Assembly: GCA_905221615.1 (NCBI GenBank)
Contig: CAJNDT010003301.1
Coordinates: forward strand, 683,255 to 747,254
DNA: 64,000 bases
Reading direction: 5' to 3'
DNA from: Symbiodinium sp. CCMP2592
Taxonomy: Eukaryota > Sar > Dinophyceae > Suessiales > Symbiodiniaceae
Of this stretch, positions 1 through 64,000 are shown in pieces. The translations under genes were made by a program, and so were the position numbers. Under the pieces are notes generated by a model that saw only the letters and a list, made by a program, of their open reading frames with translations, was not told the origin of the DNA and did not search any database. Position 1 is the stretch's first letter; each line of letters begins with the position of its first letter.

Positions 1-2
1 TG

Positions 3-2493
3 TGCGAATCGGATGCCCAGAGTACGGGGCGCAAGATGATCGAGACCTTGGATCATTTCATGGCCCTCGTGTCGCCAGACCATGATGGTGTTGCCGACTC
101 CCGCCGTCGGCTTCAGGAGTGGAGTGCCAGCAAGGCGGCGGAGATGAACAAGCTGTCTTTGATCGAGTACGCAGTGGAGAACAGCAGTGAGGGCGGTCGT
201 GCGTCCGTGAGCATTGCTCACGTCGGCGACCTTCTGTTGCGGGCCCAGCAGTCGTGTTTGGACATCGGCGAGCACGGCGAGACTGGACGAGACTCGCTTG
301 CCTTGGGGAGCTTGCTTCGCAATGTTCTGCTCCACTTGTCCGATCAGGCGGGAAGGGGGTTTTGTTCGACATTTGGTCGGAGGACGGAGATGCTCCAGAA
401 GGGTACAGGTATACATGACATAGACATAGACATAGCAGACATAGCACTTCGGATACACTTGCAGAAGCCTTGGGGCCATTGAACCACTGAGTAGTTTTGG
501 ATCCTTTGTCATTTTGTGTCCAGTGGAACCACTACTACTACTACTTATGCTAAAGTTGTGACTGACTAAAGTACATTGGTACACGAGAATCATTAGAATC
601 TTCTAAAAGACTTTTGTGGCAGCTTTGTTTTTCTGGGCCTTGCAGATGGCGGCAGTGCCAACCGGCGGAGCCATGATCACAGGCCAGTGCTTCAACATTG
701 CACAGGACCTGATTCAGAAGATTTTGAAGAGCCAGACCTTCACACGCCAGACGCTCATCAAGTTCCTCAAGATCTTGCGAGATGGCCAACAGCATCTCCA
801 GCAGACCAGGAGCTTTCTTGCAGGCGGCAAGGACGCAGCGGCCCGTGTGGAGGCTGACCCCGACCACGAGAAGCTCCTCGGCCTGGTGCAGTCCCACCGG
901 AACATCACGACATTTGCCACCAAGCTGTCCGATGTGCGGGTCAACGTTCCGGACGCCAACGACGCAGACTTGCCATGTACGCAGATGATCCCCGTGCCAT
1001 CCATCGGCCAGCTCCCTCCAGATGTCACTGATGTGTTGTCGTATGTTCTAGCTGAGACTGCGAACAATGCCGTGTCTTTGGTCTCAGCGATCCAGGCGGA
1101 TGCCTATGATTTGCATATGCCAGCGACATCATGGAAGAAGGCTTTGACGGATGCTTCGAGTCTGGATGAGGTGTACCGGACAGCGAGAGCAAACCTGGCC
1201 TCCGTGAAGGGCCTGGTCGTGCAGAAGCATGTGACGGAAGCTGACCAGGCTGCGAATCTCAACTGACCATGTCTTTGTAATGTCATGCTCGCGACGGCAT
1301 ATAAGCAACGGTGTGGTGTGCCAGTAGTGATCCGTAGAGTCGTAGAGTCGTAGAGTAGAGTTTCAGTAGAGTGTTGTAGAATTGTAGAAGTGTTGCAGTG
1401 TAGCGGAGCAGGTTTTTTCAGCGACTTCAACCAGAAGCGATGTCCGATCTCCTCCATCATCCCCATTGCATCAGATGCGATAAGCCGACCCAGCAGTCAA
1501 ACCCGGCACAGGTGCTCGACAAGGCGGATGAGCTTTCCAGCGTCGTGACCTCACTGGTGGATGAGGATGAGGACAAGGATGCAGTGCTGTCGCACTGGAC
1601 TCGGTTCAATCAGGAGGTCCGCACCCTGAAGGAGCACACCAACGCTGCACGAGTGATGAAGACCGAGGCAGTGTTGTGGCACAACATGTGCAACGTTCGT
1701 GTGAAGGATTCCGCCAAAAAGGTCGTGAGTGCCGAGCTGGCCAGCATCGCGAATGGCAAGCCGCACCATGACCTCATCCTCAAACAGTTGTTTGAGGAGG
1801 CCAAGAAGTTCGGCTAAGCGGATGCAGTCCACTGTGCGTGTTGTGAGATGGGGTCCGCTCATGGCACCCGTACGGCCTGCGCCGACTTTTCTCCCTAGGA
1901 CCAGAGTGTCGCAACTCTTGAGTGCTGCGGTCAGGGGCCAGCTTCCAGCTGATTTAGGTTTGAGTTTTGACTGACTGGTATGGCCATTGCATGGCTAGGC
2001 TAGGTTTAGCAATACGGCCTCCGGCAAAGGCGCATGACGGTGTGTCAAGTTAAAGTGCTGTTCCCTTGACCGCACGTTTTCGTGCATATATCCGGAACCA
2101 TGTGCCCTTCTGATGGTTTGGTGAGAGGGGTCGTGGATGACCGCTAGTCCGCTAGTCATGCTCTTCGGGCGGGTAGGACCGGGTAGGACAGTTGGGGTTT
2201 GCTGTCTTTCGCTTTTGAGTTTGGAAGAGCTAGCATGTTCTTCCCAGCTCGATTGGAGAGTTAGCGTACTGGGTTAAGGACCTCCACCAGGCCATCCGCC
2301 ACATGTGGTCAGGATTTCAGACGGCTGCCCATGCACAGATCGGCGCAGCAGTGAAAAGGTGAGGTGCGCTGCATTGTTCGATGGCCTGCTTTGTAGATAT
2401 GGCATATCATTTCAGATATGGCTTGGTTTGGTCGGCGAGTCTCCATGGACGTTTCTGGCAATTTGAAGAAGCTGTGGAGGACACGCATAATTG
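3..2493 (+). CDS. Unrecognised multi-exon gene, 5' end outside the window
   Basis: I do not recognise this protein. The frame is open from base 3, so the 5' end is missing. A splice model that keeps frame is: exon to about 402 or 408 (GT donor), exon 656-1248 (acceptor ggcggcag, GC donor after gaccag), exon 1422-1807 (acceptor ggttttttcag), exon 2248-2358 (acceptor ttcttcccag, donor GTGAGG), and terminal exon 2416-2493 ending in TGA. Exon phases match at each join. If the 1808 GT is not a donor, the protein simply ends at the TAA at 1815. The product is mostly helical and hydrophilic, with no signal peptide or membrane span; one stretch near 1555-1580 is acidic (VDEDEDKD). The exon at 2248 is too short to show up as a long ORF but is coding-like (KDLHQAIRHMWSGFQTAAHA). 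Function is unknown, and the exact splice sites are my inference. Confidence 0.5.
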
Positions 2494-3277
2494 AGTTGCA
2501 TCAGCAGAACTTCAAGGTCCGAGAACAGTTGAAACATACTCCAGAGTAAAAGCCTTGACTTCTCGGAATGCAAGCTCGCAAGACTCCGAGGCAGTGTTTC
2601 CTATGGTAATCCATGACCGAAATAGTCTAGTCCGTCCAGTCCGTTTCCGATGGTGCGTCAATTGTGAGTGTACTTGGGATCGTAGTTTGAATCGTACTGG
2701 AACTTGTACATGGTCCTGCGATCGTACTTGGTATCGTATTCAAATCGTACTTTGGAATCGTACTGGAACCTGTAATCGTATTTTGGAATCGTACTCGGTA
2801 TCGTATTCAAACCGTAAAATTAAATAATCCAGGATTAACAAGGCTTGCCTTGTCACGGATGTCATAAGAGTATTGCTAGCTTCAGTGTGCAGCTGGTGCA
2901 GGCTGACTTCGGCGGCGACAGTTGTGCACTACAGGGTTAGCTGCGAAAAGATTCCAAGCTTTTGCGTGCGTTTGCCGCAAGCCTGGACGGTGCACCTCGA
3001 CGATGCCGGAGTGGTCGCCTGAGGTGCCGCTTATTTGCGGGAATCAGCAGTGTTATGTAGGTGCGGCTGAGGAATGTGCAACAGACCCAGGCTTCATGTG
3101 GCAAGCTTGGCAGCCTCGCTGCGGTGTAGACATCCTCACGCTCATGACATCCTCTTATCCCTTTGCCAACAGGGGTATGTTGATCGTCCTATCTTTGGAA
3201 TGCTCCACGACACAGACTCAGCTTTGGGTCTTAGCTATGTGGGCTGGTCTTATGAAGTCCATGCTGTTTGTAACTGT
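2494..3277. other. Intergenic stretch with a degenerate TCGTA repeat
   Basis: I see no supportable gene here. Bases about 2,680-2,815 consist of irregular copies of TCGTACTGGAA/TCGTATTC-like words spaced roughly 10-15 bases apart, a decayed short tandem repeat. The remainder is unremarkable. Confidence 0.5.
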
Positions 3278-3311
3278 AACTTAAAGTGTCCGCCCTTGGA
3301 CACCTTAAGTT
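3278..3311. repeat. 34-bp hairpin, copy 1
   Basis: The arms are AACTTAAAGTGTCC and GGACACCTTAAGTT around a 6-base loop, with one mismatch in 14 pairs. A second copy of identical length lies 67 bases downstream, with the same arms and a different loop. The pair could be a miniature element end, a transcript-end structure or a protein-binding palindrome. It lies just upstream of the RCC1-like pseudogene. Confidence 0.8.
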
Positions 3312-3344
3312 AACGAACTGTTTGTACGTCTTGTTTTTATGAGC

Positions 3345-3378
3345 AACTTAAAGTGTCCGCCCCCGGACACCTTAAGTT
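3345..3378. repeat. 34-bp hairpin, copy 2
   Basis: Both 14-base arms are the same as at 3,278-3,311, but the loop is GCCCCC instead of GCCCTT. The two copies are followed by different sequence, so this is a duplicated hairpin rather than one long tandem repeat. Confidence 0.8.
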
Positions 3379-3407
3379 AGAGAAGGGTTTGTTCCACGGT
3401 TTTTTTT

Positions 3408-4830
3408 TTGCGGAATGCATGTAAGCTCGGCTCGCCTGGGCCAATGCCGACTTTGTGGCAGCAGAGGTGTGTAGCATCAGCCGTGCGATGCTCTGCTACT
3501 CAAATACTGCAATACGGTCGATGGATCAGTGGTGACAATGGAGTTGTGCCGACTTCCGACAGCGACAGCAGTGCAGTACGGGATCAGCTGCGAGTACTGC
3601 AGCAGACCCAAGCCTCTCGTGGTGCCTTCGATGCCATCTTTCTGGCCAGTGTTGTGTGCCGGTCTGAGTCCTTCAGCTCGACCATGCATCTCGCTGGGTG
3701 GCACTTCACAGCAGCGCTGTTACTGGGGCTCAGGCTCGGCCGGTTCATTGGGGGCTTTCCGTTCAGGGCGTAGGCTCCGTTTGTGTATTAGCCGGTCTGG
3801 GCTCTTCGGCTCTGCCGTGCATCTCGTGAGTCGGCTTCTCGCAGCATCGTCGCAGTTTGCAGGGCCCAGCCTCAGTTCTGCGTGCATTCTTGCTTCCTGG
3901 CATTTCGCATCGCGTCATTGCAGTGTGCAGGGCCCAGGCTCTGTCTGTTCATTGTGATGGCCTCGCCAGCTGGATATTTTGCTTCATAGCGGTTTGCGAT
4001 ATTCCGCAGAAGCAAAAGCTCATGCGGACTTTGGTGGAGGCGGCAGCCCGGCTGAATCAGCCGCGAGGTGTGCAGCAGATCCAAGCTTCTTGTGATGCCT
4101 TTGCCGGATTCCTATGTGCGGATGTGTGGTCACTTGGGGCAGTGCCGGCTATGATGGCGAAAAGAGTGACATACAGAACTCGTTGATGAATTTTTTTGTT
4201 GCATCAAATGATGCCCACCTCGGTTGTGATGACAGTAAAGCTCAGCTGTCCGCACTTTGTGCTGGTGCATTTACTGCAATCCTGTCTAATGGATCTGTGC
4301 CAGTGGCGACAGCAGTCGTTCTGCTCCCGGCCTCTGACTTTTGCGTCGCGGCTGCTTCCGCGGTGATGTTTCAGTGGTCACACGCCAGCCGTGCAATAGA
4401 GGATCAGCTGCAAGCTGTGCAGCAAACTATGCCTTTGCAGTCAAAGCTTTCGTGGTGGATTTGCGTACACGTGGTAGGTTGCTCAACTGCAATCCTGGCT
4501 GATGGATCTGTGATCACGTGGCTTTCTGCGGCTTTTGTCGGCGACATGTGCTCCAAACCTCATGTGCTGCAACTGCCTCCTGCAACACGGCACTGCCTAG
4601 CTCAAGTCGAGTTCCCTGCTGTATTGCAAAAACGAACTTCAATGTGCTGCTGATGCAAGCTTCTGCACTTGCTGCCTGGGCTTTTGCAGGGATCCGTGCT
4701 CGCTTAGGGCGGCGCTGGCAATGTGCTGATCGCAATGGCAGGTGTCTTATCAAGCTTGTTCTGCATTCCTGGTCGGTGGGACGGTGTCGCATGTGGTGAT
4801 GCCGGCTTCGATGGCGCGGTGCTTTCGCTG
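3408..4830 (+). pseudogene. Decayed RCC1/HERC-like repeat gene
   Basis: Fragments in different frames match the RCC1-like repeat that I associate with dinoflagellates (consensus around AILADGSVVTWGDAGFGGDSSAVQDQL...VQQIQAS). Visible pieces are DGSVVT near 3,520-3,537 (+1 frame relative to the next piece), DSSAVRDQLRVLQQTQASRG near 3,561-3,620, VQQIQASCDAF near 4,068-4,100, VVTWGSAGYDG near 4,126-4,160, GAFTAILSNGSV near 4,261-4,300, AIEDQLQAVQQ then STAILADGSVITW near 4,390-4,525, and GDAGFDGAV near 4,797-4,825. The frame changes repeatedly and the repeats degrade between these islands, so a working propeller cannot be made from this locus. RCC1-type propellers act in guanine-nucleotide exchange or as domains of HERC ubiquitin ligases; which parent gene this came from cannot be told. 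The family call is mine from pattern recognition. Confidence 0.65.
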
Positions 4831-5163
4831 GAAGCTGCCTGGCCCTGGTTTGGGGTCGGTCTGAGCGCTTCCGCTCTTTTGTGCATTTCGCTGGCGCTCA
4901 GGTTGCCTGTGTATCGTGCGGGTCGGAGCGCAGCTCTACCGGCTCCACCGTGCAGTTTGCTAGCTGGGACTTCGCATCATCGCAATGCTGCCCGTGTACC
5001 GTGAAGGTTTGAGTGCTACTCGACCGTGCGTCTTGCTAGAAGGCGGCCGGAGCATCATCGTACTGTGCAGGTCTCAGGCTCCGATTGTGCCTCGTGACAG
5101 TCTGATTGTTTAGCTGGCACTTGGCGTAGACACAGTTTGCAGGACTCACGTGCCTATACCGCT

Positions 5164-6790
5164 CGTGCCGGGCAGGCCTAGTTGGACGTCCATGTGTCAA
5201 GTTTTGCTGCCATGCTTGTTCGGTTACCGTCACAGGCTATAGCATAGACAGCGCGTTTAAAACTTGCTGCCATGCTTGTTCGCTTTCCAGTACAGGCTGG
5301 AGCATGGACGGCATGTGTGAAGCTTTGCTGCTGCGCTTGTGTGCTCACCAAGTCCAGCTTGGGGCAACGACAGCGAGTGCGACTTTTGCTGCATGCTTGC
5401 TCGCTCGCCAGTATAGGTCGGAGCATGGGCAGCATGTGTGACGTTTTGCTGTCGCTTGCCAGTGCAAGTTGGAGCATGGACGGCGTGTGTGCAGTCTTGC
5501 TGCCGCGCTTGTTCGGTTACCGTCACAGGCTAGAGCATGGACAGCGCGTTTAAAACTTGCTGCCATGCCTGTTCGCTTTCCAGTACAGGCTGGAGCATGG
5601 ACGGCATGTGTGAAGCTTTGCTGCTGCGCTTCTGTGCTCACCAAGTCCAGCTTGGGGCAACGACAGCGTGTGCGACTTTTGCTGCATGCTTGCTCGCTCT
5701 CCAGTTTTGGTCGGAGCATGGGCAGCATGTGTGACGTTTTGCTGTCGCTTGCCAGTGCAAGTTGGAGCATGGACGGCGTGTGTGCAGTCTTGCTGCCGCG
5801 CTTGTTCGGTTACCAGCGCGGGCTGGAGCATAGACGGCGTGTGTAAAATCTGCTGCCATGCCTGTTCGCTTTCCAGTACAGGCTGGAGCATGGACGGCAT
5901 GTGTGAAGCTTTGCTGCTGCGCTTGTGTGCTCACCAAGTCCAGCTTGGGGCAAAGACAGCGTGCGCGACTTTTGCTGCATGCTTGCTCGCTCACCAGTAT
6001 AGGTCGGAGCATGGGCAGCATGTGTGACGTTTTGCTGTCGCTTGCCAGTGCAAGTTGGAGCATGGACGGCGTGTGTGCAGTCTTGCTGCCGCGCTTGTTC
6101 GGTTACCAGCGCGGGCTGGAGCATAGACGGCATGTGTAAAATCTGCTGCCATGCCTGTTCGCTTTCCAGTACAGGCTGGAGCATGGACGGCATGTGTGAA
6201 GCTTTGCCGCCGCGCTTGTGCGCTCACCAAGTGACCCGGTACAGATTGGAGCATGGACGGCGTGTGTGACAATTTTTGCTGCGTGCTTGTTCGCTTACCA
6301 GTACGGTTAGAGCACGGATGGCGTGTGTGAAGTTTTGCGGCCATGCTGGTTCGCTCACCAGTACAGGCTGGAGCTTGGACGGCATGTACGAAGCTTTTCT
6401 ACCGCACCTGTTAGCTGTTAGCTTTTTAGTGCAGGCTGGAGCATGCCTCCAAGTACAGAAAACGATGTGTGTGACTGTGTGCTGCCGTGCTCTGTCGCTC
6501 ACCGACACAGGTTGGCACATGGATGGCGTTTGTGCAGCTTTGCTGCCATGCTCTTGTTCACTTGCCAGTACACGTTGCGGCGTGGCCGGCGTGTGCGAAA
6601 CTTTGCCGCCATGCTCGCCGACCTACCAGTACAGGCCGGAGGGTGGATGGCATGTGTGAAGCTGTGCTGCCATGCTTGTCCCCTTGCCAGTGCGAAATAG
6701 AGCATGGACGGCATCGGTGACAGTTTGCCGCCATGCTTGTTCGCATATCAATGCCAATTTGGAGCATGGATGGAGTGTGCTATGTTCTGC
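5164..6790. repeat. Satellite array, ~58-60 bp monomers with a ~293 bp five-monomer higher-order unit
   Basis: Each monomer contains a variant of TTGCTGCCATGCTTGTTCG, then a line like CCAGTACAGGCTGGAGCATG, then GACGGCATGTGTGAAG. Monomers diverge from each other, but every fifth one is nearly identical. The marker GTTCGGTTACC occurs at about 5,218, 5,510, 5,803 and 6,097, giving periods of 292, 293 and 294 bases. The monomers at 6,200-6,790 and at 5,164-5,217 are more diverged flanking units. Long open frames occur on both strands because the monomer has few stops, but they translate to the same repetitive Cys- and Ser-rich string. I read the array as non-coding satellite. Confidence 0.85.
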
Positions 6791-7998
6791 TGGAGCTGGA
6801 CGGCCGTACAAGATGACCCCTGTCAGTTTTGCTCGTCTTGTTGAGTGAGTGCGTGTTATCCATGCAAAGCCACGGCCTACGTGAGTCACCAAACCAGGGT
6901 GTCATGCCTGGCCCAAAAACTCTTTCCTGGTCCATGGACACCCTTGCGATGAGAATTTGCACTTAGTTAACTGGACAAGTTTCTGCTGTCCCTGTGACCT
7001 CGAGGCCGCTGTCCACATCATCTTGCCCACGTTGAGAGTGAGGCCTTGATGGCCTCACCTCTAACTTCAATAGGCCCTAGGCCCTAGGCCCTTGTCCCCC
7101 TTTTTTTTTTTTTCTCAGTCGAACGAGCCTTGGAACGCTAAATAGATGTGCAGTTCGCCAGGAGCAACGTTTGGCTGCATGCTGCAAAACCGCTTTCCTT
7201 GTATGTTCCGGTGCATGTGACACGTTGCCCGCACGGTGACTGGATGCTCGCCCCTGCCAGCTCCCAGGGTGACCGTGCATGATGATACACAAGGCCCGAG
7301 CATGCTGGACAAATGCGCTTAGCAAGCCGTGCAACAATGCTGAGAGGGTTTGTGAAGTTCTTGTGCATACTGTGGTTATGCTTCTTGTGTGAGCTGGGGC
7401 CTAGCATTGCACTTCCTGCGTAAACCGGCCCTCCGGAAGCTTAACACCGAGTGCCAGAAGATGCGTGCTCAGTGTCGCATCTATCACACTCAAGGTTGAC
7501 ATTCTTGCCCCCCGCTTTTTTTTTTTTTTCGGGGTTGGCTACTGCCATCTCTCTGGTGGATAGCATTCACACAGAGGTGCCAACAGATTGTGTCGAAAAC
7601 TCCGGTCTCCGCTACCCGTGCAGGGCGTATTAGCTGATGCGCGGGCCTGCTGGCCTAATGATGACTATGCGGACTAGAGCCTCAGCCCTGGGCTCGTACT
7701 TCTGCTGCAGCTGGATTTTGCCTAGTGGCTTAATAGGCGATACACCGCTTTCACGCCGGTTTTGTTGCGACCTTCCACGCTCATGTGTTGCGTGGAGAAT
7801 TCCTGTCCAGTCACAAGTCGATGACCTGTGAGTTCTTTGCTGTGCTTGGTGTTGCGTGCTCCGGGAGCCATCTGCGCAAGTGCTGCTGGCTATAGTTAGA
7901 CGCTCACGGCGAGCCTTTTTCTCCCGTGGCTGGTGTTGCTAGGTTGCACAACGACAATGCCATATGCCTGTGATCGGCCTTTTTCAGGGGTCGTGGTG
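6791..7998. other. Gene-free stretch with two poly-T runs
   Basis: No gene is supportable. Runs of T lie at about 7,099-7,114 (followed by ctcag) and 7,518-7,532. Either could be a polypyrimidine tract of an acceptor or an old retroposed tail, but no coding-like exon follows them convincingly. Confidence 0.4.
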
Positions 7999-7999
7999 C

Positions 8000-9400
8000 C
8001 GATCATGGCGTTCGTTGTCCGTCAATCTTGCCAGGACCTGTGACGTGGGCCCCGTTGACGTGGGCCCCGTGGCTTTTCTGGGCACGCGCTGATTGCAACC
8101 CAAGCGTGCGTGACCAACTTTACGGATTTGCGTGTGTGGCTTCTGATTGCGACGGCTTGGTTTGCAGCCCAAGCGTGCATGACCAGCTTTACGGATTCGA
8201 GTGCAGCAATTGCCGTTGCTGTCCCTCAGCTTTGACAAAGTTTGGCCGAGCAGGTGGGAGGTGTTGACGTGGCCTGCGAGTCCCCAAATGACGTGGCCAC
8301 TGGCAAGTGGAACATATGACATATGACCACTGGTGCCTATCTCTCAGTCCTTACGTGGTTGTCTGCAGCCCAAGCGTGCATGACCAGCTTTACGGATTTG
8401 AGTGCAGCAATTGCCGTTGCTGTCCCTCAGCTTTGACAAAGTTTGGCCGAGCAGGTGGGAGGTGTTGACGCGGCCTGCGAGTCCCCAAATGACGTGGCTA
8501 CTGGCAAGTGGAACATATGACCGCTGGTGCCTATCTCTCAGTCCTTGCGTGGTTGAAGGCTGGCTACATTCTTGTGTCGGCAATTTGCTCGAGGGGCACC
8601 GATATCCTCGTAACAGCCTTTGGCCACTGATGCCTATCTCTCAGTCCTTGCGTGGTTGAAAGCTGGCTGCGTACTTGTGTCGGCAATTTGTTCGCAAGGT
8701 GCCGGCATCCTCGTCGCTGCAGCTCCACAACAGCTATCAACTTGCGTACTTGTCGGCAATTTGCTCGAAAGGCGCCGGTGTCCTCGTGGCAATTTCGCGA
8801 TTCACTTGCTGTGCGATGTTTCGTGCCACTGTGGCTCTTGTTTTGCAGTGCCGAGAAAGGCGTTCATCTTACGGTGGAGCGCCGGTAACCTCCAGGTGAT
8901 GACCTGGCCAAGTACTTCGGGCATCCTTGTGCAGAGGCGCAGCCCGCTTACAGAGGGTGCTGCACTCTTTTCTCCGACTTGCGAGGCTTGAGATCCGTTA
9001 TGCTGACGGAGCCCGGCTGAAATGTTGGAGCAGCATTGCTCACAGTAGTGTTGCTTACCGGTGCTACTAGGTAGCCTCTGCCGTTCCACACTCAGCACGA
9101 ATTCTTATGTTGCCGATGTGGCGAGCCATTCACGTGGTCGCGGATGCTTGTATCTCAGACCCAGCGTGGTGAATGCTTGCGTGCTTGTCGGCAATGAGCT
9201 TGAAAGGGCACCTGTGCCCTTATGGCACCTTCGCAGCAGCTGTATAAGGTTCGACTGTCGGAAGTTTCGATTGTTGAGTTGTGATCTCTTCACGGCGTGA
9301 TCCGTGCAGTCGCTCTTGCTTTCGGGCGGAGACAGGAGTTCATCTTGCGATGAAAGTGCAGCCGGCTGGCCGGGGTGCAGCATTGCATCTCTGACTCAGC
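8000..9400. repeat. Nested degenerate tandem duplications (about 201 bp and 100 bp periods)
   Basis: The segment starting TGCAGCCCAAGCGTGCATGA at 8,163 is repeated at 8,364, a period of 201 bases, with only scattered changes and a 7-base AACATATGAC-type duplication in the first copy. Downstream, a second motif (CTCTCAGTCCTTGCGTGGTTG ... GTCGGCAATTTG ... TCCTCGT) recurs at about 8,540, 8,640 and, more diverged, around 8,750 and 9,185. No gene is evident inside. Confidence 0.75.
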
Positions 9401-9527
9401 AGCCTGTGGCGCTTGCGGACAATGACATCACCTTTTGGGTTTGAGTGACAGAGTAAGCCGTCAGACGCCTCGCAATCTTGATGGATTGCTTCGTGTGCAG
9501 CTCGACACCATGGGGCCCTTCGTGCGT

Positions 9528-10217
9528 GGGGTGTGGAGGGCCCGATGTGTTCGAGCATCGTGCTCATGGACCATCGGTGCTTCTTCTTACGACTCAGACA
9601 GTCGCAATCTCCCATTGCAAAACGAAGGTGAGCGAGTGTCAGCGAGAATTTGCATTCCCTTTACATATTTGTGAGAATGCAGATACATCCCACATTTATA
9701 TTCAACCTTTGAATGCCCTTATATGTTTAGGGCTACAGGAATCAGAAGGAAATAAGACGAAACTCACCGAAGGTGATATAGTTTTATTTCCCTGATTCCG
9801 TTTTTGAAATGTTTTACATTTCAAAGAGCCCGACATTTTCCTCTCAATCGTTTGCGGTTTTCGCTTGAGCGATTCTGGATCCCGTTTGCATTTGCAACGT
9901 TGTGGCTCCAGGGTGGGAGGTGGGAAACCCTGTAGCTGAGCAAATCCTCAGTTTTTGTCCCGCCCGCCCATTCCCTTTTATTTCAAGTCGGGGTGTGGAG
10001 GGCCCGATGTGTTCGAGCATCGTGCTCATGGACCATCGGTGCTTCTTCTTACGACTCAGACAGTCGCAATCTCCCATTGCAAAACGAAGGTGAGCGAGTG
10101 TCAGCGAGAATTTGCATTCCCTTTACATATTTGTGAGAATGCAGATACATCCCACATTTATATTCAACCTTTGAATGCCCTTATATGTTTAGGGCTACAG
10201 GAATCAGAAGGAAATAA
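9528..10217. mobile_element. Miniature element or partial duplication: perfect 228-bp direct repeats around a 234-bp core
   Basis: Bases 9,528-9,755 and 9,990-10,217 are identical over all 228 positions that I compared. Between them lie 234 bases, most of which (9,756-9,945) match a repeat at 60,128-60,314. The size and layout resemble a TRIM (terminal-repeat retrotransposon in miniature). However, the repeats start GGGG and end ATAA rather than TG...CA, and I see no target-site duplication (flanks cttcgtgcgt and tttcaatttt). A partial tandem duplication of a 462-bp unit explains it equally well. Perfect identity implies a recent event. Confidence 0.6.
9756..9945. repeat. Structured repeat family, copy 1
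   Basis: This matches 60,128-60,314. It contains three predicted hairpins: TCACC-gaa-GGTGA at 9,764-9,776; TTTGAAATG-tttta-CATTTCAAA at 9,803-9,825; and AATCG...GCG-gtttt-CGC...CGATT at 9,846-9,874. These are followed by a conserved block GGGAGGTGGGAAACCC near 9,914-9,930. The second and third hairpins differ in sequence from copy 2, but the pairing is kept. I do not recognise a known RNA. Orientation is undetermined. Confidence 0.65.
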
Positions 10218-10760
10218 TTTCAATTTTAAAAGATCCGACCTCCAGGAGCTGTGCGTGGCGAGGCAGCCAGGAGCCGATGGGCATAGATGCGAGCTTGGCT
10301 TGCTGGTCGAGGCTGTCGTAAAAAGGCAGTCTAGGCCTAGGCATGAGGTCCGATGCTGCGCAGAGTGCCTGCAGAGCTACGCAGATATTCGTAGAGGCAC
10401 GACATTATCCCATCTTGCCGACCGCACCCGCTCTGCATGTCATTCTTGATTTTCTTGCCGCCACCCGCGCCTCAGCAAAGCAAGTCCGGAGATCCCAGAT
10501 GACCGTCCTATCCGGCACTGCGTTGGCTGGCCCGCAACGCTCAAGGGCAGTCCCTGTCGGATGCCCTTGGCAGCCCTGAAATTTCTGCCTACACGTATTC
10601 CAGCACAACCAAAGATCGCCGCGAAGCATGGATCCTCTGAGAAACGTGATAGGATCCTCGTCCGACGCGACGTGGGCTCTGTGAGGTCATCCAGGGCGGT
10701 GCAGAAGCTGGCCTAATGCTGTGCTTGGATGCAGTCATGTCGTGTTGCAAAACGCTTCCA

Positions 10761-11200
10761 CTCGGCATCGCATTGCCTAATCTATAGCCTTTCTTCAGTA
10801 GGCATCGCAATGCCTCGCACTGACTTCAAAAGTCCACGCGCGTAAAAAGAAAAGGAGAGACCGCAGTGCTTAACTCACAGTTGTCTTTGGCAGAGAACGC
10901 TAGTCGTGAGTTTGTCTTTTTGTTGACAGTGTTTTCTGTAAAGAACTTGAGATTGCATTGCACCGCGCCGCCATGCATATCTCAAGGTTGTCGATTCGGA
11001 ACGCTTCCGCAACGAATTTTCACCGACCCTCCCAAATTTGGGGGGCAGAGGCTCGGCATCGCATTGCCTAAGCTATAGCCTTTCTTCAGCAAGCATCGCA
11101 ATACCTCACACCGACTTCAGCAATCCACAGGAGTAAAAAAGGAGAGACCGCCTGGACTTTCGTGGTAGTGCTTAACTCACAGTTGTCTTTAGCAGAAAAT
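10761..11200. repeat. Direct duplication of about 140 bp, 291 bases apart
   Basis: The segment beginning CTCGGCATCGCATTGCCTAA at 10,761 recurs at 11,052 and runs through CTATAGCCTTTCTTCAG, GGAGAGACCGC and GTGCTTAACTCACAGTTGTC. The second copy has about 18 extra bases (ctggactttcgtggta region). Inside is a small hairpin AGGCAT-CGCA-ATGCCT. No gene is visible in either copy. Confidence 0.75.
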
Positions 11201-13380
11201 TCACTAGAACGTGGATCAGGGAAACACAATAGCACAGACGTTGTGTGACTGACCGCGGGGCGCCTGCCTGAAAGAAGGCCGGCGGTCTTAGCAGGAACAA
11301 GCTGCACTGCAATGCTTCTGACATAGTGCCGTGAAAGCACTGTCCTGCCCTTTGCGCAGTTGGAGGCATCGGAGTCCTTCACTTGCACCCGCGTTCTGCT
11401 GGGTGGGATCAACTTGGCAAGCAAAATGCATCAGACACATGTTGACAAGGTTGAAACATGTTTTTGCCTTGCAGCCAGTTTTTCCGCTGCAGGCACCGCT
11501 TATATTTCACGCGGGGGGGACATAAGGGTAGCGCTTCCTTCCCAAGCATGCAGGCAGGCCGGAATCCTCGCCCAATATGCGGCAACGACATCCCAGCGGA
11601 CAATGGCGAAAAACGAAGGGTGTCGGGTGTCCCTTCTCTGATTGCATAGCAATCCCAGATGGCCGAAGAAACCAAAACAACACTACTTATTTTTTTCTTA
11701 CACGTGTTTTGCATGTTCCGCATGAGTTAACATCGCATGTGTGTCTCACTGCCGGGAAGGGTTTTGCATAGCAGGCCAAAGTATCAATTTAACATCTTGC
11801 ATAAACATACCAGGCAGACCGTGATGATACAAGAGGGTTGCGTTTCCGCTGTTGCATAGCATGCCCACGTAACAAAACAATAGACTTCAGAAAGTATGGG
11901 GTTTCAGGCCAAATTGTGGCGAGCCTTCGCATCATGCTTCGGCAGCAATTCGCCATGTAGAATTGTGGCGCATGAAAAGTGCTGAATGGCCGACCAACCG
12001 GCAAATACATCAGAATTTGATTCAATTAAGAACCAGCATGCAGTTCGACAGCCGGACTTAATCAAGGCGTAGCAGCAGGAGCTACGAACCATAATGTTGT
12101 GTCAAAACAGGGTGTTTGCAGCGCTGTTCTTCGAACCAAAGCAAAGTCTCCTTCGAAGTTGACTGGGGTTTGGAGCTTGACAGCAACATGCGTCCGTTTG
12201 CACGTGCATCGCGCTGTGCTTTCTCATCGCCTTGCTCCTGCAGTGTTTAATCACCATCCAGGGTGCAAAAAAAGCGACTCCCTTTGCCCTCAGCACGAAA
12301 TGCAATTTTTGCCCCTGGCCGTGTTTAAGTCCATATGATGCAGGGCATGAGAACCTTCAGAAGCGTTGTTGTCTGACTACAGGAAAAGGACCGGAGCATC
12401 CATAGCACAAGCATGTTAGCACTATGTTGCTTGAACGTGCCGCCTCTTCCCTCTCAAGTATGTAGCTTTAGTCTTGGTAGTGTAGCCGCAAACCACTGTC
12501 GAGCTGCTGGAGCCACGCGGTTGAAGAGCTTAAGCCCAAAGCTCAACACACAAACGGACATCACAAATTCGAAAGAACTCTAAACTTTTCAGCCTGCCCT
12601 GCTCAGGAACCCCTGCCTCCATCACAGATCCGGAGGAGGCGCAGTCTGACCATCATTTCGGGATCCTGAAGAGGGTTCCTTTCAAGGATCTTTGTGTTGC
12701 TTCGGTTTCATACCGGTTCCTTCGGGTGTTCTGTAGCGGTCTAGGGTTGGGCGGTTTGCAAGTGCTTGCCGCTTTCGAGGCTTTCCTGGTTTAGGGGATT
12801 CGGGGTCCAGGGTCTTGCGGGTTTAAGGGTTTAGTAGGGTCTGGTAAGGTTTAGTGGGGGTTAGTAGTTTACGGGTTTAGGGTTTGCATGTTCTTGGGTC
12901 GGTGCTGTTAAGCTTAGAGTATGCTCTGAAGGTATTCTCGCAAATGGGTGTGCCGGAGTTGTATGGAAAGCCCGAGGTGGGCAATCTCTTGTGGGCATGG
13001 GTAGCTGCAGTGTGTTGGACCCTGCGACTTCGACATGAGGCACTGGTAGTCGGGACCGACATCGCAGGCTAGGCTTTCCTCGTATCTGTATGAGAAATAC
13101 CATGTAAACACATTTTCGAGCTCTTTTCGCTGCAGATGGAGACGAATGCATCGGCACTGCTTGTAGATTCTCTGAGCGTGCTGATGCCCCGGGAGCCCTA
13201 TACCCCTTAATTCAGGAAAATACTTTTACATCATAGTATTTAGGCCTTCTCATTCTCTATAATTGAGGAACATCGGGCTTCCCAGAGGCGGCGCAGATGC
13301 GGCGATCGCCGAAGTCCCAGTGCGGAAGACCTTCAGCCTTGGCATGCCCTTTGCTGCTGAGTGCAGTTGCTTTCATTCTG
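11201..13380. other. Gene-free stretch with TTTAGGG-like block near 12,780-12,890
   Basis: Nothing coding is supportable. A degenerate G-rich telomere-like block (variants of GGGTTTAGGGTTTAGTAGGG) lies at about 12,780-12,890. The remaining sequence has only short frames without motif content. Confidence 0.4.
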
Positions 13381-13450
13381 CACCCTAAACCCAGAATCCC
13401 AAGCGGTTAAGCCCTAAGCCCTAAAGCCTTGAAGCCTAAACCAAGGCCGG
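13381..13450. repeat. CCCTAAA-type block upstream of a likely exon
   Basis: Degenerate CCCTAAACCC words (caccctaaacccag, agccctaagccctaaagcc). It lies upstream of the coding-like segment at 13.6 kb in the C-rich orientation, as do similar blocks before exons further right. Confidence 0.6.
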
Positions 13451-13631
13451 TCTTAGTTGGTCTCTGGGGCTTCAAGTACATCAACTAGAGCCGCAGGCCA
13501 AGGATGCGATCGGTTGAAGGTTGCTTCGGTTTATGTTTCAGAAGTTTGTGAGATGTTTGGCTAGGCTACGTGCTACTATGGGTTGGCTTTTATTGGTTTT
13601 ACCGCTGCCGATGCAGTACATTCTTTTCGCA

Positions 13632-14040
13632 GGGTGCAGCCATGCAGATCCATTCCGGGGTGTGTCTCTCTGTTATCGGAAACCATCGCCATGTCGAGCT
13701 TAAGCGTCATGAAAGTTCTTCCGAAGCTGAAGGAAAAGCAACTCCGAACAGACTTTCAGGTCACAAACAAAATCCACCTCCGTATGTTGGTGGAGGAGAT
13801 CAGGCACCTGCCAAACACAGCAGCCGCGAGCTCGGAGGACCTGAGGAGCTGGTTGCATGCGGCCTGGCGCAGTACCTTCCAAGGCTCAAGCAACAGGACG
13901 TCAGAAATCTTCGTATGCTGCAGTCTGTGACTGTAGCTGGCCTTAGGCGATACTTTGGCATGACGAACGAATATCACATCTGGACATGCCAAACGGAGTT
14001 CGGCGTGCGCAACGGTGAGGGTAGTTGTCAGCTCATGTGA
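13632..14040 (+). CDS. Candidate exon with a SAM-like segment
   Basis: A frame open from 13,570 passes a good acceptor (ttcttttcgcag, ending at 13,631) and ends with TGA at 14,038-14,040. Its C-terminal half reads PEELVACGLAQYL, then RLKQQDVRNLRMLQSVTVAG and LRRYFGM. The spacing of W/L, GL.QY, L..L and L...GM resembles a sterile alpha motif (SAM) domain, a protein-interaction module. Upstream residues are low-complexity and polar. No partner exon is identified, and a shifted frame (13,583-13,930) is also open. The call is tentative. Confidence 0.35.
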
Positions 14041-14594
14041 GATCCTGCTGCCGGTGTGTGGAATCTTGAGCTGCGACATGCCAGCTTTCTCTTCTTTGGA
14101 GTGCCAGTTGCCGAGTCGGTATTAGCTTCGCAGATCACAGCGATGGTTTTGCAACTTAGAGGTCCATTCAGCACACAAGATGCTCAACCTGCCGTGGACA
14201 TTTACTTCCAAACTGAAAGTTTTGTGCTGGCAGCTGCGCACAGCTCTAACTTCGACTGATTGGAATCTGCAGATTTCTGACATGTATAGATGTCAGGTCC
14301 TGACCTCTTCGACCTCTAGTCCTTCATGGCAGCGGATGCCTTGAGGCATAGGGCTGCGATTTAAGTAGGGTGAGGAGGGTCAAGTTGGCGTGGGACAGGC
14401 CATCAGGTATTTGAAGGCTCGGCGTGGATTGCTGGGATTGAAGTGTTTTGGTGTCACTCCTCTTTGAGGTGAGTGTCCTCATACCGCAGTCGCTGCAGCA
14501 GGCAGGTTGTTGGCTGCCGTGCATCATGAGTCTCGCTTGATACCTGGCATGCACTGACTGAATCTTGTGTGCGGCGTCAAGCTGAAGACAGAGA
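14041..14594. other. Short gene-free gap before the dynamin-like gene
   Basis: No supported gene. It probably contains the upstream region or 5' untranslated sequence of the dynamin-family gene; I see no TATA-like or spliced-leader sequence. Confidence 0.35.
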
Positions 14595-14675
14595 ATGCAG
14601 CTGGATCACCTCCCGGCTCAGCCGGTAGCAAGCGTAGGGCTTCTTCGTGGGGACACACTTTGCTGCAGGAGTGCC

Positions 14676-17345
14676 ATGGCAGCTCAATGCCACGATGCAC
14701 GCTTCCAAAGCTTGCTCAATCTCGTTCCACAAGTGAACGAGTGGTACACTCAGAAGAACCGGCAACCACCTTTCAAGGTCGTCATAGTTGTCGGCGACCA
14801 GAGCTCCGGCAAGTCCGCTGTGGTACAGCGTTTTGTGGGGTTCCCGGTCAACATCACCAAGAAGGAGACGGGCACTCGCCGGCCGCTGAAGATCATCTTG
14901 CGCCACAGCGCCGAGCACCGACAGCCCAAGTGTGTTCTGGATGGCCATGAGATGGACCGAAGCCAAGTGTTGAAGGAAGTCTGGAGGGTCAACAATGAGC
15001 TGGCCAAGCAGAACAAATTCGAGTTCAAGCCCCTAGTGCTTGAAGTGACATCAGCGGAGGTCATCAGCATCACACTCATCGACCTGCCTGGGCTCAAGTA
15101 CACGCAGGAGAAGAGTGACACCTCCAATGCATGTTCATCCGATCATCGCAAGAGAATCCAGGATATCATTCGAGAACACATCGCAGGCAGGGGGTCTAGC
15201 GGGTGACACTTTGGCTAGGGCCCGCATGCTGTTTCCAAGCGGGTTGAAAGTCAAGGATGGCTTGCGTGTATCCGGAGACAGGTCTCAGGGTGCTCAATTC
15301 CGATTTGGGGTTGCAAGAGCGTAGGTAAGTGGAACTCCGGAGGCCAGCGGTATCAGTTGCTGGTGACTCTGGATGCAGCGGAGCTTACGAAGAACCAAGT
15401 CATCAACTTCTTGGACGAGGCTTTTCACTGTGATGCTCACAGCCGCGCAAAATGGGTCGAGGCTGCGTTGTTCTGTATGAGCAAGGCCGATAAGCTGCTC
15501 AATGACAAGAACTACCAGCAGCGGGCCGCCCTGAAGGATCTCTTGGACAATTACCACCAGCATGACATACGTCCCTGCCTCGTCTACAACGATCCGGATC
15601 CTGAGCTGGAAGATGCGCTGCAGAGGAGCGTCGAAGACGACAGCGGCGACTTCCTCTCAAAGTTCGAGGCGATGTCGCGCCACATTGCTGCCCTGGATGA
15701 ATCCGAAGCCAAGTTATGGAAGCATTACTCTGACTCCTTGGCCATGAAGGACATGTGCGAGGACTTGGTGGAGAAGAGAACCTTCCGGCATCTGAAGGAA
15801 GAGATGTACCACGGCTACCGGTGTGACGTGGAGTGCCTGCCCCAATGGTTCCCGACTAGTGGCTAGTTCTTGTTGCCCCGTCATGGATGCCCAAGTGTGT
15901 CGTGCAGTGGCAGCTAATACTGTATCTACTAGTGATATGACAAGCGACCGCAGCCATTGCAAGACTTCCAGGGTTGTTTTTGGCTTGCCCACCAGCCTGG
16001 CACCCTCCACCTGAGGCGCCAGTTCCATGAGGTGCAGGACGAGATTCAACAAGATGTCTGCAGACTCAAGGAGGAGTTGCAAGCACTGAAGCAAAAGGAT
16101 CGGAAGGAGTTTCGTCTTCAGTCTGCCTTGGCTTGTCATGACGCGGCACTGAAGGGAGTTAAGGCCTTCATTGATGGTCCCTCCCTCGAGACGCAGGAGG
16201 AGCACGAGCAGAAGAAAACAACTTTGGAAGAAGAAGTGGAGTACGCTTGCAGAACGCCTGCCTTCGCAGACTTCCCCCGCAACCCCAAGGATTACTTGAA
16301 CTGCATCACAAACGACAAGGTGGAGAAAAGCGAGCACTACAGGCCTGAAGATCGGCTTCTGGGTGGCCAACAGCTTACGCGAAAGTTCTGTTTCATTCTG
16401 GATGTCCTGGTGCAAAAGTTTCGTGACCCCACCGAGATTTTGGATAACGACGTGCGCAATGCCATGGGTGGGGAGGTAAATGGACGCCCTGCCCGTGATC
16501 GTGCCTTTCTCTTCTTGGTGCGTCGCTGCGTGACTCGCGAGCTCGAGTTGACCTTGGATTGGTACGTCAATGCTCTGGGACTGCACTTCAAGAACTACTG
16601 GGACCTGTCCGCCGGGACCCACATTCGTGACACAGACATGCGAGGCTTCCTCACAAAGATCTTTCATCAGCGCTTGCGCAGATTCATTCAGGAGGCACGC
16701 CAGCAGCTGAGCTTCAACCTCGAGCCCAAGCTGTGCCAGCTCAGGCTTCCTGGTTTCGGCTGTTCAGCAAAGTCGTATCTTTGTAAGGGCGGTCACTGGT
16801 GGAGTTCTTGTGCTGGATTTTAAGCTAGACACTTGTTACTCGAAGCCAGGCTCAGCCACGAGCCTGATCTTGGACCGTTGACCGAGCGCATCAAGAACCT
16901 TCAGCCCATGGAGAGGAAGAAGAAGTTTGGCCAGGAGATGACACGGCTCCGATGCACAGCCCTCAGCAGCGATGAGCCATCTTGTTTGCAACCCTGCGAT
17001 GACCGGATCAAGGCCGTGAAGGACGAAGCAAGCCGGTATCTCCTCGGCATCATTCACGAGATCTGCAGGGAGCTCACATGGGACCTGCGCTATATGAACA
17101 AGAAGTTCAAGGACAGCTTGGAGCAATCAGATTTCACTGATTTCACTGCTACCACAGACGATGCTCAGACAGCGTTCCAGGCCTTGAACGACTTTGCAGA
17201 GCGCACGGATCTCAAGGAGAAGATCCGTGAGACGGAGGTTGCTCTGGAGATCTTGGAAGCAGGATGTCTGGCCGAGTTGCAGAAGTACTTTCAGCAGACT
17301 GCGAAGCCAGCGCCGACGCAAAGCGCCAAGATGGCTGGTGCTTAG
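14676..17345 (+). CDS. Dynamin-family large GTPase, at least four exons
   Basis: The first exon holds the dynamin P-loop GDQSSGKS (14,793-14,816), the switch-I-like segment TGTRRPL, and the G3 motif DLPGL near 15,079-15,093. The second exon (from about 15,324, acceptor gcgtag) carries a G4-like MSKADKL near 15,477-15,497. A third long helical exon (about 15,970-16,750) and a final one (about 16,847-17,345) follow, consistent with the stalk and effector helices of dynamins. Introns lie near 15,186-15,323, 15,848-15,970 and 16,752-16,846; exact joins are inferred, and the first donor may be GC. I chose ATG 14,676 (GCCATGGCA context); an in-frame ATG at 14,595 is possible. The known family role is GTP-driven membrane fission or tubulation. 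No PH or PRD domain is seen. A good candidate for a living gene. Confidence 0.85.
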
Positions 17346-17743
17346 GGTCTTGAATTAGTTGTTCGACATGCATAGATTATTAGCCAGACGGTGGCACTTT
17401 GACGGCAGTGCAGCGTGCGGAGGCGAAGAAGGAAACTTGCCAAATTTGGAAACGTAGGACGAAGCTGACGAAGCTGCAGGCAGCTGTAGGTCGATTGCAT
17501 GTTGCCACGATCTGGCAGGGATGAGTTTGAGCACGAGAACTGAATGAGTGCTCAGCTCAGCCACAACTGAGCATTTGTCAAGGTTTTGGACGAAGCAGAG
17601 TGGGTCTGAAGCAACGGCTACGTAGTAGAACAGCCAGTGATCAAAGGTCCGTGTTCTGGCTTTCCCTGAAACGGTTAAATCCAAAACCCTGAACCCTAAC
17701 GCACGAATCCTAAACCCTAAACCCAACCCTACAAAAAGTTCAG

Positions 17744-17785
17744 TCTTCACTCTGCCAGGTCGTTGACGACCGCCGAACTCCACAG
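17744..17785 (+). CDS. Candidate 42-bp exon after a CCCTAAA block
   Basis: A C-rich telomere-like block at about 17,670-17,735 leads into acceptor aaaaagttcag. This is followed by 14 open codons (SSLCQVVDDRRTPQ) and a GTGAAT donor. The arrangement is the same as at better-supported exons to the right, so it may be an upstream exon of the myosin gene. It is too short for independent recognition. Confidence 0.35.
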
Positions 17786-20042
17786 GTGAATTTCTCAGAC
17801 CCGAGCTGCTGGCGACGGTTACGTCAACATGTGCCTTTGGAGCCTCAGCACATGGATGGCCGTGAGGGCCCTGAAAGGCCTCGCGAAAAATGTCTCCTCA
17901 CTGTGCCTCCTGGCGAAAGTTGGTTTATCTGGCGCTAGGAAACCTGCATGGTTGCACCATGCTGAGCATTGAGCATAGATAAGTCCTCGAGTCATCGGCA
18001 GCGCCGCAACCATCGCCGGCAGACTTAGCAGGGTTGCAGCCGGTTTTGCTTTACTCTCTGTGGGGCCGAAGAAAGGAACGGCAATATCGGATCTTCGTAG
18101 GGCTGAGCGCTGAAGACCTTAAGGTCAACTGCTCAAGCTGTCCGGAAATGCAGATGAAAGATAAACCCCAAGGCGCAGGACCCAGCATCCCTCACAACGG
18201 CTGACCCGCAAGCCAAAGCTCCAGACAGTTCAAACGTTGTGGTAGTCACAGGTTAGAGTTCAGGGGTTAACGTCGCAAGTGCTTGAATTCGGGAGCTGTG
18301 GCTACCTGATGTTGCGGGACTTCCAATCCTACTTATACGTGGCCCTTACAGCTCAACTGACAATCTAGTTGCAGTGTAGCTTCACCAGTCATGGCAGCTA
18401 CCCTGCTGGATGTCGGCGAACACGAGATACAGCTGAATGAAAAAGTTTTCAACCAATAAGATTGAACCATAGTGCAGATGCTGTTGCACAGTCATCGTAC
18501 ATAACCGAACTTCATGCCTGGGGCAGCACTTTTTCGTTTTGGTCCGAAAAAGATCCATGCAAATCCGATCTTTGCAACAGTGTGACACAGCAATGCTTTT
18601 TTTGGGGTCGGCCCGGGCTCCAGGCGTCCTTCTCCATCAGCCCTCCGTTCTTGGGAAATGCAACACTCTTCGTCCGTGCAAGTCGACGTCACGGCAATGT
18701 TGTATTGGGCTCGGGTGAAGAACAACCTGCTTTCGAGTGCCCTTATGCTTTCAAGCTTGTCGAATCGCACATGTGACGTCGTATGCTAGATCTCAGGAGT
18801 TGTCTGCAGCGTTTGGTTCCATACCGGCATGTAGCATGTGGCCCAGTCTTCCCACAGCACCGATTTCTGCAATGCGAGGGACTTGGTGTTTTGTTCTGCC
18901 AAGATCCTGGACAGGTTTTGACAGTTTGATTCGTTCCTTGAGGTCGGCAAGCTCTGGAGTGGCCAGAGGTCTGTGGAGCATCAGTGCTGAATGGTGCCAC
19001 GGATTTGTCGCTGCAGGGATTGATGCTGCTCGCTTGGGGCACCCCAGCTCGCAGTTCCGAGCTACGCGTTGTCCAGTGCCGAGCAAACGCGTTGGATGCT
19101 GATGATATGCATGGCCGTTTCAGGAGATTCGTAGGCTGCACTGCAGGTTCCAATGGCGAAGCGCCGGATCGCAGTTTGGCGCCAAGCTTGCTCATTTCCC
19201 GCAGCAGAGCTTGAGTGCTTCCTGTGTGCCTTGCGTGCGTTGAGACGCGTGCTCGCACGAGCCATCTGCACGAACACGCCTAAGCATCTTCCTACAAATA
19301 TACACATGTTGTCAGGCCTCAATTTCCTTGCCCTTGATCCGAACATGTGAAGATCGTTGGAGCTCGCTAATGTTTAAGGTCGTGGTGAAGGCGATGAACA
19401 AGTACCCGCCGATCTGTTATGTCTCGAGGAGTGCGGTGGTTGTCGCATTTGAACCAGGCTCTGATCAGGATGGCACTGGCTGTCTACGGTCGACCTGACG
19501 CACGTTTGTGCAGCAACGGGCACTTGACACACCCCAGGAAGTCGCCCCCCCCAAAAGTCGCCTCTTGTCTTACGGTGGATAATATAAATCCTGCCTTACC
19601 TTAAGGACCTTAAACCTCAGTCGAGAGCCGAACCGGAGCTTTGGTGGAGAGATACATCCAATGCTTTCTTATTCCGAGACTCCACACCAGAAAGAACTGT
19701 CAGACAGTTAGTAGTTGTTTGCTCCATTTTGCTCCCGTTTTTCAGGCCGCATCACTAGCTGTTCTTTTCTCGCATGTCAGCTTCTCTATGCTCTCTGTGC
19801 TAGTGTCCCAGTCTCTCTTTGCTCTCGGTGTCTTTGTCTGGGTGTCTTTCTGTCAGCTGTTGTAGCTTCCAGCTCGCTAAGCAATTCGCACATCCCAGCG
19901 TCCGACACCAAAGGTAAGGTTCCATGTTGCTTTGCACATGTTTAGTAATGATGATTACAAATGTCCTTATCAGAACCGTACCCCTCAACCCTAAACCCTC
20001 AACCCTCAACCCCAAACCCTAAACCCTAAACCCTGTAATCAG
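17786..20042. other. Probable intron or intergenic sequence; CCCTAAA block at its end
   Basis: No motif-bearing frame is found. The last part (19,981-20,037) is a CCCTAAA/CCCTCAA block immediately before the first recognised myosin exon. A few frames of 60-120 codons are open but look random. Confidence 0.4.
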
Positions 20043-22558
20043 ACATCGCCCTCGCGAGGACTTCAGCGACTCCGAGCTTCTTCGCGGCTTATGGGCCAGG
20101 CGATCTCCGACAGTTTTTGGTTTAGGACTTGGGGTGAGGGTTTAGGGTTTAGGGGTTGCGGGTTTAGGGCTTAGGGTTTAGGGTTCAGGGTCTGGTCTAG
20201 TATAGATAGTCGACTATAGTCCAGTCTAGTCTAGCCTAGTATAGTTTGGTACAGTCTAAGGGCAGCTCGGGAAGTATACATGTATATATATATATATATA
20301 TATGATATAGGGTCTTCAGAAAGAAAACTTTTGTTGGACTTCATTGTTTGTTTTTTCTCAACATCACTTTGATCAGAAAGGGAAGACTCCCTACGTTGCA
20401 GGATGTAAGAAGGCGAAGAGTAGCATCATTGTTGGAGGGTACATAAACCCGGAGCTCTCTAGTCCTAGTAGTAGCACTACTTCAGCCACTTATCACTGCT
20501 ACTGCTGCTGCCACGCGAAAATTTTTCCTTATTCCGATACCTACACCCTAAACCCTAAAAGCCCTAAACCCTAAACCCTAAACTACCCTCAGCCCGAGAT
20601 CCCAACCCCCCCCCCAAGCCCGAAGTTTCAGGTACGAAAGGAGGCAGATCTATACCTGGTTGGGCGACGTCCTGGTTTCCGTGAATCCCTACTCTGACGT
20701 GGGTGCTTTCGGTGAGGCCGGCCTTGCTAAGATCCTTCTTTTTGATTTTTGGTTTAGGGTTTAGGGTCTAGGGCTTTGGGTTCAGGGTTTAGGGCTTAGG
20801 TGGGGTAGCCAGTACAGTAAGCTTGTCATGATTTTTTCGTTTTTGCGTTATTGCAATTGCTACTTGTTTCAGCTGTTGGCGCCACTGCTCTCTGGATTCT
20901 GTATTCGCATTGCATTGCTAGTATTCACATCATTCTGATTTTGACCCTTGTTGAGATTTATCTTCACATCACTAGCATTGTTGCTTGTTTGGCAGTCTGA
21001 GGGTGTGTTGGTATCCTTGCAACTCTGGTTGGGATCAGCCAGATTGAGCTTGTTGTTACTTTCGTTTTTGAGTTTCGTTGTTATTATCAATACTATTCTT
21101 CTTCGCTTTCTTGTCATTACTGTTAAGATTGTTGGTCTGTTGGTGTTATTGCAGTCGGTCTTTTGTTATGATTATTCTAACAGTTGCTGTTATTGTAGTG
21201 GTGATGATGGTGGTAATTATCACTACTGCTGCCATGGCTAGTGGTACTGGTGCTGAGATGCTTATTCTTAGCGGTATTGCTATTCTTCTTGGTCCTATGG
21301 TTGCTATTTTGTCGCTATTCTACGTTGGTCATCTTGAAGAAATGCTGTCCCGATTATTATTGTGTATCCAAGAATCTAAGCACTTCCGATACGACGTTTG
21401 CAATGACGATCTCTTCGTTGTCATGGCGGTGAAGATGACAGCGGCAAGTTGATGTTCAGCTTGTGCGCTACAGCCAGCTAGCAGCCAGCTAGTGCCGCAC
21501 AAGTGCGCCTATGCCCATGCAAGAAAACTTTACGTTCAGTGCATTGGAGGCAGGTCGTTTTGCTGCTCGTCTGTTTTTTGTTGTGACGGAAGAAAGCCGT
21601 GACACCGTTCGCACTGTAATGCCCGTACATCAGACATCGCTACAGGGAATCAGGAGATGCTGAAGCCTTCTTGGAAGTAGAACCCGTAAACCCAAAACCC
21701 CTGAACCCTTAAATCCCAGACCAATCAGCTCTACGACTCTACGCCCTCAATCCAGAACCCCTGAACCTCAAACCCAAAAGCCAACACCGTCTTCATGGCA
21801 ACTCCCTCAGTAAGGGGTCTCTTGCACGGGGTCGCCCCGATATTTCGTATCCTTGGTCAGCGAAGCAGCTTTGGCAAGCTTTCGCCGCAGGAGATGGCGG
21901 CGCGGTACTCTTCAAGCAGACCGCCACAGGAGACGGAGCATGGCATGGCTGCATCAGATTTTGGGCGTGTCTATGTGCTTTAACCGAAACATCCGGGATC
22001 GGAGACCAGAAGACGTTCCCAGACCGCAGGCTCCGCACCTTTATGCGGTGGTCCAGCAAGCATTGTCTGCCACGGGAAGGAGGTCAGCCTGACATGTTCT
22101 CGTTGTAGATTAGTTCATGGGATCGCATCCCTGAGCCCTAGCAAGTCGCACTGGGGAAATGTCTTCGGATGATTTCTGTCACACTTTGCAGGGCATGTGC
22201 AAACATCACGGCTGAGCATCAGCACATGATTCTCCTCGGGCCATGTCCCAAAATTTGGGACAGCTTTCCCTGAATCCTAAATTTTAAACCCCAAACCCTG
22301 AACCCTAAATCCTAATTCCTAAACCCCAAACTCTAAACCCTAAAACCTAAACCCTGAAACCCTAAACCTAAACCCTGAAACCCTAGAACCTAAACCCTAA
22401 ACCCTAAATCCCAAACCCTAAACACTAAACCCCAAACCCTAAACCCTAAATCCCAAACCCTAAACCCTAAATCCATGGGACCCCGCTGGAGCCGGTCTCC
22501 TCCTCAGGCAAGCCTTGCTCATAACGGGCGAGAGTGGAGCCGGTAAGACGGAGGCCAT
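20043..22558 (+). CDS. Myosin motor domain, N-terminal exons
   Basis: Five short exons spell the start of a myosin head. 20,043-20,099 gives DFSDSELLRGLWA and ends at a GC donor. 20,632-20,711 gives YERRQIYTWLGDVLVSVNP, the conserved segment leading to the nucleotide pocket. About 21,811-21,930 gives LSPQEMAARYS. 22,030-22,082 gives PHLYAVVQQALSATG. 22,508-22,558 gives LLITGESGAGKTEA, the myosin P-loop. Phases agree at 20,099/20,632 (split AGG) and 22,082/22,508 (split AGG). The donor of the third exon is uncertain and may be GA or GT. Later motor exons (switch I and II) were not found within the window, so the gene is either very long or broken. Known role: actin-based ATPase motor. The exons are bracketed by telomere-like blocks. 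Confidence 0.8.
20118..20192. repeat. TTTAGGG block at the 5' side of a myosin intron
   Basis: TTTAGGG variants begin 19 bases after the GC donor at 20,100. The same intron (20,100-20,631) ends with the opposite-orientation block at 20,540-20,588, so the two can base-pair in the transcript. Confidence 0.8.
20281..20303. repeat. TA dinucleotide microsatellite inside a myosin intron
   Basis: A run of about eleven TA units in the middle of intron 20,100-20,631, between the inverted telomere-like blocks. Confidence 0.85.
20540..20588. repeat. CCCTAAA block at the 3' side of a myosin intron
   Basis: Near-perfect CCCTAAACCCTAAA followed by a C10 run and the acceptor gaagtttcag at 20,631. It is the inverted partner of 20,118-20,192. 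Confidence 0.85.
20750..20803. repeat. TTTAGGG block after myosin exon donor
   Basis: GGTTTAGGGTTTAGGG variants begin about 40 bases after the GTGAGG donor at 20,712. The same intron ends with C-rich variants at about 21,686-21,785. Confidence 0.8.
20804..21685. other. Intron interior, T-rich low complexity
   Basis: Interior of the second recognised myosin intron. Bases about 21,050-21,440 are rich in TTGTTATTA/GGTGATGATGG words, which yields an artificial hydrophobic frame (21,078-21,452). I see no exon in it. Confidence 0.5.
22263..22475. repeat. CCCTAAA array inside the intron before the P-loop exon
   Basis: About 30 units of CCCTAAA with AACCCCAAA, AAATCCC and AACCTAA variants. It fills the second half of intron 22,083-22,507 and stops about 30 bases before the acceptor ctcctcctcag. 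It is an interstitial telomere-like array, not a chromosome end, because exon sequence resumes immediately. Confidence 0.9.
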
Positions 22559-22564
22559 GGGACT

Positions 22565-22905
22565 CCTTTTGAAGGATCCAAAAAGTAGATGCCTTAATAG
22601 AAGAACCCTAATAGTACTACCCTTATTGATCCCTTTAAAGGATCCTTTGAAGGATCCAAAAAGTAGATGCCTTATAGTAATAACCCCTCCTAAAATACTT
22701 GTTTAGATCCCTTTTAAAGGAACCCTTATAGTAGCCTTATTGATCCCTTTAAGAAGGATCCAAACAGTAGATGCCTTAATGGGTAATGGGGGTTCCTCTA
22801 AGGGTTCCTTTAAGGGTCCCTTAAGGGATCTATAGGGTTTTAGGGTTTAGGGTTTAGAGCTTAGGGGAGGATCCAACAGGTGCATCCCTTAATGGGGGTT
22901 CCTAT
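22565..22905. repeat. Short interspersed copies of a GGATCC-AGTAGATGCC word
   Basis: GAAGGATCCAAAAAGTAGATGCCTTA occurs at about 22,573 and 22,652, and as diverged forms at about 22,756 and 22,869, with CCTTTAAAGGATCC-like palindromes between. It belongs to the same AT-rich repeat background as the hairpin elements that follow. Confidence 0.6.
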
Positions 22906-22915
22906 AAAGAACCCT

Positions 22916-23031
22916 TACTTGGAGGCCCTTTTGACTTAGTAAGTAGGGTTAGTAAGGTGGGTTATGGGGATTATAATAGGGTTTCTGGGGGATACTAAGT
23001 AGACTTACTAAGTCAACAGGGCCTCCAAGTA
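22916..23031. mobile_element. 116-bp hairpin element (28-bp terminal inverted repeats)
   Basis: Arms 22,916-22,943 and 23,004-23,031 are reverse complements with one mismatch in 28 positions (both contain TTGGAGGCCCT and GACTTAGTAAG). There is no coding capacity. Size and structure fit a MITE or introner-like element. It sits in the intron after the myosin P-loop exon. No clear target-site duplication. Confidence 0.7.
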
Positions 23032-23099
23032 GTAGTATGGGGCCCCAAATTGGGGATCTACTTTCTGCTCCCATGCTTTGGTTTTGAGTTGAAGGCTAT

Positions 23100-23520
23100 A
23101 GAGTTTCAGGGGTTGTAGGGTTTTAGGGTTTTAGGGTTTTAGGGTTGTAGGGTTGTAGGGTTTTAGGGGTTTTAGGGTTGTAGGGTTTTAGGGTTTTAGG
23201 GTTTTAAGGTTTTAGGGTTGTAGGGTTGTAGGGTTTTAGGGGTTTTAGGGTTGTAGGGTTTTAGGGTTTTAGGGTTTTAGGGTTTTAGGGTTGTAGGGTT
23301 GTAGGGTTTTAGGGGTTTTAGGGTTGTAGGGTTTTAGGGTTTTAGGGTTTTAGGGTTTTAGGGTTGTAGGGTTGTAGGGTTTTAGGGGTTTTAGGGTTGT
23401 AGGGTTTTAGGGTTTTAGGGTTTTAGGGTTTTAGGGTTGTAGGGTTGTAGGGTTTTAGGGTTTTAGGGTTTAGGGTCTACGGGTTTAGGGTTTTAGAGTT
23501 TTAGGGTCTGGTGTTGAGGG
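23100..23520. repeat. Telomere-like array with an exact 73-bp higher-order unit
   Basis: The 8-mers TTTTAGGG and TTGTAGGG alternate in a fixed order with a single 9-mer (TTTTAGGGG) per unit: nine monomers, 8x8+9 = 73 bases. The marker TTGTAGGGTTGTAGGG starts at 23,145, 23,218, 23,291, 23,364 and 23,437, exactly 73 apart each time. The flanks decay into plain TTTAGGG variants. Confidence 0.92.
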
Positions 23521-24169
23521 TTTATTTGGGACGTGTAGGTGCAGGGTTCAACCAGTCGCACTAGAGGAACTCTGTGAACTATGAGCAGGGATGCCTACTT
23601 CAAGTCTTCGTGGCGCAAGTACATATGTTCGCCATGGCTCAGCTGAGCATGTGTTCAGTTTCGCTTCGCACAGGAGACAAGATGATCTAGCTCTCATGGT
23701 TCTTCACACCCATGCTGCAGCTTAGCAGTGACCCTCACAATCTCATGCCATGAGTTCTCGACGGCTATGGCACTGGGCAGCCAGACGGCTGACTCGAGCC
23801 GATCATGTTCTCGAGGACGGCTAACAGCTCGTTTTTTGTTTCCGTTTTCCGGGGCTTTACTGCTGTGCGTTCATGTCAGCATCAGCAGCATTATCTTGTA
23901 CCTGCACCGTTGACTGAGCGCAGAAACTCCGCCAATTCACGTGTTTGCATACAGTTCGATCTGAAGCAGCCTTGGGACCTGCGATGATGCGACGTCGCAT
24001 TGCTGGCCCTTTTTCTTGTTCGCGTAGAGTTAACGCCGTGAGCTGTCGCAGGAAGCGAATCGTCAATGCCAGCAGGCAACAGGATGATGCACCGATTAAG
24101 CACCTGTAGAGTGACCACCAGCAGTTCCGAGTCCCCCCAGACTGAAAACTACGGCTTTTGTGAAAGTGG

Positions 24170-24440
24170 AGCCCCTAAACCCCTAAACCCCGAACCCCTG
24201 AACCCCGAAACCCCTAAACCCCTAAACCCCGAAACCCCTAAACCCCTAAACCCCGAAACCCCTAAATCCCCAAACCCCTAAATCCCCAAACCTCGAAACC
24301 CCCAAAACCCCTGAACCCCGAAACCCCGAAACCCCTAAACCCCGAAACCCCGAAACCCCGAAACCCCTAAACCCCGAAACCCCTAAACCCCTAACCCCCA
24401 AACCCTAAACCCCTATATAAACCCCTAAACCCCCTCAACC
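24170..24440. repeat. C-rich telomere-like array (CCCCTAAA / CCCCGAAA)
   Basis: Units of CCCCTAAAC and CCCCGAAAC alternate irregularly. It is C-rich on the plus strand and leads into a candidate exon at 24,445. It is the inverted partner of the G-rich array at 23,100-23,520 in the same presumed intron. Confidence 0.85.
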
Positions 24441-24446
24441 GCTCTC

Positions 24447-24499
24447 CATGAGCCTTGCTCGAGAGGAGCACATGCAGACGGCCGCCTTTGTGGATGCTG
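24447..24499 (+). CDS. Candidate short exon between inverted telomere-like blocks
   Basis: MSLAREEHMQTAAFVDA is open and ends at a GTGAGC donor (24,500). It is flanked upstream by the C-rich array and downstream by a G-rich block (24,535-24,675), the same pattern as at the myosin exons. Function is not recognised, and the 5' boundary is approximate. Confidence 0.4.
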
Positions 24500-24534
24500 T
24501 GAGCCTTTCACCTTTGTCCAGGGTTGACTTTGGG

Positions 24535-24675
24535 ATTAGGGGGTTTAGGGTTTGGGGTTTAGGGGTTTAGGGGATGAAAGGTTTGGGGTTCAGGGTTTGG
24601 GTTCTGGCGGTTTAAGGCTTGGGATTTAGGGTTGCAGCTCCTGAGTAGCTGAGTAGCTTTAGGGTTTAGCATGCC
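24535..24675. repeat. TTTAGGG-type block
   Basis: GGGTTTAGGGTTTGGGGTTTAGGGG variants beginning about 35 bases after the candidate donor at 24,500. Confidence 0.75.
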
Positions 24676-25309
24676 GGGAAAGGGGTTCAGGTAGCTGTAA
24701 ATCTGCACCGCAGCATCAAGGAGTCAGCTGAACCTCTGCTGAGGTCATTCCTCTCGCATCTTGCAGGCCATGTCCCCCATGATAGCGCCTTGGCCGGACC
24801 TACTTATAGCACATAACAGCATACCATGTTTCAGTATACTCTAGCTCAAAAAGGAATAGAATGTTGTAGTATGTTGTGGTTTATGATTGTGTGACCCAGT
24901 AGTTTTAGTAAAATGCTGTACATGTTATGTTCTTTTGCTGCTAGTGGAGCGCCGAGACGCCTCTCCTAAGGTTGGATTCGTTCGCCTACGTGATTGGCTG
25001 TACGGAGCGGAATTCAACGGAGAAGGCTTAGATGTGGTCCAGAATTGGAACACATCGGAGGAGCGACGGTTTCCTGTCATCGTGTGAGCGGAACATGCCT
25101 CCCTCAAGCCACTCCGCTGTGATCTTCGAACATGAAACCCAACGCCCTAAGCTCAATTTCCAGGAATTCCTGCAGGGAGCTGAGCAGGCCGGGGCATATC
25201 GGGTTGGCTGCGCTAGAGGCCTTTCTTGCAGTTTATTTCTACACCTTAGCCTTAGCTTCTGAACGTCTTCGATATCTTCGAGTTTACGAAAGGGTCTCGA
25301 TCTTTCAAG
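24676..25309 (+). other. Presumed intron or intergenic; one coding-like frame at 24,941-25,087
   Basis: The frame VERRDASPKVGFVRLRDWLY, continuing to a TGA at 25,085, has balanced composition and follows ttgctgctag. It could be an exon or chance; I do not recognise it. The rest holds TAGTATGTTG-like AT-rich words. Confidence 0.3.
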
Positions 25310-25590
25310 CCTAAGCCCTAAAGCCTAAAACCCCAAGCTTTCTGTCGCCCCTCCACTTCGCTTTGCAGGTCTACCCCTAAACCCTAAACCCTGAGCCCTA
25401 CACCCTAAGCCTAAAACCCCTAAACCCTAGCCCGATCTCCTGGCCTCTGTGGCCTTCTAACGGTACTTGTGCAGCAGGAAAAAGGGAGTTCGAACAACAA
25501 AAATCCCGAAGCCCTATACCCTAAACCCCAAAGCCCCTAAACCCTAAACTCTAGCCCGATCTCCCGAACTTCAAAAAACCCCAAGCAGCC
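25310..25590. repeat. CCCTAAA-type block with two acceptor-like ends
   Basis: C-rich telomere-like words interrupted by two acceptor-like sites, cttcgctttgcag at about 25,369 and cttcttttttcag at 25,605, each followed by GTCTACC. The repeated acceptor context suggests an internal duplication of an intron end. Confidence 0.65.
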
Positions 25591-25605
25591 TCTTCTTTTT
25601 TCAGG

Positions 25606-25710
25606 TCTACCGACATGCTCTCGGTGTGGCCTTGGCGCCTCCCAGCTCGGAATCCGACAGGGTTCTTCTGCACCGCGCACGCGAATGGCTCGAGGATCCT
25701 CTCGGCTACT
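25606..25710 (+). CDS. Candidate exon, unrecognised
   Basis: A strong polypyrimidine acceptor is followed by an open frame, VYRHALGVALAPPSSESDRV then LLHRAREWLEDPLGY, and a GT at about 25,711. Composition is coding-like (GC-rich third positions, unlike its surroundings). It may be a later exon of the myosin gene, but no motor motif is present. Confidence 0.45.
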
Positions 25711-25786
25711 GTAGGGGTACCTTAGGGTTCCTTTAAAGGGCTACTATAAGGGTTCCTTTAAAGGGCTGCTATAAGGGTTTAGGTTT

Positions 25787-25893
25787 TCCGAAAATTGGGG
25801 GTACCTTATTGTGGGGTCCTTGTAATAAGGATCCTACGGTTTAGGGTGCTTTATTAGGGTCCCCTATTTCGGGAACTCCCATATAATAGTACA
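25787..25893 (+). mobile_element. Hairpin element family, related to 30,803-30,919 in opposite orientation
   Basis: It contains TTTTCCGAAAAT, GGGGTCCTTGTAATAAGGATCCTA, a TTTAGGGTGCTTTATTAGGGT middle and CCCTATTTCGGGAACTCCC. This matches the reverse complement of 30,803-30,919 along most of its length. Its own terminal pairing is weaker than in the other copies. Two 32-bp tandem copies of GGGTTCCTTTAAAGGGCT lie just upstream (25,729-25,780). Confidence 0.6.
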
Positions 25894-27690
25894 TACTTAT
25901 TAAATGTTCGTATATGACGATACATGGTAGTATATAGTACAATACTACAGTATGTCGTATGAGAGTTTGTTATAGTATGCTATAGTTATAGTACACTATG
26001 GCTGGTATACTACAGCATATTTTACATAGCAACAGACAGTGATCGTGCTCTAGGCTTAAGCCAAACAGTCTAAGCTAATTAGATTGGGCAGATGCTGCAG
26101 TACAACATCGTCTCGGTCTGCGACGAACATGAATGAATGTGCAGCAGTACCGCGATCGCACTGTTGTTTGTTCTTGTCATGAGATCGCGCTCCACAGCGC
26201 ATAAGCTCGTTTGTGTGCGAGCATGAGATACCAGATCTCCATCCACAGGCCAGGCATTAAGTTGGCAAGCGCCTAGGCAGGAGAATCGGGCGGCCGTGCT
26301 GCTCGAAAGTCCTTACTCTTGGTCTCCGTCGCCCGACAATCTGCCACCAGGACCAGCAAAAACTGCGCTGCCGTGATTTCGCTGATGCCGAGTCCTTCGA
26401 GCTTACTGATGTGTGCGTACCTTACCTTCCATGTGCATTGAACTAGGTGGTGGCAGTGAGGGCTACAGGACAGGTCGTCTGAGCAAGGAAGGATGTTAGC
26501 AGCAAGTCAACAAACTCCAAACCCGAAGCCCTAACTGTAGCAGCACCGCGTTCACCGGAACTTGCAGCTTCGCTGTTCGCTCATCCGCAGCCACTGAGAC
26601 AAGAGGTCTCGCAATGAGAGGTCGAACCCCCTGCAATTCAGGGCTTTCCATTTAGGGATGGCTCGGCCGCCTCCGGAAGGCAATTCCCATGTGAAGCTGG
26701 TCCGCATGTGATTACCAATACTCTTTGGGGCTTCCTTGTTTTTAGTAGAGTATAACGGGACCCAAATCCCTATGCTAGTTATAGTGGGTTTTGGCTTTGG
26801 GTTTCGGATGCAAAAACTTCCTCAAGCTGGTCGAGGCTTTCCAAATCTCACGCAAAGCCGACAATAGTAGCCGCAATCCGAAAAACCATTGTAACAATAA
26901 TCCTGGCAGCAAGAATCGTAAAATAAGAACAGCAACAATGGCACAAATCTATCGTGAAAATTAGCAGTTCATTAGTATCCTAACTGTAAGACCATTGCTC
27001 CTTGCTCTCGCCCTTCTCAGGATTTTTGTGCAATCATCTGACCAATCCGGTTCCATCCTGGCAGTGCGCCATGTCTGCAAGAACCCATGATTCTAGGGCT
27101 TCGGGTTTTGCTTTGGGGTTTAGGGTTCCGGTAAGTAGCGCAAAGGGCAGAAAGCAGGCAGGGGGGGCCTTGAACCGATTGCGTTCGAAAGCGGCCACCG
27201 CGAGCAGCTGGAACTTCAAACGTCAGACCCTAATTCCAAACCGCCGACTGTAAACCAAGCTAAACCCTCACCCCCAAAAACCTAAGTCCCTAAACTGGGC
27301 ATGTTAGAAGAGTATGCCCCTGCGCCTCTGGCAGGCAAGTTGATACCGCGCCAAGCTTCAGGCCAGACACTTCATTGGCCCTGGTTTCACGGCGGCTCAC
27401 AGCTCGCTCTAGCTCGTAGAGTATGCACTTCTGCTTCGAACTAATGCTTCCATCAGCGTCCGCATTTCGTCATACCGTGCAAGGGACTCTTCCCGATGGT
27501 GGCGGCCTCGTTCAGAGAAGCAGGTGCTGGAGCTAGCCCACAGGACCCAGGCTGGTTCCCGACAAGCCTTCGATGTCGACACCGGAGGTTCACCCTGAAC
27601 CTTAAACCCTAAAGTGCCGCTTGGAAAGGCCATGGAGACGAGTTCTTCAGGCCAGCCGGCGGACCCTCGTGACGTGATTTGAATTGGCTG
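25894..27690. other. Gene-free stretch, AT-rich at the left, telomere-like words at 27.1-27.3 kb
   Basis: Bases 25,890-26,040 are rich in TATAGTA/TACTA words. A G-rich block lies at about 27,100-27,130 and a C-rich block at 27,225-27,295, so another small exon may lie near, but I cannot place one. The open frame 27,002-27,253 is not convincing. Confidence 0.35.
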
Positions 27691-27696
27691 CTTGCG

Positions 27697-27770
27697 GGTG
27701 CCTGCATAGCCTAGTGGTCAGTCGAATCTGAGGTCCCACAAGTTTGAGTGTGATGGGAGTCCCCGACGAC
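27697..27770 (+). ncRNA. tRNA-like segment (possible SINE head)
   Basis: GCATAGCCTAGTGGTCAGTC contains a perfect match to the RNA polymerase III A-box pattern (TAGCCTAGTGG). About 35 bases later, AAGTTTGAGTGTG is a weak B-box match. Cloverleaf pairing is poor, so this is not a functional tRNA. A decayed tRNA-derived retroposon is the best guess. Confidence 0.25.
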
Positions 27771-27849
27771 AAAGCCCGCTCCGAAAGAACAGCTTGCAAG
27801 GCAGGCCTGCAAGTACTTCGAGTTTGAAACCGAGTGCGAAAGCACCAGC

Positions 27850-27985
27850 TTGCTTGGTTGCACCCTAAACCCCAAACCAACCCGAAACCTTGAGCCCCGA
27901 AACCCAAAAGCCTAAACCCTAAACCCGAAAACCTAAACCCGAAACCCTAAACCCTAAAACCCTAAACCCTAAACCCCAAACCTGA
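27850..27985. repeat. CCCTAAA-type block
   Basis: Variants of AACCCGAAACC and CCCTAAACCC over about 135 bases. No clear exon follows. Confidence 0.75.
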
Positions 27986-28394
27986 CGACTGTGGGTTTCG
28001 TCGACCTTAACTGCTAGACGGAGAAAGGCGTTCAACAAAAAAAACCCAAACCCGAAACATACACCCTAACGAATCCATCAGGCAGCCGACACTTCGAGCT
28101 CCGACGACTTGGAGCAGAACCAGAATGCCTGGAATATTAAACAGCAGAGCACCCTGTCCGAACTCAAGGAGCCCCCAAATACTGTGGATGGACACTATCC
28201 TGCATGCCCCAATATAAGGAACATACCATAATTCCCATAGTTTTTGGGTCCTTAAGGTCATGCAGGATTTTGTCCATCAACAGTAGTATTGGCAATTATT
28301 TAGGCCCCTGTATTATGGAACCCTAATACCCCTTATAGACCCCTTTAATTAAGGGTTCTAAAGGGACTCTCAGGAATAGTATATCCAAGGGTAG

Positions 28395-28504
28395 AAGGAG
28401 GGACCCTTAATAAGGACCCCGAGGTATATAACCTTAACATAGCTGTTGTATACCCATCATACAGCCGGTTATAGGGTAGGGATCCCCCTTAAGGGTCCCT
28501 CCTT
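28395..28504. mobile_element. 110-bp hairpin element
   Basis: Arms AAGGAGGGACCCTTAA (28,395-28,410) and TTAAGGGTCCCTCCTT (28,489-28,504) are perfect reverse complements, with further imperfect pairing inward to TATATAACC/GGTTATA. Non-coding. Confidence 0.7.
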
Positions 28505-28778
28505 TTGCCCTTTGACCGAAGCCGAAGGGTCAGGTTTTCGGATTCAGGGTTCAGGGTTTCCACTGAACCCTAGATCCTAAACCCCCGAACCCTAAAGCCT
28601 TTAAAGGAGCCCCTGGAGAAATCCTTCAAGGAATCCTGAAAAGAACCTACTGCAGGTTTACGGGAGGGGTCTCTCATCCCCGACTGGACCCTGGTTGTGA
28701 GTAGAGGTCTTCTTGGTTGGGACCTTGCTCTTACTTCGAAACTATTTGTTTGCACACATAAATACAGAAAATATACAG

Positions 28779-28840
28779 ACATAAGATGCGAGTATATGTA
28801 TGTATATATGTATGTATGTATGTATGTATGCACATATGAT
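28779..28840. repeat. TATG/TATA microsatellite
   Basis: GTATATGTATGTATATATG then GTATG repeats. Simple sequence with no gene. Confidence 0.85.
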
Positions 28841-29310
28841 GCATCCTCCTGCTGCCTACTCGAGGGCAAAGTGAGGCTTACAAGACGAAGGTGTTGGCCC
28901 CCATGCAGGTTCTTCTATACATTTCTGTCTCGTTTTTAGTGCCTTACAGTCACGAGTTTTTGGGTTAAGAACTGAGGGTTTGGGGGAGGTGGTCTCGAGA
29001 TTGGTCAATTGCAGATTCCTCTAGCTGGACGACCCTTAGCCGTTGCACGCAAGATGCCAGCAGGCGAAGGTCGATCATCCACAGATTCGGCTACCCGGAC
29101 TCCCCCGTTGACTGCCGATACGCAGGCATCTTGTTTAGTTATTATGAGGTTACGATAAGGTGACTATGAGGTTCCTATATGGCTACTAGAAGGTTGCTTT
29201 ATACCAGCTTGAATGCCCGTGTCTTACCACCTATCATCTTGGAGTGGCTTGAGAACCTCGCCGGGGTGAGTAGCTGGAAGGGTGCTGTCGAGGGAGGGTC
29301 TGGGAATACT

Positions 29311-29420
29311 ATAATGTGGGAACCTGATTAAGCCACCCTGTGCTTATAACCCCAAAATAGTAGGCTTCATATAAGGCACCCTAAGAAACGCCCAAGGTTT
29401 CTTAATCAGGTTCCTACTAT
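29311..29420. mobile_element. 110-bp hairpin element
   Basis: Left arm GGGAACCTGATTAAG (ending 29,332) pairs with right arm CTTAATCAGGTTCC (29,401-29,414), with extension through ATA/TAT. The middle contains CCCCAAAATAGTAGG, shared in diverged form with 30,803-30,919 and with a fragment near 31,630. Confidence 0.7.
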
Positions 29421-29476
29421 GAGATTCTTTGAGGGGTTTAAGGTTTAGGGTTTAGGGTTCTTTCTTGGCATTTCAG

Positions 29477-29535
29477 GATTTGGAGCTTTGTTGGCGACTG
29501 GAGCAGAAGGTGTGGAGGATCTACTAAGGGCGTAA
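29477..29535 (+). CDS. Candidate terminal exon, unrecognised
   Basis: A TTTAGGG block (29,435-29,462) and acceptor cttggcatttcag precede an open frame FGALLATGAEGVEDLLRA ending in TAA at 29,533. It is small, so chance is possible. Here the telomere-like block before the acceptor is in the G-rich orientation, contrary to the usual pattern. Confidence 0.25.
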
Positions 29536-30649
29536 TTCAATCATTTGCCTGCTTTCACTGCACCATGTAGTTTGGTGGTCAAAGCCCCCAGCTCTGCAAG
29601 GACGTACAAACTTCATGACACAGTTATCAGCGAACCTTTTTCTCATCGGGACATGTTTCCACGTTCGTGTGGTCGTGATGTGCGAGCCTTCGCACAAGAG
29701 CTCTCCAAATTTCCATTCTAAGCTCCTAAAGCCAGGAACCAATAAGTGGACTCTGTTGTGCACCTGAAGATGAGCAAGGATATAGTCGTGATCTTTCAAG
29801 CCTTTCCGCATCTCCCATCTACTCGAGATCTTCCCTCATGTTCTCCATCACAAACTAAAACACAGGGCTTGTCCCACGAACCTCATCAAACATCCTGGCA
29901 ACAGTCGCCTGAGTACATTCTTTAATCAATTTCTGTTGAACCAGTGTCTCTTAAGGGTGGGCGTACATGATATAGTGGTGGTTCTATTCAGGGTCTTCTA
30001 TCTTCCGAGCTTCCCTGCTCTCGCTCACACATGACGTCAAGCATCCTGTTGATGCAGGTGGAATCTAGCGGTTCCCGAGGATCCAGAAATTCTGCAGACT
30101 CGGTGGCACCACGCGTCAGTACCAATTCAGGGATGTCAGATGAGAGCAGCACCAGAGGCAAAACGGAAACACGCGATTTGGCTGCACTATTGTCAGATGT
30201 CTGAGGAGAGATTCTCGAGGGACCTGAACCCTAAACCCACTATACCGTGTGCACTGAGGTCTCGATGCGGCGCGAGGTGCAATGCACCACGAATTGTCCT
30301 CGTCGTCTTCTTCGGACTTCCAGGCTGTTCCGTGAAGAAGTATTCTTGAGGCCCAGAACTTTTGGATATATCTTCAGCAGAGACTATGAGCTCCAAGAAG
30401 TGAGGCTGACGAACAAATTCCTTCATCATCCTACGTACCTCAAGTATGGGAATTGCACTAGAGCCATTGCCCTAAACCTGGATGCCTGAATCCCTACGCC
30501 CCTCAACCCCCAAACCCTAAACCAAAGAAGCTGCTGCAATCATGGGAAGGAAACGGGCGATGTGTTTTGTTCCACAGCCTTTAGGGCGTAGGGCTTGGGT
30601 TTTTTCGGGAAAATGTTGTGAGATGGTCCGAGCTACTCTTGCGTTTTGG
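29536..30649. other. Gene-free stretch
   Basis: Frames such as 30,140-30,349 are open, but I cannot connect them to any family. A C-rich telomere-like fragment lies at 30,490-30,525. Confidence 0.35.
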
Positions 30650-30760
30650 GTACGGGTTGGGGGTAGGGTTTAGGGTTTAGGGGTCTAGGGGTTTAGGGTT
30701 TAGGGGTTTAGTCGTTTAGGGTTTAGGGTTTCGGGTTTAGGGCGTAGGGTAGGGTTTATT
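30650..30760. repeat. TTTAGGG-type block
   Basis: About 15 variants of GGTTTAGGG and GGGTTTAGGGG in G-rich orientation. Confidence 0.8.
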
Positions 30761-30802
30761 GGGATTTTCCCGGACAGCGGCTGACACTCTATGACGAAAA
30801 GT

Positions 30803-30919
30803 CTATATATGGGAGTTTCCGAAAGTAGGGCACCCTAATATAGTACCCTAAATAGTAGGATCCTTATTATCAGGACCCCCATATTAGGAACCCCGATTTT
30901 TCGGAAACTCCAAATATAG
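30803..30919 (-). mobile_element. 117-bp hairpin element, family of 25,787-25,893
   Basis: Left arm CTATATATGGGAGTTTCCGA (from 30,803) pairs with right arm TTTCGGAAACTCCAAATATAG (30,899-30,919) with one mismatch and one unpaired base. The middle carries CCCTAAATAGTAGGATCC. Orientation is given relative to 25,787-25,893. Confidence 0.75.
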
Positions 30920-32530
30920 CTGGACGCAAAACGTGCATTCGATAAGGGACGCGGAAGGACGCGGAAGCGCTGCGAAAGCAGTGGCTCGAACACCGCGGAA
31001 GAAGCGATTATGCAAGCTGCAGTCTGCTAAGGAAGAGGGGTTGCTCCTGTGGAAGGGACCGCTTTGCAAAACCGTCTGCAGAAGGGCGGCACGGAAGGTG
31101 ACCCAGAAATTTGCCAACGCGTTGAGACACAGAAGGCTGCCGAAGCATCTGCAGAACCAGAAAAAGACAGCTCCAGATTCCAAATGGTGTCACCTCACAC
31201 CAAGGTGTCTGGGTGGAGGCACATCTTGCCTCAGCGGGTTGTGCTTGTGGTTCTTTTTCCTCACAGGCTCTGACGATACCACAGGCAAACAGTCGAACCT
31301 TTTGCTTTTGGGGCTTTAGGGAAGGGCTCGGGGCTTCTGGGGGCTTTGCACGGACCCCTGGGGTTAGACAAAGCTGGATGGGGCTTTGCAGGGTTTTTGG
31401 GAGCCGAAACCATTCTGAGGAGTTCTAGAAAAGGAGCTAGGCTCCACATGGCTTCGGCATCTTGAGTGTCAGGGCACCCAGAAGACGACCCCAGGAGGCC
31501 AGGTGGAAATCTCACACCGCACCTGCCGTAGAAGACTCATCGGCAGCCGATGCCCGTTAAGCTCGCACGAATCCCTGAGCCCTCCACTGCCAGCTGTCTG
31601 GGAGTTTGAGCTAATGGGCGACCCTAACGAAGACCCCAAATAGTAGGATCTGTATCATGAGTGCCTCCCATACTCAGAGGCTCCCAATCCGTTTCGAGGT
31701 CATGTGAGATACTTGTAGTTTGTATTGAAGCTGTAATTCTCAGCCACTCAATCCAAGGCTCGTTACCACATGACTTCATATTTGTCTGTTGACAGAGTTC
31801 AAAGTTGTCGAGATGCCACGTTGGAGGAGTCCGTGGTTTGTTGTATCATGATAAGTTTTGCATGCTGAATGTAGTGACCCTAAGCCCTGCACCGATTGGG
31901 GATTGCACAGCTTGTCGTCCATTTCAGTCTTTACCGCTGCACAACCCTGGGAGTTCTTCAACGTTCCCGGCCTCGATTCGGACAGTGCTGACAGCGCGTC
32001 AGATGGGTCCCAGGCGGAGGCATGCTTGTTGCTGAATCAAGGGTTGTCAGGTTTCTGTAAGCTTCTCACCGGGCGTTCTGCCGGCTCAGAGGGATTTAGA
32101 GTTTTCAGTATAATAGCTTTGCTGTTGGACTGCATGATGGCACTTAGCTCTTTCTTTCTCACCGACGTCCCACGCGGTCTGGTCTACATTCGTCTGAACG
32201 CATGATGTGTGAGGTCACTCTAGAACACCTCTTTTTCGGCGAATGTATAGTAATGTTATTCTTTGATAGAGATGGAGGCTCTTCACGGAATGTGTCGGCA
32301 TCAACCAATGAAGCATTGTGTAGTGTCATGTTCTTTTTCTCCTGTGTCATGGTGCAGCGGCATGTTGTCGTTATTGAGGGTCCTTTAGCGGGAAAGCAGC
32401 CGATCGTCATTCAGTGATTTCGTGGTGTCCTTTTTATGTGGCTCGTGGTGCAGTGGCCTTCGATCACGGCAGGTCCGTTCGTATAGTGGTAGAAGCAGTG
32501 ATGAAAGTACGTGTGGCAAGAATAGTCGGT
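30920..32530 (+). other. Weakly coding-like stretch, no recognised gene
   Basis: Two places look exon-like. One is a GC-rich part at 30,930-31,250 with overlapping open frames rich in Lys/Arg. The other is a frame after acceptor ccatttcag (31,927) reading AAQPWEFFNVPGL then DSDSADSASDGSQAEACLL. Neither matches a family I know, and splice partners are unclear. A fragment of the hairpin family (CCCCAAATAGTAGGATC) lies at about 31,635. Confidence 0.3.
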
Positions 32531-32532
32531 TT

Positions 32533-32727
32533 ATTGACAGCAGTTGTAGTAGTAGCAGTAGCAGTAGCAGTAGCAGTAGGAGTAGTAGTAGTAGCAGTAG
32601 CCTTTGTAGCGGCAGCTGTTGCAGTCGCAGAAGTCGTAGAAGTAGTAGGAGTAGTAGAAGTAGTAGAAGTAGTAGCAGTAGTAGAAGTAGTAGAAGTAGT
32701 AGAAGAAGTAGAAGTAGTAGTAGAAGA

Positions 32728-32797
<70 letters not shown>

Positions 32798-32912
32798 TGT
32801 TGTACTAGTAGCAGTAGTCGTAGTGGTAGTGGTAGTGGTAGTGGTAGTGGCACTGGCAGTGGCAGTGGCAGTGGTAGTGGTAGTGGTAGTGGTAGTATTA
32901 GTGGTCGTGGGT
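32533..32912. repeat. AGT/GTA trinucleotide microsatellite
   Basis: About 380 bases of GTAGTAG with CAG, AGA and TGG variants; the purest part is about 32,728-32,795. Translated frames are poly-Ser, poly-Val or poly-Leu on the two strands and are artefacts. Confidence 0.95.
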
Positions 32913-35440
32913 AGTAGTAGTATTAGGAAGAAGCGTGCGCCGCCACCGCCAGAGTACGGATTGCCTTTGTTGGTTTTCTCGCTGGTAAGGATTGCATTTT
33001 GGCGTTAGGGCGGGGTCGGGGGGGGTGATGATGTTACAGGACACACGACGGACACTCCAGGGTTTCAAATTTGGGAAGTGGCACTGGCAGTGGTACTGGT
33101 AGTGCTCGCGGTAGTAGTAGTGCTAGCTTCTCACCCTAAACCCTAAACCCTAAAACCCTAAACCGTTTGTCCAGAAGCGTTCAGCTTTCTCTGCGGTCCT
33201 AGCTAGCGGCCAGAGCTAAGGCTGGGCTGCAAACGAAATGCGACAATCATGGTGTTAATGATGATGGTGATAACTGTACTAGTAGCAAATATAGTAACAA
33301 TACTCGTAGTAATACTAGTAAGAATCGTAATGATAGTAGTAGATTGGTAGTAGCAATATTTGGCAACTGTCGCAACAATTGTCGTATCAGTAACAATACT
33401 AATTAATAGAGTGGCAATACTCAGAATACTAGTAACCAATGCATATGCTAGGAGTAGTGATCGTAGTAATAATAGTACAGAGACATATTACCAACATCGG
33501 GAATAATAGTTTTCATGACAATATTAGATGTCCGTGTAATACAGGTAATCGTAATCGTGGCCTGTCACATAAACCTAGACACTGAATGTTGCCCCAGTGT
33601 GTGGTGTCACTTCTTTACATGGGTTCTTGTGTGTTGGTACTAGAGTGTCTTGTTTAACAGGCCTGCTGTCACGAAAGAGCCGACACTAATCATAGGTCAT
33701 TGGGTCAAGGTGTAGAGTCGGCGTATAGTCTTTGTCTTTTGTGGTGAGTTTTCCTTTAGTGGAGGCACATTCATACAAAGAGCCGTCAAGCATTATTGGA
33801 CCATTGTCCACTATCTTCTGCTTCTAGGTAATTCACTTTGTGTTGGTGTTGTCGCTTCATGAAAGCTTTCTCACAGAAACTTTCGTGTGTGGCTCGCAGT
33901 GTAGTCGCCCTTGCACAACCATATATGCTCATTGAATCATTGTCTACTTGTCCTATCTGGCTGGCACTTCTTTGTGTGGGTGTGTGTCCGACACATGCTG
34001 CACATGCCGCACAGTCGTTTAGCAGTTTGAGTGCGTATCGCTGCGCCGAGTTTATTTGCAATAAGTTTTCTGAACCTTGAACACTCAACGAGTAAAGCCT
34101 GCTTGGAAGGACTCTGCCGAGCCAGCGCAGAACAGTCTGGCTGCCCACCTGAACGGAACTTGTAAGCCCTGCCGACGCTTGGCTTTTCGATGTTCTTGTA
34201 GCACCACAAAAGATAGTGAAAGAGAAAGAAGATAGGTAACTACCTTAGCTTTCTATAAGGTCTGGGAGTATGCCACAGGCGAACGTTATAGTTGCAGATG
34301 TGGGTGTTGAGGTGCGATGCATGGATTGCATAGATGGGAGAAACGTGGTTGTAATGTGTTGGAGAATGGAGCGATGCTCAACACATGGCATGCGACTCGA
34401 GCGTATGTACTTGCGTGCTTACATAGGAGGGGTGCGAACGCAAAGCGTGGAAGTGAAAGTACGCACACGCGCACGCACCGTTTAAATATGACACGCGACA
34501 GTCTACGATGTGACTCGGGGAATACCAGCCTTCATGTTCGTGTGGTAGTCTGGTAGAAGCAGCTCAACGTGGTTCACAAGGAATATGCCATGCTAAAGCA
34601 TTCACATCACGATAGATCCGAGAGATCATACTGCGATAGACGGCAGTACAGCTAATGTCATCGTATGAAGTGCTACACGACACGACATGAACAACATGTA
34701 CTGAAAGCAGCTGTAGCTTGTCCAGTTCAACAGACACGGCATTGTACTGTACGTCTTGGGCTCGAGAAGTAGGCTGCTCTTCCGTACGTCGTCCGTCGTC
34801 AGACGCTCATATAATGGATTGTAGTTTCAGGCAGAGTTGTAGCGGGCCCATGGTTTGGACATTTTTCAATCAAGGGAGTGTAAGGTGTTCTTGCACACCA
34901 TGTCATTCACGATGCAGTCGGGGACGTGGCACGGTCATTGCAGGCTCAGTAAAGCATTGGATGCACCATAGCCGATGCTCAGGGTATTTGCTGGCATGAG
35001 GAAGCGCTGGGTGCGCTGCGCACAGATGACAGTTGCCATCCTCAGTGGCAACTCCTTTACCTCACTTGTAGCAGAACACCAGAAATGGGGTATCTGCTAT
35101 AGAGTTGTTCTTATGTAAGTGTGCTTGTCTCTTTCCTGTTATGTCATTGTGTGGCTGCGTTTCGGGTGACACCAGCGACGTCATCAAGGTATCAGCTCTC
35201 TGTGCTAGTCTGGATAAAATCGTGCTCGTGTGTAATACCCATGCTGTAGTCCCGATGTTCTTCAACTCAGCATGCCTGCTCTGCTGAGGATTTCACCAAC
35301 TCAAGGACACGCGTGTGAGCCTAAACCCTAAACCTTGGACCGTAAGCTTGAATCCAATTCCCCCTTAAGCATGGTTTTGAAGGTTGTGCTCTTGCTGCAC
35401 TTCGACGGCTTTTGCGCGTCAATAATGTCGTTTGAGCTTC
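32913..35440. other. Gene-free stretch with a decayed trinucleotide region
   Basis: 33,134-33,166 is a short CCCTAAA block. 33,240-33,480 is rich in TAGTAACAATACTAG words, probably a decayed version of the microsatellite to its left. I see no gene from 33.5 to 35.4 kb. Confidence 0.4.
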
Positions 35441-36115
35441 AGTACGTATGTATGTATGTTTGTATGTACGTATACTTGGGTTATATATATATATATATGA
35501 ACACCATACTATGTGTAATGGTACAATGTGCAGATGACGTGTGACGTGTGTGGAAACTACAAGCGACAAAAATATTGTGTAGTATTATGTATACAGCATG
35601 TTATTTTTACTATGCATTGCAGGTTATCCGGTACATGTTGTATACTGTATATGGTGAATTTCATATGGAACCTTATACTACCTGGTGAATTTGCAGTTTG
35701 TGACTTTATGTTATATGTGTATATACGAAAAGAAGTATTCATTAAACCACACGAGCAACTAGTTAGTATGTTGGTATACGTGTATATACATATGTATATA
35801 TATACATATATCTATATATATATGTATATATATATATATATAGCATACTTTAGTTTGCCGTGTGAAGTACACAGTACACAACCTATAATAGCGATAGGCC
35901 GCCGTTCACAATATGTGGTGTATAAACCAGAACTTCGTCGCATGGTTTGCGCATGTAGCAGATAGCTTGATGTATATACTGTCAGGAAAATGTAGTATAC
36001 TTATACAATGCATGGTATAATGTACAGCATTTATGCAAATATATCTGCATTATGTATATATACCAGTACATATATATATATATATATATACATGTGTATA
36101 TATATATATATATGG
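35441..36115. repeat. AT-rich region with TA and ATGTAT microsatellites
   Basis: ATGTATGT runs at 35,442-35,475; TATATA runs at 35,483-35,500, 35,780-35,846 and 36,060-36,113. The open frames here are unsupported. Confidence 0.85.
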
Positions 36116-37030
36116 ATATGGTACCCCCCCATAACTAACGAATTCCAGATTTGTGGAGGCTAACAGTTCCAGAATTGCAGTTCTGAGAGATTTCCAAAAT
36201 AATTGATTATGCAATCTGGAGTTATATTTCAGATTCTACAATCTGGAATTCTGGAATGATTATCTCTGCTTTCTAAACCAGTACCAGATTCAAGAAATCC
36301 CCTATATCCTTAAATTCTCGAAATTTCCTAACCCTATCCTTAAATTCTCGAAATTTCCTAACCCTGGCCCTATGTACTGGATTTAGTGAATTCCCTAAAT
36401 CCCGAAAATCCCTACTTCTGACCCTCATGGTTAGGATTCAGGTGTTCCCATGATTGAGAGGGAATTTCGGGAACTAATGAATCCGTTAAACCCAATATAT
36501 GGGGACGAGGATCAGGCAATTTGGTGAGTTTAAGAAACCCTAAACCCTAAACCCTAAACGAATCAAGGAAGTCCGGAAAGGCAAGACTTGGGGGTCGGGG
36601 GTTGCGGAATGTAGGGAACTAATGCTAACCGCAATCCAAAACAGGGGGGCGGGGAGTAAGGAATTTAGGAAACTATGAAGGTCAAGCAAAATAATTACAT
36701 AGACAATACGAAGATATGTCGTGTATAGTTAACCACTAAACCATGCACCTCGTACTAACGAAGCTTCAATGCACCAAATCCAGGATTCCTGATTTCCGTC
36801 ATATAACCACTTAAGGAAAGAAGCTTCGAACTGTTTAGAGAGTACTCACTACTCACATCATGGGCCCCTTGATCGTTTTTTTTCAATCGATCCTGCATGC
36901 ACTGCGTGCCTGATTTCTTTGAATAGAACCCATACTATCCCGTGCTAAACAAGCATCGAATTAATAGAAGACTTCCTAGGTCCCATAAAAGTCCCTTTTC
37001 AAGAAACTGCAATTCGACTGGTGAATTTCC
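36116..37030. repeat. Non-coding with a 30-bp tandem duplication and a CCCTAAA triplet
   Basis: CCTTAAATTCTCGAAATTTC occurs at 36,308 and again at 36,338. AACCCTAAACCCTAAACCC lies at 36,535-36,558. The left part is rich in CCAGAATT/CTGGAATT words. Confidence 0.6.
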
Positions 37031-38360
37031 AGATCTTGGGCTCTTCCTGATCCTCCTTATGCTGGAGTACTCAATTCTACAGGGTGTTCCAGATGGTAAG
37101 CAAAAGGTACATAATGGACATATAGTAGTTATTATACAAAGTATTATTTTCCTGATTATCTCCTTGTTAATCCTTAATATGTACAAAATATTCTATAAGG
37201 CATTCTATGGTGAATTCCAGTGGAATTCTATAGGATTGTCTTCAGGGTTTCTATGGGGTATACAGAGGGTTTAGGGGCAGGTGAAAGGGTATTGCAGAAG
37301 GTTTTCTGTAAGGCCTATAAAGGGCGTATTACGTATCGTATTTCTTTGGGCATTCTATATCATATTCCATAGGGCGTTGCATGAGGGATTCTACAGGGCA
37401 TAAACATAAACGTAAAAATTGTATTGTAGAAAGTATTCTATCAGGTAATCTAGCGGCTATAGGGTATTCAATACGGCGCGTTTACGGTTTTTGGGAGTAT
37501 TCATAATGTATTGCCTAGGTCAATATATATGAAAGTTTTTAAGGTCTGTAAAAGGGTTATAACGGGATTCTATAGGCTATTCTCTTCGATTCCTGATTTC
37601 TTCCTAGAAACCCCTTACCCAATAAGCTACAGTTTTGTTGCGGGGGGGTGCTCAAATCTTGCGTTCGTCAGGATTGTCCTTTAATACATCCTTTGGTTGA
37701 AGGGTTATCTATAGGGTATTATATAATGTAAAGGCAAATATACGGTATACAGGGGCTATCATATACAGGACCGTAGCGGGTTGCTATAAGGTATTCTATA
37801 GAGTATTCCAGATGGTCTTCAATAAGGCGTACGATACATAGAGGGGATTATGCATTCCATTAGGTATTTCGTTTGGCATTCTATGGTTTTCTACAGTTTT
37901 TCCATAAGTTATTGTATAAGGTATTCTATATGATAAATATACGGGGGATTCCTGAAAGTGTATTATGAGGTGTTCTGGATTCTATAGGGTAATCAGCAAG
38001 GCATTAAGGCAGTCTATGTTAAGGTTTTTTCAAATGAAAGTTTGTAGGGTATATGTAGAGGAGTTGTTCTAAAGGTCATCCTATAAGGTCTTCTTCATGG
38101 GTGCCCCATGGGTATATGTAATATAAGGCGTGCGGGTTCCGGTATATCATATATAGGTGGTATATGTACGGTACATCTTTACAGGGCAGTCCAAATGGTG
38201 TTCTAGAAGCTGTGTATATACAGGGTGTAAAAGTGGAAGTGCACAATGCATCCGACAAGGTATTCTCAAGGGTATTCTATTGGTTATTCCACAAAGTATT
38301 GTAGAAGATATTCTATCGGGTATGTATAGGTGTATTCTATAATGTACTCCGTTCTCTTTG
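37031..38360. repeat. Long degenerate repeat based on a TATAGGGTATTCTA-like word
   Basis: Words such as GGTATTCTATA, GGCATTCTA, GGGTATTC and AAGGTATTC recur every 15-40 bases for more than 1.3 kb, too diverged to give a fixed period. No gene is seen; stops are frequent in all frames. Confidence 0.65.
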
Positions 38361-38898
38361 CAAACCCCTCACTGAATAAGCTTCGATTTGTTCAGGGGTT
38401 TCCTAGATCCTAGATTCTGCATTCCTTCATGTAAACCCCTGAGTTTTCACACACGACATGCATTCGTACACGACTGCTTCTCGTGTTGCAAAGCAACGCG
38501 AACCTGCATGTACGTTCTGTATGCGTCTACCCAAGCAGATTTTTCCATATGGGCTCTGAAAGTGACACGCAGCAGGAGCAGAGGTACGTCATCACATATA
38601 ACACAGTGTCTCGATAAGTATAGATATAAAAGCGGGACCCTGTTTTTTTTCAACTCCGATAAGACGCACCGAGATTGTAGATAACGTCCATGAACACGAA
38701 ATCTATCGATATTGACGGGGTCTTCGGCCTACATCTGCAACAATACAAAGACCCACACGAGCAGTTGCAGGGTCGCGGTTGGTCTCGGGGGGAGGGGGGT
38801 TTACCATCATACCGAGCCTTGTGAATACTGATATCGATTGTCACGGGGCTCCGCATCTAGATTACAAGGGTTCTGCGGTTTTGAGGGGGGGGTGTAGT
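38361..38898. other. Gene-free spacer
   Basis: A few frames of 60-120 codons are open, but none has motifs. Confidence 0.3.
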
Positions 38899-39003
38899 AT
38901 ATCTATCTATATATATGTATATGTATATATGTATATATCTGTAAGCATAGGTATATACAGATATGTTGATGTCTATGACGAAGTATATCATAAACCACCT
39001 GTC

Positions 39004-39102
<99 letters not shown>

Positions 39103-39103
39103 A
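38899..39103. repeat. TATATG hexanucleotide and TA microsatellite abutting the 5' LTR
   Basis: About 14 uninterrupted ATGTAT units at 39,006-39,085 followed by TA repeats. The microsatellite stops exactly where the LTR begins (TGCGAACGG at 39,104), marking the left boundary of the retroelement. Confidence 0.92.
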
Positions 39104-39536
39104 TGCGAACGGACTGCGATGCCTTGTCAAGTTCTAAGGTGTCACTATAAGAGCTGTGAGCAAGACCGTGTAAAGTGCAAGAGAAGGGGGCACGCTACGC
39201 GTCTCTCGACTCTAAGGGGGCATGCTACGCATCCCTCATCTTTACCTCTCTATGTGACCGCCAACGCAACGTTTGGCTCAAGTCAATGCCCATAGCTAAG
39301 TGCTATATGTGTCTTCTATCCTGAGCAATCAGAGCTATCCCGTTGCACAGACGAACCGCCGCCGGCAGTGAGTGCAAAAGGAACGGCCGCCGGTTCTGCC
39401 TGCATAGGATTGCACGTGTGGAAGTAAGAGGGAGAGACAGGGTCCAGTCTGTGGAGAGTGCAAGCCAGCCACACCTACATTCATTACAGCTCTGGTGGGG
39501 AGAGCAGCAACCAAGTCGAGATCAATCCCCCACGCA
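39104..39536 (+). repeat. 5' LTR (433 bp)
   Basis: It starts TGCGAACGGACTGCG and ends CCCCCACGCA. It is about 98-99% identical to 58,067-58,487, apart from a 12-base insertion (cccgttgcacag) near 39,334. It contains a local tandem pair, GGGGGCACGCTACGCGTC and GGGGGCATGCTACGCATC. Confidence 0.95.
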
Positions 39537-39560
39537 GGTTATCAGCCGTACGCGGCTCTG
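39537..39560 (+). other. Possible primer binding site
   Basis: Immediately after the LTR the sequence is GGTTATCAGCCG. This resembles the common initiator-Met-tRNA primer site TGGTATCAGAGC with a one-base insertion. The match is imperfect and the assignment tentative. Confidence 0.4.
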
Positions 39561-39600
39561 CCTTTCTACAGCAACGACTACTTGATCTACTACGACCACA

Positions 39601-42600
39601 ATGAACTCAGGATCAAGCCAAGATACGACAATGACTTTCGGTGCCGATGTGGCAGCGCCAGCCGTTGGTGAGTCAACAGCTGATGACACAGTGGTGCAAT
39701 CCGTTGATAGCTCCACGGAAGATGACAAAGGTCAATCTTCTGCGCTTGCCATTGCAAAGGCAGTTCCCAAGGGGAAAGCAAAGAGTCTACCAAGAGCATC
39801 TACGCCTTCGCGTCCGACATCCACAGGTTCGAGGACGGGCAAGGCTTCAGAACGACGGGCCGAAGCGTCTGGTTTTCAGGCACCTCGGACTACGTCCAGG
39901 GCCAAGGACAAAGGAGTGAAGACCTTGGAAAAGAAGTCAAGACCATCATCTTCGAGAAGCTCTTCAGCACGATCGAGGACTTCGGCTACTCGTGGGCGTG
40001 ACAAATCCATGACTTGGAATCGGATGGTTACCAATCAACCACGTGATGCTGACGATCTGGATATGACTCTGGACACTATCCCAGCACGTGGTGATGCGTC
40101 ATCGGTGACCACGCCAGCCATAGCCGATGGTCCGAATGCCTATCAGGAACTGACGATTTCGCAACAGCTCGAAGCATCTAACCTTGCGCAGCAGATGTAC
40201 TATCGCAGTCAGATGCAAGAATACGAAGGAGTTGTTCAGACCCTGATGGACAAGATCAAGGAGATGCAACAAGAAGATGAAGGATCTGGAATTCGCATTG
40301 AAGAATTGGAACGACAACGTGACCATGCATGCTTAGCCATGAGGCACATCAACAATGTCAATCAGGAGATGAAGCGAGACTATGAAACAGCTTTGTTTCG
40401 CATGGATGAACAGAACTCTGCTCAACAACGTCAAGCACATGCCGTTGCCGAGGAGTTAGCTCAACAGCTACACGTGTTCCGCACGGAGGCAGCCACTAAC
40501 TTTGTGCAGTTGGAGGCAAGAGCGCAAGGCGATGGTGAGCTTATGGCACGTGAGTATGAGCGTCTGACTCATGAACTTCATGAACATGCCAGAGAGAACT
40601 TGGTCCTCCGGTCAAACACAGCAAGTTCGGAACAAGCCTTACAAGCAATGCAGGAACGATTCCACTTGGTCAAGAACCAGGAGTTGCGGGCCGTGAACGA
40701 GATCCAAGGGCTAGCTGGAAACAGCGCAGCCATTGATCAAGAACGATTTCGGCTTCGCGAACGTCTTGGTGAAGAGGAAGAGTACCGCAAAATGGCTGTG
40801 AAGAGGATGCAAGAAGCAGAGGACCGACTTCATCAGAATGAAGATCATGCAAGGCGATCATTGCCTACCTTGCACGACGAGCTGAGTGAACTCAGGAAAA
40901 CGCTCAAAGCACAAGAAGATCTTCAAGCGAGGACACGCAGCGAATTGGAGGCAGCGCGGAACTCCAACTATGGTGGAGCGACGCGGCCTTCGAGCATGCC
41001 CATGTCTTCGAGGACTACTGAGTCTGGCTGGGAGCATATAGGAAAGGAAGTAGTGCCTGCATTTTCCGTAGGAGGTGAGGTACGATCCCCTGAAATACGT
41101 TCCCCAAGTCAAGTTAGTCCAGTCGCCAAAGAGAAGTTCGCATTCTCGGAATCCGACAAGGACAAGAACCTTGTGATGGATGGAATTCCATTCACCGGTG
41201 GAAACTTCTTCACTGGCCGCAGTTCAATGCCAATCGTGGCGGATGCAATGCCCGAGCACTACGTGCCAGGTATTAGCAGCCCAGCACTTGCGCGTTCCAC
41301 GCCTAGTGCAGCCACTTTGTTCGGCATACCAAGCGGATTTCATGGGAAAAGTGATGCGGCAGCCGTGCGTGATCGACAGCTACGCGAACTCTTGGAGGAT
41401 CGCGGGATGTTGGGATCGAAGTCCACAGCATCTGCCAGCTCCTCAAGACCTGTTGGTGTCGACGGTATCACCGCATCTACGAAGGGCAACGACCTCATCG
41501 GTCCCCCTATTGCCTATGACGATTCCATTCATGAAGCAAGGAGACGTCAGATCGAGAAAGAGGTCGCGGAACGGTACGAGGAGAAGATTGCCGATCTGCG
41601 AAGCGAAGTACTCAAGGCCCAGAAAGCCGAACAACGTCTCAGAGCTGATCGTGATGAGTGGAAGTTATTCGCTGAAACGATTCAGGAGGATAATGGAGAC
41701 GATGACGGTGACGAGGCTGGCGACGAGAACGAAGATGGAGAGCACGATGAAGGAACCGGCACGGGGTATGACCCTCCTGACCCGCCTGACGATGATGATG
41801 ATAAGAAGAAAAGCGGTGGAGGCAAACCTGAATCGGATCCTGGCTCGCATGCGCGTGATCCTGATGGAGACGCGGATCCTGAAGTCACAGAGGTGAGAAT
41901 TTCCAGGAGGGAAGCCGACAAAGTGACCGTTCCTCCATGGCCTACTCTCACTCATCTCAACAACTGGCGATCCGTGTGCACGGCCAATGTCTTAGGAGCA
42001 TCAGCCGACCCACATCATGAGGACTGGATGTTATGGCTGGCACCAGCGTTCAACCCATTCCCTGATGTCGAAGCATTGAATGATTCAGGACACAAGAAGT
42101 TCAAGAGCATAGACGTCAAATTGGGGATCGCCATGGTCGCAATGCTACGTGCCGGTGGTGACAAATCAGCTGACCTGTACCTTGAGGTGAACCGGAAGGC
42201 TAACGATTACATCAGCAGGCCCGACGGGAAGATCATCAAAGGACGACAAATCATTGCGATGATGTATGAAAGTTTTCGAACGCACGATCGTCTCGACATG
42301 ATCATCACTCTTGAGTATTTGGTGAAGCTCCAGTACCAAGGCGACAACAAGCTTCATACGTTCAAGCAGACGTGGTTGGAAGTTCTGGGACGGATGAGAC
42401 CAGAGGACATTCCATCCAAAACAGCTCTCCGTGATTGCTTGTACAGCAAGATCAAGGACTCGCCCGCAATGAAGATGGAGTTGGGCATGCATTACGAACA
42501 CTTGCCCTACAATCATGAAGACCGATCGTACGACAACCTGATGAAGATCATTGACCGTACTATCATGCGGAGACGAGAACAGTCAAATCTCACTCAGACC

Positions 42601-45573
42601 CAAATTGGCTTGCGCCAGATGCTTGAGGGCAAGGATTTGCTTGCTGCACCGGCCAAGGTACCCGAGAAACCAACGCCTAACGCAGCTCCATCCGCAAAGG
42701 TCAAGGCTTCGCCGACCAAGCCGGATAAAGCAACACCTGTACTACCTCAAAGCAAAGCGAAGAGTCATGCGAAGACCAAGCCAAAGCCCAAGAAGAAGAC
42801 GAGGAGTGAGTCAGCGGACAACAGAGGTGACAAAAGCAAGAAGCAAATCCGCTGCAAGTTCCATTTCACAGATGCAGGGTGTCGAAATGGTGATAAGTGT
42901 CCATTCAGTCACTCGAAGAAGACTCCAGAGCGACCCTTCACGCCGAGGACGAGAACTCCAAGTCCATCTGGAGGAGGAGGAAACAGGATATGCTACTCGT
43001 TCAAGAACACAGGCTCGTGCTCAAGAGAGAATTGTCCTTTCAAGCATGAGGCAGCAGCTACCCCAGCTCCGGAACCAAAGGCAAAAGCTAAAGCTAAATC
43101 CGAAGCGAAGGCAGCTCCAGCGAAGCCGAATGCCAAGGCCAAGGCACTCCCTGCGGCACCCGCCATCAGATTGTGTCGAAGGTGGAATCCATCAGCTCCG
43201 GCTATATGGAAGCGATCTTCAAGACAAGATGAGGAGGAGTCAGATTGTCCATCCGTTGACAGCGACGCTGATTCGGATTGTTCAACAGATGACGAATCCT
43301 CGGGAACGACTACGTCGACCCGAAAAGAGATAAAGCGTAATGTGACGTTCGCCGATGACGTGAAGTTCATTTCTTCGTGTCCTAGAAGATCGAAGAAAGA
43401 CAAAGAGCGGAAGGTGAAGTACGTCGACATGGAAGCGTTTATCAATGATGAGGACCGCGCCGTGAGCTTGGAATTCGCCAAGCACAAAGCGAGATTGAGG
43501 GCACAGATCATGAGAGACATGGTTGACGACGATGATGATCAATGCGGAGATCGAGTTTCATTCGTACGAATCCCAGGAACGCCTCGAGTGGAAGAAGTTT
43601 CTTTCTACGACGGTGAGGATTCCATCGTTGAGCGCGAACTCGATGCTGCACACAGCAAACGGATCATCAATCAAGGCGTATTCAAATGCATGGTTCAACC
43701 AGTCATCCTCAAGAAGAAGATCAAGTTTCTCATGGACACTGGGTGTGGTCACGACCTCATATCTCAGAAGAAGATCGAGAAGCACAGTCTCGAAACACTC
43801 GTGACTCCAGAGCCCATATCATTTCAGACAGCCAATGGAATCACCGATACCGATCTCGTGTCGAATTTCCAGACTGAGTCGTTCGAGGAACCAATCAACG
43901 CTTATGTGTTGGATGACACACCGTCGGTGCTTTCCATAGGCAAGAGATGTATGAACTTCAACTACGGGTTTGTGTGGCCACCCGGAAGGGAACCATTCAT
44001 GATCAACCCGCAGGGCAAGAGAATATCTCTGTTCGTGAACGGTGACATCCCGTACGTTCGTGCCGGGAGTTCTAAGTCATTGGTTCATGATGATCCGGAG
44101 GCCAAAGCGATCACCGAAATCTTCAAGGGTGCGCTAACAGCGGGCAATGTTGACGTCAGCGTCGCAGCTGCCGCTGAAGCTGCACCGAGCGAGATTGAAG
44201 CAGAAGAAGAAGGTGACGATCATGAACGACCTCCTGATCCTGAACCCCAAGAACCTCCTATAGAAGAAGTACCAGAGTCCGAGGCCGGACGACCTCCGGA
44301 CGACGACGAAGGAAAAGGAGTGGGTGAAATTCCATTGGATGGTGATGATGAGGTGATCATTGATGTGGAAGGCGACGGTGCGCCGAGCCGCAAGGCCAGG
44401 GTCGGAACACTGAAAGCCGAAGCCAAGACGTTGGCACATCTGTGTACCCACCGTTACCGCAATCCATATTGCGAATCGTGCATACGCGCGAAGATGAAGC
44501 ACTTGCGAACACAACGAGGTGCGTTTCAACGTGTGATCAAACACTGGGGAGATCTTGTGACGTTCGACTTCCTTGACATGCGCAAGGCCGCCGAAGCAGG
44601 CATCGGACTCGATGACGGAGCACGTGAAGTTCTAGTCATCAGAGATATCGCCACCAAAATGATCGCAGCGATTCCCACGGCTTCAAGGAGTACTGACGAG
44701 GTCGTCATGGCCATCAGACGTCTAATGGGAAGACGCAAGATTCATATGGCGTACAGTGATGAAGCACCAGAGTTCGATTCAGCTATGGCGCAGTTGAAGA
44801 TCGTGATAGATCATTCCCTTCCAGGGAAACCCAGTAACAATTCACTCGCTGAACGATCAAATCAAGAAGTGATCAACACAGTCGCAGCATCCATGCTACA
44901 CGCCGGATTGCCCGCTCAATACTGGTCCTTTGCGCTTAATTGCGTGATGCAGAACCTCAACGTTGAAGACGTGGAGGGCGATGGTGATTCAGCATGGAAG
45001 CGAATGACTGGAAAGGACTTCGAGGGAAAAGCCATACCCTTTGGGGCCAAAGTCTTCTTCAAGCCGACGGACACAAGGCCGAAGACATATGGCAACAAAT
45101 TCGATCCAAAGGGGATTCCAGGCATTTTTGCCGGATACATCATCACTGCTGGTCAAGGATGGTCCAAGAAGTATCGCGTTTGGGATATGAAGGAATTTGC
45201 CAACGCGAACTTGTCGATGGACGCATCTGTTCCCAGGAAGTTGATGAGACCGTACGAGACAGAAGTTATCTACTTCCCAGAGGAGATAACGTTTCCCCTG
45301 AAAGCCGAGTACGAAAGGATGAATTCAACCATTGAGGGACTAAGGGACAACGTTGACCTCGCTGGCAAGGAGATAAAAGACGTCGATGACGGTGATGACG
45401 GTCCGCCCGGAGGAAATGGTGGCGACGGGGATGATGATGATCAAAATGGACTTCTTCCTCCACCGGATCCCGGAGAAGATCCTGACTTACAGGACATAGA
45501 TCCATCTGACATAGAGACGGAGCCGCCGGCGAAGTCTTCAAGTCAGCAGAACATGAAGCTATTGATGCCATAG
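39601..45573 (+). CDS. Gag-protease-integrase polyprotein of the giant element
   Basis: 1,990 aa. Residues about 1-180 are basic and Ser-rich; about 185-470 form a long coiled coil rich in Glu/Gln; about 690-770 are acidic. About 780-1,000 look like a copia Gag capsid region. Two CCCH zinc fingers follow, C1085-x8-C-x5-C-x3-H1104 and C1131-x8-C-x4-C-x3-H1149, in the position where copia elements usually carry a CCHC knuckle. The protease site is FLMDTGCG (D1379). Integrase has HLCTH...CESC (1613-1627) and a candidate catalytic triad D1656, D1720 (YSDEAPE), E1751 (LAERSNQE). The D-to-E spacing of 31 is a little short for the family. The frame ends in TAG at 45,571, while the next ORF is open in the -1 frame from 45,510. 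Acts in virus-like particle assembly and integration. Confidence 0.9.
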   Translation: MNSGSSQDTTMTFGADVAAPAVGESTADDTVVQSVDSSTEDDKGQSSALAIAKAVPKGKAKSLPRASTPSRPTSTGSRTGKASERRAEASGFQAPRTTSRAKDKGVKTLEKKSRPSSSRSSSARSRTSATRGRDKSMTWNRMVTNQPRDADDLDMTLDTIPARGDASSVTTPAIADGPNAYQELTISQQLEASNLAQQMYYRSQMQEYEGVVQTLMDKIKEMQQEDEGSGIRIEELERQRDHACLAMRHINNVNQEMKRDYETALFRMDEQNSAQQRQAHAVAEELAQQLHVFRTEAATNFVQLEARAQGDGELMAREYERLTHELHEHARENLVLRSNTASSEQALQAMQERFHLVKNQELRAVNEIQGLAGNSAAIDQERFRLRERLGEEEEYRKMAVKRMQEAEDRLHQNEDHARRSLPTLHDELSELRKTLKAQEDLQARTRSELEAARNSNYGGATRPSSMPMSSRTTESGWEHIGKEVVPAFSVGGEVRSPEIRSPSQVSPVAKEKFAFSESDKDKNLVMDGIPFTGGNFFTGRSSMPIVADAMPEHYVPGISSPALARSTPSAATLFGIPSGFHGKSDAAAVRDRQLRELLEDRGMLGSKSTASASSSRPVGVDGITASTKGNDLIGPPIAYDDSIHEARRRQIEKEVAERYEEKIADLRSEVLKAQKAEQRLRADRDEWKLFAETIQEDNGDDDGDEAGDENEDGEHDEGTGTGYDPPDPPDDDDDKKKSGGGKPESDPGSHARDPDGDADPEVTEVRISRREADKVTVPPWPTLTHLNNWRSVCTANVLGASADPHHEDWMLWLAPAFNPFPDVEALNDSGHKKFKSIDVKLGIAMVAMLRAGGDKSADLYLEVNRKANDYISRPDGKIIKGRQIIAMMYESFRTHDRLDMIITLEYLVKLQYQGDNKLHTFKQTWLEVLGRMRPEDIPSKTALRDCLYSKIKDSPAMKMELGMHYEHLPYNHEDRSYDNLMKIIDRTIMRRREQSNLTQTQIGLRQMLEGKDLLAAPAKVPEKPTPNAAPSAKVKASPTKPDKATPVLPQSKAKSHAKTKPKPKKKTRSESADNRGDKSKKQIRCKFHFTDAGCRNGDKCPFSHSKKTPERPFTPRTRTPSPSGGGGNRICYSFKNTGSCSRENCPFKHEAAATPAPEPKAKAKAKSEAKAAPAKPNAKAKALPAAPAIRLCRRWNPSAPAIWKRSSRQDEEESDCPSVDSDADSDCSTDDESSGTTTSTRKEIKRNVTFADDVKFISSCPRRSKKDKERKVKYVDMEAFINDEDRAVSLEFAKHKARLRAQIMRDMVDDDDDQCGDRVSFVRIPGTPRVEEVSFYDGEDSIVERELDAAHSKRIINQGVFKCMVQPVILKKKIKFLMDTGCGHDLISQKKIEKHSLETLVTPEPISFQTANGITDTDLVSNFQTESFEEPINAYVLDDTPSVLSIGKRCMNFNYGFVWPPGREPFMINPQGKRISLFVNGDIPYVRAGSSKSLVHDDPEAKAITEIFKGALTAGNVDVSVAAAAEAAPSEIEAEEEGDDHERPPDPEPQEPPIEEVPESEAGRPPDDDEGKGVGEIPLDGDDEVIIDVEGDGAPSRKARVGTLKAEAKTLAHLCTHRYRNPYCESCIRAKMKHLRTQRGAFQRVIKHWGDLVTFDFLDMRKAAEAGIGLDDGAREVLVIRDIATKMIAAIPTASRSTDEVVMAIRRLMGRRKIHMAYSDEAPEFDSAMAQLKIVIDHSLPGKPSNNSLAERSNQEVINTVAASMLHAGLPAQYWSFALNCVMQNLNVEDVEGDGDSAWKRMTGKDFEGKAIPFGAKVFFKPTDTRPKTYGNKFDPKGIPGIFAGYIITAGQGWSKKYRVWDMKEFANANLSMDASVPRKLMRPYETEVIYFPEEITFPLKAEYERMNSTIEGLRDNVDLAGKEIKDVDDGDDGPPGGNGGDGDDDDQNGLLPPPDPGEDPDLQDIDPSDIETEPPAKSSSQQNMKLLMP

Positions 45574-48500
45574 GAGACAAAAGACTCGAAGAACTAGACG
45601 AAGAGCTGGGTCTACGTGCAGCACCGCCTCCTTCTGAACCAAAGGTCACTGGGAAAGATCGACGATCGCCCCGCGAAGTCGGTCCAACCGGTAGACTCAT
45701 CCCCGAAGGAGACATCGAAGAACCTGGAGAGATTATCAAGATCTTGAAAGAAAAGAAGTTGGCTCCCGAGGAGATTGAACATTGGAGTACGGGGAAGAAA
45801 GGGGACGGCATTGTATATCTCACCGATGACGGTGAAGCCTGCAAGATCGACAAAAGGGGAGTTCCGTATAAGATCCGAAGTGACGGTCGACGAACTCTTC
45901 CTACACGGCGACCTATCCATTCTTATTCTCCGGAAGCATGGAAGAAGATGAGCGAAACGGAGAAGAAGGCAGCATACAAGAAAGAAAAGCGAGACAAAGC
46001 TCGAGTTGCCAAGAAAGACCGGAAGAAGGCTGTGATAGGAAAGAAGATAGTTACCAAGATTTTGGACAACATGATCTTTCCCAAGATTGTCCCATGTGAA
46101 GAAATTGATCTGCAACTCAACGTGTCCATTGATGACGACGATGGTTGGTCATGGGCACAGTCCTATGTGGATCAATACACACAAGAACAATTCTTGGCAG
46201 ACGTCGTGCCGGCCGTTCCGGCGCACATGGTCATGGATGACAACTGGATTCCTTCTATGCCGTGTACGACTTCTCACAGAAACGTACATCGGGAAAAGAA
46301 TCATGCAGGAGGATCGTGCTTCAATGCCATGGTCACTCGACCCGTCACACGCAAGGAGATGATCAACAATCCCAAGGCCATGGAAGCTTTCATGAAAGAA
46401 TGGAAGGGATTGTGGGACCAAGAGGTGTTTGACTTCTCAACTACGCGTGAATATGACGACGTCGTCGCTGAGGCAAAGAAGAAAGGTGAGAAAGTACACA
46501 TGGCGCGAGTACATGGACTGATATACGAGAAGAACTATCAGCTCAAAGAGGACGATCCTGCCAGGAAGTTCAAAGGGCGAGGTGTACTACTCGGTGATCA
46601 GGTCAAAGACCAGAACATGGAAGCCGCATTGTTTCAGGATTTGGGGAATTCCCCGGCTACGTTTGACGCCTCACGGTGGGCAGATTATTACGGATGCCTT
46701 CCTGGCAACGATGTCCAGATGGCGGATGCTATCCAAGCATACATTCAGGCAAGACTGTCGGGTACTCCATGTTGGGTTGAACTGCCTGATGAAGCCTGGC
46801 ATCCATCTGCGAAACGGCATAAATTCCGTAGGCCTGTATGTCGCCTGATCAAAGCTCTATATGGACATCCTGACGCAGGAACCATGTGGGAACAACATTG
46901 CCATACCGCGGTACAGAAAGTAGGATTCAAGCCACTTGGCGATGAATGGCCATCATTGTATTTCCACCCGCAAATGAAGCTCTTGCTTGTCATCTACGTG
47001 GATGATCTCAAGATGGCAGGACCCAAAGAGAATCTACCCAAGGGCTGGGACATGCTGCGCCAAGAACTTCGATTGGAAGAAGAAACGCCACTGGGCTTGT
47101 ATCTGGGTTGTCGCATCTCCAAGGGCGAGGCAACGTTGCATGACAAAACGAAGGTGCAGACCGTTACCTACGACATGGAGACGTACCTGGACATGACAGT
47201 CAAGAAGTACTGCGACGTGACTGGGTTCGATCCGACAAAATTCAAGACGGTACCATCGCCGAGTCCGGCTGAGGAGACTAAGAATCACCCAGCTCGCGCT
47301 CCGGCACAGTCAGGTAAAAGCCATCGATGCACGTGGTGTGGACACACCATGCCTGTTGATAAGGATGGTCGGCTCGTTCCGCCTCCACCTATTCCCAAGG
47401 CGCCCGAGGAAGAGGAAATCAACGAGGCTAATCGCGGTGCACTTGCTCCGCAGGCAGCCAGCATTCTCATGAAATTGCTTTATGCCGCGCGCATTTGCCG
47501 CTTTGATCTTCTGCGCAGTATCAACAATCTCGCACGCAAGATCACGAAATGGACCAAGAAGGAGGATGCTCTTCTTCATCATCTCATGGCCTATGTGCAC
47601 CAGTCCAAACATCACATGATGATTGGATGGGTCGGGAACTCCTTGGAGGACTCGTCCATCGGGCTGTTTGCAGATGCGGACTATGCAGGTTGTGGAGAAA
47701 GTTTGAAATCTACCTCCGGTGCTCACTTGCACATTCAAGGTTCTCATACACGATTTCCCTTGGCGGGACTTAGCAAAAGGCAGGGATGCTTGAGTCATTC
47801 CACACCTGAGGCCGAGATTGTCGCGGCCGACTTTGCCATGTCACGTCTTGGATTGCCTGCTATCACGTTGTGGCAGCAGCTTGGGGGGCAAGACCCCAAC
47901 TTCGTCTTCTACGACGACAACCAGACCATGATCGGGGTGATTCGCACGGGCAAGAATCCGACTATGCGTCACTTGGAGCGTACCCACGGTATCTGCATTG
48001 GATGGATGCATTCTATCTTTCAGGAAGGTTACGTTTCTCTTGCCTATGAGGTCACTGCCAAGATGTCAGCGGACATACACACCAAGTCGTTCAAGGATTC
48101 CGTGTCCTGGACACATGCGTGTCAGCTCATCAACATCTTTCCGCCGGATCTCATCGGCTCCCAAGAGATTATGGATCTGATGCGCCCTACTCATACCCAA
48201 AGCACAGATGAGAAGGGTCAGCAGCACTACTCGTTCAAGAGCGAGGTGCCTTGTTTTCCTTACACGCAGACGCCGATCCTCCCTCAGGTGTTGTATCGCG
48301 CTGGATTGTCGAGTAAGGAAGGCTTGCAAGAACATGACAGTGTGGACCCCATCCTGGTTGTCAAGTTCCCGCGCATGTTGCGGGGGCCGCCTTCCGCGTT
48401 GCCGCCTGGTCGTTACCTTCGGTCGACTTGGATTCTTCGTGAAGGGCAGTGGCACCAGCTGGAGGACCGTGCTGCTATCCTTGACACACCGGGCAAGTTC

Positions 48501-50498
48501 GACCGCTATGTGGAGCGTGCTGTGTTTCAGTACCATCCGGTACGGGGGCATTTGCGCCCCGCCGCCATTGCGGACGTCCTTGCGCCGCCGTTTTTGCCTC
48601 CTCCTGAACCGCCTCTAGGCCAGTCTTATGTGCGCGCCCTGCCCGCCAAATGGCGAGCGGTGGTTGTCACACTGGCGCGTGCCATCCATGGGGGGTACCA
48701 GGGCTTTACATTGCACCAGGGCTTTTGTTTCAACGGCCAGTCCAAAAGTCAAGCCTCTCAATTTGGTTATGACCAATGGTCGTCGGTGTACGAGGATGTA
48801 TGGCATGATGCGGCGGAACAGAAAAGGGAATATCAAGGATATGATGGAGCAATTGTGCCTCACGTGGTCAATTTCGCCGAAAACAAACCCAAGGAGGGCC
48901 TGGTGATCCAATTCCTCGACCACGATGGAAGGTTGGTCCATACTTACAAGAATCCTTACAGCCGGTGGAAGTACCGTATCACTATCAAAGATGCTCCAAA
49001 GGCAGTGACGGTGTGGACATTGATAGGAGTCGATGAGGAGAACTGGTGGAATGAGTATGCTCCAGGCAAGGATTGCATCGCCCAGCATGCTCCCGATTCT
49101 CACTACGACCCTGGGCTGCAAGTAAATGTTCTGAGTATGGGGCGAGAAGTTGACGACGCCATGTGCGCCTACCTCTTTGATGTGGTGGAAGCAAGGAAAG
49201 ACAACCCTAACTCCGTGATCTTCATTGGTGCAGGGGTGTTGGGCAAGAATTCGTGGCTGAGTCGGAAAATCGCTGACAACCCTGAAAGGGCCAAATTGCG
49301 GACAGACTACCCATGGGGGGAGGTCGTCCAAAGAATTGCGCGCAGAGCGGCATCATGGGGGTTCCAAATCATCATCGAAGTACCTCCTCGAGTACCAGTC
49401 CAGGAAACCAAGCAGTACAAGGGACTTCAGGAAGATGCCATGTGGAAGAGCATCAAGATCCAAGGATGCACTCACGGGCAACGTTATACCTTTCGGGATC
49501 CTGTATCTCCCGGAACCGCCGTTGAGCTCGGCTACTGCAAGGATGAATGGGAGTACATTGCCGCAAACGTCGCGTTGCATCCTAAGTCGTCTGATGTGTG
49601 CTCGTCCAAACATTTGCACATGACTGATTCGGACGCTAAGGATCGATCTGATAAATGCGAGTTGACTAGCCAAATATCCAGGAGATTGCTTAAAGCCTTG
49701 AAATTTCAGGCAACGGGCGATGGGAGATTGGTAGCCATGCCGTCGAAGGCTGGTGGACGAAAGCCAGACCGCATGATTGTTGACCTCTGTGGCTTGGGTA
49801 ATGGCTACGCCGTGCCTAAGTCCACTAAGGGTTGCTCTCGCATAACTTGCAAGGAGCTGATCGGCTCCAAAGCCGATGAGGACAACCTTATCGGTACGAT
49901 GAAGGATGCGTGCCGGAACGACCTGCGCACACCTGTGCTATTCGTGGCATCGCTTTTGCGATCAGGTGCTGGTCCTGGAAGTAGTGAAGGGGCTTGCGTG
50001 GGGGGTGAGAAACGTTCCGGTGGGAAGTACAAGGTTTTCAGAAGTGTCTTGAAATCTCTCAAACGCCTGCTGAAGAAGTGTGCGGAATTTTCCGACGTCT
50101 ATTTTTCGCTTGACATGCCTTCTTCATGTTCATGTTGGTCTTGGCCAGAGTTGCATGCTCTTGTTTCAAGTGGCAAGGTGACGAAGGTTAAGGTTGATGA
50201 TCATGTTGGTGCTGGTGGCGATGGTGGTGGACGCAGGATCATGTTCTCTAACATGCCTGAAGCGGATCGTTTGATGGTGAGACCGGATGATTGCTTGGAC
50301 CATGATTCGAAGAGCAGTTTGTCGCAGCGCATTGATGTCTCATGGCGGTCAATTGCGAGGAATGTTCGCAGCCTTGTTCGAGCTCATGTCAGTGTCAGTC
50401 ATGTTGCACATGAATCTGAGGACATTGCATGGCAGCAACATCAGTGTGTAGACGCTGATGAAGGGGCTATTAGACAGCCCCAACTAAGGAACAACTAA
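45510..50498 (+). CDS. Reverse transcriptase-RNase H ORF with a ~750-residue extension
   Basis: The first ATG is at 45,744 (1,584 aa from there), but the frame is coherent upstream to 45,510 and overlaps the preceding ORF by about 60 bases in the -1 frame, suggesting fusion by frameshift. Numbering from 45,744: a copia RT with RLIKALYGHPDAGTMW (canonical SLYGLKQAPR.W region) and catalytic YVDD at 418-421, then RNase H with D644 (ADADYAG), E689/E691 (STPEAEIVAAD) and D724 (YDDNQ). RNase H ends near residue 830. The remaining ~750 residues are not standard for copia and include segments such as VVVTLARAIHGG, FAENKPKEGLVIQF and IDLCGLGNGYAV-like text. I do not recognise this extension. A TAA-terminated end is followed by a 112-base gap. 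Confidence 0.88.
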   Translation, partial: HRDGAAGEVFKSAEHEAIDAIGDKRLEELDEELGLRAAPPPSEPKVTGKDRRSPREVGPTGRLIPEGDIEEPGEIIKILKEKKLAPEEIEHWSTGKKGDGIVYLTDDGEACKIDKRGVPYKIRSDGRRTLPTRRPIHSYSPEAWKKMSETEKKAAYKKEKRDKARVAKKDRKKAVIGKKIVTKILDNMIFPKIVPCEEIDLQLNVSIDDDDGWSWAQSYVDQYTQEQFLADVVPAVPAHMVMDDNWIPSMPCTTSHRNVHREKNHAGGSCFNAMVTRPVTRKEMINNPKAMEAFMKEWKGLWDQEVFDFSTTREYDDVVAEAKKKGEKVHMARVHGLIYEKNYQLKEDDPARKFKGRGVLLGDQVKDQNMEAALFQDLGNSPATFDASRWADYYGCLPGNDVQMADAIQAYIQARLSGTPCWVELPDEAWHPSAKRHKFRRPVCRLIKALYGHPDAGTMWEQHCHTAVQKVGFKPLGDEWPSLYFHPQMKLLLVIYVDDLKMAGPKENLPKGWDMLRQELRLEEETPLGLYLGCRISKGEATLHDKTKVQTVTYDMETYLDMTVKKYCDVTGFDPTKFKTVPSPSPAEETKNHPARAPAQSGKSHRCTWCGHTMPVDKDGRLVPPPPIPKAPEEEEINEANRGALAPQAASILMKLLYAARICRFDLLRSINNLARKITKWTKKEDALLHHLMAYVHQSKHHMMIGWVGNSLEDSSIGLFADADYAGCGESLKSTSGAHLHIQGSHTRFPLAGLSKRQGCLSHSTPEAEIVAADFAMSRLGLPAITLWQQLGGQDPNFVFYDDNQTMIGVIRTGKNPTMRHLERTHGICIGWMHSIFQEGYVSLAYEVTAKMSADIHTKSFKDSVSWTHACQLINIFPPDLIGSQEIMDLMRPTHTQSTDEKGQQHYSFKSEVPCFPYTQTPILPQVLYRAGLSSKEGLQEHDSVDPILVVKFPRMLRGPPSALPPGRYLRSTWILREGQWHQLEDRAAILDTPGKFDRYVERAVFQYHPVRGHLRPAAIADVLAPPFLPPPEPPLGQSYVRALPAKWRAVVVTLARAIHGGYQGFTLHQGFCFNGQSKSQASQFGYDQWSSVYEDVWHDAAEQKREYQGYDGAIVPHVVNFAENKPKEGLVIQFLDHDGRLVHTYKNPYSRWKYRITIKDAPKAVTVWTLIGVDEENWWNEYAPGKDCIAQHAPDSHYDPGLQVNVLSMGREVDDAMCAYLFDVVEARKDNPNSVIFIGAGVLGKNSWLSRKIADNPERAKLRTDYPWGEVVQRIARRAASWGFQIIIEVPPRVPVQETKQYKGLQEDAMWKSIKIQGCTHGQRYTFRDPVSPGTAVELGYCKDEWEYIAANVALHPKSSDVCSSKHLHMTDSDAKDRSDKCELTSQISRRLLKALKFQATGDGRLVAMPSKAGGRKPDRMIVDLCGLGNGYAVPKSTKGCSRITCKELIGSKADEDNLIGTMKDACRNDLRTPVLFVASLLRSGAGPGSSEGACVGGEKRSGGKYKVFRSVLKSLKRLLKKCAEFSDVYFSLDMPSSCSCWSWPELHALVSSGKVTKVKVDDHVGAGGDGGGRRIMFSNMPEADRLMVRPDDCLDHDSKSSLSQRIDVSWRSIARNVRSLVRAHVSVSHVAHESEDIAWQQHQCVDADEGAIRQPQLRNN

Positions 50499-50610
50499 GG
50501 TCTGACCAGACGGATCGGGGAAGGGTGCCTCTTACGGAGAACCCGGAACCGTGAAGTCGAGTAGGGTGTAGGGACTTCCCTCCTACGGAGGAAGGACCGA
50601 AACCCGAGCC

Positions 50611-53190
50611 ATGGCTGAAAGCTACAATGCCTACGAGCTGGCCTTCGAAGGAGTGGACCACGAAGAAGTTTTCCCGTCTGGTGGGATGATGCGAACGTTT
50701 CTGAAGTTCCACAAGTTCCTGGAGATGTATTCTGGGGATTCGTCGCAGAGCGTTTCGCTCCCGCCGAAGATTACGAAAGACAAAGTGGTCGACAATGATC
50801 TCATTCGCACATGGGCAGCGTTCAAAGCACCTCCGTTGGTCTTGCTGTTCACGTGTGCAAATCTGTCGCCAGGAGGGGATCTTTCCATTCGAGTCCGAGA
50901 AATCCTCAAAGCTTGCTTATTTGCTGCCCCTGAGGAGTACATGGACAAACCCTATGGGGAGATACTCGCCATGGTCATCAAGTTTGGTGGAGGTCTCAAA
51001 CACATTGTTGCTGACTACGAGGGGAAGTTCAATGCCATCACCAGGTTTATGGTGGATGAGGAAGTGATCCGCGATGATGCAAAATTGGCTGTAGTTGAAC
51101 TGGAACAAGAACGAAAACAAGTTCGGTTCGACTTGAACACTGCAACAAGGAACATCGTCAGTGCGGACGTGTACTACAACCTCGCCGTTCTCATCAACTC
51201 CGTGGAGACGCCCTACCAGGCCGTGACAGACACGAGAATTCAACAATGGTATACGGTGAATCAGGACTACTACCACAAGTTGCCTATGTCAGGTAGAGCA
51301 CCTGACCAATCAGACCTGTTGGCAGAGCCTACGTTATGTAGGGTGTGCAAGCTGATGTACATGTTCGCAAAACACACTGGGTATGGACTACGGACCTACA
51401 ACCAGGAATGTGCAGCGAGCAACGATGGCGCTACGCCACTCAACGTTCACCAGCTGGCTTTGATGATGCGCACAATGCCTCAAGGCATGGGACATCCGCT
51501 CGCCTTTGCGATGAACTCGCTCCAGGCGTTCAGTGTCTGTCTCCACGTGCTTCATTCCTACGTATCATGGGTTGATCCAGAAACTGGACACCCGCATTAC
51601 AGATGGTCCAACGATGTGCTCCCTGATTCCGACTACACCACGTATTCTTTCCTCAAGCACCATGTGGATGCTGTATGTGCAGATCAGGACAGGAACGGCT
51701 TCCAATTGCCGGATGCGTTCCGTGGCTACACCTGGAATCAGTGCGGAGTTGAATCTGGGTACGTGGTCGACTGCTCTACCAAACGCGCCACGTTGGGCAT
51801 ATGGGAAGCAGAATTCCAACAGATGGGGGCACCAAGTCCGCTTATGCAAGATGATGGCCTATTTCCGCCCAATCTTCAACGGCATCCTAGCTGGGTATAC
51901 TCAACGGGGAGAGTTGCGATGCCTACGGCAAGCAACCTCGAACCGGAAGGAATCGTGCAACCTGAGCATGGAAGAACGCCGGGACAATCGCAAGGATCCG
52001 CTGCCGAACCTCGAGCCACCCCTAGCCACGGACCAAAGAGGGCAAGGACGGACGAGGCAACGGCATCGGCGTCGTCATCTTCTGCGGCACCTCCTCCACA
52101 ACCATCGTCTTCGCAACCGGAAGAGGAACCATCGCAACCGACATGGGAGGAAGCTCCAATCCCCGCTGGCGCTCAGGAAAGTTGGTACCATTATGTCAAC
52201 ATCGATGAAAAGGGCTGTCGCTCGAGCTTGCTGGCGACGACCCGTGATCAAGACGAGTACCCACCTACCATTGATGAGACGCCAAAGTTTGTGGCCAACC
52301 ACGACGTGGGGACCACACCGATTCAGCATTACGTCAGAAGACTGGTGACCTATTTGGCAAGGATCCGTTCCGTCTCTCAAAGTGATGACAAGGGTCTCAA
52401 CCTGAAGGTCTACGTGAAGCTGAGTACGAAGGTGTGGTTACGGATGTATTCACGGCTGTACCATGCATTGGCATTGGTGTCATGCGTGCATCTTCCTTCT
52501 CCTCCAATGCTTACCTCGGCAGTGATGATCGAGGCAGACAACGATCTTGTCGACAACGATGAAATTCCGGCAGAAGCAAGGATCAACACCATGAACACGC
52601 TGAACGGATTTCGCAATAGTTTGGGTATGGGTGGCAAGCCTGATGCCGCGACTATGCGCTCTCAATGCACAATCCTCGTCCAAGACTTTGACATGGTCGC
52701 AAGGACCAGGGGATCAACGCATACAGTGAGAGAGAACCTCGGCATGCATGGATGGAGTGAGATCTACATTGTGAGCCCGTCGATCACCACAGGTGCCAAC
52801 TACAACTTCCAAGTCACAAAAGGATCGTTGGAATCTGTGAATGCGACATTGGATGGCTTGACTGAAGAGCAGCTTGCAACCGTCACATTGCATTACCATC
52901 TGTCTCTCCAGGCGATCCTCATCGAGAACATATCATTTCCGATGAGTGAGGTCGGAGACGGAGCAGCAATTCGTTCTGACTTGCAGCGACAGCTCAAGGT
53001 CACGTACGTTGACCCTATCATTGCGGCAGGGAAGCGTACCACGCGCCCTCCAATTGTCAACATCAATCACGACTTACGGTTCGTAGGGCAGCCAGCAATT
53101 ACCTTCGACAGAAAGCTTCTCTGTTCAACGGCTTCCACGCGCTGGGAATGTATATTGAACTGGAGTTGCGAGCCCGAGCATGCGTGGTGA
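50611..53190 (+). CDS. Accessory ORF A of the giant element (859 aa), unknown function
   Basis: It starts at an ATG 112 bases after the RT ORF. The N-terminal half (residues 1-440) is folded-looking with Cys and Trp. Residues about 455-525 are Pro/Ser/Gln-rich and disordered (polyproline and AASASSSS runs). The C-terminal part (about 540-859) is again folded. I find no recognised motif. In the -1 frame, coherent coding begins before this ORF stops (near 53,100), so it may be continued by the next ORF through a frameshift. It lies entirely between RNase H and the 3' LTR and so is carried by the retroelement. Confidence 0.75.
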   Translation: MAESYNAYELAFEGVDHEEVFPSGGMMRTFLKFHKFLEMYSGDSSQSVSLPPKITKDKVVDNDLIRTWAAFKAPPLVLLFTCANLSPGGDLSIRVREILKACLFAAPEEYMDKPYGEILAMVIKFGGGLKHIVADYEGKFNAITRFMVDEEVIRDDAKLAVVELEQERKQVRFDLNTATRNIVSADVYYNLAVLINSVETPYQAVTDTRIQQWYTVNQDYYHKLPMSGRAPDQSDLLAEPTLCRVCKLMYMFAKHTGYGLRTYNQECAASNDGATPLNVHQLALMMRTMPQGMGHPLAFAMNSLQAFSVCLHVLHSYVSWVDPETGHPHYRWSNDVLPDSDYTTYSFLKHHVDAVCADQDRNGFQLPDAFRGYTWNQCGVESGYVVDCSTKRATLGIWEAEFQQMGAPSPLMQDDGLFPPNLQRHPSWVYSTGRVAMPTASNLEPEGIVQPEHGRTPGQSQGSAAEPRATPSHGPKRARTDEATASASSSSAAPPPQPSSSQPEEEPSQPTWEEAPIPAGAQESWYHYVNIDEKGCRSSLLATTRDQDEYPPTIDETPKFVANHDVGTTPIQHYVRRLVTYLARIRSVSQSDDKGLNLKVYVKLSTKVWLRMYSRLYHALALVSCVHLPSPPMLTSAVMIEADNDLVDNDEIPAEARINTMNTLNGFRNSLGMGGKPDAATMRSQCTILVQDFDMVARTRGSTHTVRENLGMHGWSEIYIVSPSITTGANYNFQVTKGSLESVNATLDGLTEEQLATVTLHYHLSLQAILIENISFPMSEVGDGAAIRSDLQRQLKVTYVDPIIAAGKRTTRPPIVNINHDLRFVGQPAITFDRKLLCSTASTRWECILNWSCEPEHAW

Positions 53191-54626
53191 TTCATGGATC
53201 TTCGTTTTGGTCAAGAATGTACAGCCAGACGAAACATGCGTCATCAGGCGTGCATACACTGTCAGCCGAAAAGGTGCCAGCACCGGACAATCGGGTCAGG
53301 TTCAAATTGGGCTTCGCTATCTACGAGAAGCAGCTGTTCTGCGAGAAGATGGTATCCACGTGCTTTGTTGAGGCATCGAAAGTTCGCTCATGGGACGAAA
53401 CTGTCCGAACCGACTCAGTCGCTCACCCGTCGCTTGTCGAGATTTGGGAGGACAAGAGTGAAGTCAAGACGTCCACCAAGATTTCGCAGACATGGTTTAC
53501 GGGGGAACAGCAGCAACAGATCAGGTCGGGTGCCCAGGGTGACACGGTCGCTGAATCGTCCACAGTCACCTGGCAGGATTTTGACATCGCCATGACCGTT
53601 CCCGAAGCCTACTACGACAACAGGCACTACTGGTTCAGGATCGACACCTATGCGACCCTGAACACTGGTTATGTCAAAGGGAGAACGTTCTATTGCCCTG
53701 GATGTGAAGCAATGAAGTTGGCTGAGTGCTACGCACAAGCCTTCTTCAAGCCGACCGGAAACGGGTATCCTGGACACTGCATTGGGTGCGCGCATACTTC
53801 AGCCTTGAAGATGCAGCATCAAATCGGCTCCTTCAATGACTTGATCACGTCCCAGAAGTACACCTTGGCTTGCGCAAAGCACCTTTATGACCTGAGGCTT
53901 CAATTCGTGGATCCTCGCGTGGACATCAAGGAGTTCCTCAAAGTTTGTGCAGAGATGGTCTATGAAGACATCGGCAAGACGCTTTCTCACTACGGTGGTC
54001 TCCGAATCACAGCCAGTCAGGCCATCGAGTACGCGGCATGGGGAAAGGCCAAACAGTTGGCATGGGACAGAGGGTACGACTCCGAAGGCAAGACATGCTA
54101 CATCTGCTACTACGATGCCGGGAACTGCGCTTATGCTGGTTTCATGAGGATGCTTTTGACTCCGGAAGAGCGCCAAGAATGCTACAGAGGGTCAGTCTTG
54201 CCCAAGGAAGAGCGCCTGGGTGACACAGTGGAGCTGGCGCTCGGGCTTCTTACAATTGCAATGAGACACCCAAGTCATTTTCCGAATTGGGGTGGCCTTG
54301 AGGGAGCAAATGCGTGCGCGAGGGGAATCGAAAGATCATTCTTCCGCTACGCGTCGGCCGAAGCTGTGAAGGATTTGTCGCGCAGCTTCAGGACTATGTG
54401 GGCGTACTCGCTCAGGGCGAAATGTCAGTCGGAAGCGACCGCATCACGTTCTGTGTCGCTTGTGGCAGTGATCTACACACTCTGTCCAATTGCACAGAAA
54501 ATGCTGCGACTCGGGATCTGGTACTTCGAGGCGTCCAGATTATCAAGGAAAGCCTTCTTCGATATCCACGTCGAGTACCTCCACAAGAGGCTGAGCCAAT
54601 GGACGTTGACACCACAGACCATGTGA
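53148..54626 (+). CDS. Accessory ORF B of the giant element, zinc-ribbon-like, unknown function
   Basis: It is 492 aa from ATG 53,148, but the frame is open and coherent a little upstream (RQKASLFNGFHALG). A probable zinc ribbon is formed by CPGC (near 53,695) and CIGC (near 53,785), with another Cys pair, CYIC (near 54,097). Past about 54,420 the reading becomes unconvincing, while the -1 frame (ORF C) becomes convincing. The true product therefore probably switches frame there, by programmed frameshift or by a mutation. Confidence 0.7.
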   Translation: MYIELELRARACVVIHGSSFWSRMYSQTKHASSGVHTLSAEKVPAPDNRVRFKLGFAIYEKQLFCEKMVSTCFVEASKVRSWDETVRTDSVAHPSLVEIWEDKSEVKTSTKISQTWFTGEQQQQIRSGAQGDTVAESSTVTWQDFDIAMTVPEAYYDNRHYWFRIDTYATLNTGYVKGRTFYCPGCEAMKLAECYAQAFFKPTGNGYPGHCIGCAHTSALKMQHQIGSFNDLITSQKYTLACAKHLYDLRLQFVDPRVDIKEFLKVCAEMVYEDIGKTLSHYGGLRITASQAIEYAAWGKAKQLAWDRGYDSEGKTCYICYYDAGNCAYAGFMRMLLTPEERQECYRGSVLPKEERLGDTVELALGLLTIAMRHPSHFPNWGGLEGANACARGIERSFFRYASAEAVKDLSRSFRTMWAYSLRAKCQSEATASRSVSLVAVIYTLCPIAQKMLRLGIWYFEASRLSRKAFFDIHVEYLHKRLSQWTLTPQTM

Positions 54627-57600
54627 GTGTTGCATCCTCGGACCGACGAACCAAGGCCAAAGCCCGACCGCGACGCGGAGGCGAAGCCGTACGGGGTGAT
54701 GTGGTCTTGATCCGTTATGAGAACAAACACAATCTCTGCACGGATGTGGAGAACCGTCGGGGGCTACATGATGCTTGTGGCGTACCACTGCAGGAATCGG
54801 GACCAGAGAATAGCCAGCGAGTGGTGGACCTTATTGAGCAGCTTTCGGACCATCGCGACCGACGCCTACCTCAACGAGGAGACCGTCCTAGCTTTGCTTA
54901 CGATGACAACACTCATAGCTACACCAATGCAGGCTATGAATCCATCGGCGGCGGAAGGCCAATCCGGTGCGGGATTCTCGACCTGATCCCAACCAAGGGT
55001 GCAAGCTTCATCAACAATCGATGGGACCTCGTGAACGAAGTTGTCGTTCGCAACATCACCCGTCAGCGCAGACTGAACGCGGATTGGGCGCTATCGTGCA
55101 TCCAATCTGACCTACGCCACAGAATCGCCAGGCGCCCAGGCTCGGAATGGCTTGACAACAGGTGCCAGGTGGCATTCAACAGTGTCATCAAATGTGATGA
55201 AGGAGGGTGGGTGATGATCGAAGACTTGGTGAGGCATGAGCCACTATGGACCCATGAAAGCAGACGCATCACCGAAGCGGTCTCAAGGACCGATGAGCAA
55301 CAGAAGAAGAGAGTGTACAATGAAAGACTTCAGCTATTGTTCCAAGGGAACATGATTGCAGCCACGAAACGCAACAAGGCCAAGATTCGGTTGCAGTTCC
55401 TGGGTGTGAGAGTGAAGGACCCCGGCACGGAAGTTCTTGGATCAGCAGGTTCGAACAGGTTGGTATCGGTTCAGGACCAGATCACGGAGATCCAGAACAA
55501 CGATCATTGCCGGCATGGCCAGAGGTACCTGAACATATGCAACGGCTGGGTGAAGCCATGGGCAGTTAGGGCTACGAGTGGTCACTCTGCGCACTCAGAT
55601 CCCCAGAACAACTTGCTTCAGTTGGACAAGAACAGGTTCGCAATATCTCCATCTATGACCCTCTTGCAACGTCTTGGAGGTGCGTTCCACGCTACGGCAT
55701 GCCGCAACTTGGATTCCATTGTCACGCAAGGCATCATGCCTGGTTCGGAGGACCCCGACGGGGACTTCGACCATAGGAGCCAATTCCGAGGCAACCAAGG
55801 TGGCAGACTCCACAGCTATTGGGGGGTGTTTGCGCCGTTCGATCACCGGAACGCAACGACCAAGATGCGAGTACATGGACGAGACGCCAAACACATGCCA
55901 TTGGCGGTCCTTCATGTCCCATCGCAAGATCTTGCACGAGAAGATGGACGTATCACAGACAGCGGCATCATGATCGTTGGTCGAACGATACCTTTCCATT
56001 GCGTCAAGGAGGTATGGTTTTGCGTCCCTGATCCTCGAGATACACACTCTTTCGCTCTGGTGGAAAAGATCTACGATGAAAGGTTGGAGAAAGAGCTGGT
56101 GTGGGACTACAATGCATCACCGTTGCTTCCCGAGTTCGAGAGATACCGAACGCCAAGCAAGATCATGGAATTGCTTTGCGAGATGCCTCCTGGACCCCAC
56201 GACACAAGCAAGGAGCAGATCATCCGAGACCTCACGACTGTCCTGGAGTCCCACAGGGAGAACACGGTTCGGCATCACTACATGGACAAAGGAATCAAGT
56301 TTGTCATCAAGAATTGGCGACCCGAAGACCTACGCAGAGACGAGGATGGAAGGAGAATGAGGGTATGCCCGGCATGCTACAACATTGTTCAAGCATGTTT
56401 CTCCCGATGCACGTCTTGCTGGTCACAGTTCATTTCAAGCGGATATTATCAAGGTTCTCCACAACGGGATACTCCTACGGAGATCCCCAGTGACTTCATT
56501 GCTCAGACAATGGAAGCCGCAGCAGCCGCAGTGCCTGAGGCGCCCGAAGAGGAGCAGGAAGCCATGGAGGGAGAGACCGTTGCGGAACCTGAGGAAATCC
56601 CAGAACCATCTGTCATCGCGGAGGACGATCCAGAACAGGAACCTGATGAAGAAATGGACATAGAGCCAGGAGAGGACTTTGATGACGCAGTTCCAGAAGC
56701 AATCGCACAGGAACGTCGTCCCGTCTTCGTTACCGGCCAATCTTTGAACATCGATCCTGAGCTACAACTTGCACGTACCGCCATGCAGCCATCCTACTAT
56801 TCTGGAAAGCGAAATGCCCATTGCATTGACGCGAACATGACCGCTCTTTCGTACATGGCATACGTGGTATGCAGATCCATCTACAAGGCCTGGTCAGGAT
56901 TCGCAAAGTGGGCGACTATGCCGTTGTTCCAGATGAGGGAAAGTTTCGCACTTGGACAACGCTATGATGTGCTCGGAAAGTGGGGATCTTTGGCGGCAGT
57001 GGATAGGGAAACGGGTGTGAGCAAGGATGTGACTGATGAGGAGATCATTCGCTTTGCCAAGGAGCCTGAGAATCTCAAGCAGTATGATCCCAACGGGACT
57101 TACACCTTAAAGCGCTTCCGGACGAACCAGATGCTTTCTTTACTTACACGGGGAGCCAACATGATGGGAATTGGCAGGGACAACTTCAACCCTACTACTT
57201 ACTTGAAGAGCGAACGGGATGAAGATGTGAAGGCTATGCACTTTTGTTGCCTGAACGTCCTGTGCGAGGTGATTCCAATGGTGACGGGACACCAACAATT
57301 CTCAGTGCTACGACCAACGCCAACTGGACCGGTGGATTTCTTGTACATCGACCCCGTCGGTATCTTGCTGACTCATTCTGATCAGTCAGTCCAGACCATC
57401 GGCTTGCTGGTGGACCATAGTGTGCAAATGCCTGCGCATTTCATGGACAGATTGAATCGATCCAAGGCTGAGAGACAGCAAAACCCGACGACCAAGCGTA
57501 CTGAAGCTCTACACCACATTTCGGCCGCTGACTATCTCCCTCCAGGTGGTACGTCCATCCTGGACACGCCTGTCACTACGGAGGAACGTGAAAGCGCTTC

Positions 57601-57802
57601 TTCGTCCAAGGGACCTTCAAAAGGGCGTGGGAGAACCGGAGGTGAGCAACTTGGAGGCTGGAACTCCAACTCCTACTACGACTACACCGCCGGCAAAGGC
57701 CGAAACAAAGGTAAGGACAAGGGAAAGCATCGGGAACAGTATCCAGAGGAAAACCTCCGGCCCTGGGACCGCGATCCTGCGACCACGCGAAGATGGAGGT
57801 GA
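54314..57802 (+). CDS. Accessory ORF C: Tpt1/KptA-like RNA 2'-phosphotransferase domain
   Basis: 1,162 aa. Residues about 255-570 follow the order of Tpt1/KptA enzymes. R268-H269 lie in DLRHRI, followed by DEGGWVMIEDLVRHE (the winged-helix lobe, normally GWV.V..LL). R419 lies in AVRATSGHS (normally IRA.QGHS). HAT459-461 begins HATACRNLDSIVTQGI (normally HGT....I...GL). R498 and H500 lie in GGRLHSYWGVFAP (normally R.H.H), and SGIMIVGRTIP fits the (S)NGV.LT...IP end. Family Tpt1 enzymes transfer an internal 2'-phosphate from spliced RNA to NAD+, using an Arg-His-Arg-Arg set; all four seem present. After it come a CPAC...C..C zinc ribbon (about 680-700), an acidic linker, a second unknown domain and an RG/KG-rich tail. 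The first ~40 codons overlap ORF B and may not be used. Domain call by motif order only. Confidence 0.65.
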   Translation: MREGNRKIILPLRVGRSCEGFVAQLQDYVGVLAQGEMSVGSDRITFCVACGSDLHTLSNCTENAATRDLVLRGVQIIKESLLRYPRRVPPQEAEPMDVDTTDHVSVASSDRRTKAKARPRRGGEAVRGDVVLIRYENKHNLCTDVENRRGLHDACGVPLQESGPENSQRVVDLIEQLSDHRDRRLPQRGDRPSFAYDDNTHSYTNAGYESIGGGRPIRCGILDLIPTKGASFINNRWDLVNEVVVRNITRQRRLNADWALSCIQSDLRHRIARRPGSEWLDNRCQVAFNSVIKCDEGGWVMIEDLVRHEPLWTHESRRITEAVSRTDEQQKKRVYNERLQLLFQGNMIAATKRNKAKIRLQFLGVRVKDPGTEVLGSAGSNRLVSVQDQITEIQNNDHCRHGQRYLNICNGWVKPWAVRATSGHSAHSDPQNNLLQLDKNRFAISPSMTLLQRLGGAFHATACRNLDSIVTQGIMPGSEDPDGDFDHRSQFRGNQGGRLHSYWGVFAPFDHRNATTKMRVHGRDAKHMPLAVLHVPSQDLAREDGRITDSGIMIVGRTIPFHCVKEVWFCVPDPRDTHSFALVEKIYDERLEKELVWDYNASPLLPEFERYRTPSKIMELLCEMPPGPHDTSKEQIIRDLTTVLESHRENTVRHHYMDKGIKFVIKNWRPEDLRRDEDGRRMRVCPACYNIVQACFSRCTSCWSQFISSGYYQGSPQRDTPTEIPSDFIAQTMEAAAAAVPEAPEEEQEAMEGETVAEPEEIPEPSVIAEDDPEQEPDEEMDIEPGEDFDDAVPEAIAQERRPVFVTGQSLNIDPELQLARTAMQPSYYSGKRNAHCIDANMTALSYMAYVVCRSIYKAWSGFAKWATMPLFQMRESFALGQRYDVLGKWGSLAAVDRETGVSKDVTDEEIIRFAKEPENLKQYDPNGTYTLKRFRTNQMLSLLTRGANMMGIGRDNFNPTTYLKSERDEDVKAMHFCCLNVLCEVIPMVTGHQQFSVLRPTPTGPVDFLYIDPVGILLTHSDQSVQTIGLLVDHSVQMPAHFMDRLNRSKAERQQNPTTKRTEALHHISAADYLPPGGTSILDTPVTTEERESASSSKGPSKGRGRTGGEQLGGWNSNSYYDYTAGKGRNKGKDKGKHREQYPEENLRPWDRDPATTRRWR

Positions 57803-58066
57803 ATCAACGCTTGGTCTTCCTCGCCTATCAGTTCGTGACCTCTGAGCTTCGCCCATGGAATGCCATCGCGAATGCTTCTTTCTTCGGTGACGCCTGATTA
57901 GTTTGTCATTTCAGGGGATCGTTACTGACGTAGATGAGTGTCACAACGTTTCTAATTGGGATGCAAAGCTCTGATTTTCAATGTCAACGTTGCGGCGGAA
58001 CATTTTCTGCTGTCCTATCGTGCCATCTTCCGGGTGAGCAGCGTCGGAGACGCAACTCATGGGGGG
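57803..58066 (+). promoter_or_regulatory. 3' untranslated spacer with polypurine tract
   Basis: About 264 non-coding bases between the last ORF and the 3' LTR, ending ACTCATGGGGGG directly before TGCGAACGG. The G6 run with preceding purines fits a polypurine tract priming plus-strand DNA synthesis. Confidence 0.65.
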
Positions 58067-58487
58067 TGCGAACGGACTGCGATGCCTTGTCAAGTTCTAA
58101 GAGGTCACTATAAGAGCTGTGAGCAAGACCGTGTAAAGTGCAAGAGAAGGGGGCACGCTACGCGTCCCTCGACTCTAAGGGGGCATGCTACGCATCCCTC
58201 ATCTTTACCTTTCTATGTGACCGCCAACGCAACGTTTGGCTCAAGTCAATGCCCATAGCTAAGTGCTATATGTGTCTTCTATCCTGAGCAATCAGAGCTA
58301 TACGAACCGCCGCCGGCAGTGAGTGCAAAAGGAACGGCCGCCGGTTCTGCCTGCATAGGATTGCACGTGTGGAAGTAAGAGGGAGAGACAGGGTCCAGTC
58401 TGTGGAGAGTGCTAGCCAGCCACACCTACATTCATTACAGCTCTGGTGGGGAGAGCAGCAACCAAGTCGAGATCAATCCCCCACGCA
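58067..58487 (+). repeat. 3' LTR (421 bp)
   Basis: It starts TGCGAACGG and ends CCCCCACGCA. It lacks the 12-base insertion of the 5' LTR. Immediately downstream, the sequence reads straight into a copia integrase (THLPYRDWCPHCVKAKG). Confidence 0.95.
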
Positions 58488-60127
58488 AATTGACTCATTT
58501 ACCATACCGAGATTGGTGTCCACACTGTGTGAAGGCAAAAGGCAGGCATGGAGCCTCTAAGAAACAATTGGACAGACAACCAGTCATTCAGGTAGATTAC
58601 GCATTTCATGCTACTGACCCAAAGCTCCCCCTGAGGAAGTTATTGACGGCAGTTGATGTTGTCACAGGTCTGGGAATGACTATTGTTGTTCCTAGCAAAG
58701 GCAGTGATGATTACGCAGCAGCCGAATTGAAGAAGTTTACCTATGAATGTGGACGTACATTCGGTATTCTGCAATATGACAAAGAAGCCTCATTGAAAGC
58801 ATTGTGTGTCCGAGTCTGTGCGGAGTTAGGAGGCCTCAGCATTAGAGCAGCACCGCAAGGCCATTCTCAGGCACAAGGCTCAGTAGGCCAAATGCAGAGG
58901 ACATTCTACGGACAATTGAGGTCATTGATGTACCAAGTTGAGTTTAACTGCGACATTCAGCTCAGCTCTGACAGTGTCATTTACCCTTGGTGTGTTAAGC
59001 GCGCCCAGTGGTTATTGAACAGGTACTTGATCCATTCGGATGGTAAAACATCCTACTTCCGTAGGTGGAATCGGAATTATGAAGGTGGATTGTGTTGCTT
59101 TGGAGAAGTGATTCAGGCAAAGGTCATTAGCCCCAAATTCTCCAAGAAAAGCGACATTCCCTGGAAGTCTGCATTGTGGCTAGGACGTGATACCGAGGCA
59201 GACGAGATCATTGTTGCATTGCCCGAAGGAGTTAAGAAAGTTCGTACCATTCGACGGTTTTCTCCTTCATTGCAGTGGAATGCAGAACCTGTCAAGAATC
59301 TTCAAGCATTGCCTTGGAAGCCACGCATTGCGGAAGACGATTCTACAGACTTTGTCTATCCAGAGGCATTGAGTATTCTGCAGAAGAGTCGTGGTTCTAC
59401 CACGAAAGTTGCAGTGAAAGAGATTGCGCCAGCCGAGCCGATCGCAATTGAAGACCCAGCCGAAGGAGAGGAGACATTGGCTGATCCAGCAGTCCGCAAC
59501 GAGAAGCAATTGAACTGCAGGAGTTGCCTCCTCACGAAATTGAAGTCTCAGAACCAGAATTGCCATTCTCACCAGGCATTCGACGTCCAGGTGATCAGAT
59601 TGAGGAACCGCAAGCAAAGTCCTCCAGGATTGATCCTGACACTCACCTACTAAGGTTCAGAGGATTTCTGCATTGCGCTCAGTGACATTTCATGTTGCTT
59701 CAGCAGTCCAGTATATTGCTGGTATCATTGGAGCGACTGATGTTATCATGAAGGACGGTATTGCCGTCCCTGTTCACGTGAATATGGACCATGCTGAATT
59801 GCACCAAGAAATCAGGTTGTCGGAGCCAGTGATCTGGGATACCACTAGGGAATTCCCAGCGGAACCCCAGCGCATTGGAATGAACAAAGAGATGCAGTCG
59901 ATGAAAGATTTCAATGTGTACACTGAGGTCCCGATTGACAAATGCTCTCAGTCCGACATTGATGGTGCGATTGGTGTTAGATGGGTGAAGGGATGGAAAA
60001 CAGACACCGAATTGAGAATGAGATTGGTCGTTCAAGGATGTTTCCAGGATTCGTCAAAGATTGACACTGTTTCCATTTATGCAAGCACTCCGTCGCTTGT
60101 GACATTGCGTCTGTTGTCGTTGATGTC
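58488..60127 (+). pseudogene. Second Ty1/copia element: truncated, frameshifted integrase-RT remnant
   Basis: Reading begins at the LTR edge with the zinc-binding end of a copia integrase (THLPYRDWCPHCVKAKG), followed by the core: D in QVDYAFHA and D in QYDKEAS. The expected glutamate is missing, because GSVGQMQRTF stands where related elements have GSVE. The frame drifts near 59,500, where a shifted frame carries the more natural text (LPFSPGIRRPGDQIEEP). A further shifted ORF, 59,673-60,167, gives the start of the RT (GVRWVKGWKTD, then YASTPSLVTLRLLSLMSTN). RT homology stops at about 60,127, where the structured repeat begins. There is no RNase H. It cannot be autonomous. Confidence 0.8.
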
Positions 60128-60314
60128 GACGAATCTCACCGAAGGTGATATAGTTTTATTTTCCTGATTCCGAATTTTGAAAGTTTGACTTTCAAGAGCC
60201 CGAAGTTTTCCCTTAATCGTTTTCCAGTCTTTGGAACGATGTGGAATCTTCCTTTGCCCGTGCAACATTACGGCTCCAGGGAGGGAGGTGGGAAACCCCG
60301 TAGCTGGGCAATCG
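60128..60314. repeat. Structured repeat family, copy 2
   Basis: This matches 9,756-9,945. Hairpins are TCACC-gaa-GGTGA at 60,136-60,148; TTGAAAG-tttga-CTTTCAA at 60,177-60,195; and ATCGTT..CCA-gtctt-TGG-AACGAT at 60,216-60,240. The conserved block GGGAGGTGGGAAACCC lies near 60,281-60,297. It sits exactly where the copia RT breaks off and 50 bases before the Gag-like ORF of the next element, so it may be that element's 5' non-coding region. Confidence 0.7.
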
Positions 60315-60363
60315 AATTGGCACCGCTGAGAGGACCACTCGGATACTCCAGCAGAAGGCCAAA

Positions 60364-61206
60364 ATGAAGGGTCTTGCCTGGGTTGGGCAGCTCGAGTGCT
60401 CGTATGCTTCTTACGACTATGTGGGGGCGATGATCGAGAAGGATAGCCCTACGTACTTGGAACCGCACCGGTTCGACACGAGAGCAGCTGAGGTGGCGCG
60501 TGAGCGCCCTGGCAAAGAGCTCATTTTGGACCACAACCGCATTTCTGTGCGTGACAAGGCAGATAAATACAAGTGCGCGATACAAGATCCATTGGCACTG
60601 TCGCAAGCCCTGCAGCGACGGGCCCTTGCTTCCGATCTCATGGGGGCATGCACTTACGAGGCGATGCATGCCTGGCACTCCTTTCTTTTAGACAGGATGC
60701 AGCAGCAGGCTCCGCCGGGCTGGTCACGCCCATCGATTGAACAGGTGCTCAGAACCGACAGGGCTGGTTGGGTACGCATGTCGGAACAGGTGAAGTCACT
60801 TCGGAGAGATTCGTCGGGCAATTTGCCCCTCGATGATGCCCTAGGGAAGTTGACGAGCGACCCTCATGTGTTGTTCCATCTCTTACCCCTCAAGAGCTCT
60901 GAGGTTAAGCCCGATAAGCCGGATAAGCCACCAAAACTTCCACATGGTGATCCGGATAAGAAGAGAAAGCCGAACAGTCCCAACAAGCAAGATTCTGGCA
61001 ACAAGGTCCAGAAAGCAGAGCTTCCGGACGAGCTTAAGAACATTACTGGATTGCGGATGGCAACCGAGGCAGGTGAAAAGTTCTGCTGGCCCTTCAATTG
61101 CAAGAAAGGCTGCAAGTTCGCAAAGGCTGGCAAATCCTGCCGTCGTGGAATCCATGCTTGTATGCGCTGTGGCAAAAATCATTCACTGCAAGAATGCAAA
61201 GAGTGA
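60364..61206 (+). CDS. Gag-like protein of the third element
   Basis: 280 aa. It starts with ATG in ccaaaATGA. Residues 1-180 are mixed helical without a recognised motif. Residues about 180-225 are Lys/Pro/Asp-rich (repeats of KPDKP). The C-terminus is a Cys/His cluster, FCWPFNCKKGCKF then CRRGIHACMRCGKNHSLQEC, of the type found at the end of Gag in elements with DIRS-like RTs, probably binding RNA. The stop is UGA with CGG-UUG following, and the same frame stays open afterwards. The ORF may therefore be the short product of a readthrough pair. Confidence 0.65.
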   Translation: MKGLAWVGQLECSYASYDYVGAMIEKDSPTYLEPHRFDTRAAEVARERPGKELILDHNRISVRDKADKYKCAIQDPLALSQALQRRALASDLMGACTYEAMHAWHSFLLDRMQQQAPPGWSRPSIEQVLRTDRAGWVRMSEQVKSLRRDSSGNLPLDDALGKLTSDPHVLFHLLPLKSSEVKPDKPDKPPKLPHGDPDKKRKPNSPNKQDSGNKVQKAELPDELKNITGLRMATEAGEKFCWPFNCKKGCKFAKAGKSCRRGIHACMRCGKNHSLQECKE

Positions 61207-61212
61207 CGGTTG
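61204..61212 (+). promoter_or_regulatory. Probable stop-codon readthrough site (UGA CGG UU)
   Basis: The only stop in 3.6 kb of this frame is TGA followed by CGGTTG. UGA-CGG-UU is the established leaky context of tobacco rattle virus-type readthrough signals. Placement at a Gag/Pol boundary fits a translational control point. A point mutation of an original sense codon is the alternative. Confidence 0.5.
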
Positions 61213-64000
61213 CCATTACCTGAGGCGGATTTTTCAGGTCAACCTGTTGTGGATCCGCCCGCTGCGCCGACACCAAGTGCAGCCAAGCGTGTGAAGGTCT
61301 GTCAGACTGGGGAGGCCTTGGAAGCTTCACTTGACTCTGCATGCGACCCTAATCCCTTACCCGCCGGTGCCCTGCATTCGAACCAGCAGGATGCCCTAAT
61401 TAGTCATAACCACTGTGCCAAGCGATTGACTTGCAAGTTCATGGATTCAGTTTTGCCTCTTGAACCGGCTTCGTCACCTCCGGCTGAGACCATTCACCCT
61501 GCCGCGGTGTATGCTGGTCAGATTCTGAAGCTAGCACGAGCGCCCGCCCGCAGTGAGGTGTTGCACCTGTTCAACCTCCTTCCGAAGGATAAACCCGCTC
61601 GTGGTGAGGGTACGGGATGCGCTTTCGCTTGTGGCATGTATTGTCAGGGACCCTTGCTGGGCCTCCGGGCCAATACCAAACGTTTTCCCTTGGCGTGCTC
61701 TGTGCTAGCTAGTTTTGTGAAGGCAATCTCTCCTGATTTTCAATTTTCCACAATCAACATTTTCTTCAATGTCAAGACGAGTCCGCACGTTGATGCAAAC
61801 AACGCTCCCATGCCAAATCTTGTTGCGGGCCTAAGCAATTTTCAGGGTGGGCAAGTCTTAGTTGAAAGCTCAGGAGGCCCACGTGTGATTGAAACCTCTT
61901 CGGGCAAGCTTCCCGCTGTTGCGCTGGAGGTGGCTAACACGCATGCCATCTTCGATGCTTATCGCCTTCGACATGCCACTGCTGCTTGGCAGGGTGATCG
62001 TGTCGTCCTTGTTGCCTTTTCGGTGCGCAATGCCTGCATGTTGAGCCCATGTGATCTGTCAACTCTACAGGAGCAGGGTTTTGCTCCCAATCTGGATGCT
62101 GTCTGCTCAACTGATACTCCACCTGTTGTGGTGCCGCCAATCAGCAGCAAGTGCCTACCTGCTGGTGCAGAACAGAGACTTCAGGGTCATAGCCTTCAGT
62201 CGATTCTGTTCCTTCAGATCTTCTGTGGTGCGGGTCACCTGGCCGCTGCGGTTAAACGTAAAGGAATTGGACAGTGCCTTGGCGTCGCCTCCCGTGTCAC
62301 TGGTGCCACTCGGTGTCCTGTTCTCCCGCTTGACCTTAAAAATGAAGAACAGCATGAGCTCCTGTGGGATGTTCTCAATCGCGGCAACGTTTGTGGTGTG
62401 CACATCTCGCCGCCTGCGAGTGATGCACAACTTTGTGAGCTGTCGGCCCGGATCCTGAAGTGGTGCCACGGCCGTGGCATTCTCGTATCAGTTGAAAACC
62501 CGGCTGCAAGCTCCGCGTGGCAAGGCCCCCTTGGCAAAACCTGCCTCGCCTTAGGCCTCCTCAAGACCTCATTGCACCAGTGCATGTTCGGGGATCCTTG
62601 TGCTAAGCACTCAACTTTCTTCCACAACTACCCTGAACTTCGTAGGTTAGGAATTGCTTGTGATGATTCGCACTCTCATGCTCCCTGGCAGTCGGGTGCC
62701 TTGCACGTGTACCCACCTGACCTATGCGATGGATTTGCTAGAGCATTGCTTGAGCGCCTCAAAGCCTTTGGGTGTGCGCCATCCACTGTGACTGATGTGT
62801 CCATGCACCGTGCTGCTCAGGTTGCTGCTGCCAAGCAGCCGAAAGGAAAACGCATCCCGCCGATTGTGCCGCCTGTTGCTGGCACTGTTGTGCTTCGAGG
62901 ACCCGGTGCTGTCATGCCACCCACTGGTGTCTTAAAGTCCTTTACGCCATTGTCTTCAGAGCTTGTCGTCCTGCCGCCCATGCATGGCCTGCCTGCTGGA
63001 AGCAAGTGCCTTCGGTCAGTGCTCTTCGGGGGTGGGGCTGACCTTCCTTCGATTCGGGAAATGACTTTCTCCGTGCCAAAGTCTTGTGAAGATTTTGTGC
63101 AGCAAGCATGCTTCGCTGAGCATCCCAAGCACCTTTACAGTGGCATCCCTGATGTACTTGCGAAGTGTGTCAGCAAATGTGCTTCAGAAAGTTACGAGAG
63201 TCTTGGTCGGGAAAGGACTGCTTCACTTCGGCGCTGGGTGGCTAGGGCAAAAGAGTTGTCCGAGCAAGTTGATCCAGATCCTCCTGTGGGTCACTGCGCA
63301 GAGGTCTTAAAGGGCAAGGACCTTAGGCTGTTCAAAGAAATGCTTGATGAAAGTGGGCATGTTGACAGTGGGCTGCCTAGTCAGGTGAAGAGAGGCTTTG
63401 ACATTATGGGTCCATTGCCCGCTTCTGGTGCCAGGCCTAAGAAAAACACTTTTGCAACTTTGACGCCAAAGGAGGTCCGTGACAATGCATCATCGATCAA
63501 TAAGGCAATCTTGGGAGCCTGCCGGTCTTCCAAGGACAAACAAGTTGCCGAAGAAGTTTTCGCGCTCACCTGTGATGAGAAAGAGAGGGGATGGCTTGAT
63601 GGGCCGCACGACTTTCCTTTGCCAGATGGTGCTGTGCTCACTCGCAGGTTTGGCATTCGGCAAACAAGCACACAGGCTGATGGTTCGGTTCTTGATAAAA
63701 CGAGGCCGATTGATGACTACACCGAGAGCCAAGTGAATCTCACTAATGCCAGCGTGGAGACCATTTCGCCTCATGGTGTGGACACCATTGTTGCTGGGAT
63801 TTGCCGGCGCATCACCTCGAGGCCTGAGCAGGCTGAGCCTGAGGAGCTGGTGGCATGCACAGTGGACCTTAGAAAAGCCTATAAGCAACTTCCGGTTTCG
63901 CTCGAGTCGCTGAACGATTGCTTCTTGTGTGTGCATAGCCCTAAGTGCAATCAGCCTTCCATATACCGCACACGTGTGCTGCCCTTCGGGGCCCGTGCTG
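61207..64000 (+). CDS. Pol-like polyprotein: 2OG-Fe(II) dioxygenase-like, methyltransferase-like, RT start (3' partial)
   Basis: 931 codons without a stop, continuing the Gag frame beyond UGA 61,204. Domain 1 (about 61,740-62,030) has HVD (61,786-61,794), LSNFQGG (61,831-61,851), distal His in RLRHAT (61,972) and Arg in GDRVVLVAF (61,999). That is the H.D...H...R layout of 2OG-Fe(II) dioxygenases, nearest in feel to TET/JBP. Domain 2 (about 62,210-62,720) has FCGAGHLAAA (motif I, SAM binding), HISPPASD in the place of the catalytic PPC motif (Cys absent), VSVENPAASSAW (ENP/ENV-like) and a CMFGDP...H.H.PW tail. A linker of about 1.1 kb follows. The RT begins near 63,850 with TVDLRKAYKQLP and RVLPFGARA. 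Families are inferred from motifs. The start is either readthrough or an unseen internal start. Confidence 0.6.

What the first reader, a model, noticed from the sequence alone, without database searches (positions are those of the whole stretch)
54314..57802. A Tpt1/KptA-like RNA 2'-phosphotransferase inside a giant copia retrotransposon
Seen: residues in the order R268-H269 (DLRHRI), DEGGWVMIEDLV, R419 (AVRATSGHS), HAT459-461 with NLDSIVTQGI, R498-x-H500 (GGRLHSYW), and SGIMIVGRTIP, between the RT ORF and the 3' LTR. Known: Tpt1 enzymes use an Arg-His-Arg-Arg set to move a 2'-phosphate from RNA to NAD+, finishing tRNA splicing. Inference: the element carries its own RNA end- or junction-processing enzyme. 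It might act on its tRNA primer, on spliced element RNA, or as an ADP-ribosyltransferase against the host. I know of no described LTR element with this cargo, but I could not search the literature.
Basis: partly seen in the sequence, partly recalled or inferred. Interest (0 to 1): 0.92.

Follow-up and report, generated by a model that had tools for sequence, protein, structure and literature searches.

The report
RNA-repair enzyme inside giant jumping gene
A very large copy-and-paste DNA element of an alga related to coral symbionts (Symbiodinium) carries, in many nearly identical copies, a conserved version of the RNA-repair enzyme Tpt1, and other kinds of jumping genes in the same genome carry Tpt1 too, which suggests that such elements have repeatedly recruited RNA repair.

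Summary
ORF 54302-57802 lies inside a 19.4-kb Ty1/copia-type LTR element (LTRs 39104-39536 and 58067-58487). It contains a divergent Tpt1/KptA domain: Pfam PTS_2-RNA 27.2 bits (cut-off 26); the 15 best structural matches of an AF2 model (pLDDT 66) are all Tpt1/KptA; a profile comparison puts the Arg-His-Arg-Arg tetrad in register. The own genome (1.1 Gb, Symbiodinium-like) has at least 109 copies at 98-100% protein identity, none with a stop in the domain. In 37 of 109 the domain lies in an uninterrupted frame of 2509 or 2513 residues; the window copy has this polyprotein broken into three frames. Eleven copies show 38 synonymous and 13 nonsynonymous variants (pN/pS about 0.10), so the domain is selected. 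Canonical Tpt1 domains also occur in three LINE-type architectures of the same genome; for one of these, 101 of 150 listed hits show its typical open frame. Tpt1 is therefore recurrent retroelement cargo here. Seven literature searches listed no report of this. Best mechanism: NAD+-dependent removal of 2'-phosphates from element RNA or its primer. That step is inferred; no activity, substrate or expression was tested.

The parts
39104..39536 (+). 5' LTR (433 bp, TG...CA)
   Evidence: matches 58067-58487 with 5 mismatches and one 12-base indel
39537..39562 (+). putative primer-binding site GGTTATCAGCCGTACGCGGCTCTGCC; its complement ends ...GG-CTGATAA-CC, like a tRNA anticodon arm (half-tRNA type priming)
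   Evidence: identical in 3 of 3 further copies in which the 5' LTR end was found, of 5 tried; tRNA not identified
39586..45573 (+). ORF1: gag-like, CCCH zinc finger, aspartic protease, integrase region
   Evidence: zf-CCCH 26 bits (over cut-off), gag-asp_proteas 22.1 and SH3_retrovirus 17 (both below cut-off); integrase core read by eye
45510..50498 (+). ORF2: copia reverse transcriptase, RNase H and C-terminal extension
   Evidence: RVT_2 E 6.2e-8, 33 bits, cut-off 31.6; RNase H by motif (recalled)
50572..53190 (+). third polyprotein, part 1 (no known domain; first 416 residues predicted all-helical at very low confidence)
   Evidence: (P0041 73% identical)
53013..54626 (+). third polyprotein, part 2 (frame break in this copy)
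54302..57802 (+). third polyprotein, part 3, holding the Tpt1/KptA domain and a weak zinc-ribbon match
55067..56077 (+). Tpt1/KptA-like domain (ORF residues 256-592; two lobes)
55115..55120 (+). codons of R272-H273 (tetrad positions 1 and 2, LRH)
55568..55570 (+). codon of R423 (tetrad position 3, AVRATSGHS)
55688..55696 (+). codons of H463-A-T465 (H-x-T motif)
55805..55807 (+). codon of R502 (tetrad position 4, GGRLHSYW)
58061..58066 (+). purine tract GGGGGG before the 3' LTR (putative PPT)
   Evidence: identical in 5 of 5 further copies
58067..58487 (+). 3' LTR (421 bp)

Best explanation
The domain is a real but strongly diverged Tpt1/KptA domain (N-terminal RNA lobe plus C-terminal NAD+ lobe), built into the third polyprotein of a high-copy, recently active giant Ty1/copia-type retrotransposon and kept by selection. 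Most likely it is an NAD+-dependent RNA 2'-phosphotransferase working for the element: it removes 2'-phosphates left on the element's genomic RNA or on its tRNA-derived primer after cleavage by metal-independent nucleases and re-ligation, so that the RNA stays usable as template, message or primer. Shown here: domain identity, tetrad conservation, position inside the element in the copies examined, purifying selection, and separate Tpt1 cargo in LINE-type elements of the same genome. Inferred: catalytic activity, the substrate, expression, and benefit to the element. I put the identity at about 0.93 and the 2'-phosphate mechanism at about 0.45; the figure below is for the whole statement.
Against: No activity, expression or substrate data. 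The domain is far from canonical Tpt1: NCBIfam gives no match for the window protein; of nine database relatives that I ran through Pfam (of 13 then known), 5 match PTS_2-RNA below the cut-off (13.9-21.2 bits) and 4 not at all at E 1 or less; P0001 has a precomputed PF01885. It is about 337 residues where the solved Tpt1 chains in the 15 top rows have 177-206, and the position that I equate with Cth Lys66 is Ala (that lysine is not essential, PMC6333775). H504 next to the fourth Arg is not kept in 3 of 10 rows, and one relative lacks the fourth Arg. AF2 mean pLDDT is only 66, pTM 0.51. Whether the host makes RNA 2'-phosphates (ligase type) was not tested, because the genome search stayed unavailable.
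Confidence: 0.5

Rival explanations
1. The domain keeps the Tpt1 scaffold but has been retooled as an ADP-ribosyltransferase that modifies a host target (protein, DNA or RNA ends) to help the element, instead of finishing 2'-phosphate removal.
Against: The tetrad residues that read the RNA 3'-phosphate and 2'-phosphate are kept in nearly every covering row; the N-terminal RNA lobe is kept; the LINE elements carry near-canonical Tpt1.
Confidence: 0.3
2. The enzyme acts specifically on the tRNA primer. The PBS looks complementary to a tRNA anticodon arm, so the primer may be a half-tRNA cut in or near the anticodon loop, and Tpt1 would clean its end or the re-sealed tRNA. This is a special case of the best explanation.
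For: The PBS complement reads GG-CTGATAA-CC, an anticodon-loop-like string, identical after 3 of 3 further 5' LTRs found. Half-tRNA priming in Drosophila copia is recalled, not looked up.
Against: No tRNA gene matching the PBS was found: 0 tRNAs in the window and in 13 fetched loci, and the genome-wide pattern search did not complete. LINEs need no tRNA primer (recalled) yet also carry Tpt1, so a tRNA-only role does not explain all families.
Confidence: 0.15
3. The domain is catalytically dead and kept as an RNA-binding or structural module, or is a decaying relic.
For: The window copy of the polyprotein has broken frames; one relative, P0005, lacks the fourth Arg.
Against: Tetrad kept in nearly all covering relatives; pN/pS about 0.10; 0 of 109 scored copies with a stop in the domain.
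Confidence: 0.06
4. The domain is a host gene captured by chance in this one locus and not part of the element.
For: The window copy lacks a target-site duplication.
Against: Same distance from the 5' LTR in 6 of 7 copies picked, at least 109 copies of the domain, and a Symbiodinium sp. KB8 gene model (P0040) that joins the RNase H region of ORF2 to the same polyprotein.
Confidence: 0.01

Closest known systems
Tpt1/KptA RNA 2'-phosphotransferases (PF01885; CthTpt1, RslTpt1, human TRPT1)
   Same: Two-lobe fold, Arg-His-Arg-Arg tetrad and H-x-T motif in the same order
   Different: About 337 aa with inserts, Lys66 position Ala by alignment, fused into a retrotransposon polyprotein, activity unknown
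DNMT-bearing retrotransposons of Symbiodinium (SymbioLINE-Dnmt, SymbioDIRS-Dnmt3; PMC5890265, passages read)
   Same: Same host genus; high-copy retroelements that captured a host-type enzyme; its LINE type has TSDs and no poly-A tail, as LINE-B here
   Different: The cargo is a DNA methyltransferase in LINE and DIRS; that paper says LTR Copia lacks DNMT; its main text contains none of the terms phosphotransferase, Tpt1, ubiquitin, PF00443 or PF01885
KptA domains in polyproteins of positive-strand RNA viruses (Beihai picorna-like virus, Botrylloides leachii nidovirus; PMC9503650, passages read)
   Same: KptA embedded in the polyprotein of an element that copies itself from RNA
   Different: Viruses, described there as rare; the words transposon, retroelement and retrotransposon do not occur in the main text of that paper
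Ty1/copia LTR retrotransposons
   Same: RVT_2, protease and integrase region upstream of RT, TG...CA LTRs, 5-bp TSDs in 2 copies, PBS and PPT
   Different: 19.4 kb with an extra polyprotein of about 2500 aa after RNase H

Membership tests
Tpt1/KptA (PF01885) | Significant match to the family profile | tested here: met
   27.2 bits, cut-off 26, E 4.6e-6; but 9 of 9 relatives run are below the cut-off or unmatched, and NCBIfam has no match for the window protein
Tpt1/KptA (PF01885) | Arg-His-Arg-Arg tetrad in order and in register | tested here: met
   tetrad as defined in PMC6333775 (passages)
Tpt1/KptA (PF01885) | N-terminal RNA lobe plus C-terminal NAD+ lobe | tested here: met
   AF2 model (pLDDT 66) aligns over model residues 17-353 with Tpt1, top row 7yw2; 15 top entries all Tpt1/KptA
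Tpt1/KptA (PF01885) | Tetrad residues close in space | not testable with these tools
Tpt1/KptA (PF01885) | NAD+-dependent removal of RNA 2'-phosphate | not testable with these tools
   needs biochemistry
Tpt1/KptA (PF01885) | Conserved lysine two residues before the third tetrad residue (Cth Lys66; not essential, so not a defining feature) | tested here: not met
   Ala421 in 13 of 13 covering rows; the equation with Lys66 is by alignment only; non-essential in RslTpt1 (PMC6333775)
Ty1/copia LTR retrotransposon | RVT_2-type RT with protease and integrase upstream | tested here: met
   protease and SH3 matches are below cut-off and the integrase core was read by eye
Ty1/copia LTR retrotransposon | Paired TG...CA LTRs, PBS and PPT | tested here: met
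   PBS by position and shape only, no tRNA found
Ty1/copia LTR retrotransposon | 5-bp target-site duplication | tested here: inconclusive
   present in 2 of 2 other copies where both flanks were found, of 5 tried, one of them in a GTA repeat; absent in the window copy
Retrotransposon cargo (accessory enzyme kept by selection) | Same place in many copies, open frame, purifying selection | tested here: met

The most novel reading that the evidence does not exclude
Unrelated retroelement classes of Symbiodinium (giant copia, and LINE-type elements of three architectures) have recruited Tpt1/KptA because the host damages or marks retroelement RNA in a way that leaves 2'-phosphates. The element-borne enzyme reverses it, so this would be an RNA-level restriction and repair arms race that works through NAD+.
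Probability: 0.3. Interest if true: 0.95.

Novelty: new variant of a known kind. Interest (0 to 1): 0.85.

Why it matters
Tpt1 is a tRNA-splicing and RNA-repair enzyme, and why it is so widespread is an open question. Finding it as selected cargo of a high-copy LTR element, and again in LINE-type elements of the same genome, says that RNA 2'-phosphates (or another Tpt1 substrate) matter for retroelement success in dinoflagellates, and gives material to test this directly. It also warns that some 'TRPT1' or 'kptA' genes annotated in Symbiodinium may be retroelement ORFs.

Tried and rejected
Chance motif or not part of the element: rejected by copy number, LTR distance and selection. Relic: unlikely. 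Single-sequence search of solved structures with the window ORF gave only two weak matches of the acidic stretch; the alignment profile gave Pyrococcus Tpt1 at E 0.023, not significant alone. Structure of the N-terminal part of the third polyprotein: pLDDT 45.7, all-helical, uninformative, not searched. tRNA primer: no tRNA in the window or in 13 fetched loci; Rfam none in the window. Domain scans of P0040, P0041 and P0043 found nothing over cut-off. Host RNA-ligase type (PF09511, PF01139) could not be tested. A regex count of the tetrad on the 26 LINE-B-like database proteins is strict: 12 of 26 match all three patterns, 4 of 26 lack the LRH part; only the 8000 candidates sharing most words were scored in that search. 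Of the 30 LINE/host loci, L013 has Lys in place of the third tetrad Arg and L030 has a stop; both were left out of the profile, which used 9 representatives. The six between-type dN/dS comparisons were saturated (4 of 6) or 0.26 and 0.43. The end of the 5' LTR was not found in 2 of 5 further copies in the stretch fetched, and the exact LTR start not in 3 of 5.

Literature: seven searches listed no paper on Tpt1 or KptA in a retrotransposon; only open-licence PMC papers are held, and I saw listings of at most 20 papers each. Papers read only as passages: PMC9503650, PMC6333775, PMC5890265, PMC6456296, PMC10625715, PMC11453091, PMC7245778; of PMC6338049 the first quarter.

Full report
What is there. 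The window is a 64-kb end piece of a contig of a 1.098-Gb genome. Its nearest named relative is Symbiodinium microadriaticum (P0001, 96% identical over 66% of the query). A 19,384-base LTR element runs from 39104 to 58487. The LTRs begin TG and end CA, and differ by 5 mismatches and one 12-base indel. A purine tract precedes the 3' LTR, and a PBS-like sequence follows the 5' LTR. ORF1 has a CCCH zinc finger and weak protease and SH3 matches; ORF2 has a copia RT (RVT_2). Three more ORFs follow, and the last (54302-57802) carries the Tpt1 match.

Is it part of the element, and is it selected? The own genome has 109 scored copies, the window's included (1194 first-look candidates; counts are lower bounds), all 98-100% identical over the 376 residues, with no stops in the domain. 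The open frame around the domain is 2509 or 2513 aa in 37 of 109 (count). The window copy has this frame broken; relative P0041 (2490 aa) covers the three window ORFs in order at 73-78% identity. P0040, a gene model of Symbiodinium sp. KB8, joins the RNase H part of ORF2 to the same polyprotein. The 5' LTR lies 16212-16226 bases before the domain in 6 of 7 copies that I picked from the listings; the seventh (15,927) is like the window (15,915). The LTR search gave 40 scored of 1361 candidates. In three copies whose LTRs could be compared, of five tried, 0, 1 and 4 mismatches were found in 375-379 bases (5' LTRs partly fetched), so insertions are recent. TSDs of 5 bp were seen in 2 copies, one in a GTA repeat. 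Among 11 copies of the domain, 38 synonymous and 13 nonsynonymous variants give pN/pS about 0.10.

Tpt1 in other retroelements. The PF01885 search of the genome gave 152 matches from 150 scored of 1550 candidates; the window's own domain is not among the rows listed. Three LINE-type architectures were read. Type B: one ORF with endonuclease (weak), RVT_1 (E 2.7e-22) and a UCH deubiquitinase match (E 2.7e-8), a 304-aa ORF, and a 667-aa ORF with a PARP-like stretch (below cut-off) and Tpt1 (E 6.7e-41). Three copies share a unit of about 10.0 kb and show target-site duplications at both ends, read by eye. Of the 150 rows listed, 101 show the open frame of 663-671 aa typical of type B; only three of these were read in context. 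Type C: Tpt1 in a long 5' ORF with an endonuclease-like part, then RT and UCH. Type D: Tpt1 ORF followed by endonuclease and RT, read in one locus; a second hit (L018) has the identical domain. RTs of B and C are 28% identical over 806 residues. Tpt1 dN/dS is 0.11-0.17 in the six within-type comparisons (types B and C, L001 counted with C); the six between-type ones are saturated or 0.26 and 0.43. Some B-like proteins of Symbiodinium carry database names such as TRPT1, kptA and tRNA 2'-phosphotransferase 1. The giant element is copia, B to D are LINE-like, so at least two captures are needed; whether B, C and D share one capture was not tested by a tree.

How it may work. Tpt1 transfers an RNA 2'-phosphate to NAD+ (PMC6333775). 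In yeast, an RNA junction that keeps its 2'-phosphate is cut again and stops Xrn1 (PMC6456296). In a few RNA viruses KptA sits in polyproteins and the authors raise processing of viral RNA (PMC9503650). By analogy the retroelement domain would clear 2'-phosphates from element RNA or primer. That LINEs, which need no tRNA primer (recalled), carry it too argues for a substrate on element RNA or in the host response, more than for the primer alone. All of this is inference; no expression, activity or host ligase data were obtained.

Novelty. Enzyme capture by Symbiodinium retroelements is known for DNA methyltransferases (PMC5890265, passages). Seven searches of the open-licence library listed no paper on Tpt1 in retroelements. 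I rate it a new variant of a known kind.

Noticed in passing
L031-L034, L040-L041 (G000): LINE-type element of about 10 kb with RVT_1, a UCH deubiquitinase domain, a PARP-like stretch and a canonical Tpt1; target-site duplications seen in 3 copies.
   Followed up: partly
L035-L038 and L039 (G000): Two more LINE-type architectures with Tpt1 in the 5' ORF; one also has UCH.
   Followed up: partly
P0025, P0026, P0027, P0032, P0036: Database proteins of Symbiodinium named tRNA 2'-phosphotransferase, TRPT1, kptA or TPT1 resemble the LINE-B ORF and may be retroelement proteins rather than host genes.
   Followed up: no
window 39537-39562: PBS complement looks like a tRNA anticodon arm (loop CTGATAA), suggesting half-tRNA priming; also a 5-bp inverted repeat AGCCG/CGGCT.
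   Followed up: partly
window 39044-39103; 3' flanks in L045, L049: Several copies lie in simple repeats (TA, ACT and GTA repeats), perhaps a target preference.
   Followed up: no
window 39103 / 58488: The window copy lacks a target-site duplication: the 5' flank is a TA microsatellite, the 3' flank is the coding part of what looks like another copia-like element (ORF 58379-59653, by eye; no Pfam match).
   Followed up: no
window about 48400-50498 (ORF2 C-terminus): Long unexplained extension after RNase H without a Pfam match.
   Followed up: no
window 50572-54626: Conserved part of the third polyprotein with no known domain; its first 416 residues are predicted all-helical at low confidence.
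   Followed up: partly
window 60304-61206: Another ORF that ends in a cysteine- and histidine-rich, gag-like stretch (by eye).
   Followed up: no
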